64,000 bases of DNA. Origin: Brachyhypopomus gauderio (lineage: Eukaryota; Chordata; Actinopteri; Gymnotiformes; Hypopomidae). The stretch covers positions 329,501-393,500 of the forward strand of contig NW_027506900.1 of NCBI RefSeq assembly GCF_052324685.1. Direction: 5' to 3'. Made by a program: the position numbers and the translations under genes. Below are positions 1 to 64,000 of this stretch, piece by piece. The notes under the pieces are model-generated. The model was given only the letters and a program-made list of their open reading frames with translations, had not been told where the DNA came from and did no database searches. Position 1 is the first letter of the stretch, and every line of letters starts with the position of its first letter.

Positions 1-111
1 GAACTCAGTGCCCTTCACCCCTCCGGACAAAGCTGAGCTGTGCAATTCAGAGAGACAGAAGTGTCCTGACCAACATAAGAAATGTCACATGGATGTTGTG
101 CGAGGTTGTAC

Positions 112-3100
112 CCTGCTCCACGTGTTCAATCACACGCAGGGCCTTCCTGGCAGCCCAACCTCCCATGGACACGTGGTCCTCTGTGGCAGCGCTGGTCGAC
201 AGCGAGTCCACTGAGGAAGGGTGGCACAGCACCTTGTTTTCGGAAACTGTAAGGAAAGAAGGCCAGTTGGCTCACAGAGCTAACATAGCAACTTACTTCA
301 ACCTGACTTCTCAGTGCCTATGCCTTCCCTGGCAGCATATGATAACATGGTGTTGTGTGTTGTGTGTATTGTGTGTGTGCATTTGTCTTATGTGTGTGTG
401 TGTCTGTGTGTGTCTGTATGTGTGTGAGTGTGGATGACTGACCAAGGGCTGCAGCAGTGCAGTGTGCGATCATAAAACCAGAGTTTAGTCCTCCTTCATT
501 GACCAGGAAGGCTGGCAGTTCACTGAGTGACGGGTTACACAGACGCTCAATTCGTCTCTCACTGATGGATGCCAACTCGTGTACTCCTATACACAAGTAA
601 TCTAGTGCCTAGTTGAAAGGGGAGAGACAGACAGAACATGGCAGATGTGGAGAAGCTAGATAGAAAAACAAACACACAGTTATCTTACACATGGACACAA
701 AATAAATATGTACTCTAAACTGTAGTAACCTAGACTCTACTAACCTTTGCCGGGTACTCTCCATGGAAATTTCCACCTGAAATCGTTTCTCCCCTCTCTG
801 AAAACACCATCTGGTGTATTTGTTAGGGCTAAAACACACACATGGTTCAAAGCTAATGTAAGTGATCGTTTTTTAATTTCACCGAACCTAAACTCTCCTT
901 ACATCATGATAGTGACAATGGTAAGAAAAATGAGTGGGTTTTGCAGAAAAGCTTGAGTGTGACTGAATCGTGGGGTGGACTCCTTCAGTAAGTAAGCCTG
1001 GCAGAATTTAGCAATAACCTTAAAGCCCATTACAGCAGCTTTAAAGTGAGAGTGGAAGCGCTGTCCTGAGGCCTGGCTCTTGAAGCAAGGGCAGAATTAA
1101 AAAGAAGAGACAACTCTTTTCTGATTTGTTTCTAGAGTTTACGATAATACAGGTAGGATACAGGATTGTCTGTAGCACTGTTAATTTCTGTGTTTATGAT
1201 GTTTTTCACAAAAGCAATGGTATCATTGACGATCCCATGAACCTGTAAAATAAAATGTGGATTAGATTTGGGTAGAAGAGCACTAGACCATAAGAGATCT
1301 TCAGTGCTGATGGAGGGGCTGTTTATCAATGAGTCTGGTTTTACCTGTGGACAACAGCGCATGGTATATGCATCCTGGACCCTCTCACAGAACCTGTGGC
1401 TTTCTACGAATGCATACAGAAAACATGGTGATCCCAATATGGCCGCATGCAAATGCGTAGTAAGCACAAAGTAAGCTTGAATGAAGAGTGCTGTCACCGG
1501 CGATCTCTGAGGCATGATGGTCAGAGTCCAGCAGAGCACGGAAGCGCAAGGCCACTTTCTTCTGGCCTGGATGAGGACGCAGCTCATGAATGTCTGGGGG
1601 GGGTCGGGTGTTTGGAGATTGTGACAGGGAGTTAGAGAAACAAGTAGCGCTGAAACAAGTAGCTTCATAGTAACATGCTGAGATGACATTAGAAACAGAC
1701 GGATGCATTAAGGGAAAGATCTAGTCTTTAAATTAAACTGTCAGTCTGTTTTGGACCTCTCCTCGGGTGACGCTCAGTCCAAAAATGGTCGGTGACTGAA
1801 ATCAGTGAGATGGAGTTTCCTTTATGTGCCTAACAATGTCAATGGGGATGTGTTTGCTCAGCATGTATGTGGCAGCCAAGTGCCATAGCTAAGAACAGCC
1901 TATACAGTATATTATTGCCAAAGGTCAGAGGACCGGACAGGACCATTTTCAGGTTTGAAAACATTTTTGTCAAAAGCAAAAAAATCCTCAAATGACTCTA
2001 TAGTTGTATGGATGAGTAGGATGAAAGGGGAACATGTTTTTACCACTATCAAATGCTTTAGTGGTTCCCTTCAGCACCTCCAGGGTCAGCGCAGCGATGA
2101 TGTCGGCTTGTTGGGCGATGGACTCTGCTCTCTCCACGGCCTCTGCACCCAGTGATGTGATCATTTGTGTCCCATTGATCAGAGCTAGACCCTGCAGATG
2201 GACACACTTTTACTACCCTTCATCCACAAAACCATTTCAAAGAAGAGAGCGTCATTTGGCCAGTCACATTAACTTAGACATATCTACTTATTAACTGAAG
2301 TGCTATGGATAATGTTTGTCATTACAGTAATCCACAAACTATCAAATTATGATGGTTCAATACTCAACTATTACCAGCAATCATTATATGTTGCAGATGT
2401 TTTTATTTCAGACTGTATTTATTTGTCTTTTTTCAACATTGATCCCAGCCTGTTATGAAACCAAGCATTAGGTAGGTCAAGGACACGTCTTTTAGCTGAG
2501 GAAACTGCTTGTTAGTACAAAGACAGATAAAGATGGTTAAACCTTAACAGAGGTAATGGGGTTAATCAAAGTAGTACCTCTTTTGGTTTGAGTGTTATAG
2601 GCCTCAGGCCGTGGGCCTCCAATACCTGTGGACAATGCAAAGGATCAAAGGTGACACTTTAAAAGGCGGTTGATAGAAGCTAATAGATTTCACATCGATC
2701 CAGTTGCCTCAGTGAGTTTGGTAAACACAGGGAATGAATGAATGGAGTACTGCCGGCTTACGTATTTGGCGTCAGCCCAGCCGCTCTTAGGTGACCACAT
2801 CTTGCCTTCGCCCATCAGCCCCAGGGCCAGGTGAGAGAGAGGAGCCAAGTCCCCACTGGCTCCCACTGTTCCTTTCTCAGGAACAAAAGACAAACAGGAT
2901 GCTGGGAAAACAAGATGGAGGAATACGGTAAGAAACCCGGAGTGTCAGAAAGGGGGAAAATTATTTGACGAGGGATGAGTCCTTTTTGATTGGGAGCAGT
3001 CTCTCCAGCAGTGTCTTTTATCAGGTTTAATGATAATCAAAGCAGTTATGAATATTCATTTATCCTCTGAAAGAAACGTTGTGTCTCATAAATAATACCT

Positions 3101-5352
3101 AGACAAATTCAAAAGTGAAAAACACCATTGCCCAGACATCGGTCCCTGATAAAAGTGTTAATGTACCGTTGAAGGCCTTAACCATGCAGTGCAGAGTTTC
3201 CAAGGAGATGCCACTGTATCCTTTAGCCAGGACATTTATCCGGAGAGCCAGCAACATTCGGGTTTTCTCAGGGCTCAGTGGACTGCCCAACCCTACACAG
3301 ATACACAGACACACACAGACACACAGCGTACACACAATACACCATATATACAGCCAAGTGACACATACACAACAGCCACTCAGCAAAACATCACACACAA
3401 CACACCCGTCAAGGAAAAATAGAGGAGAGGTGAAGACTTCTTGCCAGTGCTGTGTGCTAATGGAGAAATGTATGAGAAGTTTAGTCAACAAATGAACTCT
3501 GACTAGAAAATGTTATAATCTCACCAGCTGAATGTGAGCGAATAAGGTTCTCCTGTAATTCCCTATAATGGAAAAAATATATCAGACAAACTGATGCAGG
3601 TTTCAAGAGTGCAGGTGTCCAGGGCTGATACAGAGGTGCATGGTGAACCTCAGGAAATCATGAACACCAGACAACAGACAAATCATATAAAAGCTTTATA
3701 AAGCGCAAAGCATGCACACTGGCCAAACCGCCAAAACCATGAGTGTACCTGAGCTTGCTGTTAGGGATGACAGTTCGCGCAAACTTCCCAAATCCTGTGG
3801 TGATCCCATACACAACTGCAAAACAACCACAGGCCACAGGGATTATGCACAAGCCACAGTTTAGTCATTACCTGAAAAAGGTGCATTTTCCCTGATAAAT
3901 AGAAATAAAGATCCTACCAGGTTAAATGGTTTGCTTTTTATAAGGCTCACTTGAGCCATAGTAGATAGCACTACAGGATCTGATCAGACAATGGTTGGAT
4001 GTGTTGCTGTATCTGTATTCTCAGCCGTGCGGTGTTCCACCTCCATACATGGAGCTCAGTGTTCACCCTTCAGGCCTTTGATCACATCATGCTTACCTTT
4101 CTTTTCTTTCACTATGGTGTCCAGAAGTTCCCGTGACTGCTCAACCTTCTTCTCAGCTTCAGGGGTCAACTAGAAGTAATAACCAGTTTTTTTTTAGCAA
4201 TACCTATCATTTCTGTTCAGGTCATATAAAAATTCTCCAGGTAGAAAGGATTCATTGTTACTGATTTCCATGTTGAAGTGCTGGTATAAATGGTTTTAAA
4301 TGCACAGTAATTTTGGAGCTATAGTGAACAATATTTATATAGCCTCAGATGTGCCAAATTCTTTTACCTTGATCTTGTAGAGGCCGCGTCCTAGCTTAAC
4401 TAGGTCAGTGGACGTTAGGCTGTTGCCATCTAGAGAAATGTACTGAACATGCGCTCAAGTCATCATTCAAGTGATACATATTTAGATATATTTATTAGCA
4501 TCCACGGTGCAAAGTACTGTTTTGTCCATATTGGAAAATATCTTAAAAGGAACCCTTTGCAAGGTTAAAAGAACATTCAAAATAAACTTTTAAATTATTA
4601 GCTATTTCAAAGAGATAATTTTCTTCACGTACTTCAAGTTGGTCCACTATTATCTCATTAAAGATTACAGTGATCTGGTCAGATATGTAAATCATTCTTA
4701 CCTCTTCTGGCTCTCTATAGGCTCTTATTCTGGTTAATGTTGTTAAGGTGGTATAGGTTAACTATTAATAAAGTGCTTGCAAACAACTTTACATCAGTTT
4801 ACCACAAACATGAATTTCCATTTGCCATATACTGTAACCAGCTCTAAATAAACACATTTTATTTACTGTGGAACGTAGAGATAATAATAATTGACTACAT
4901 GGTACATAGCAGCAATACACTAAGGGTACAAGTACGACAGTCCAGGTTGGCTGGGAATGAAGTCAGATGACATGGTGTCTCCTCCAATCTCTAGGAAAAC
5001 CAGAATGAAACACAACACTGAGCGTCTATCTTCAGACAGATCTGACTTATCATCAGAAGAACTCATAAGAAATATAAATGTGTTGCTAACTGCGTTTAAT
5101 ATTACCCAGTTCGACAAAATCATTGTCTTCCAAGACGTCGTGTATTACGTCATCAGCGTCGAGCAGTCCATGTCCCTGACACCTCCTGGACGTGAAGCAC
5201 ACGTCCTTCACCTGTTGGATTCCTCCGTTATCAGGTTTATTCTTGGCATAGCGTTTCAGAGCTTCTACTCCTAACCATCTTATGGTATTGGACGTGTCTT
5301 TGCAAGGAACCGTCAGCCACTCGTCCCTGACGTGCACAGTGAAGCGTGGCAT
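112..5352 (-). CDS. hal: Histidine ammonia-lyase (histidase), 5' 17 exons; 3' end off the left edge
   Basis: Histidase removes ammonia from L-histidine to give trans-urocanate, the first step of histidine breakdown, in the cytosol (known for the family). Exons read from splice sites: 5106-5352, 4930-4990, 4702-4723, 4368-4442, 4097-4169, 3749-3815, 3525-3562, 3167-3292, 2762-2901, 2578-2625, 2044-2191, 1498-1593, 1345-1403, 1162-1242, 745-810, 443-608, 112-246. They sum to 1648 nt, about 549 codons in one frame. The start is the ATG at 5350-5352 ([12 protein letters not shown]), matching the mammalian N-terminus. The exon at 2762-2901 carries [14 protein letters not shown], whose Ala-Ser-Gly cyclises into the MIO cofactor. 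[13 protein letters not shown] holds the active-site tyrosine region, and [13 protein letters not shown] is also conserved. The final roughly 100 residues of the family are missing because the window begins at base 1. The 22-nt exon 4702-4723 and its borders are the least certain. Very confident in identity. Confidence 0.96.
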
Positions 5353-5520
5353 GGTCCTGCCGTCGTCAGCCAGGTTTAATGTCCAACCTCGGCCTGGGGA
5401 GAGGTGATATGAGGGAGCACATGGAGCAGCGAGCGGCCAATGAAAGAGGGTCTGACGAACCCCTCCTCAGTACGCCGCTGAACCCATGATTACGCTTGAG
5501 CAAGCTATCTCTCATTTACA

Positions 5521-5608
<88 letters not shown>

Positions 5609-6822
5609 CACACTCACACACACACACACTCACACACACACACACAAGACTCAGGTGCTTCTCATTCAGCAAAAATGCATTGTAGAAAACTCTATTCACT
5701 TATTCATTCTATAAGATTCCCCATTGGCAAGCCTAAAATATAAGACGTAATAAAAGGCTAAAACGTAACACAATTAATAATTCATTTTGAGGTGATGAAA
5801 TGAAAAATAATTGCATGATAATTAGCATGCATTAAGATGCAGTCTGTATTTCCACACATTTAGACAGAAGCAGAGGCCTTAGACTGGAAACAGATACTAA
5901 CACAGTCCAACTTGTAATTTTAACTGTTTAGGTAAAACAAGAAGGCACCTGGGGAAGAATATCTCTCAATGATGACTTTCATGGGTTTACTGTGCAGCCA
6001 ATTTGAAAGTCCTGTATTTAAAAGGTCAGTTTTGGTACACTTATGTCATGCCTTTGTACTGGCCTTATATCACAGACTACAAAGGCACTGCCATGTAAGA
6101 AGTCATGCTGGCGTTTAAAAGCTCTTCTCTGCCTCTCCAACATGCACAAGCAGACTCCTTTTCTCTCTCTCTCACACATAGACACTGTCACACAGCTCTT
6201 CTTTTGCCCTGAACCTCAGAAGCTATACTTCACAACTTATACATTCATTCGCCCAGTCTTGAGGCTTGGCAAGGCTCCAGGTGAAAACCCCTGAAGGTAA
6301 ACCCCTCCGTCCTGCCCCCCCCCTCGCTGCAGAGTGTATGAGAGAGCCCTTGTGTGAAAGGGCCTGTAGTCATACCCCTCAAATGCAAACCACTCACCAC
6401 TGCAAAAACATTTCACACGTCTGGGACGTCCGTCATGTCTTGATGTTGACAAATTATTATTATTTTTTTGTCATTAGGGTATTAGGGTGCAACATAGATA
6501 AAGTAATCTTTAGGGCATTAGGAGTAGAATAGGATTTCACCACAGTATTAAGAACGCGTTTACCTTCATGCTATATATAACTCATGCAAGATGAAAATGG
6601 AAATAAAAAGTATTTTAAATGAAATGTTATTGTGCTATAAATACAAAATTACCTGATTAAGTAGAAACATGGACAAAATAAGCAGCATTCCATGGACTCA
6701 AATTCCAACAAATTCTCCCTGCTCCTCCCATTCTTCAGGTTCCTGGATTCCGCCTCCCTCCCACCGGTGAGCTAGCTCTACGTCAGAGGACAACTCCCTG
6801 CCATTCCTGTCTCGATCCCCTT
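5353..6822. other. Intergenic region between hal and ucma (head-to-head)
   Basis: No coding exon was recognised. This 1.5-kb stretch lies between the 5' ends of hal (minus) and ucma (plus), so it should contain both promoters. It holds a long CA microsatellite near hal. The last 100 bases before the ucma TATA box are GC-richer than the middle, which is AT-rich and featureless to the eye. Confidence 0.6.
5524..5645. repeat. (CA)n microsatellite with interruptions
   Basis: About 120 bp of CA dinucleotides with a few A and T interruptions lie just upstream of the hal start codon. Open frames across it are low-complexity Thr-His or Val-Cys strings and are not genes. Confidence 0.95.
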
Positions 6823-6828
6823 TATAAA
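6823..6828 (+). promoter_or_regulatory. TATA box of ucma
   Basis: TATAAA sits in a GC-containing setting 37-42 bp upstream of the ucma ATG at 6865. This places the likely transcription start near 6850-6857 and implies a very short 5' leader. Inferred from position; no transcript data. Confidence 0.6.
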
Positions 6829-6864
6829 GCCCGGCCTTGCCGAAGCGTACTCACAGCAGTAACA

Positions 6865-9800
6865 ATGTCGTGCATGAAGCCTATCTTGATCAGCTGCCTG
6901 GTTGTGCTGTTCGTCCTCACATGTGAGTATGACATACACGCTGCTGTCTGGGGGATGGAGAGTGTTTACTTTATTGTTTTACAACCTTCTTCCATACGCA
7001 ATACTTCTTTACTTCTGGAGTAAATGTTTTTGGTCCTAATAAGATGAACTATAATGATGTTCAGAAGAATGTGTCATGTAGATTTGATTTGCTTCATTAA
7101 GTCTTTCACATTGATTTATGGGTGGGAAACATTTGCTTGTTGGATACTTGTGAGGTTCTACATGATCTATTGCAGTGTTTCGTGAGGTGGACAGTGCAGC
7201 TCTGTCTGAAGAAATGAAAGCGGCACCAAAAGGTGACCAGAACACCTCCAACTTCACCCATCCTGAGATGATAACTGTAGTTTTATGCATCAGGGATCTC
7301 AGGGAGGAGAATAACTGAGGTTCTGAGATTCATGCAACGATGGAAGTTCTCTGTGGGTGGGAGAGGAAGAGTTTCAGTCCTTGAACCTTGACATATGTAA
7401 TATTTGTTTTTTAATTATCATGTGTATTACAGGTAGCGTAAAGGGGATCTTCATGCATGAGAAAGACGCCACCAACTTCTTCAGGCACCATGGCAGAAGT
7501 GCAGTGAAAGCACCAGAAGAGATCAATGGTGAGTTTGTTTATAAAGTTTCTGACAGGAGAAGTCAAGGGTTTGGAGTGGTGAGCATTTAATTCAGATGGT
7601 ATCATACAGGGTGTGAAAACCCAACTGTTGCTATAATGTAGATGTAGAACATGGAAGAGTTCTTGAGCTCTTGACTGGTGACTAGGTAATAGTGCTAGAG
7701 ACTATGTGCTTCTCTTACACGTCTACTGATTCACCAATTTCCTTGTTCCTTCATATTCTCTTCTCCATTTTCATGCAGCTGAGCAGAGTCTGAGGCTGGT
7801 AGCTGAAGAAAGAAAGCGAGAGTTCCATGAGGAGCATGGGAACGAGCTTGAGAGTTACGCTGAGGAAGACCACAATGGTATCACCGACTCTCTTGAAATG
7901 CAATCTGTCGGTCTACCGATCGATGTTCAGAAGAATGTGTCATGTAGATTTGATTGGTTCATTAAGTCTTTCACATTGATTTGTGGGTGGGAATCATTTG
8001 CTTGTTGGAAACATGTGTGGTTCTACATGATCTATTGCAGTGCCCCATGAGGCTGAGAGTGAAGCTCTGTCTGAAGAAATGAAAGCGGCACCAAAAGGTG
8101 ACCAGAACACCTCCAACTTCACCCATCCTGAGATGATAACTGTAGTTTTATGCACCAAGGATCTCAGGGAGGAGAATAACTGAGGTTCTGAGATTCACGC
8201 AACGATGGAAGTTCTCTGTGGGTGGGAGAGGAAGAGTTTCAGTCCTTGAACCTTGACATATGTAATATTTGGTTTTTAATTATCATGTGTATTACAGGTA
8301 GTGTAAAGGGGATCTTCATGCATGAGAAAGACGCCACCAACTTCTTCAGGCACCATAGCAGAAGGGCAGTGAAAGCACCAGAAGAGATCAATGGTGAGTT
8401 TGTTTATAAAGTTTCTGACAGGAGAAGTCAAGGGTTTGGAGTGGTGAGCATTTAATTCAGATGGTATCATACAGGGTGTGAAAACCCAGCTGTTGCTATA
8501 CTATTGGGGCAAAATATGGAACTGTTCCTGAGCTCTTGATTGGTGACTAGGTAATAGTGCTAGAGTCCATGCTTTGCTGTAGTCATACAATCTCAGGTTA
8601 CCACTTAAACACCTATAACTTGTTAACCTGCACCTGTCATATCAGAAAACTCACAGTACATACACTGATAACTCTTAGAATTCTTAGTTCTTTCATCTGA
8701 TAAATAGCAAATTGTGGCATTGAAATACACGTAGTTTTTTAATCTCATAACACAACAACTTTGATCAATTTGATGATAACTGATAATAACTAATTGTAAC
8801 CACAGAGTAAACACAGTTTTCCATGCTCACTCTTTCACTAGAAAGCTGTAGAAGTGTGATCACTGTTCACGATCAGACGCCCCAGTCTGAGAACATGCGC
8901 TCCTCTTACACGTCCACTGCTTCACCAATCTCCTTGTTCCCTCATATTCTCTTCTCCATTTTACTGCAGCTGAGCAGAGACTGGCACCTGAAGAAAGAAA
9001 ACGAGAGATCAGCGAGGAACAGAGGAACGAGTTTGAGAGTTACGCTGAAGAAAACCACAATGGTATCACCAACTCTCTTGAAATGCAATCTGTCTGTCTA
9101 CCGATCGATGTTCAGAAGAATGTGTCATGTAGATTTGATTGGTTCATTAAGTCTTTCACATTGATTTGTGGGTGGGAATCATTTGCTTGTTGGAAACATG
9201 TGGTTCTACATGATCTATTGCAGTGCCCCATGAGGCTGAGAGTGCAGCTCTGTCTGAAGAAATGAAAGCGGCACCAAAAGGTGACCAGAACACCTCCAAC
9301 TTCACCCATCCTGAGATGATAACTGTAGTTTTATGCACCAGGGATCTCAGGGAGGAGAATAACTGAGGTTCTGAGATTCACGCAACATTGGAAGTTCTCT
9401 GTGGGTGGGAGAGGAAGAGTTTCAGTCCTTGAACCTTGACTTATGTAATATTTGGTTTTTAATTATCATGTGTATTACAGGTAGTGTAAAGGGGATCTTC
9501 ATGCATGAGAAAGACGCCACCAACTTCTTCAGGCGCCGTAGCAGAAGGGCAGTGAAAGCACCAGAAGAGATCAATGGTGAGTTTGTTTATAAAGTTTCTG
9601 ACAGGAGAAGTCAAGGGTTTGGAAGGGTGAGCATTTAATTCAGATGGTATCATACAGGGTGTGAAAACCCAACTGTTGCTATAATGTAGAGGCAGAACAT
9701 GGAACAGTTCTTGAGCTCTTGACTGGTGACTAGGTAATAGTGCTAGAGACTATGACTTGCTGTAGTCATACAACCTCAGGTTACCACTTAAACACCTATA

Positions 9801-11940
9801 ACTTGTTAACCTGCATATGCACCTGTCATATCAGAAAACTCGCAATACATTCATTGATAACTGTTAGATTTTTTAGTTCTTTCATCTGACAAATAGCTAA
9901 TTGTGACATTGAAATACACATAGTTCTTTAATCTCATAACACAACTTTGATCAATGTGATGATAACTGACAATAACTAATTTTATCCAGAGTAAACACAG
10001 TTTTCCATGCTCACACTCCTTCACTAGACATCCGTAGAAGTGTGATCACTGTTCACGATCAGACGCCCCAGTCTGAGAACATGCGCTCCTCTTACACGTC
10101 CACTGCTTCACCAATCTCCTTGTTCCCTCATATTCTCTTCTCCATTTTACTGCAGCTGAGCAGAGACTGGCACCTGAAGAAAGAAAACGAGAGATCAGCG
10201 AGGAACAGAGGAACGAGTTTGAGAGTTACGCTGAAGAAAACCACAATGGTATCACCAACTCTCTTGAAACGCAATCTGTCTGTCTACCGATCGATGTTCA
10301 GAAGAATGTGTCATGTAGATTTGATTGGTTCATTAAGTCTTTCACATTGATTTGTGGGTGGGAATCATTTGGGAACCACACATTTGTGGTTCTACATGAT
10401 CTATTGCAGTGCCCCATGAGGCTGAGAGTGAAGCTCTGTCTGAAGAAATGAAAGCAGCACCAAAAGGTGACCAGAACATCTCCAACTTCACCCAACCTGA
10501 GATGATAACTGTAGTTTTATGCACCAAGGATCTCAGGGAGGAGAATAACTGAGGTTCTGAGATTCATGCAACAATGGAAGTGTTCTGTGGGTGGGAGAGG
10601 AAGAGTTTCAGTCATTGACGCATGTAATATATATGTATATGTGTATTACAGGTAGTGTGAAGGGGATCTTCATGCATGAGAAAGACGCCACCAACTTCTT
10701 CAAGCGCCATGGCAGAAGGGCAGTGAAAGCACCAGAAGAGACCAATGGTGAGTTTGTTTTTGTTGCTCTGGAGACTCAACTTGCCGTACCTGATGGCTGA
10801 TAAAGTAAACCCACCTGAGCTGCAGACAGAAGGCTTGGCTAATACTCCACTCCGGAAGAGCAGCCTTCACACTGCACCGTAGGATATGACGATTACAGTA
10901 AGATGGAAATGACTCAAATGGATCTATACAATCACACGTATTAAGAGGTTGGATGGGCTGTAAAACAGCACGCGGTGCATGAGCGGAGCAGGTGTTGCTC
11001 TGCTCTGCTGGGTCTGGAGGCAGTGGAGGAATGTGGTGGGTGCTAACCACAGTGGCTGGCAGGAGCCACAGGCAAACACGAGGAATGCAGCACTCAGATG
11101 TCAGCTAGTGTCAAAGGAGAAGCTACATATGCAGTTCATCCTTTGATTTAGCTTGTTTTGCCATAGATGCTCACATGATTCTGGTAGTTTCACCCTTCTT
11201 AAGTGGTCCACTACAAGTTCCTTAATGTTTATGTTAATGTGTATGTTAAATGTAAGGTCAAACATGAGGTGAATTGTCCATGCAACGTTATCCATGTGTA
11301 AACGGTTGCATCAGAGGCATGAAAAACACCCCCGTGCACAGATTTACAAGATTTTTTAAGTTTCTGACAGGAGAAGTCAAGGGTTTAGTGGTGAGCGCTT
11401 AAGTCAGAAGGTATCATACAGGGTGTATGATTTGCTGTAACCTATAAATTGTTAACTTGCATACACACCTGTCATATTGAGAAAATCAACAATACATTCA
11501 GTGATAACTCTTAGAATTCTTAGTTCTTTCATCTGATAAGTAGCAGTTTGTGGTATTGAAATACATGTAGTTCTTTAATCTTATCATTTTCATGCAGCTG
11601 AGCAGAGTCTGAGGTTGGCAGCTGAAGAAAGAAAGCGGGAGTTCCACGAGGAGCACGGGAACGAGCTTGAGAGTTACGCTGAGGAAGACCACAACGGTAT
11701 CACCGACTCTCTTGACAGTCTGTCCACCGATTGATATACTCGGTCTATGGATGGATCTGTAGATATGGATCTGTTCCACCAGCATCATGTTTATGCAAGC
11801 ACCCCCCCCCCCCTCTCCCCCCACCCATCGACTCTTTTTCAGAACTAGAAGAAAGTGGTCATGTGAAGTCGGAGCAGTGGAGGGAACTCCACTACAAGGG
11901 TGCCGAACAACATTATGAACACAACCGGGAGACCATTTAA
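6865..11940 (+). CDS. ucma: Unique cartilage matrix-associated protein / Gla-rich protein with four tandem exon 2-3-4 cassettes
   Basis: UCMA is a small secreted, gamma-carboxylated protein of cartilage matrix linked to mineralisation control (known). Exons: 6865-6922 (signal peptide, MSCMKPILISCLVVLFVLT); cassette 1 at 7176-7232, 7433-7528, 7779-7877; cassette 2 at 8041-8097, 8298-8393, 8970-9062; cassette 3 at 9224-9280, 9481-9576, 10156-10248; cassette 4 at 10410-10466, 10652-10747, 11598-11696; last exon 11843-11940 (EQWRELHYKGAEQHYEHN, stop TAA). All junctions are phase 1, so the exons sum to 1152 nt and encode 383 aa; human UCMA is about 138 aa from five exons. Each cassette carries the hallmark GIFMHEKDATNFF, a basic site, then a Glu-rich helix ending ESYAEE(D/N)HN. 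All acceptor and donor dinucleotides are intact. Identity is supported by the tail, the cassette motifs and linkage to camk1d. Whether all cassettes are spliced into one mRNA is inferred. A shorter isoform skipping whole cassettes would also stay in frame. Confidence 0.93.
7056..7921 (+). repeat. ucma cassette unit 1
   Basis: First copy of the tandem genomic unit holding exons 2, 3 and 4 plus introns. It begins in intron 1 at GATGTTCAGAAGAATG and ends where that string recurs at 7922. It is the shortest unit (866 bp), because its intron between exons 3 and 4 lacks about 300 bp present in units 2 and 3. Its basic site reads RHHGRS, with no arginine pair. Confidence 0.9.
7922..9106 (+). repeat. 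ucma cassette unit 2
   Basis: Second copy, 1185 bp. Its exon 4 belongs to the shorter 93-nt type (APEERKREISEEQRNEFESY), shared only with unit 3. Flanking intron sequence is nearly identical to unit 3. Confidence 0.92.
9107..10292 (+). repeat. ucma cassette unit 3
   Basis: Third copy, 1186 bp, one base longer than unit 2 and nearly identical by eye over exons and introns. This points to the most recent duplication or to homogenisation. It is the only unit with a canonical furin-type site, RSRR followed by Ala. Confidence 0.92.
10293..11733 (+). repeat. ucma cassette unit 4
   Basis: Fourth copy, about 1.44 kb. Its exon 4 is the 99-nt type of unit 1 (EERKREFHEEHGNELESY). The intron after exon 3 carries about 600 bp of unrelated sequence (10760-11356) and lacks another part seen in units 2 and 3. 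The right border is less clear because similarity to the other units fades after CTGTC.ACCGAT. Confidence 0.82.
10760..11356. other. Insertion in intron of ucma unit 4
   Basis: In units 1-3 the intron after exon 3 runs GTGAGTTTGTTTATAAAGTTTCTGAC. In unit 4 it breaks after GTGAGTTTGTTT and resumes about 600 bp later at AAGTTTCTGACAGG. The inserted sequence has no recognisable coding content, and I could not find convincing terminal repeats. It could be an old mobile element or filler DNA. Confidence 0.65.
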
Positions 11941-14257
11941 AAACCACTTTGCACGCTCTTCTACATTAGCAGAGAAAACTGTGCTAAGCCACAAAAATAA
12001 CTGTGTAATTATGCATTAAATCACTAGCATTCAGATTTGTTCACTAGAAATTTATTTGAGAGAGAAAATGGGCTGCAGTCCTTGTATTGAAGTGTGACTA
12101 ATAACATGCTGAATACACTGACTCTAGGACAATAATGCCAGCCCTTAAGCCCTTTAAGTGCTAGAAAACTAGAAAAATGTTACTAGAAAATGGCCCCTTC
12201 TTCAATCTTCACCAGGGCTTTTGAAGTGTATGATACTCACTGGGTTCCAAGCTATGTCTCCATCTTCTGGGGATGTTTCAAACAGCAGTTATTTATAATG
12301 GAGATGCAAAGGGAAGAGTCCAACCGGGCTTTTCCCAGTGTGTGCCCTGATTCACTAATGCCATCTGCAAAGAAGGAATTAGCGTGAACCAGACAAGTGG
12401 CAGGACAGAATCAATCATCATGCAATTCCTGTTCTTTCTATTAAAATCAAATACTTTTGTATATTTGCTCCTCAGCAGAGCGTGCAAGATACAACAGAAC
12501 AAATCACGACAATGCTCAAATTACGTATGCACATCAGCTGAATATATTGTGCAAAATATACGAAAATAAAAAGCTAACAACATACTGTGTCCATTGCCTT
12601 ACTTGCAAATACATTACCATTACTTAAATAAGAAACAAACAAAAATATCCAGTCTTCCAAATACTGACTACAAATTGTCAGTACTAAGGTCTGAATGTGT
12701 GTGACGGAGGGAGAGTCAAACAGGATCCATCAGCTTCGAGAGGGCGCTGAAAGAAGCAACACTTACCTGCTAAATTCAGAACGCTCCTACAAAGCCTGGG
12801 GAAAACAGCGGGACGCAACTGTGTTCATCTCTCATATTTCAATGAACACAACACACAGCAGCAATCGACACTGGATTACCAAATAATATACTGGAAAACA
12901 TTTGTGCAAACACAAAGCCCCACTTTTATTCAGATTTTTATTCTCTTGATGAAGGGTTCAATTTGCCTATGGAACAAAAAGCATTACAATGTACAGTTCT
13001 AATAAAAACATCTGAATATCCCCTTCCTGACAATTTATTATTAGATAAAAATAACTGAACTTATTATATGCTGCCATCCACAATGACTAAATGTACTCCA
13101 TAGAAAATGTATAAATTTCAGTACCATAATAAATATTGTAACCAAATAAATAAATAATCAAGAGTACATGTAAAAATAAGTAGATCCACTGACCTTCAGA
13201 AATACTCTCTTCAGGTAACATCTCAAGTCAAGCTTCATAAATTTGACACTCAAACACACCACAGTCTATATTTCTTTAACAATACTCACAATGGCAAAAT
13301 TAAACCTTATGTTTCAGTACTGCACAATTTCAATGGGACTAAGATATGAGTGCACACATGAATACACTAATGATAATCCAGTGTCTTGTTTGCCAAGACC
13401 AACGTTCCACCCACTAGAGTGTAATGGTGAACAAGGATCACTGTATATCTCCCTAGTGATTTGGGAAACAGCTTCCTGGCTGTCTGGTTAACTGTTTCAC
13501 TAAGCATACAGTATGTAGTCATGTAGTTTGACTAACTTGTTCAATGAATTACTATACCAATGAATTTATTACTGCTAACAACTATTAACATGAAGTTGAC
13601 ATAATTAAGAAATAAATAAACAATATTTTCTTATTTTGCTAGTAACAGCGCTTCATTATTGGTTTGTTGTTGAACATGTGACCACTCACACAACTGACAA
13701 AAAAAAAAAAAAAACGGACTCACAATGTAGGCCCAGGCCCAGTACACCATTATCATCTACATTTACATTTGACTTTAGAGGAAGCTGCTGTTCTGTTTGG
13801 CTGTCCAGACATAATGTGAGAAACCCATCTTCAACACACAAGGGTCCCCGTAATAATTCTATACGCAACTTTTCCACATTATGGACTTATTCGTAATCTT
13901 CAGTCTAATGGCAGCGTTTACATAGCCCATTTACTTTAGTGCATCACTTCATGAATAAGTCACACTAGCTGAACTCAGAGTTTCCAGATCAGTCGCCCAC
14001 AGATCCTCAACTGCAGTTCTGAGCTCTACCAGAGCCTCTCATCACACCTGCTGTTGCTTTCAACTCCTGAAAAAGGCCTTCTGGCCCAGTCCTGCAGACT
14101 AGGACGTTACAGAGCTGTGGACAGGCCAGGGACTGAACAGGGTGTGTAAACAGCAGAGAGTGCGTGTGTGAAGGTGACGTGACCAGTGGATGGCACAGAG
14201 GATGCTTTAGGAGCGGATCACTGCTGGTCCTGATGATGCTCCTGTAAGGTCGCGCCA
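11941..14257. other. ucma and camk1d 3' flanks (tail-to-tail)
   Basis: No coding exon was recognised. It should hold the 3' UTRs of ucma (plus) and camk1d (minus). Candidate ucma poly(A) signals are ATTAAA at 12015-12020 and AATAAA at 12565-12570. Much of 12900-13650 is AT-rich, and there is a run of A near 13700-13716. No other structure was seen. Confidence 0.5.
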
Positions 14258-24313
<10,056 letters not shown>

Positions 24314-27300
24314 TCAGGAGAAGGAAGCTGACAGGATGGCTTCGTGCTGTTGATTATGGAGGGTTCCTATGCCCACAGCTGGAGCAGGAAGAGCAGGACG
24401 ACAGACCACGCACAGCTGGGAGGACACATGACTGTTGAGTAAGGCACTGGGGAAGGGGGCAGCTCACTAACCCCCCCTCCTCAAGTAATCTGATACGACA
24501 CATTACAAGCTCAACAGCTGTAAGGTCAAGTGGAACAAGCAAAGATCAGAAGATGTTTCTCCAAACTCACCTTACAGGCCAGCTGTTTTTCAAATCTAGG
24601 AGACACAAAGGACCAGCATCCCATGTTCTGTGGCTCTTCCTGGCTCCAGATAAACTCTGCAAATGAGGAGTTAGAAGCTTTAAAAGTGTATCCAACTTGA
24701 TAAGCCAGCCATTCAGCTTCTGCTTTAAGCAGAAAAAGTTTTACGCATAAGATTTCAGCATGAAATTACAACCAGTTAATATAATGGAGATACTTAATGT
24801 TGCAGCATACATGCATAAAAAAATTATAGGATTGCAAAGTTTGCCCTGTATTAAAACGTGGGGAGAGAGGTCATTAGGACTTTTTCCGCATAAGTATGAC
24901 CAAGATCAGTGAACGTCTCCTTATATTGGTTTGGACCAAAGCTGTAAGACAGCATGCTGCAGGAATGAGGAGATAAGGCCTCACCTTTAGCGCTGGTGTA
25001 TTTAGATAGCTCCTGCTGCAGGGCCTCCATGGGGAAGGGACATAGTTCCTCCACTCTGATCAGCGCTGTGGTCCGACATGCTTCTGGCAGAACCTCCCTC
25101 TGCTTCAGGAGGGCGTAGAAGTGCTTGCCCGAGCAAAGCAGGACACGCTGCACGCTAGCTCAGCAGAGTAGAGGCAACTTGTCACTGACTGGAGTCTCGC
25201 ACTTGAACTCAAGCCGAGTGAAGCAGTTAGCCCTCCCACCCACTTCTAACAAAATGGGTTTCATCACCGCTCTGCTCACCTTTGAGGATTTACAGAGTCG
25301 TCACCAATTACAGGCTTGAAGGAAGTGCCAGGGCCCATCTCTTCTAGGCTTGACACTGCCCCCTAGTGTAAGAGAAGGAATAACACACAAGTAAAGGACA
25401 AAAAGTAAGTTAAAACCAGTGATCACTGTTGGATTTAGCAGGTAGGAAACTCACGGAAAAGCGCAGCAAAGTTTTGGGCGAAGCCACAATGAGGGGCTTG
25501 CGGAAGTCACGGATCATCTGTCTCCTCAGGAGGTGGAAGTACTGAGCTGGCGTTGTGGGATTCACCACCCCCATGTTGACCGTGTCTCCATCCACACCTT
25601 CTTCCTTACTGTCACACATCTACAGTAGGACAGAACACCACCAGCCTGGTCTTGGGTCTGAACTCAACACAGGGTCATGGAGAAGCATTAGTGTCCTGAG
25701 AAGCATGCACATGGGCGTTCACCTGAAGGAAACGCTCGATGCGGCAGGACGAGTGCTCAGGTCCTGCACCGTCGTAGCCGTGGGGAAGCAGGACCACAAG
25801 GCCACTCTGCAGAAGCCACTTAGCCTCACCTGCACAAAGTCAGTGTCACATCAATCACACAGATTCTATCGCTAAAACTGCCACGGGTTTCTAGCCCAGC
25901 ATGAAACTGTGGTCCATGCAGGCAATGATAAACACAAGCAACTGGCTGATTCTGGTTTATACGTAGGTTGGCTTTTTTTATTCACCTCCAGAGACAAAGG
26001 TGTCAAAGATGATTTGAGCTCCGTTGAAGAAATCTCCAAACTGGGCCTCCCAGATAGGCAGCAGTTTTGGTTGTGTAATACTCATGCCGTACTCGAAACC
26101 CAACACCGCCTCCTCAGATAGTGCACTGTTACACACCTGTTACACAGGGAAAAATAAAAATTAGAAAATTAATTAAATTTCATATGTATATATACACATA
26201 CCCCAAAATCAAAATAAACATTGTTCATTATCCACATGGAACTGGTTTCTGATACAAAACCAGAAATACTGGAAATACAATTCAACAGGACACACAGATA
26301 ACACTGCTGAGGTGACTAGTGTGATAATCTGACCTCCAAAAAGCCTTTCTGTTCAGCACTGATGTGATTGAGAGGGATGTACATGTCGTTGGACTCCTGA
26401 CACACGACCATGGCGTGCCTCTGGCTGAAGGTTCCACGGCCCACGTCCTGCCCACAGAGCCGCACATGGAAGCCTGCGTTGAAACGCACAGTAAAACCTC
26501 CGTGTCACAAATCCAGACTTTCTACATGCAGTAAAACCTGTTACGAATCCAGACTTTCTTCTGCCTCGGCCAACAGCGGTCCACTCCCAAACGGTCCCAG
26601 CTCCCTTGTGCCAACGGATGGCATTGAGTCTCATAACAGAAAGTTGTCATTTGGGATTAGCACGCAAAACGTGTTTAACTGTGCTGGAGAGGGAGAGAGC
26701 TTACCCTGGCAGAGAAGAGTGCCGAAAGCCAGGGCCTCGGCAGTGGACCAGTCCAGCTTGGTTCCTTCGCCAAGTTTCTGTAGTCTGGACTGCTCAGTGC
26801 AAGAAATCAAATTCAGTGAAATACTGTTAGCACCACCAACAGATGCTAAACAATGCATGGTCTGAAATGTACTATAACATATAGTTTCGAACTCTATGCA
26901 TCTCTTAATATTCTATATTTTCCACTTATAGCTATAAATCATCATCTGAATGCTCCTGGATTCATCAAAACAGCCATCCACTGCCTGACAGTATCAAACA
27001 CAGGTCATCCATTGTAGATGCATTGCAGCAGAAAACCACATCTTTTTAACTGACTTGTACTTAATACTGAATCCACTTGCCTGATCAACTCACCACATTT
27101 TATGATTGGCTTTTTAACAGCTACAACTTGAATGCATTTCACTTATGATTATATGACTATGTCAATAAAAAAAATACTCATCACATGAATTATTCAGTTA
27201 CAGACAAGTTTGTAGTTTTTAAAGGTTTGAATGTAAAACTGGTTTAAAGCAGAAGGATTCTGCATATAAATGCACACATACACATGCAGTCAGTAGACAC

Positions 27301-28772
27301 CTAGCAACCTCCCATTTGATCAGGGGAAGGGGGGGGGGGGGGAGGGGGGTGTTGTACCTGCACATGGGTCTTCCTCAGGTGACCATGCACCTGGATCTCC
27401 TCAGGTATGGCCACCGACTTGGCTCCCACAAACTGGAGCAGGGGAGCAGCCACACCAGTGTCCCACGACGAAACTCGGGCCTGGGGCTCCACGAGCCCTC
27501 CCCAGCGACCCTGAAGATTGGTGGGTGGAGGACTGTAGAAGGTCATGTTGGCTAAGCAGTCGTTGAGCGTGGAGTAGTAAGCCGTCTTGATCTGAGCACG
27601 CTCCTCCTCCGTCATGAGGCCCTCTGAGATCAGCTGGTCAGCGTAGGAATCAGGTATGCTCTTCCTTGAGCTGGGGGAAGTAATGGTAAAGATAGTAACT
27701 ACTTTACTGAAGACATGAGAGGCAGTGTGAAAGGGAGCAGGGAAGAGGAACATGCCAACATGCGTGAACAGATCTGGCACGCAGACTGGGAGTGTGAACC
27801 CACCGGATGATTTTGTACATGACTGGGTTTGTGAAGAAGGGCTCGTCCAGCTCGTTGTGCCCCCACTGGCGGTAGCAGAGGAGGTCTACTATAATGTCCT
27901 TCCGGAAACGTCTCTGGTACTCCACGGCCAGCCGTGTCGCTCGGAGAACCTCCTCTGCATCATCCCCATTCACGTGGATAATGGCACATCCCACCATCTT
28001 ACCTACAGCACACAGCAAAGAAGTCCATCTCAAGATGGCCATTTCGACCATCCAGTCAAGCACAAGCACTACATACTTTAGACTTTTTTTTTATTCTGCA
28101 GACTATTCACCATCATACTTTTATCTGTAAATCTATAAATGAGATATTTCCTACTCTGCCTAGATCAATCTAATACAGGGATGTCAAAGTCAAATACACC
28201 GAGGGCCAAAAAACCAAATTTGCTACAAGCCGAGGGCCGGACTGGTTCAATGTTTATTAAAACATATTGAAATGATTGCACATAGCCTATTGAACCAAGA
28301 CCTAACACAGTGTTTATTATTTAATGCTTAAATGAATAAAGTAATATTTTCTTATGGATCTGTCAGTAATTTCAAGTGAAAACATTTTTCAACAAGCAAA
28401 CAGATAAAAACAAACTTCCTTCAAAGAAAACATGTTCTGTACATTAAATGAAAAAAGTAATAAAGGTTTGAAAAGTGCTGGAATTTAGGCTAAAGTACTT
28501 GAAAATGCTTGAAATTGTAACTACTTCGTTTCACAACAAATATCTATCAGACTGAACAGTTCTCTTGTATTACGTTAACAAATACGAGCCTCTTGTAATT
28601 CCAGGACAAAACATGAGAACGTGAAGACGTTAAGATTGGGTGGTTTGAAAATAAACAACCATTAAATAATGTGAATAAAAAGCGAATTATTTCAAATCAT
28701 TTTGAATAGATGTTTAAATATTTAACTTTATTAAGATTAAATAAAGTTACAAATTTCGCAAAGTTACAAATT

Positions 28773-28836
<64 letters not shown>

Positions 28837-31800
28837 ATTCCTTTCAAGAATTGTTCTCTTTCAAGAATTGTTTTAATGCATCATGAATCACTGCCATTTC
28901 TAAGGAATATTTCTTTCAACATCCATATAAATGTTTGTTGAGAATACCTACCAACATCACTGCAGTACAAGGATGAACGACCCCTCTCAGAGGGAGTGGT
29001 ATATCCCACTTGATTGTTCACGATGAGGTGGATACTTCCACCCACTCTGAAGTGAGGTAGGTTGGACAGGGTGAAGGTCTCTGGCACAATTCCCTGGCCT
29101 GAGAATGATGCATCACCATGAACCTGAAAAGTGACACATATATACAGGAATACAGTTCAAGATGCAAAGATTACCCATAACAATTCACATTTCATGCATT
29201 ACTCTTAAAATACCATAACTTAATAAAAATCAACACCACAACAGTTTCAATCAATTTCTATGTAAATAAGGTGTATTGTAATTGACATAAATGTAATTAG
29301 CTACCTGTTCAATTGCTGAAAATGTCAAATCAAAATGTCAAATTCTCATTTACAAAACATCGCTAGGAATGCAGTGCAAACCCCTCTAAAAGTTTAAAGG
29401 AGTTAAAATGCTATGTTAACCTCCAGCACATGGAGGCTATAATTTGTCTCATCAATTATATGGCCATTCCACGAGCACATACAAGGGACACCTATAATAT
29501 GGAATCATGGGAAGCTGGTCACCTGTACACAGATGACCTTGTCTCCTGGCCGGGCGCCGCTGTCGCTGGAGTAGTCTCCATCCTCCTTCACCTGTTGCCG
29601 CCCACGCGTCTTGCCCTGCGTGACGGGGTTGATGGCCTCCAGGTGCGAGGGGTTGGGCAGCATGGTGACGTGAATCGGGCGCCCCACCCCCACGTCCAGC
29701 TCCACGGAGGAGGTCAGGTGGGAGAGCACGTCCCCGATGGAGGGAGACTCCTCCGGGAACTCGCTCAGGCCCCTCATCTTACGGAACATTAACTGCGGCA
29801 AAGCAGGAAGGGCATCAAAGCAGAACTGATGTAAGTGGTTCACGGCAGCAGGGGCACACGGGGAGGTTTGGCACGCTCCAATTACTGCACAATTACTTCA
29901 GGATAAATAATGGGGACACAGCCTAGCCGTGCCATTCACAGGACTCTTTGTTCTATGCTCTGATTAAGATGATGGTCACTCCACATAACTAATGGTGCTT
30001 AGGAAAAGCTGGTGGAAGATCAGGTATAAACAATGCATGAAAAAAGTACAATTTTTTTTGACAAAGTGTGTCAAGAAAAAAGCATTAATACAGGAGCAAA
30101 AGTCATTTGTAATTTTCTTCATAGACAGTAAATCTATGTTGTGAACTGCTGCGGACGTTCTCGGCCATCTGGGCTTGCTGGGGTTGCTCAAACTGGGGCT
30201 GCTTCTCTTTTTTGGTTCCCTTTTTCAAGACGATGAAAACTGGTCACGTTCTAAGGCCAATATTGATCCACGGTTGTTCTGAATTCATACAATTCTCAGA
30301 AAGAGAGGAACTTTGGAAGTTTTGTAATTTCTGTGCTTTTGCCGGCATGACATATACAGCTTTGAAAAAGTGCTCGAGTCTCTAGAGCAGGGGCACTCAA
30401 ATAGAAATGATGACGGGTCACTTTTTATTTTTTCAATCACTGGAGGTGCCAGTTACGGGGGGGGATTAAACTATAGAGGCAATCCTCGGCATCGTCTTGA
30501 GATCGTGGTGCGCGATTTCAAAATAAGAGCAGATAGCGCGATTGAAAAAAAGCAGCAATTCCTAAAAAAAAAAAAAAACAACACTTTTCAAAACAGCTTG
30601 CGGGCCAGAAATAGATGGTATAAGGGCTCTAGAGTCTCTAGGGGTTTAATGAAATCTCCTTTTATTTGAGAACTACACATGCAGCTAAACAGAGCCTCTC
30701 CCATCAAGAGCAATTAAAACATGTCAGACCCGATCTCCATCCCACTGAGGGATCCCTGCTGGCAACTGTAGGTGATAATGTGTTTTAATGTCTCAGCTTA
30801 CATCTTGTAAAATATGGCCACTATTAGTAAGCTAATGTCGTAGCTTACGTCTGGAGTAATATTTTCCCATGTGCCTTTACAATATTCATTATCCTGAGAC
30901 GAGCAGAGAATAATGTGTTCCAAATACATCTTCCTATATCGGACTTACTTACATTTTATTTTCAAGACTTCCAAAAATATTAACAGATTGATCTAAAGCT
31001 TTATCAATAAATCCATACATTTCCAACACACTTTCCAGACAGTATATGTTTTCACACTATTTTCTTCTGTTATAGAAGACACTTGTATTTGCAATACAAC
31101 TTTGATAACTGGAAATGCAAATTTGAATCCAAGTACAGGTGACAATGAACTTTAATGTATCCTGACACGATCCTATGCACCAGAGCCCAAACCTTGGTCA
31201 TAGTTCTCAAGGCTTTGAAAATCATTTGGATTAAACATTAATCCATTCCAAATACTGAATATGGTATTTGGAGCTCATCTAGGGGCTTTTGCAAAGGAAA
31301 GTTGTTACTGAATACAACAATACTAACTTTTACAGTTGTATGCAAAGGCTTGGGCACTGTTAGCCAAATATCATGGTTTTGTTTTTTGTTTATTGAGTAG
31401 TAAGTGCTGTCTTTGTAGCTAATCAAACATAACACAGTATTTTTTGTTTTTCTTTCAAAACAAACATACAAATAAATCTAAATCATCAATGCGGCCTAAG
31501 CAAAAGTCTGGACATCTTAGATTTAGTACTTAGTAACCCTTCTGACAGGAATCACAGCATTGAAACATTTTTAAGTCGTTTTTTTGTTTCTACTCTTATA
31601 ATTGAAATGTTTTGCACCCTTCTTAGCTGAGGGCCCATAGTGCATTCTGGGATTGTCTTGCACGCACAGCTACTTTTAAGACCTATCCAAAAATGTTCTA
31701 TGATGTTTAAGTCAGGGGACCGTAAAGACCATTGTAGAAGCTTCAGTTCGTGTCTCTTCACGTGGTCCATGGTGGATGTTTAGGTATGTTTTAGATCAGG

Positions 31801-34224
31801 AGTAATCAATTATATTTTTCCGCGGTCCAATTTTGGCAGATAGCTCTGACCTGAGGTCCGGGGCGGCGTTGGCGAACGCAAGTTGTTGAGCGGGGGGCGG
31901 CAAACGTAACACTCGTCACGGAGTGTTTTTTCAGTAGCCCTGAAATAAATGCTCCGGTTTAAAATTTTGTCTCCCGTAAAAATAAAAAAATATTTTTGGC
32001 ATTTGGGTCCGTATCCAGTTAATCAGGAATGTGATTGGGTCCGGACAGGACGGCGGTCGGGTCCGGATCAGGACCGCGGTCCGCCATTTGGTGACCCCTG
32101 TTTTAGATCATTATACTCTCGTAGAATTTATCATCTGACATGTGTTTCCTGTATTTGATTTGGTCTCCACCACTGAAATATGGGCAGTACCACTGGAAGC
32201 AACACAACCCTAAGGAATGACAGATACACCACCATGTTTTACAGTTGGAAAAGTGGTCCCTCTTTTTGGCATCATCTGACATGTCTAGATGTTGAGTAGC
32301 ACATTTCAACTCTTGAGTTATGCAGTACGGTCACAATGAAGGTTTCAATCTTATGACTTTGCCATAAAGATTACATATGTGCAAACATGACTGCACAGTT
32401 GAAAGTCGGTATTCCTGACTCAGCTAAACCTTTCTGCAGGTCACTGCTCATCAAAAGGGTGTTTTGACTGGTCTTTCCTATTAGCATATGAGCTGTCCTC
32501 TCAGGGTTTTCATGGTCTTCCAGACCTCATCCTGACCTCCAAGGAAACCCTAAAAATTCCATACTGTATCTTCTCACAGCCTTCCCCTGCCTTGCAGGCC
32601 CTTTTTATTTCATATCTTTAGACAGTTGCTTAGAGGAACCTGTTAGTAAAAGTTCTACAGAAAACTGCTTCTGTGTCCTGTTAGTACTGTGTGCCCGACA
32701 GAAAGTAATTCTGGCCACAGCCAATAATTCTGTCTTTTCCTCACCTCAGGTGGGAACCGCAGAAGTCCTGTGAGGAGGTTGAGTCGCCCGCGGTGAGGCA
32801 TTCCCATTACCACGTCTGTCACTCCGCCAGTCGCTGCTGAACGAAACAGCTCAAAGAAAAATCCCATCATGCTCTCTGCTCCTTCACCCCCATAGCGCTT
32901 CACCGTGGCAAACTTAGTGGCTAGGAAATGGTCAAACTCCTGTAAAGTTAGGAGGATAGAAAAGGTGATGGGAAAACAGTGAAACTCTCTTGTATGATAT
33001 ACACATTTATCTACTAAAGCAAACAAAGTTGCCAAATCTTAGGAACACTTCATTACAGAAAAAAGTACTGTCAACTATTGTCTTACACAAAATCTTCCAT
33101 TAAAAGAAATAAAATCGCTTTTGATACAAAAATATTTTTAAAGCAAAACTACACAGCATAGCAAAAAAAAACCTTTATTACAAGTTTTACATTTTATTAC
33201 ACCTTTTTTGCTTTTTTAATGCTTTTACACAAAATCTGTTTATTTCATTAACACTCATTCTAATTTAACTTAACAGCAAAAAGTGTGATCTGGTCCTGCT
33301 GAATTTTGTACCTGCGATTCAAGCATGAGTTTGGCTAGCTGTCTCCTGTCCTTGCTGGAGAATGTCTCCTTCTTCAGCTCCTCAAAGCAATCTGCAAACC
33401 ACAATCTCTCCTGCAGACTCTGCAGCTGGCTGGTCTCCACAGACATCGTCCCGCAATAGATGCTCTCCAAGTACGCCACCACTTCCTCTGGGCTGGCTTC
33501 TGCTTTCCCAAAGTGCCTCAAAGCTTTCCACGTACCAGGGGTTTGACGAAGGAGCAGAAAACAAAGCTAAGCCTGGAGTCTTCCATTCAAAAAAATATAC
33601 ACTCACACATTATATATATATATACCTACCAGACGTCTTGAGGGGTCCTTGCAGTGTGCCATTCAGCAGGGTGATTTCGGGAATCTTCTCCATAACAGGC
33701 GTGTGGGGGAGTAAAGGGTTAATTTTAGCAGCCTTGTGCCCATGGGCGCGATAGGCCTCCACCAGTCGCGCCAGTCCATGGTCTGTTTACACAGTAACCA
33801 CATTCAGAAACTGCTTCAAGGACCACACTACCACTACCTCAAAAAACAACTGCACAACGTACACATTTAATTAGGAGGACCGTCCGTTTAAAGCAATAAT
33901 GGACACAGCTAACCAACCATCTGGTATGTCAGTTCATGGGGGTTACAAACTCGCTAGCAAGCTTAGCTAACAAACTAGCGAACGTTTCGAGCCACCTAAA
34001 CTGGTTTGATGTGTCAATATGAACGCCACATTACCTTGGTTCAGCGACGAGATGTTATTTTGTACAGTCGAAAGCTCCGTGTCCCCCTCCAAAGCTGCTG
34101 GCCGCGGTCTGTAACCGTACACCCCCCTATCTGTGTGATACGAGGCTCCTCGCAGCCGTCGCCAAGACGTTAACGCGCACCTACCGGGTCTATGTAAACT
34201 CACCAGCATAACGCCCGACGACAT
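24314..34224 (-). CDS. dhtkd1: 2-oxoadipate dehydrogenase E1 (DHTKD1)
   Basis: DHTKD1 is the thiamine-diphosphate E1 subunit that decarboxylates 2-oxoadipate in mitochondrial lysine and tryptophan breakdown (known). Seventeen exons: 34035-34224, 33630-33782, 33312-33523, 32745-32939, 29523-29792, 28952-29123, 27804-28002, 27358-27670, 26705-26789, 26334-26473, 25986-26136, 25723-25829, 25455-25619, 25280-25362, 24985-25154, 24571-24656, 24314-24415. They sum to 2793 nt and encode 930 aa; human is 919 aa, also 17 exons. The start is the ATG at 34222-34224, followed by an Arg-rich, acid-poor leader typical of a mitochondrial presequence and then [10 protein letters not shown]. Landmarks are [28 protein letters not shown], the [10 protein letters not shown] thiamine-site region, [30 protein letters not shown] and [14 protein letters not shown]. 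The stop TGA is at 24314-24316 after [12 protein letters not shown]. No break was seen. The paralogues ogdh and ogdhl fit less well. Confidence 0.96.
27327..27349. repeat. Poly-G tract at a splice donor
   Basis: A run of about 20 G on the plus strand (poly-C on the dhtkd1 sense strand) starts a few bases inside the intron after the exon that ends at 27358. It is close enough to the donor site to be worth noting. Confidence 0.9.
28176..28300. mobile_element. Fragment of an hAT-like repeat
   Basis: Begins CAGGGATGTCAAAGTCAAA and continues with GAGGGCCGGACTGGTTCAAT, the terminal pattern of a widespread vertebrate hAT family (recognised from memory). No right terminus or target duplication was found, so the end is approximate. 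It lies in a dhtkd1 intron. Confidence 0.55.
28776..28833. repeat. (TA)n microsatellite
   Basis: 58 bp of alternating TA in the dhtkd1 intron between exons 6 and 7. Confidence 0.97.
30388..30626. mobile_element. Degenerate hAT-like element with 8-bp flanking repeat
   Basis: Starts CAGGGGCACTCAA and is flanked by the palindromic octamer CTCTAGAG on both sides (30380-30387 and 30627-30634). The right terminus is too diverged to show a clear inverted repeat. It includes an A run near 30570-30583. Confidence 0.5.
31325..32640 (-). mobile_element. Degenerate Tc1-like DNA transposon remnant, interrupted
   Basis: The left part contains the dispersed-repeat string TGTATGCAAAGGCTTGGGCAC. On the minus strand it has a short frame with [11 protein letters not shown], matching the C-terminal catalytic block of Tc1-like transposases (SPDLNPIEH-W). 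The copy is broken by stops, and a 304-bp hAT-like element splits it. The outer borders are approximate. Confidence 0.55.
31797..32100. mobile_element. hAT-like MITE nested in the Tc1-like remnant
   Basis: A 304-bp element with termini CAGGAGTAATCAA and, reversed, CAGGGGTCACCAA. The 8-bp duplication TTTTAGAT flanks it at 31789-31796 and 32101-32108. The interior holds GGTCCG-rich repeats. Non-autonomous. Confidence 0.8.
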
Positions 34225-35148
34225 GCTGAAAAAGAACAAAACAACCTAGTTAAATCCTTATAAAAACACAACGGCAGACGTGTGATTTACGAGCTCACGC
34301 ATTACAGCGAAAGACTATAGCCTGGAGGAGAGCAGGGAGGGGACCATTTTGACCGAAGCTATTGGCCATGTGCGCGGAGACCCGTGATCTCAAACGCGTA
34401 GTGCGTCCTGACATGAGCACCTGTTACTGGACACGACTGCGTTACACACTGGCGGGGTTAAATCACCCACTCTACTCCCTGAATGATGCCTTCCTTCAGG
34501 TCCTGTCGCACTACCTTTTTGTTTTATTCATTTTTAAATTCACGCTCTCGTGCAATAATAAAGTGAAGGAGATCATCCAAAAGATGATCGACGTTTGCTG
34601 CCATCTATCGACATAGTCAAAATACTGTAAAAGTATATATAATTCTGGATTATTAAAGGTCGATAAAGGTAATAAAGACGATATTAAAGTCTTATTTTAT
34701 TTTATCTCATCTTATCTTATACCATTTAAAAATTGCTGGAATTGCTGGTATGTTTAGTACTCGTATGCTGCACTGAATCAAATTTGTTAAAGCAGAGAGG
34801 GTTTGGGACCTACGCTAAAACCCCACAGCAGTTTGCCCGCCCAGCGCATGCAGTCCTGTGCGGTATTAGCCAATAATGTTGACACTTGTGTATGTGAGTG
34901 TCAAGTACGCCACACCCCTGGGGGCATGTATTCTGATACTAATCAATTCATTTGATAAATTACTCCCGTTTGCGGTGTAAGCGCTTGGGTATTTTGAGTG
35001 GCCGTCATGTGTTTGCTTAGTCTTAGACGACTCTATGGGAACGGAATTCTGTTAAGGCACTTCAGGTTTGTCTCACGTGATAATCTATCTGTCAGTTGAC
35101 ATGTTACATACGATAAAACCGTACGATAATATAAGATACATCTCTCTC

Positions 35149-35198
<50 letters not shown>

Positions 35199-36181
35199 GC
35201 ACACACACGCACGCACAAGCACGCACACATGCACACACGAGGGGAGGTCAAGCCAAGCTGCTCCTAAGCACTAAACTATACCTGGCCTTCATACAAATTG
35301 GATGCACACTCGGAACTTCAGCAAGCTACAAATGTACGGATCTTCTTTGAAGAGCGTGTGTTGTTCAGGTGCCGGGGAGCACGTTTCCTGGGAACGTGAG
35401 ACTTGCATTCTGTGAATGAACGGCCGTCTCTGCGCTCGCGACGTCTATTCCAGATTTTGTCCAACGTATCGCCGTTGAGCTCGACTCAAACCATCACTAA
35501 ACCGCGAACGTCACCTCCACTGCTCGACTGTCTCCGGGAAACTAAATAACATCAGTCCGTCAGTTGTGAACGCCTGAAAGAACGATAGTAGCTCAGTCAT
35601 CCGACGCATAAGTAAGCAATCACGTTCAGGACAAGAATCGATGTCGAGGGTGGTTCTAATCCTGCTCCTCAAAACAGGCTTTTAAGCCAAAGGAGGTCTG
35701 GTTTGGGAGGTGGGCTAAGAGAGGCGCGCTGGAGTGATGAGGAGCGGGCTGGTGACTGGCGCTGTCCGTCCAGCACCACCGACACTGTCACCTTGCGCCG
35801 CATCACACAACACACACAGGGCGCAAGACTCCCAGCTGCACCTCAATGTGCTTTTACTGTGAATCCATTCGTGCTGGTGATCGCGGACAGTAGCGCTGGA
35901 TGAGGTAGTTCTGTGTTTCTGTTGTCCTTTTTTTTAAGGGGAATCGACGTGGATTACGCGTTTAAATTGCACGCGAAAAGCACCAGCAGTACATGCGTGT
36001 ACTTTTTATACAATAAAATAGACGTTTGTTTTCCACTCGTTCATTTTCACAACTTTTAATCGAATCGATTTTGAACGAGCAATCTATCCATGTGTTGCAC
36101 AAGTCTCAGCGGTATCGCTTGTAGCTTTTCGAACCTGTAGTGATGCCCGGAGCCGATAGAAGATATGCCTAGGGCGACGCG
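34225..36181. promoter_or_regulatory. Shared divergent 5' region of dhtkd1 and kcnc1
   Basis: About 2 kb separates the two divergent start codons and should hold both promoters and 5' UTRs. A CT tract followed by a CA tract (about 35141-35220) lies in the middle. The kcnc1-proximal 800 bp is CpG-rich. No coding exon or clear TATA box was recognised, so the boundaries are inferred from gene positions only. Confidence 0.5.
35141..35220. repeat. Compound (CT)n(CA)n microsatellite
   Basis: About 40 bp of CT followed by about 40 bp of CA with CG variants, in the dhtkd1-kcnc1 intergenic region. Confidence 0.95.
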
Positions 36182-39100
36182 ATGGGCCAAGGCGACGAGA
36201 AGGATCGCATAGTGATAAACGTAGGAGGGATCAAGCATCAGACCTACCGCGGTACTCTGCGCACCTTGCCTGGCACTCGGCTTGCCTGGCTTGCCGAGCC
36301 TGATGCCCCGAACAACTTCGACTATGATGCCAAGATCGGGGAGTTCTTCTTCGATCGCCACCCGGGCGTCTTTGCACACATCCTCAACTACTACCGCACG
36401 GGAAAACTGCATTGTCCAGCAGACGTGTGCGGGCCATTATACGAGGAGGAACTAGCGTTCTGGGGCATTGATGAGACTGATGTAGAACCATGTTGTTGGA
36501 TGACATACCGACAACACCGCGAAGCCGAAGAGGCTCTGGTTAGCTTCGGCGGGGGAGCTCTTGATATTGGCCATGAAGAACCAGAGGCCGACGGTGTCGC
36601 AGAAGCTGCAGAAGGGGACGAGGGGGTTGAGATGACTCGGAGACTGGCGCAGGGAGACTCGCCCGACAACAGATCCGGCCGCTGGAACCGTTGGCAGAAG
36701 AAGATATGGGCGCTCTTTGAGGATCCGTATTCCTCGAAATATGCGCGGGTGAGTGTGAATGAAGCTCATTAGTACGCGATAGAGGGTGTGTAGAAATGTT
36801 CGGTGAATGGGAACATTCGTTTTCTAATGAGTATGTGACATACAAATAACTTTGAATCGTCCAATGCCTTTGAACCTCATCACAAGCTCATTAAGCACGC
36901 AATTCAGACGATGCTAAGAGCTGTCAAATCAGTAGCGACTGATTCTGAAGAGGCACACATCACCTATCAAAAGTTTCATGGCTGTACTTAAGTATCATAG
37001 AGTTAATTTGCGCACTTGTGTCATGCTTGACCCTGCGCATGAATGTGGAGGGTTAGTCATTTCACTGTTTGAACGTATTGTAGTTGTAAGACAGCATACG
37101 GTGGAAGCGTGGTGATAGCCCTACAGCTGGGTGCTCACAGCTGCACTTCCCTCCCAGAACATGCAGCCACAGATCATAACTCATTCACTTTGATGTGCTA
37201 CAAGCAGTCGTTTCAATCCCTGGGGAGAGACACTCACACTGTGGTGCCTCTCTCATTAGGCTGATTTAATTGTAATGTCCATGCACAATAGCTCCTCTTC
37301 CTGATATTACAGCATCACTCTCACCATGGGTCTGAATGTATTTTCAGCTCTTACACGCGTTTGGCAGTCAAGTTGAAATTGCTCAGTTCTCGGATGAAAA
37401 GCGCTGGCACTGGTTACACGCTATGGCAGGCCTCCAAGGTCCAAATAAGCTGGCTGTGGGAAACAACTAAATGTAGCCTACGAGAGGGTAAAAGAGAGAG
37501 AGGCAGACCATGTCAGAGAGACAGACCATGACGTGGAGAGCGTGATAGGGGGAGGAATAAAGAGAGGGAAGAAAAAGGAGAGAAGAGATGTGTGCAGTTC
37601 TTTCTCAGAAATAGCACTGGCCCAGGCTACTGATATCTGTTTCAGAATGATAGTGATGATGCTGAGTTCTGGATGGAGATGTTGGATTTATTCGGCTGTC
37701 TGGGGAAGTCCTGCTCCACTGCTGGGAGACAAACCTGCTTGAGATTTGTTGTGGCTGGGACCTGCTCAAGCACCGCCTTGTCTAAAATAACCTGTAGCAC
37801 GCTATAGAAGTCATCTTATACTCTTAGATACTAGAAAAGGCTCGTATTTCTAAATATTTGCTTCTAATTATGTTTGTAATTGCTATGCCACTATTTTATA
37901 TGTTCATGTTACTAACATATAAAATAGACATGGCTTTGGGGGACTAAATTAAGAGTCCCGCATTGTGTGTTAAGTAAGAAGTCTTATGGTCATCTTCCAG
38001 TCAGGTGGAGAGAATCGGGATTTTGCATCTTACATCAAATTTGTATTCAGAAGATGGAGTGTTTTTTAAACTCAGACTAAACGCAATGTCTTACCCCTCA
38101 GGGCTGAATGTGTTAGAGACCATGTACAAAAAATGGCTGCAATTCAACTGTGTATTGGCTGCAGATTGACATCCTAATGTCCACAATTTGTTGGTGGGGA
38201 TTCTGTTCTAAGGCTTTTCTCACTATGAAAGAACTGGGCTTAATGTGTTTTTCTGAGACAATTTAATTGTGTGGAGCTATTTTTAGACTCCCTCCATCAG
38301 ACTGTACATCTTAATTACATTACAACTTGACAACTCAATAACTCATTGCAATCACATTTACAGCATTGGGCAGATGTTCTAATCCAGACCAACTTACATG
38401 TTTATCAGGACAACTGTACATGCACTCCCTGGGTATCAAACCCATGACCTCTGTACTACTAATCACTACCATACTATTCCAGGGACATGCCCTACCAGAT
38501 CCATCACGTATTCTAATATCAGTGTATCTGTGAAGAAAACTATAGGTTTTTAGTGAGTATCAAAGCATCATCTGTGAGTGGTATGTTCATGAAGTCCAGC
38601 AGCAAACCCGCAATAAAAATGTTTCTTAGCAGAACTGTCTTGTGCATTTAAAGTGCTCAACAAAGAGCTCTACAACCGCTTTGCTCATGGATGATGCCTG
38701 GAGGGTAAACAGAGGGATTCACAGTAAGACCTAGTGATGAAATGATGCCAGAATAACAACAGTAGAGCGTCAGTGATAATGCCAGGCCATCATAGTAATG
38801 GAGAATTTGTTATTCTTATGTATGCTTTTCTATGGTCTGACATACACATGCCAAAGGTTTTGTTTTGAACACTATCATTTTTTTCTGTTGTCTTAATGTG
38901 CACAGGTAATGTTTTTGCAATCTGTGATTTGAATGACGGGGTCATTGTGCATCTGGTCAGGCTGTGTTTACAGAGGCCAGCTGGTGGGATATGTGTGTGT
39001 TGTTGATTGTATGTGGGCTTAAGAGTTGGCTGGTCCAGGTTTGTCTTTTCAGTAATTATCCTCCCACTTGTCACTCATTAGCTTGCCCGGTAGGAGAGCA

Positions 39101-39163
<63 letters not shown>

Positions 39164-39218
39164 GTGAGAGGACAGGAGCTTAACAGCGGCATTACATCAG
39201 TACACACTGCTCAGCAAG

Positions 39219-39259
<41 letters not shown>

Positions 39260-40453
39260 TACAAACTCACAGGCACACTCTTGCATATGTACATGCAGAA
39301 GGAGAAGTACTACGTTCAGAGACGGAGATTATATTTAACTTCCTAGTATTTCAGCCTGCTCCAAATGCACAACGTTCATATTCACTGTGGACATTTAGAG
39401 TCTATGATATGTGTAAACTTGTTGTCACCTTTACTGCCACAGCTCAGCACAGCGCAGCACATTATGGCCATACCTGCTGAGATCATCATTCTGGGGCAGC
39501 AGGGCGAAGAGCATGTAGTGTTGCATAAGGTGTGGCTCATCTAATGTTTTTATGCCTCACACTGTCATTAATTAGATGGTTAGGTGGGTTTAGAAAAGAT
39601 CCAATGACTTTATGACTATACACCCAGATGAAACTGCCTACAATGCTGATCCCCAGCATAATGATCAGATTAAAACCAACACATAGCATGCATGGTCAAA
39701 AAATTACAAATGGTTGAAATTGACACTAATCCACAGGGAGTCTGAAAGCTTCTGGCATGAAGTAATGAGACTGGATATCGCTTCTCCATTTGTGGAAGCC
39801 AAGAAGGAGAAGTGATGGTAATCACAAAACTCTGTTCTTGCCGCAATCAATTATTAACAGCATCTCTACTGTCTGTGTGGTTGCCTTGCAATAGTGGGCT
39901 GTAGAAACTGGCCTACACTTCTGAAACAGTACCTTGCATTTATCTGTAGCCTCTGTACACTCTGTACACTTATCGTCCTTTGAAACATTCCCTGCCATCG
40001 CTTACTTCTATTTTCATTGCTCATTCACACTTTCTCTATTTTATTTCATCCGATAATATGACCGATAATATAACCATTTTGCTTTCTGCCTAACCCCTCA
40101 TCTTCAACACCTCCTCTAGAGTTCATTTGTTTACCTCTGCATTCCTCCGAGGCCTTTCTTAAGCCGGGTGGCCGTCTGCTCTCCTTCTTTTGGTTTATGC
40201 CTTTCCTTTTCTCCATCCCCTCCCCCACACCATCCCTTCTACCCTTTTAAACCCTAATGTCCCTCTCTCTAGCTGTTCCGTCCCACTGGTTTCTCCTCCA
40301 GTGGGCTGACACGGTGCTGCCTTCACCGAGCTGCAAAGCCCAGCCTCCGACCAAACACGGGCTTTCTGCTCGGGCACAAAGAAGAGAGCTGATCCTAATG
40401 ACTAGTGAAAAGTGCCTATTAGTGTCGGTGGGTGGATTGGTAGGTGTATTTGT

Positions 40454-40492
<39 letters not shown>

Positions 40493-42977
40493 TGCGCTTA
40501 GTGCCTCAAACAAAACATCCTTGCTTCCCACAAATGACCATCAAACTCTGTTTGACAAAGTACTGGCTGACCTAGATATGAAGTGCCTGTTGAGGTAGAC
40601 TTTGTGAGATGCAGTGTATCGTAGAAACAGATGAAAACTGATCAGTAGATGACTTTCAAAGTATGGCTACTAGATAAGTGCTTGCATGGCAATGCCATCT
40701 TTGGAAACTTCATTAAATGTCATTATGTAATTATTTAATAGCTTTTGTCTGCCCATTTATTGCTAGTTAGAGTCAAATAAAAATGGACCTATCATACATC
40801 CCAACCTGAATGAACAACACAACTAACAAACAAACGAAATAATAATGCCTGATGGAGGATTATCTATTTCATCAAGTCACTTAGGCACAACTGCAGGCTG
40901 CAACGGCAGTTGAAAAGCACCAGTTCATCAGCAGTTGCAAACCGCCTGATCACTGGCAAGAGATCCACCAGCTTGTCCTCTCCAGAAATCCAACCCCCAC
41001 CGTTCGTACATGTTTACCTCTGATGTTCCAGTGGCGGAGGGATCAAAGCCTTACACTGTCCACCCCCTGAACCAGCACACAACCAGCCCAGGGTGACCGA
41101 CCTTGCAGGGGCAGTGTGCAGCTCCCTGGAGAGGGGGGGGGGGTTGCAGTTAAATTTAGCCCAGGGAGGTGGAGGGGAGTTGGGTTGGCGCCATTCTGCC
41201 ATCCTCCGCTGTCCTTGGGCTCAAGCGGTGACCTTGAGCTTCAGTGACAGTGGTGGTAGAGGAAGAGGGGCTTAAGTGACACGCTCTAGTTGACATGGCA
41301 GGATCCTGTTGCTCACAGAGAAACTGAAGAAGCAACACAATCCTGTCCCAGTTCCTTTAAGTTCTGCTGAAGCCATTTATGGGCAACTAGTATCAATGTG
41401 ATATTTATCCACGCTCTCTGTTGTCTGTACAACTGGGAGAATATGTTCACATTTAACACTGATGACTGATTTTGAGGATTTGATATTAAAGATGTGGTAA
41501 TATTCAGGACTATTTGCCAACCCCGCAGATAATTTCTTGTTCTATGCTAAATGTCTTTCTTCTCTTTTTTACACAGTGGATAGCTTTTGCATCTCTGTTC
41601 TTCATCCTGGTGTCCATCACAACTTTCTGTCTGGAAACTCATGAGGCCTTCAACCCCATAATCAACCGCACAGATATTGACATAGTGGACAACGTGACCG
41701 TGGAGCGTATTTACCCAGAGACGGAGACCATGGTGCAGCTCACATACATCGAGGGTGTCTGCGTTATCTGGTTCACCTTCGAGTTCCTCATACGAATCAC
41801 CTTCTGTCCCAACAAACTCAAATTCATAAGAAATGCACTCAACATCATTGACTTTGTGGCCATCCTGCCCTTCTACCTGGAGGTGGGACTGAGTGGCCTC
41901 TCCTCTAAGGCAGCGAAGGACGTGTTGGGGTTCCTGCGGGTGGTGCGCTTTGTCCGGATCCTGCGCATTTTCAAGCTGACGCGCCACTTCGTGGGTCTGC
42001 GGGTGCTGGGGCACACGCTCCGCGCCAGCACCAACGAGTTCATCCTCCTCATCATCTTCCTCGCCCTGGGCGTGCTCATATTCGCCACCATGATTTACTA
42101 TGCCGAACGCATTGGAGCCAACCCCAACGATCCTCGCGCTAGTGAACACACACATTTTAAGAACATCCCTATTGGCTTCTGGTGGGCTGTGGTTACAATG
42201 ACGACGCTCGGCTATGGTGACATGTATCCTCAGACGACCTCCGGCATGTTGGTGGGTGCTCTCTGCGCTCTGGCTGGTGTGCTGACAATCGCCATGCCTG
42301 TTCCCGTCATTGTCAACAACTTCGGCATGTATTACTCCCTGGCAATGGCAAAACAAAAACTACCAAAGAAAAAGAGCAAGCATATCCCTCGGGCACCCCA
42401 GCTGGGTTCCCCCAACTACTGTAAGTCGGCCATTAATTCTCCAAGACCCAGCACACACAGCGATTCCTGCCCTCTGGCCCAGGAAGAAGTCTCTGAGATT
42501 AGATACCAAGGTAGGATACCGAGTTGCTAAGAGAAAGTAGCTTACTCTGTAAGCCATGAAAGCTGGCCATTGCAAAGTAATATATGAGCAATCTACTGCA
42601 AGCTCTAAAAAAGCATGTATGGCTGCCCACACTATGTCATTACTCTAAATAATTTAATTAGCATTGATCTCAATACAAAGAAATCCATCAGACAACAAAC
42701 GTTGCCCCATTAAAATTTATTGCTTAATGTTAACGTTATTGCATAATGAAATTTGAGTTGGTTAGTTTGTTTATTCTATGTATTCTGTGACAATGGCCAG
42801 TCAACCTGACTGGGCCACCAAACAGGAGTTCAGTGACACACACTCAATGATCAGCAAGATGATCAGAGAACAGCACAGACACACACTCGGAAATCTGCAC
42901 AGACAAACACTCACCCGCACACACTCACCCGCACACACACGCACCTGCACACACACCCACCCACACACACGCACGCA

Positions 42978-43068
<91 letters not shown>

Positions 43069-43840
43069 GGTCCAGCCCAGTGGATACACACTGAGGGACC
43101 AGTACAGATAACCACTCAGAGACCTGCACAGACACACAGTCAGGGACCAGCATGGGTGAAAGGCAGAGCTTTATTGGTGCATAGCAAATATGCTTACAAT
43201 CTCTGCTCAGACCTGCAGCATGGTTCTGTTGCACTGGCTACTCAGAAAACTTACTTTAAAGAGTCGAAATCCATTTCTATTACCAGATGCTTCGTCTCAT
43301 GCATGGATTTCTTAAAGCTTTAAATTGAATGAGAGTGTGGCACTGGCTTTGCCTACAGACTTCACATTTTTATAATCCTATATGTAATGCTTCATATATG
43401 TAACAGTATCCTGAAAGGCTTGACTGTTAGTCACAAACTCCGCCACTAGATTTGTGAAAACAAAATCTAATGCACCAGTTGTGTTATTAAGCCAATGTTA
43501 ATGCTTAAGTTTTTTGTATCAGACATCTCTCATTGTGTTTCAAAGTTTCATTCTCTCTTGATGTCAAAATCACATGCTGTCACCAGAGCTTTATAATTAC
43601 CAACTATATCCATAGCCAGGTCTGTTACAGACCTGAGATTCATCAGCTAAGTGTGCTGCTGGGGGCAGGCTTAGGCTAAACACTGATCACTGAACACTGC
43701 TGCACCCAGGTTACTGACAGCGGGACACTGCTTTAGGGCTGTGCTCTGCAGTTATGTTATCAGGTACTCCCTGAAAATGTCACAGTCTAGTTAATCATGT
43801 TCATCCGTACAAATTATTTCATTGTATTTTAGACTAGAAA

Positions 43841-43919
<79 letters not shown>

Positions 43920-45974
43920 CTGATAGAACATTTCATTTTCTGTCTTTGGCCAGTGTTTAGATAATGACACCAATGTGGTTGATTTTGTTCTTTCCTACTG
44001 CATGTTGGATGTTAAGTTAAACAATGCTAATGTTTTTTTAAAGGATATTTATGTCCACATTGGAGAACCAAGTAGAAAGTATAACCACGTTTATCCGTAG
44101 TGCCACCCCCCACACTCACCAGGGACTATAAGGACCCCCCTCACTCACCAGGGACTATAAGGACCCCCCTCACTCACCAGGGACTATAAGGACCCCCCAC
44201 ACTCACCAGGGACTATAAGGACCCCCCACACTCACCAGGGACTATAAGGACCCCCCACACTCACCAGGGACTATAAGGACCCCCCACACTCACCAGGGAC
44301 TATAAGGACCCCCCTCACTCACCAGGGACTATAAGGACCCCCCTCACTCACCAGGGACTATAAGGACCCCCCTCACTCACCAGGGACTATAAGGACCCCC
44401 CTCACTCACCAGGGACTATAAGGACCCCCCACACTCACCAGGGACTATAAGGACCCCCCACACTCACCAGGGACTATAAGGACCCCCCTCACTCACCAGG
44501 GACTATAAGGACCCCCCACACTCACCAGGGACTATAAGGACCCCCCTCACTCACCAGGGACTAGAAGGACCCCCCACACTCACCAGGGACTATAAGGACC
44601 CCCCACACTCACCAGGGACTATAAGGACCCCCCACACTCACCAGGGACTATAAGGACCCCCCACACTCACCAGGGACTATAAGGACCCCCCTCACTCACC
44701 AGGGACTATAAGGACCCCCCACACTCACCAGGGACTATAAGGACCCCCCTCACTCACCAGGGACTATAAGGACCCCCCACACTCACCAGGGACTATAAGG
44801 ACCCCCCACACTCACCAGGGACTATAAGGACCCCCCTCACTCACCAGGGACTATAAGGACCCCCCACACTCACCAGGGACTATAAGGACCCCCCTCACTC
44901 ACCAGGGACTATAAGGACCCCCCACACTCACCAGGGACTATAAGGACCCCCCACACTCACCAGGGACTATAAGGACCCCCCTCACTCACCAGGGACTATA
45001 AGGACCCCCCTCACTCACCAGGGACTATAAGGACCCCCCACACTCACCAGGGACTATAAGGACAAGAAGCTGCTCGTTTATTGCTTGGTTAGCAGTGTCT
45101 GGCTTCATCTTTAGTTTGAGGTGTGTTAATCCTAGGTGAGATTAGTCCAACTGGTTCCAGTTTGTGGGTATTAGGACACCCAAGTGCTACTTAAGTATGT
45201 CAAAACATTTGGTATGTCAAACTGAAACATGGCTGATGATAGGACACCATGACAATACACTCTTGTAAAAGTAAAAAGAGGAAAAAGAGAATACATAATA
45301 CTGCAGCATAACTCTAAAGATGATGATACTCTCAAGTGTATTCAGTAGCAATACTGGATATTGCAGTTGACGGTAAGAGCAAGTTGAATACTGAGGAGCA
45401 AAGAAATATTTTAATTCCAGGTGCAACCAAACGTGTGATAGTTCACTTAACAGTGCTAAAGACAGTGGATGTTTCTAGGACTAAAACATGTCATATATTT
45501 GACTGATTAAGTAATTCACCAGCTTGAATCCCACTAAGCCAAAAGTCCCCAAAACAAAATGAAACTGAAAATGGCTGAATTGCAGGCCTTCAAACCACTA
45601 ATAGAGTAGATACCCAGTGTCTGTCACACATCACCATATGGAAATGCTATGGGACAATAAACTATGGATTTTTTGTAAGCTTTCGTAACCACCTGAAGCA
45701 AATATTGATAGATAGCTTGGACTGGGGAAGTGTATGAAGCATGATTCTGGTCCATTATAGCCATAAATTCGATTCAAATAAGACAGAGATACTGTGTTTT
45801 TGACTCATGGTCTCTGTTTCATTTAAAATTTGGAGTACAGATCATGTTATATATTGTCTAACTATTGTCTAACTCTCACAAAACCTACAGACTGCATTGC
45901 ATGTAGCACAGCAGACATGACTAAAAATAAAAATACAACAAAACATTTATTAAAATAGTACAGACAGACAGACA

Positions 45975-46020
<46 letters not shown>

Positions 46021-47689
46021 ATGAAGGAAACGGGTATGGTAAGGACATAAGGATGTCATAAGACACAGTGTTGATAGTATTACTGCTAATGCTGACGGTG
46101 AGCTGTAACTAAGCTAATACTGAAACATATCATCTCCCTTTGTCTCAAGCTGAGGTGTGTCATCTGTCCTTGTTTTTGATTACAGATTTTAAAGTCAATG
46201 GAGAGGCATCTAAAGCAGCCCTGGCTAATGAGGACTGTCCCCACATTGACCAGGCAGTGTCACCTGAGGAAGTGTTCAGCCCTGTGGATCGTGAGAGACC
46301 CTGTTTCCTGCTCACCTCCAGAGAACGGGGCAATCACATAGGGGCAAGAGTCAGGAAGGGTACGTAACCAGTCGCTATTAACCATCTCCAGATTAGGGAG
46401 CGCACGCAAAGTGCTTACAGTGAAATGGAGCAGCTGTCAGAATAGATCGGCTTCTCACTGCAGACTGATCAGGCAGTCTCGCAGTGTGGTCTGACTCCAG
46501 CCCTCAGATCTTTCCTTAAGATCTGCAGTGTAAGTTGTGATAGAGAAACATGTTCTGGAGTTACATTGATAGAACCCATTGGTTCTCTTCTCTACCATAT
46601 TTATACAATGCACAATGACACACATTCAGTGGCATAGATTTACATGAAAATATATTAAACATTTTACATTATTCTAGCCTACCTCAAGTGAACATGCGGG
46701 TCAAAAAGAATCGAAAACATTTGCCAGGCAAAATTGGTGAATTTGCTCTTATCAAAGAAAACTAATGCTTGATTAAGAATTAGTTATGCATGCAGATTCA
46801 CTATGGTGGGTGGTATTGATGACAGTAAAGCTCAAAGAGATGCAGCATGGGGTATGAGGCATGCAGTCACATGACAAGAACTCAGCCAGTCAGAGGCTCT
46901 TAGAGCTTAGCCTCAGTTTTAAGACTTCACTTCATATCGGACTCATATATTGAACTCACTGCACTACCGAACTGCCATTAGTCCAAGGCGAGATGAGAGG
47001 ATATTACCATTGTGAGTGGGTTATTTCATATTAGATAATCACATAACTCCAAAGGCGTGACCTGACACTGACTCCAAGAGCTTCCTGTTGCTTGAGCAGG
47101 AGGAGCCCAATTATGTTACACCCCATTTGATACCAAAGCAAGGTTGTTTTAGGCATTGCTGTAAACCATGTGACGGCTGCAGAGGAAACCTGTTAGGTTA
47201 TAATTGGAGCAGACAAGATTTGTAGGTCAAGCTCAAAACATTCCATCAGAACCCATATAACAGCAGAACCGAATACAGGACTAAACAGCTTGACAGACTG
47301 ATTCTTGCTTATCCGACACAATATGAAACCACAGGCAAATGTAATTTCATTTTCAAATAGGAAACATATGCAGAGCTTCTAGGGAAGAGCTATTTGCTAT
47401 GCGGAACATTGATAATTTGCAACATGTTTTGTTGAGCTGATGTGTCTGGCTGTGTTCTTTGGTGTCTCTTTACAGCTGTGTTGTGCTGGTTAGCACTGTG
47501 ATACCACCACATGCATGCACTATACAGACTAATGCATAATACATAACACGCATGGAGGATGATATGGTTGACTTGGTGAATGGTCACTGTCAACTGTTTC
47601 ACCATGAGCACATGATAGAGAAACACACTAATGCACCCCTAAGTGCCAAAATACATGTCTACTCAGATGCACACTTAGTATACACGCAT

Positions 47690-47749
<60 letters not shown>

Positions 47750-47939
47750 GTGCGCGTTTGGCATTTGAGGCTGCACTGTGGTGTACTGAAAGCCCTTTCT
47801 CTCTTCAAATGAAGGTTATGAAAAGCCATGGAGCCATAGCAGCAGCATGTCTGGAGGCGTGGCCTCAGTGTCGGCCCTCCCCTGCAGCCCGCCCTGTCTC
47901 ATGCAACAGGCCCACTCCCCCATCCCATCCATCCTGTAG
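36182..47939 (+). CDS. kcnc1: Voltage-gated potassium channel Kv3.1-type (Shaw family)
   Basis: Kv3 channels form tetramers in neuronal plasma membrane and give fast, high-threshold K+ currents for rapid firing (known). Exons: 36182-36748, 41577-42510, 46186-46359, 47815-47939; 1800 nt, 599 aa. The start [16 protein letters not shown] matches mammalian KCNC1. The T1 domain has the zinc motif HCPADVC followed 20 residues later by CC (H-X5-C-X20-CC). Exon 2 carries S1 ([19 protein letters not shown]), the S4 arginine ladder [17 protein letters not shown], the selectivity filter [12 protein letters not shown], and the S6 hinge PVPVIVNNF. Exon 3 ([20 protein letters not shown]) matches the KCNC1 C-terminus. 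Exon 4 ends HSPIPSIL and a stop at 47937-47939, a tail used by Kv3 splice forms. Reading through the exon 3 donor gives a shorter form ending RKGT. Which kcnc1 duplicate this is cannot be told here. No lesions were seen. Confidence 0.95.
39105..39254. repeat. (TG)n and (CA)n tracts in close inverted arrangement
   Basis: A TG tract (39105-39160) and a CA tract (39220-39254) lie 60 bp apart on the same strand, so together they form a potential large hairpin. Located in kcnc1 intron 1. Confidence 0.93.
40456..40489. repeat. (TG)n microsatellite
   Basis: Short TG tract in kcnc1 intron 1. Confidence 0.95.
42960..43064. repeat. (CACG)n(CA)n microsatellite
   Basis: About 30 bp of CACG-type tetranucleotide repeats leading into about 70 bp of pure CA, preceded by looser CA-rich sequence from 42912. 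Confidence 0.95.
43845..43917. repeat. (CA)n microsatellite
   Basis: 73 bp of pure CA in kcnc1 intron 2. Confidence 0.97.
44105..45063. repeat. 29-bp minisatellite, about 33 copies
   Basis: Near-perfect tandem array of a 29-bp unit built from CACTCACCAGGGACTATAAG followed by GACCCCCC and one dimorphic base, A or T. Almost all variation is at that one base; one unit near 44560 has TAG for TAT in ACTATAAGG. It lies in kcnc1 intron 2. There are no spacers between repeats. Confidence 0.97.
45961..46018. repeat. (CAGA)n(CA)n microsatellite
   Basis: Four CAGA units followed by about 40 bp of CA, 170 bp upstream of kcnc1 exon 3. Confidence 0.95.
47692..47745. repeat. (CA)n microsatellite
   Basis: About 54 bp of CA, 70 bp upstream of the acceptor of kcnc1 exon 4. 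Confidence 0.95.
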
Positions 47940-49162
47940 CATGGACAACCAAACTAACCAATCAGAGGCCCCGCTCTGCAGTGCTGCGCTGAGACTCCTG
48001 CCCACACTGTGTACCATCTTTCATCAGCCTATTAGCTCTTCGCTCTCTCTCTGTCTGTCATTAGCTCTTCGCTCTCTCTCTGTCTGTCTCTGTCTGTCTG
48101 TCTCTATCTCCGATCTTATACTGTGGTTTCCTCCGAGCTTTTAGTCTGGTCTCTTGCTACTCATGTCATATTGTGTCCCATACTTTTGTCCTGCTTGTTT
48201 TCTCTCCCTTCTCCCTTTATCATGGTTTCTCCTCTTCATCTTTCTCGTCATTCACGTCTTTCCTTGTCTCCTCTTTTGAGAAGCCGGCATTATCCTGCTC
48301 TCCCTTTCTCTCTCACCCTCCTCTCTTCCCACTTTCAGTGTTTCTAAAGCTGTGGTTTTCATCAGGTGCTATTGGTCACCTTTTTTTTTTGAAGAAAAAA
48401 AAAAAAAGAAAATGGCTGTTTCATATAAATTACATTCTGAAAGTAATCATGTAATAGAAAATAGCTTAAAAGGACACTAACCAATCCTAATTCTATGATG
48501 CACACATCATCAGCATTAAACTATAACTGAAGTAACCTCATTTGCATTTGCATGCCTTGCATGGGAAACTGAAAAAAATGTAAGTCTAATGAAAACGTAA
48601 GAAAATGATCTTGTTTTGCGTTCAAACCTTCTTTACACATACATAATGCAGGCACAGTATATCACTGGAGATTATATAAAGTCCATGTAGCAGTGAAGAC
48701 ACTTTTCTTTGCTGACACATTTTGCCTTTCCCCAAACCATGACCCTGTGTGTGTTTGAGCGCACACCATTTCTAACAGTAGCAGTGGTCAGTTCGGCCAT
48801 CCAACTTTTCTTCTGGAAAAAGACTAAAATGCAAATAGTGAAATAGTGCACTTTAACTTTGATAATGACCATCTACCTAAGGGAGCAAATTTATTCCACC
48901 TTTTTCAAGATGTAATACCAGCTTAATAAATAAGAGTATGCTTTTGAGTAAAGTTCAGCGTTTATTTTTCAGAAATTGTTTAACACCGTGATAATTGGAG
49001 TAACGTACACTGTTCTCTGTAGCAAATTTATTGTAAGTGTATAATATAAGAATATGTGCAGTTGACAAAAAAATATGTATGTACTTTTGGAGTTACTTGG
49101 GGAAAGGTAAATGCATGCACTTTTATGCAAAAAAAGAGGTACAGTATGCGAATGACACTGTA

Positions 49163-49186
49163 AATAAAAGCCTTGCATGAAATAAA
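49163..49186 (+). terminator. Candidate kcnc1 polyadenylation signals
   Basis: Two AATAAA hexamers 18 bp apart, about 1.2 kb downstream of the kcnc1 stop codon. Assignment is by position only. Confidence 0.4.
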
Positions 49187-51345
49187 TTTTGTATTGAATC
49201 TGTGTTCGGACTCTGTTTTTCTTTGACAGAACGCACCTACACATCAGCCTCATTGCCTGGCGACAAGCTATGCACCTCCTTTACAATGGCTTCTCTTTGA
49301 CCTTTCACCCCTCTCTGCCATTAGATCATTCGATGGTGGTATTCGCCTTTACAATATAATACATACTAGTCTGAAAACCTCTACTAGCTGATCATGATTG
49401 ATCATGCCGCTGGACCCTTGAGAGGTCAGCAAGGTCAAAGAGATGATATATGACCTTCAAGGGGTGTAACCAAAGACAGAAAGCAGGAGCATCGATACCT
49501 TTGCCCTGCTTCGCACACTGGCATGACACACATTTCCTGAGCATGACGGACATTAGTGCAGACGTTTCGTACAGACGGCATGTCCTGATGTGACAGACTG
49601 CGTCTCCATGATCCGTGTCTCACGCCCATCGCCTGCGTGCCGCGTTTGCTCAGGCGTGGAGAACAGCATGGTAAACCCACAACTTTACCATGAGTCCCGA
49701 GTGACGCCCCGTCTCTCCACGCTGCACACGCCTCACGCTGGCGTCGCTTGCATGCTTTAGGGGACGCCCCTCCCTCCTCCATCTGTCCTCTCCGTTTCGT
49801 TGTTGTCGTGTTTGGTGTATTAATATGATTTTCCTTGTCGTTTGTTGTTGTTGTTTTCTCTTGTGTGTTTTTAGAAGCCCAGCGAGCGAGCCGAAGCAGA
49901 CAACCAACAGAGTCAGACTGTGTGTGTCAACCATAAAGCCACATCTCCCACCTGATAGTGCCGTAGCGTGTGTCCGCGTGCACATTTGTACAAATGTAAG
50001 CGTGTGTGTACATATTTGTGTGACTGTGATGGAGTGTGCACAGTAGATCAGCATTATTTCTGACAGAAAAAAAGCTCAGCATAGATGTAGCACAGAAGCG
50101 CGGAGAAGCTGTTGTTCTGACACATGTATCTCTGTTCCGTGAGTGGCTGTTGTGCTGTTGTACTGTGTGAAGTGCTGTTGTTCTGAGGTGTGTGTGTCAA
50201 CGTTGTATATAGTGCTTTGTGTGCTGGTGCAATGTGACTTTAGTTCGTCTTTTGTGTTTTCCCCCTCAAGTGATTGAATATTTACATTTTTGGTGTGCCT
50301 CCAGTTCAGTGTAAAATGTTGTTCCAGTACTTACCACACTGAGTGATTATACATATATTCTTCAGTCTAGTTCAAGTAGGGAAGTCGTTTAACAAAGAAT
50401 TATTTTTAGTCTTTGTTTTTTTAAACTACTGTAGCGACTCTTTAGTAAATGCCTTCTGCACTCTTCACTTTTACATTCACATAGCATAAGAGTTCTAAAT
50501 CATTTGTAGCTTAAACCATAAACCAGTATAATGTAAGTTTATTGGGAAATTACAAACGCTGCTTATGCATATATTTATATACACACCAGGACCAACCAAA
50601 CGTATTATTCTGATTCTGAACAAATGGAACGTCCTTCATTGTGTGAAACAAACAAGCTTGTGACTTTTAAAAATGTAAAAAAAAAAAAAAACCTAAACCT
50701 TTGAAACCTGTATGAGTGGCGAGAACACACTGTTTTGTTTGTTACTTCTTTTTGTCAGAAACTGCCAAACCTACAACCTGGTACAATAAGCAGTCTTGTT
50801 AATCTACAGCAAATGAATATACAGGGTTCTTAGTGGACAGGTGAATTAAAGAAGCGAAACAACACTGTGTCTTAACTTTATTTAAATATTTCTTTTTTTA
50901 ATTGTTTTTAATAAATGTACAGTATCCACATTTGTTTGGGACCAAACTACAACACTGCCAATCACACACTTGGGGCCATATGTGTTGTGAACAAAATGTG
51001 TCTGTTCACACCACACCGCCAGGTCAAAGACGTGAGTCAGTAATGGTGTTAAGAAGGTTTTAAAGGTTTTAGAATACGGCTCAATGAAATATGGCTCATT
51101 TCATTGAAAAGAAAAACGAAACATCTCACAGGGCAAAACTGGGTTCACTTTAGGCTGATGTAATATCAGTTGCTGATACAATGTACTGTAACATGAAATA
51201 AACCACTCTACCATCAACACCGGTAAATAACCAATAACAAGTTTTAGGTCGATCTACTTAAGATTGACTTATATTTTTAAAATTGAAGAACAGTTTTCTG
51301 TGAGGGCATTCAGCACCCTGCTACTGTGGTGAGGCAGGCCCCGTC

Positions 51346-51492
51346 ACTGTCTGTGGGGGGGGGGGGGGGGGGGGGGGGGGGGATTCAAGCCCCATCACTG
51401 TCTGTGGGGGGGGGGGGGGGGGATTCAAGCCCCATCACTGTCTGTGGGGGGGAATTCAGACTCCGTCACTGTCTGTGGGGGGGATTCAAGCT
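51346..51492. repeat. G-rich minisatellite with variable poly-G runs
   Basis: Four imperfect copies of a unit made of CC(C/G)-TCACTGTCTGTG, a run of G whose length shrinks from about 30 to 7, and ATTCA(A/G). The sequence can form G-quadruplexes on the plus strand. The length gradient of the G runs is plain to see. Confidence 0.92.
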
Positions 51493-52410
51493 GCTCTGTG
51501 AGATGCCCCGTGTACTCTTCAACCGTGCTGTGCATCTTGTGGTTATTTGTTCAAAACAAGATGTTTTCATTAATGGTTTAGTTTGTTAAAGCAATTATGT
51601 GTCTTTTTCCTGAGGAAAAAAATATGAAAACCTAAATGATGATAAATAAATAAATTGCTAAGCAATTTTGTGCCTCTTGTATTTTTCAGATACATGTAAA
51701 CTGACAGTTCAGTGACTTTTATAAAAAGGTCCATCTGGTTGTAACTGTTAGGAACTACAGTTCAAGAGTGTAATGCATTGTGGAATAATATGCTGTTATT
51801 AAAATATTCTATATAGCTGATCATATGTACTTTTAAGAAAGTAAAGGTACTTGTAATGAGAATTTAACCAAGTTGGCAACTGAATATCAGCAAAACTCTC
51901 AAAGAGTAATCCTAATAAATACATTTAAGAATTAAGCTTTCAAAAAATATATTGTGTACAGGTCTACTGTATGTACACATCTTCTCACACAGTGTCTGAC
52001 GTGTAATCAGCTTTGCCGTGATGCGTGGCAAGGGTGAGCCAAGAAGCCCAGCAGCCAAAAATAAACCTAATTGTTCATTAGCAAAAATAGCTTTTTAGTG
52101 CTAGTACAAAACACGCAACACTTTAGCTTCTCGAGCACAAAACATACAAGAACTGACAAAGATGTAAACTAATACACACTTAAATATGCAGACACAAACA
52201 AGACACATGTGCAACACAACGCTGATGAAACGTGAGACAGGTGACACGAATGACTGCAACACACAAAGGTGTGTAACTTCAGACAACAAATATTTCAACA
52301 GTGGTAGACCAGGAGATGGCATTATCATCATATTCTGAGATACTGCATTTCCTAATGGTTGATGTTACCATAGTAAACCATGTCTTCCACTATAAAGACT
52401 GTAGCAATAT

Positions 52411-52451
52411 TGTAGCAAAATACAGTCATGCCAATAAAGCTTCTTGAATCT

Positions 52452-52547
<96 letters not shown>

Positions 52548-52640
52548 TATAATGCTTTGGCAATATTGTAGCAAAACACAGTCATGCCAATAAAGCTTCT
52601 TGAATCTGAATCTGAGAGAGAGAGAGAGAGAGATTGAAAT
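52411..52640. repeat. Duplicated retroelement-like 3' end with GA tails
   Basis: The string ACAGTCATGCCAATAAAGCT plus TCTTGAATCTGA occurs twice (around 52421 and 52578), each followed by a GA tract (52452-52540 and 52614-52632). An AATAAAGC-TTGAATCTGA ending with a simple-repeat tail is typical of fish LINE/SINE 3' ends (from memory), so this may be two tails or a tandem duplication. Confidence 0.6.
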
Positions 52641-52896
52641 TCTCTCACTCTCTCCCTCTTTACTGAATATGGGTCATACAGAACAGTTCTAAGAGAATAA
52701 GATAGGGCCAGACAACTACCAGTACACTCGACATCATAAATCTGATATCTGATTACTTGTGAAATATGGTTTATATGTTATTTTTGAAATGCCCTAGATT
52801 AATGCTAAAATGGCACCACGATGCATGAAAAAATAATAAGAAAAATGTTGAAGACAACCTTTTGATGACTTAGCTGACAAATCCTTCACGGTTCTT

Positions 52897-55800
52897 CTAA
52901 CAACACAGTGCCATGGAATGGCCTGCTCCACAGCCAATAAGAAGAGGTTTGAGATTTGCGAGGGCGGGGATTAGCTGTGGTTGTATGATGTCACCAAAAG
53001 ATCCATCTCCACACATTCCATGCTCATTCCAGCCCCAGGAAAAGACCTGATTCTCTGGAAAAAAAGTTGTGTTTGACCACAGCAGACCACAGCACCAGAG
53101 AATCTGTTAATCATCTCATGCAGTACATTTTACAAATAGACATTGCTTATTAACATGAACTGAGATAAGACAACTCATCGCTGTATGCCCAAAACACATG
53201 TGAACCTTGTATGACCCAACAGGTATGTTATAATTCTTTTCTCCCCCCTCAGAACACAACCTAGTCATAGTGTCTTATAATTAGTGAACATTTCTTGAGT
53301 TGATTATGAGTTGGCCAAAAGACTAAAATTGACTTTTTTTCCTTCTGATAAGAACCAAACATGTGCATTATTTTTCTAATGACTAGGGGTGTATTCAACT
53401 AAGGATTTTCATAGTCGAATCTGATTCGTCAGCTTTTCCCTTTAGTCGACTAATAGTCGAATCGGGTTTATTTTTATTTTTAGCACCTTAAACGGGATCC
53501 CGTTCTCATTCAAGACTTTTTTCCTCTTCAAAGTAAAAACCTAAAACACTCAGATAAATGAATAAACACGGTAGGTTGGCTTTATTCAGCTTTTATTTAT
53601 TTACTTGTTTATTTTTTATGAAACGTTAGAGAACATTAACCGTCAGTGCGCATTGCGCATATAGAACTGTCAGACAGGCACTGTGCAAAATGTCAAAAAA
53701 TATTTTAAATAAAATATGCCTGCCTGAAAATATAAAAAAAAATTCTACACAACAGCAAAAAAGTATAAGGAAAGGTTCAAGTAACGGGGTTTATAAGCAA
53801 ACAACATCAAAAAATGTTTATAGGCCTACTTGCCGAGACGCACCGCGACGAGACGACACGACCGAAACAACAAAAAGTTTTTTTCGCCTTACGCGTTTTA
53901 AATGGTATGCCATGTTGGTTGTTGTCGTGCGAAATGAAAGACGTTGATGACATAACTCGCACTTTACTTTGTTTGATTCATCTTTATCTTTTTCAAAATA
54001 CTTTTGAAGTTTTTTAGTAGCCGTTATAATCTCGGCAGATGCTGCGTATTGTGTCGCGTGTTCAGCTCCGCTCGTTTGGATTGTGCAACTCATGGACGTA
54101 ATTTTGATTTCAAAAGTGGGGGGGACATGGATTCGTCGCTATTTAAATATTTGGTTTTAACCGTAAAAACTGGGGGGGGGGGGGGGGGGGGGGGATGACC
54201 AAAACCGGCTTTTGAAAAAGTGGGGGGGACATGTCCCCCCCCCCCCCCAAAATTACGTCCGTGGTGCAACTGCAGGGTGTGATTTATTAATGTGTAGTAA
54301 CGAAGATGCCTATTGTTAATGCGCAAACATCATTTAAAAATATTTATTAACAGAAATTAGGATGATTTTATTTCACAAAAGGCTATATATAACGAAAACA
54401 AGACATTTCATGTAACAACTAATGATTAGCAGCATCCTTGGGCACCACCATGCAGTTAGAATGGTACATTCGACTATGACGTTCATAGTCGACTAGGGGG
54501 TATAGTCGACTATAGTCGAATCAGAGACTATTGCAGGTCACCCCTACTAATGACAATTGTTTTACGATATTAAATATATGATCGTTAACATATTTCCAAG
54601 ATCAAGCAACAGCTGCCAACACTCATAGATTTGATCACTGAACATCAGGTTCGCTCAATAAGACATCTAGCTTGTAAGGGTTTGAGGTCTGTCAATAACA
54701 TCAGTGAGTAGGTGCTTAGAACATGCAAAGATGTTTTAGCTTAGTCATTAGGTTCCTTTCAACAGTATTCACAGTTATACTGATTTTCTTGCGTTTAATA
54801 AAAATGTGAGATCAGTACATGGCATTTGTAATGCATTTCTTATGCCGAGTTCACACTATATGATTTTAACCATGATCTTTCGCTCACAGTAAAGTCCGAG
54901 ATCTGAGGCAAATCTGATCACTCAAGAGCTCAAAAGTAGCCTGTTGATGTGTGTGGATTGTTCAAAAACTTGTATAGGGTTGTTTTCAAGAAGGAAGGTA
55001 TAAGAGGAAGGGTCAGCAGATATATCATTCAACCATAGTATAACACTACCGTAAACATCTAAGGGCATTATGAACAGCGTTGAAAGAGTGTACACGACAC
55101 ACATATGTTCTAAGGCTTGTGAATGCATGAAATGATTTATGCACAAGGCATGCATAGATCATCTAAATCTTGGGAATACATGAAATGCATGTAAATTCTT
55201 GGTTGGAAATGTATAATATCTGTATATAATCTTTGTCATTGCACATGTTCACTGTGACACTCACTAACCAATCAGAATCTTCTGGCTTTGTGAGTGAACT
55301 GTACTGGACTCGGACACTTTAAAGCCGCCCAGCCTGTGGGTGTGGTCAAGCATGCACCACTACTGAAACACGTGCCATGGCAACACTGTTATATAACCAC
55401 TCTTGTTGCCACAGCAACCAAAAGTGAGCTTGCTTTCGCAAGGCAAACTCATTTTCTCAGATTTGTTCGCCCTCTCCCTTCACGCATGCTCTAAGTGATG
55501 CATTCCAGTGCGTTATTCATTCCTGCGTACTCACACAGAAGAGCGATCCAGGTTCCCAAAAATCTAATAATAAAAGTGTTTGTCCATTTTTAGATGTACT
55601 CTTACAGGATGCAATTATAGTGGAATAAAAGAGCACAGGGAGGCAGGAGTCAAGCTGCTTCACCGAATTAAGGGAGACTACTTAATAAAGAAACAGGCTA
55701 CAGTAGTACAATTCACTTAACAATAGAGCAGTACCCAGGCACTGATAGAAAGTATTCTGCTGTTCCCATAGCAACAAACCTATGGACCATGGCAACATAT

Positions 55801-58800
55801 AGAGTAGCATACTAATGTTCACAAGATGAGCATGATGAATAAAGAAGCTATTTCTCCTCTCACCTTCACAAATTCTCTGTGTAACAGCTGAAGAGAAAAC
55901 TGTACCTCAGGCTCTGCCCCCCTGAACTAAAAGGTACTGAGGTCAAAATAACAAACATAAGGGTGAGACAGAAGACAGAAACCTTTGTGTTAGCAGCAGG
56001 GTCTTCAAAAGATACTACAATTAGATACTGTTACCTATATAAAAAAGTTCTCGACCTAAAGCTGCAATTAATTGACAAGCAAAACTGTCATTTACTTTCA
56101 AACAGATTAGTGCTACATTAAACCATGTGACAAGACTCGAACGGTGGAGCAGCACCAAACATTTGCTATGATACAATGGAGGGAAAAATAAAATATAGAA
56201 AATGAAATCAACAAACATCACAGAGGGTCCAGTGCACTCACTTACACTGATTCTCTCAAAGAATCAGTCATCAGGTGTCCTCAGATCTTATCAATAGCTG
56301 TTAAGATAGAAAGTTTTAAGGTAAATTAAAGTTCTAAAATTATAGTAAATCAAAACATCTCTTTGCTAGCCAGTCAATTAGGGCATATTAATGTATAATT
56401 TTAATTTAATCTAGCATAATTTAATATTAAAATGTATTTTTTTCCCCCAAATACACTTTGTCATCCTGGAGCATCCAAACTGTGCTCTATCTGTAACCTA
56501 CAAGTAGCCAAATCTATTGAGAGACTATCAGTAATATTCTCAGCAATGTCCTTCCCAAGCTGGAAGTGAAGGCAAAGGCGTAGAAAGGGAGGGCCTCTTG
56601 GCCAGGCCAGGCCAAAGCTCACTCATTACCAAGTCCTCATCTTTGCTGCTATAAGAAACAAAAACATCATAGTCGTACTGCAACTTGCTATGGTCCCCTA
56701 TAGCGTCCTCATGCCCAGGCTCCAAGCTGTGATGGAGAAGAAAGATGCAAAGTAGTGTCTTGTTGTTGAACAAGGCTGCCAACAAGAAGAGGTTCACACC
56801 AAAGGAACTCTGTCACAAAAAAGGCCTCCTTTCCAAAGGGCTGCAGGTGCGGTCTGTCAAAACCTGTCTGATAAACACTGTAATTTATCTACTCTTGGAA
56901 TCTCAACATCAACCTGTGTTTCCTTATTCTCATTTCACCCACTTGGAAAATCAGCATTAATGTAACTGGAGCCTATAAATGATTGCTCTTTAGGCTGAGG
57001 AGAGGTTCAAAAAAGCTGTTAAACACTGACAATGCGTTGATGCCATTATCAGAAGACTAAGAGATTTCAGATTTTAAGGTATAACCAATACTGAAGGGTC
57101 TACAGTCAAACACCATTAGCACAGTCAAACAACATTACCACCTCTGGTTTAGTCAAGCTGTGAAACATAGCTCCACCATTAGACTGTGTCACAGGTCCAC
57201 ACCATCAAGACAAAAAAGTGAACAAGCCTATTAAGATCTGTCAAATCCCCAGTTTGACAGAAATCAATAGTACAAGTTATTTTTTACATTTTTAAATGTA
57301 CAAAAGATGTGTGTTTTTGTTTTTGCAAAAGTCAAGTCTATGGACTCAGAAAATTAATATCCATAATTGGTAATGTCACAGTAGTAAACTGCACATGTTT
57401 AAGAGTCATATTACAGCCAATTATTAGAACAGATGGATCAGCTGTCCTGGAATATCACTAAATAGGTTTAATTAAGTGCCACCTAATTAACAGCAGAGTT
57501 GGCCAGAGTTGTAACAGAACTAAACCATATTTTTTGAAGATTTATGAGATATCTGAATACAATTTCTTCAGCCCAAATTCAGTGGACTGCTCTGAAGGTC
57601 CAGCACTTTAAGACATTGCAAAGGTTTATATTTCTGAAACATAATATTAATATTAACAAGACTAACTAAGCACCTGAATTCATGGCTAAATATATGATTG
57701 ATTGAACATGCAATTCTTAAATTGTGAGAAATTACTAGTTTGAAAACACAATGTGAGGCAATTACTTGGTATAATGAATGTATTTTATTTCCCAAAAGCT
57801 AAGATTGGCTTTTTATGTCTGTTTTCCCCTAAATAAGATCATTTTCATGTGTAATTATGGTAAACGTATATTTGTCTTTATAAAAAATGCATTATTTTAA
57901 AGAATTTGGTTTGCAAAAGGCTTATTTCAGTGATGATTTTTAGGTATAGATGCATGTCTGATAAAGATGTAAAAAACATCACACCACTAAGTCATTTCAC
58001 AACTGTGTCACTTGGCTGTATAATGATTAACTGCAACCATGTGATGTTTAGTCATGCTGATATGATGATTTGTGAAACCAAGTAGGCAGGCCAGACCTTC
58101 ATTATAAAGTACATTTCTAGTTGGTCATTCCCGTCATGTTAGGCACACATGCAAGATAGTGAGTTAACAATTTTTGTGTCAGAAAAGCATTCAGAAGTAT
58201 AATTTTAATTTGTGAATTTCCTCCAATCCAGTTAAGGGTCACCCTGGCTTCACTAGCTGGCTGCTTAATTACCTTACATATTAACATTATCCATAAATGA
58301 ATGAGGAGAGGCTAAATGAATTGTGTTATTGGGATACCAGGATTAGACTCTCAAGGCTTCTAAACCAGATATGTGATTAATTCTGCCCTTAAAGACATCA
58401 GTGATATCTCTTATTAGTTTGAGGAGTTAATTCATAAATCCTCCTTTAGCACCACATCCTTCACCACCACAACCCTCTCAATGCTGATGTGAATGTCAGA
58501 GAAGGCTTATAGTGCAGTAATCCAACCTTAAATCTTAGAGTTCATTCCATTTCATTTGAAGAGCTATCTGTGTAGCAACACTGTATTTAGATGACCATAA
58601 AATAACAACGGTTTCCTTTTCCCTTTCTAGCTTGTTTTTATCTGAATTTCAGTGTTTTCAGCATTTTACTTGAGAATGTTTGATGCATTTCATTATTTTA
58701 CATCATAATTCAATAGTCAGCAGGAAACCTAGCCTGAACAATTTGGAAAAAGGAATTTTGAAGCATGGCAATTCAAGAACCACCTGCACCATGAGCATAA

Positions 58801-60053
58801 CAAGCACACATGCATACACTCATGAATGTATATCCCAACCTTGCCTCAGCATGTAGGATATGAATGTACTCACCCACTATGGCAAGGTTGTGCTCTGATC
58901 CACATGCAATCTGCATCCATAAAGAAATACATGAATTAGAACATTTGAAAAGCCAAAAAACGTTCTTCACCAGCATTTCAATTTCCCAACATGTTAAGTT
59001 TTCTGCCTTAGGCTTTCCCTGAATAATAACACTAGCATACTAGTTGTCCTGTCTGAATAAGCATTACCTCTAAAGTACGCAAAGCAGTTCAGTTTGGTTA
59101 TGTGCCTCTTTCCGTGTACGTACTCTTTTACGTAGTATGTATTTACGTAGTGTATGTAAATCTGTTTACTCAGGGTAATCTAACAACTTTTTTTCTGTAA
59201 TCCATTACTTTGGATAGAAGCTAAACTATTCAAGACATGTTATGTCACATCAGTTACTCTGCATGAGATGATCAGGCATTCCTGATTGGTTAATTCATAT
59301 TGCAGGACGAGAACTAATGGATAAGGAATTTATCTTTATTTATTTATTAAGAAAGAAAGCCACAGCACCACACTAGTGAATGAAGAAACCAATAGATCTA
59401 GCAGAAAGTCAGCATTGTTTAATGGGAGGCCTACATAATGCCAAAGGAGGTGGTGCCATTATGTATTTTAGGCAAACGGTCCTCCCTGTTATTAAAGAAA
59501 ACAGGTGAAAGGAAAGGAAAGGGTTTCAGATAAATAAAAAAACACTCTCTGTGAATAAGAGATTGAAGTCTGAGATCACAGGGCTGTACTGGGGAGGCAT
59601 ATTAGAGATGACCATTAAGTAGCTGTTTTATTTACTGCTTGCTATGCAGTACAGCTCTGTCTCGTCATGCGGGCTGCTCTGTGTGTTTTTCTCAGCCCCT
59701 GCTTGGTGGCCCAGTCAGGGTGCCAGGGTGACAGAATGCAGACAACATGTTCAGCTGGCACTGGCAGAGAGCTGACAGAGTTCACACTGCTGCATAAAGA
59801 CTCCAACGATGGTGCCAGGCTGTGAGGCCCGGAGCCCGGGCTCTGCTCTTGTGACTCACAGTATTCTGGGTCTGGCTGTTTCTGCTGCTCTTCTCTTACC
59901 TCTGGGGAACTGGCACTCGAGAGGATGAGCTTGCACTGTAGCCTCCACCTTCCAAAGTGCTCATAACTGTAGCAACAGAGGCTGCCGCCTAACTGCTGTT
60001 GCTTGCTGAGATCTTGGCTCCCTTCTACTCTCTCCGTCTTTCCCTTTAATGAG
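52897..60053 (-). CDS. sergef: Secretion-regulating guanine nucleotide exchange factor, last three coding exons
   Basis: SERGEF is an RCC1-like beta-propeller protein reported to act in regulated secretion (known). Visible exons: 59900-60053, 58874-58910, 52897-53054. Phases fit throughout (1+153 nt, then 37 nt, then 158 nt with the stop). The middle exon reads IACGSEHNLAIVG and the last ENQVFSWGWNEHGMCGDG ... PLLIGCGAGHSMALCC, both diagnostic RCC1-repeat blocks matching human SERGEF in order. The stop TAG is at 52897-52899, right after the final repeat, so the 50-60 residue tail of the human protein appears absent. The 59900-60053 exon is the variable linker that follows the YGQLG block; it rests on a good acceptor (after CTGCCCCAACAG), a good donor (GAG|GTAAGA) and phase, so it is less sure. 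Upstream exons encoding the other repeats were not found before the window ends at 64000. Confidence 0.85.
53818..54093 (-). pseudogene. BED zinc-finger fragment of a hAT transposase
   Basis: A frame of about 90 codons carrying CELC and a downstream His in AYHLKR, the Zn ligands of a BED finger, preceded by a Lys/Glu-rich stretch KKLQKYFEKDKDE. No dimerisation or DDE-type catalytic region follows. It is truncated on its upstream side by the nested MITE. Most likely non-functional. Confidence 0.7.
54091..54263. mobile_element. 173-bp MITE nested in the hAT element
   Basis: Termini CATGGACGTAATTTT and, reversed, CACGGACGTAATTTT (14 of 15 match). The 8-bp duplication GTGCAACT flanks it at 54083-54090 and 54264-54271. 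Inside are long G and C runs that pair around an ACATGTC core. Non-coding; looks hAT-like. Confidence 0.9.
56520..56742 (-). pseudogene. Broken Toll-like-receptor TIR domain fragment
   Basis: On the minus strand a frame reads KLQYDYDVFVSYSSKDEDLV MSEL, the box-1 region of a TLR-type TIR domain. It then shifts by a frame and resumes as LRLCLHFQLGKDIAENITDS, which fits the following TIR segment. After that the similarity stops. TIR domains act as cytoplasmic adaptor-binding modules in innate immunity (known). With no leucine-rich repeats, no clear membrane segment and a frameshift, this is a relic, sitting in an intron of sergef on the same strand. The TLR subtype (TLR21/TLR13-like is my guess) is uncertain. 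Confidence 0.7.
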
Positions 60054-63000
60054 CTGTTGGGGCAGGAGATATGGGATGGGTGGCGGCCCACAGGTACACC
60101 CAAGGAAGGTCACCACTCCATTCATCACCCAGAGGCATGTCCACCTTATCTACCCCAAAAGCAAGTAGATCTGGCAATGCTGGCCAGCAGTTCTTTAGCT
60201 TGTTCAAACTGCTATGATTTAACAGAAAGTTCTGTAGGTTTCATGTGGATATGCCAACTGATAACTTTAAAGTTTACATTCACAACTCAAAGGGCAAAAG
60301 ACAAACATGACCAAATGACACCACTGGACTAACTAAGTGTTTATGTTTATATAGACTGTGCATATAGAACACTAAATATGTCATTTTTATGAGAAATGGT
60401 ACATAATAAAGATTTTAAGCATTAATGCAAGGACACCTATTTCAAATCTAAATCTAAATTTCTATCAAAATAATTTTAGATAATGGCAAACTAGCCATTA
60501 ATACATGTTCAGCTGTAGCTTGGTTAGCAATAAGGTATGGAACGACATGGTAATTCACATAATAATTTTGTACAGTGTCATACATGGTGTCATACATGTG
60601 ATATTATATGAAGTTTTACTTGCAATAGTCTAGCAAACTCTTTGAAGGACTCCGAGTTCACTGTCCCAGTAAAATCTAGCTGCATTTGCTGAGACAAGGA
60701 AAATGGACCACTGGACCTTCCAGAAGGACAAATATACAAACATTTGCCTCAGATCCACACAAAAACAGCCCACATACCATAGAGATATAGGCCTGGACCT
60801 GACCCTGCCTGAATGGAAACCTTTGGCATAAGCTGAAGAGCAGGGTCCACATGTGAGAACATGGAGACGGTGCCTTAGCTATTTGTTATTCTACTTCACC
60901 AAGTACTGTTGCAGAAGTTTCTGTGGCAAAATAAGTAGAGCCAGCAAACATTGCATCCTTTATAGGTAAAGAAATAATATTGCAGATTTAGAATGAAAGA
61001 AATTCATTAAAGCAGTGAGAAAACCAGAGATGAGGATTTATCGCAAGCAACATCATGGCTGTGATTTGGCTGCAGACACAAGATTAGTGTTGTAGATCAT
61101 CACATCCTCGACATTCCCCCAAAACACATCAGCTTAAATGTCCTACAGCTGCAGAGTAAACCAACTCCTGTAGTTACTTAGCAACCAGGGGTCAGGTAAA
61201 TGAATTTATGCAATAGTTATTGAGCAGTCAGAAGAAGTGTACAGAGATGGTTAAATACTGTCTAATATCAGATGTAAACGGCACAAGGAGAATAATTGTC
61301 AACCAATTAGTCTGTGATCAGAACAAAATGCAGAATAAATAATTACTTTACCTTTTGTTTCACATTATAAGAGAGTCAATATACACATTCTCTCTACAGA
61401 TCATAAAATATGACTTGTGTGTTACCAGTCATGGTTCTCATTCTGCATCGTTATGCTTTATAAAGTCTAATAACAGCTGGCCCAAGCGAACTTGGTGCAT
61501 ATCATTTCTTCCCAAAGCACTTTCGATCATGCGCCACTGGTGAACGCTGAGATTATGTGCATGAGCAGATTATCAGCACGGTGGTGACCGTGTATGGCTG
61601 CTTAGCACCTAGGCTGCCCAGTCTGGTAAGTACAGAACAGACGACTGGTATACAGGTGATGTATGGAGAGGTGTGCAAGCTCTTTTAATTACGAGAGATC
61701 TCAAATGTGTAATGGAAAGAGAGACAAAGAGAGAAAGACAAACAAAGAGAGAGAAAAGGAAAACTCAGTTTCTGAATCAATGAGCTGCCTTTGCCTACAT
61801 GTCATCCCATATTAGTCATTACTGCTGGTTAATAGATGTGCTTTCTGCTTTGGAAGAGGAGCTTTTTAAAATGCAACAGCAGCTCTCTTGAAGGAAATCT
61901 GGGGACCCTTTTACCAAATGTGCTGAAATATCTGCATGCATGTTTAGTGGTAAGTCAGGAAATTCTGCTCTTAACATTGACATCCCTAACAAAATCAGGT
62001 GTTGTCATGCATATTTCTAAAACTGATGCACAATAATTGCTCCAAGATCCAAGTTTTCTAGATAAATGTTTCTAAATCAGTACCCACCAAGCACAGTCTA
62101 CTCCATTTTTGTCAGGCAACAGTGAAGACCTACACAGAACCATCAGAGAGGAAAACTGATACAGACTCAAGCTGGGGTGCTGGCAAAGCCTGCAGTCGAT
62201 CACACATGATCAAAACAAGGAAAGAGGGGAATTGAGGCTCCTCTCTGGCCTCCCAGACAAGCAGGCAGTGATATATTCACTCTCTCTCTTCAGCACAGGC
62301 ACTAATTCCCACCTTCTGTAAGACAACCAGCATTGTACTTCTCATTAAGAAGAGCACAGTAACACTTTTAATGTCCACAGGCCAGTTGCACCGACTCAAA
62401 CTGTGATGCAATGATTTGAAAGATAAGCCATGGTTCATATCCAGATGAATACACTTACCAACCAAATAGATGTGGAATTTTCATTTTTATTTTAAATTGC
62501 CTTAAGCAGTTTTATGATGACGAGAAGGAATTTTGGAGCGCTTTTCATTTTACATTCAATCTTACAATGTACTTTGCATGCAATTACTCTTGTGAGTGAT
62601 TTGAAGAGGATTAACATGTTTCTTTTAAATTGCTCTGTTATCATTATTATGTCAAACTGAAAAATGACATGTACTCCATGCTGGAATACATAAATCTACT
62701 GCATTATGGTGCCAGATCAAGAATCTATTCCTAAATGTCTGAAAAACAAAGGAGATGTTTGGGAAGCGCTGACAGAAAGTGGAGCAGCACAGGTGAGAAC
62801 TGTCAAACTCTTCATCAGTGAAAATCTCACCTGAACTCCCAGTACAACACAACTGGTAAAAGGCGCTGCACTTCTCGTGAAGAGTTAAGGCCATGCACAG
62901 TGTTTGTGCTCCTTAGTCGAAATGTTATATTACCAGGACGTATGTAGCCATCTCAATACTTCTGAGTACATGAAATAACGCTTTTGTATACTGCTCCCTT

Positions 63001-63480
63001 ACCTCACCGCAGATTTGCCAGCAGGCTCAGTTTTTCCGACCCTTACAGGAGGAAATGTGGATACACATTTGTTTTCATAATATTATGATACAATAAACTG
63101 ATATTTTTTAAACTCCAAATAAGCCAGCTAACAGCTTTAACGTAAAAGTGATAAATATTTCTTAACTGTGACATCCTCCAATTTAACCAGCGAATTTGAT
63201 TAGCCTCTATTTAAACATGGCACAGATTCCGCTGTTGACTGAGACCAATACAAAGCTTAAGAAAAGCAGCATTCTCATCATCTCCTTTAAGAGACTGCCC
63301 CACTCAACAATGCAAGCAACTGCAGGAGGTGACCGAGACTGCCCAGACAATTAGGGATGTCCCAAACACCACTTTATAGTCTACAGACAGGAGGTTCAGG
63401 TCCCGCATTACCCAAGATCTGATTATCATTTTCCGTTTTGTGTCAAGTTAAAAGGCAGAATTATTCTGAAATAAATCTAC
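60054..63480. other. sergef intron sequence, no exon recognised
   Basis: 3.4 kb that should be a sergef intron. I looked on the minus strand for further RCC1 blocks (YGQLG, GWxH) and found none. Frames at 62277-62465 and 62652-62894 resemble nothing I know. There is a short GA-rich stretch at 61717-61760. Confidence 0.5.
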
Positions 63481-63486
63481 ACTCAC

Positions 63487-64000
63487 CGGCCATTATTAGG
63501 TACACCTTACTAGTACCGGGTTGGACCCCCTTTTGCCTTCAGAACTGCCTTAATCCTTCATGTCATAGATTCAACAAGGTACTGGAAACATTCCTCAGAG
63601 AGTCTGGTCCATATTCACATGATTGCATCATGCAGTTGCTGCAGATTTGTCGACTGCATATCCATGATGTGAATCTCCCGTTCCACCACATCATTGCACC
63701 ACCATCACCAGCCTGAACCGATGATACAAGGCAGGATGGATCCATGCTTTCATGTTGTTGACGCCAAATTCTGACCCTACCATCCGAATGTCATGGAAGA
63801 AATCGAGACTCATCACACCAGGCAACGTTTTTCCAATCTTCTATTATCCAATTTTGGTGAGGCTGTGTGAATTGTAGACTCAGTTTCCTGTTCTTAGGTG
63901 ACAGGAGTGGCAATAGGTGTGGTGGTCTGCTGCTGTAGTCCATCCGCCTCAAGGTTCGACATGTTGTGCATTCAGAGATGCTCTTCTGCATGCCTCAGTT
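63487..64000 (-). mobile_element. Tc1-like transposon, internally deleted, cut by the window edge
   Basis: The left end reads CACTCACCGGCCATTATTAG after a TA dinucleotide, the terminal pattern of a common fish Tc1 family. On the minus strand, transposase blocks appear in order: NRKLSLQFTQPHQNW, WCDESRF, then (after a frame change) MDPSCLVSSVQAGDGGAM, and finally VEREIHIMD ... LVESM near the left end. About 80-100 residues between AMMW and VEREI are missing, which removes part of the catalytic DDE region. In-frame stops interrupt the rest. The right end is beyond the window. Confidence 0.88.

Follow-up and report, generated by a model that had tools for sequence, protein, structure and literature searches.

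The window analysed, a stretch of 64,000 nt from Brachyhypopomus gauderio (assembly GCF_052324685.1, contig NW_027506900.1, positions 329,501-393,500, forward strand), contains at 6865-11940 a ucma gene with a single exon 1, four consecutive cassettes of exons 2, 3 and 4, and a single exon 5. The features of this gene lie on the forward strand and are numbered from the first base of the window. The CDS is 1152 nt, or 383 codons and a stop, with no internal stop codon; all 13 introns start with GT and end with AG, and every junction is phase 1 as judged from exon lengths. With 14 coding exons and four modules, the gene does not match the five-exon, one-module form.

By sequence only, a TATA-box-like TATAAA (6823-6828) ends 37 bases upstream of the start codon, counted to its A, and is followed by exon 1 (6865-6922), which encodes the start codon and most of a leader (MSCMKPILISCLVVLFVLT) that is hydrophobic as judged by eye. 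The four homologous three-exon sets span 7176-11696. In the gene model, module 1 consists of exon 2 (57 nt, 7176-7232), exon 3 (96 nt, 7433-7528) and exon 4 (99 nt, 7779-7877); the motif scan finds ATNF and the basic motif RHHGRS, without RxxR, in exon 3, and the copy alignment assigns exon 4 to Glu-rich type A (HEEHGNELE). The 163-nt intron that leads to module 2 (7878-8040) is a fusion of the start of intron 4 to the end of intron 1, according to the copy alignment.

Module 2 has exon 2 (57 nt, 8041-8097), exon 3 (96 nt, 8298-8393) with ATNF and RHHSRR, again without RxxR, and exon 4 (93 nt, 8970-9062) of type B (SEEQRNEFE), which carries a 6-nt in-frame gap. After a 161-nt intron with the same fusion (9063-9223), module 3 has exon 2 (57 nt, 9224-9280), exon 3 (96 nt, 9481-9576) with ATNF and RRRSRR, and a type B exon 4 (93 nt, 10156-10248) identical to that of module 2. 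Another 161-nt fusion intron (10249-10409) precedes module 4, which has exon 2 (57 nt, 10410-10466), exon 3 (96 nt, 10652-10747) with ATNF and KRHGRR, and a type A exon 4 (99 nt, 11598-11696). The coding lengths of modules 1 to 4 are 252, 246, 246 and 252 nt. The last exon (98 nt, 11843-11940) encodes the C-terminus SEQWRELHYKGAEQHYEHNRETI and the stop codon. By sequence only, AATAAA at 12565-12570 is a possible polyadenylation signal, and ATTAAA at 12015 and 12440 are further candidates.

The ATNF docking motif recurs at residues 51, 135, 217 and 299, and 12 Glu occupy the same columns of a 40-42-aa region in all four modules. While these are constant, the basic cleavage motif is different in each module; by motif match, RxxR is present in modules 3 and 4 only (once in module 4, as RHGR), and Rx[KR]R occurs once in the 383-aa protein, in module 3. 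All 12 Glu columns are invariant, compared with 9 variable columns among the 28 other ungapped ones (P 0.025), and five of the six variable columns in exon 3 fall inside the six-residue basic motif (P 1.7e-4), both tests being post hoc, chosen after the alignment was viewed, with copies 2 and 3 being nearly one sequence. The consensus of the carboxylase-docking motif is also given as AxxF. It is written ANxF in PMC8006282.

Gene identity and the second UCMA locus

The 383-aa protein matches Pfam UCMA (PF17085) in four stretches (E 1.4e-93, 310.4 bits against a cut-off of 27.6). Other matches, to CI-B14_5a and DUF4170, are under their cut-offs, with no single stretch passing. The gene is a variant of the UCMA family that departs from its standard five-exon, single-module member. 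The sequence-only reading of this DNA had claimed four homologous three-exon sets with intact splice sites, phase 1 junctions and a stop-free frame of 1152 nt for 383 aa, all of which is confirmed here; the ucma identity that it proposed is supported by the four Pfam stretches, and its multi-domain coding capacity by these together with the frame and the splice sites. Separate tandem ucma genes are ruled out because exon 1 and exon 5 each occur only once.

The same genome has a second UCMA locus (C5:3498094-3500704), with ordinary five exons and one module in 140 aa. Together with PMC13204790, it bears out the earlier statement that UCMA normally has five exons. Exons 1, 3, 4 and 5 are equal in length between the two genes, and phase 1 is kept throughout both. 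On the other hand, exon 2 is 72 nt at the second locus and 57 nt in the window gene, the cleavage motif there is RARR, the docking motif is ASNF instead of ATNF, and a PhyH-domain fragment lies upstream.

Exons with RCC1 repeats and Biopterin_H, matched at the level of Pfam domains, were found in the 10 kb beyond the right end of the window. Teleost ucmab sits near sergef and tph1a (PMC6470480), and at the domain level the presumed RCC1-repeat and biopterin-hydroxylase neighbours fit this setting. The window gene is most likely teleost ucmab with an intragenic tandem array of exons 2-3-4. Among the neighbouring fragments, 5 of 10 in one set and 5 of 8 in another had no Pfam match, one of these being 58776-59039, which had been read by eye as RCC1-like. 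Outside the two UCMA loci, two weak genome hits were set aside, one on C17 (E 2.06) and one on C7 (E 2.23, one stop, below the cut-off). When viral contigs were scanned for stray fish UCMA, there were six pattern matches, none of them a relative by tblastn.

Divergence among the cassettes and origin of the array

Within the window, a 300-nt reference copy of the repeat family is 95%, 98% and 83% identical to the other three copies, a similarity far above what chance would give. In copy alignments, noncoding divergence between copies is 4.5-11.4% and exon divergence 1.2-11.0%. Copies 2 and 3 are closely alike, with exon 4 identical and exon 2 matching at 56 of 57 positions. Intron 3 measures 250, 576, 579 and 850 nt in copies 1 to 4, and the copies carry private indels. 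The idea of a transposon within copy 4's intron 3 found no support: a 589-nt stretch from there had no match besides itself in a search that skipped very common words and that a high-copy repeat could escape. One intron 4/intron 1 breakpoint is common to all three unit junctions. We infer that a founding duplication at a microhomology of 3-4 nt joined intron 4 to intron 1, that unequal exchange would have amplified it into four cassettes, and that gene conversion may have partly homogenised the copies.

The copies could be haplotype copies or misjoined reads placed in tandem by the assembly, given that there is one assembly only and that copies 2 and 3 differ so little. We consider such an artefact highly improbable. 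The noncoding divergence of 4.5-11.4% argues against misassembly, as does the position of the array of about 5 kb inside a contig of 1,443,763 bases (genome 796.5 Mb, 840 contigs); the private indels and unequal lengths of intron 3 also speak against it, and so does a genome search with a 390-nt cassette query (8016-8405), which gave four matches among the best candidates scored, all in the array.

Alternatively, a real array could be a neutral or decaying expansion whose frame stays open through youth or gene conversion, with the second UCMA locus doing the job. The presence of this normal single-module paralogue is in line with such decay, as are the overall resemblance of exon divergence to noncoding divergence and the loss of the cleavage motif in module 1. 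Neutral evolution was simulated with branch lengths and indel sizes from noncoding alignments, a present copy as the ancestor and gene conversion excluded, an omission that favours the neutral account; for copy 4, whose branch is shorter in coding sequence (0.034), the noncoding value of 0.078 was used. With the estimated rates, 0.05-0.18% of runs ended with every module open and spliceable; the share was 0.55% at half the indel rate, and 3.3% when all rates were lowered too. With substitutions only, all modules remained intact in 4.6-5.4% of runs, and in 12.7% at lowered rates.

The 1546 noncoding alignment columns hold 19 gap blocks. The 252 coding columns hold one, of 6 nt and in frame, where 3 would be expected from the noncoding density, a difference that alone is not significant. 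Between exons 4 of copies 1 and 4 there are 5 synonymous and 1 nonsynonymous differences, for which Nei-Gojobori ratios look strong, but permutation moves P to about 0.07 (0.065-0.072; 0.04-0.11 for copies 2/4 and 3/4). Whole-module permutation with substitution types fixed gives P 0.06-0.11 for copies 1/4, 2/4 and 3/4 and P 0.24 or more for copies 1/2, 1/3 and 2/3. These tests are no more than suggestive of a deficit of amino-acid changes and do not decide against neutrality. Nevertheless, with indels counted, all modules stay intact in only 0.05-3.3% of simulated runs, the Glu positions and ATNF are invariant across modules, and the gene still has a leader, an exon 5 and a TATA-like box, making neutral expansion quite improbable.

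Splicing and processing of the predicted product

We favour, with a probability of slightly below 0.6, a ucmab cassette array that is serially spliced to give one four-module, 383-aa secreted proprotein, which is then differentially cleaved. A single upstream promoter would drive all modules, and serial splicing over short introns would yield one mRNA for a proprotein in which a basic motif and a 12-Glu region come after each of four ATNF docking motifs. How the gene is transcribed and spliced, and how its product is carboxylated, cleaved and put to use, are predictions from the gene's sequence.

A different outcome, which we regard as unlikely, is that the array is transcribed with most cassettes or exons skipped, single-module UCMA being the main product and isoforms of one to four modules minor or regulated. 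Because every internal exon is phase-symmetric, any exon skipping stays in frame. The exon 4 donor is gtatca in all four modules, compared with gtgaga at the second UCMA locus, and is weak by the splice consensus, which has G at +5; the exon 2 donor (gtgacc) also lacks this G. Alternatively spliced UCMA transcripts occur in mouse, zebrafish and human, the human variants losing exon 3 or exons 2 and 3 (PMC4052551). However, the inter-module introns (163, 161 and 161 nt) are short, near the last intron in length (146 nt), and the acceptors are identical or nearly so among copies, which would favour serial inclusion. Moreover, skipping of most modules would leave unexplained why the Glu positions are invariant across all of them.

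As the modules differ in the proprotein-cleavage motif, the four-module product may end up as several fragments instead of one chain, a differential cleavage that is suggested by the motifs only. Since RxxR is kept only in modules 3 and 4, the most likely products would be the mature protein of module 4 and longer fragments. The predicted mature part of module 4 is 74 aa, as predicted for the second UCMA locus, and would correspond to the classic Gla-rich protein. The longer fragments would carry one or two Gla regions, and in them docking sequences would stay uncleaved. A more specific version, which we hold only tentatively, is a vitamin K-dependent polyprotein, a single secreted precursor with four docking sites and four Gla regions, with cleavage sites tuned per module, lost in modules 1 and 2, canonical in 3 and minimal in 4, yielding multivalent, propeptide-bearing Gla chains in addition to the classic 74-residue protein. 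The products of the four-module proprotein would raise calcium- and mineral-binding valency in the cartilage matrix. In zebrafish, chondrocytes express ucmab, and the protein has been detected in the skeletal matrix (PMC3946537).

Comparison with known systems

The predicted product reads as a multi-module vitamin K-dependent proprotein within the known UCMA family. If it is made, a natural four-module UCMA would test how the carboxylase acts on several docking sites per chain and whether Gla valency alters mineral binding in cartilage, and would serve as a probe of UCMA function, with the genome's own single-module paralogue as the control. Most vitamin K-dependent proteins have a single docking site and a single Gla domain. 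Periostin may be an exception: it is reported to depend on vitamin K and to carry a carboxylase-recognition motif in every one of its four fasciclin domains, which could make it a precedent for a chain with several docking sites. Literature searches on multi-Gla-domain proteins or duplicated Gla-domain exons found no paper, and among the results listed by searches on UCMA exon or tandem duplication there was no description of a repeated UCMA cassette.

Single-module UCMA/GRP of vertebrates belongs to the same Pfam family and shares the order of leader, docking motif, basic motif and Glu-rich region. Known UCMA has five coding exons and about 135-138 aa (PMC13204790, PMC8430550), whereas here there are 14 exons, 383 aa and four Glu-rich regions. 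Sturgeon GRP is reported to be 74 aa long (PMC4052551), equal to the predicted mature part of module 4.

Repeated exons are found in other matrix and skeletal proteins. Teleost periostin, a matrix protein, has in its C-terminal part variable numbers of exons bearing an in-frame repeat, but its repeats are of 13 aa and of exon sequence only (PMC2824660), whereas ucma repeats whole three-exon cassettes with their introns. Bgp (osteocalcin) of the small-spotted catshark, like the window gene, belongs to a vitamin K-dependent skeletal protein and has repeated internal exons, with exons 3, 5 and 7 of its 13 encoding very similar sequence (PMC8006282). Its repeats lie between the leader and the docking site, have no predicted domain, and are followed by a single putative docking site and a single Gla domain (PMC8006282), whereas in ucma the docking motif, the cleavage motif and the Glu-rich region are all repeated.

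Structure and genomic setting of the expanded gene

The expanded gene, ucma with its exon 2-3-4 cassette present four times (window 6865-11940), lies on the + strand and comprises 14 coding exons in the gene model built from the window sequence. Exon 1 is at 6865-6922 and the last exon at 11843-11940, with the four exon 2-3-4 cassettes located between 7176 and 11696. Each of the 13 introns is of the GT-AG type and in phase 1, and the joined exons give a coding sequence of 1152 nt, encoding 383 aa plus a stop. Repeat finding in the window independently recovered the stretch from exon 2 through intron 2 to exon 3 in four copies, with start-to-start spacings of 865, 1183, and 1186 nt. The Pfam UCMA profile matches four stretches of the 383-aa product (E = 1.4e-93), and with the two single-module versions that were tested, the match spans the entire 134-position profile. 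The four-cassette array is real, and both profile and layout identify the gene as a UCMA, though outside the standard five-exon form.

A single-module UCMA paralogue on contig C5 (C5:3498094-3500704), with a PhyH-domain fragment upstream, served as an internal control. Its five exons of 58, 72, 96, 99, and 98 nt, all in phase 1, encode 140 aa with one ASNF, one RARR, and a 74-residue remainder. Exons 1, 3, and 5, and exon 4 of modules 1 and 4, have these same lengths in the expanded gene, which therefore corresponds to a normal UCMA with three cassettes added. The C5 gene was the one further locus above cut-off in a UCMA profile search of the genome, with three exons matched; a C7 match, one with a stop, fell under the cut-off. 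When a 390-nt cassette piece was searched against the whole genome, all four matches were in the expanded gene.

The window's contig spans 1,443,763 bases of a 796.5-Mb genome in 840 contigs. Domain matches place an aromatic amino acid lyase fragment at window 2693-2944 (-), pieces of an E1 gene of the 2-oxoglutarate-dehydrogenase type at 24854-29156 (-), and a gene for a channel, containing BTB and ion-transport domains, at 36173-42527 (+). RCC1-repeat and biopterin-hydroxylase exons lie past the right edge of the window, within 10 kb of it. An extract of a published survey has sergef and tph1a adjoining ucmab in ray-finned fishes (PMC6470480), which fits these neighbours. Its most likely identity is therefore ucmab, both neighbours being identified at the domain level only. 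A BED zinc-finger fragment at window 53821-54138 (-) is possibly derived from a DNA transposon. Several frames of L031:8860-9617 translate, as judged by eye, to repeated units like VWTTRMDHTYGPH, apparently a tandem repeat.

Origin and maintenance of the modules

All three unit junctions read ACCGATCGATGTTCAG, in which intron 4 (CCACCGATTGAT) is fused with intron 1 (AATGATGTTCAG), the two having 3-4 nt in common. The simplest reading would be a single founding event, followed by amplification through unequal exchange. Noncoding divergence among the copies is lowest between 2 and 3 (4.5%) and highest between 3 and 4 (11.4%). Their history is mosaic, as 11 sites in exon 4 group copies 1 and 4 against 2 and 3, while outside exon 4, copy 4 or copy 1 is mostly the odd one out; many intron 3 columns are unreliable in this site grouping because of a long private block in copy 4. 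The exon 4 type (window 7779-7886 in copy 1), dividing copies 1/4 from 2/3, is at odds with the flanking introns. Gene conversion around exon 4 is a likely cause of the mosaic pattern. The private block in copy 4 intron 3 (window 10757-11345) matched only its own place in a genome search that skips very common words, and is perhaps a piece of the original intron 3 lost from the other copies.

Selection on the modules is likely but not proven. Exon divergence (1.2-11.0%) is overall no lower than noncoding divergence, which is neutral or speaks against selection. In its favour, a single 6-nt gap interrupts the 252 exon columns versus 19 gap blocks in 1546 noncoding columns, although one gap against three expected is not significant alone. 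Also in favour are simulations of neutral decay, of 4000 runs each, scored for whether the whole set of four modules remained open and spliceable. This occurred in 0.18%, 0.05%, and 0.05% of runs for three ancestor choices, in 0.55% with the indel rate halved, and in 3.3% with all rates lowered as well; without indels, it occurred in 4.6-5.4%, or 12.7% at lowered rates. A further point for selection is that all 12 Glu columns are invariant, whereas 9 of the 28 other ungapped columns are variable (P = 0.025, post hoc). Neutral or contrary is the outcome of permutation keeping substitution types, with P = 0.06-0.11 for the three pairs involving copy 4 and at least 0.24 for 1/2, 1/3, and 2/3.

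One long protein or several isoforms

Five of the six variable columns in exon 3 fall inside a six-residue basic motif (P = 1.7e-4, post hoc), which reads RHHGRS, RHHSRR, RRRSRR, and KRHGRR in modules 1 to 4. RxxR is present in modules 3 and 4 only, and Rx[KR]R in module 3 only. Since these motifs vary and furin-like proteases cleave UCMA precursors, according to extracts of two reports (PMC13204790, PMC8430550), processing may differ from module to module. Seven sites near the start of exon 2 set copy 1 apart from all other copies. Module 1 exon 2 follows the leader, and internal modules would be free of the leader-adjacent function of its start.

If the expanded gene is transcribed, serial splicing over the short introns that follow exon 4 in each module (163, 161, 161, and 146 nt) would yield a single long transcript. 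The chain secreted from it would offer the carboxylase four ATNF docking motifs and four 12-Glu regions as putative carboxylation targets. If the chain is cut in modules 3 and 4, it would give a 74-residue product from the C-terminal end, resembling ordinary Gla-rich protein, along with longer Gla-bearing fragments. Splicing is the weak point of this proposal. The exon-4 donors (window 7878, 9063, 10249, and 11697) read gtatcacc in all four modules versus gtgagacc in the paralogue, and may thus be weakened. Given these gtatca donors, and alternatively spliced UCMA transcripts in other species (PMC4052551, in extract), single-module or mixed isoforms from the expanded gene are a serious rival to the long protein.

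Relation to known proteins

The interest of the expanded ucma rests mainly on the long protein being made, if it is. Among the matches listed from the open-access literature, in the portions of text available, none described a UCMA with a repeated cassette or a single protein carrying several Gla domains. Periostin has several carboxylase-recognition motifs. The number of its repeat-bearing exons varies among teleosts, as stated in an extract of PMC2824660. The nearest published parallel found is catshark Bgp, which, in the extract of PMC8006282, has 13 exons with some repeats coding similar sequence; there, however, the repeats precede a single docking site and a single Gla domain.
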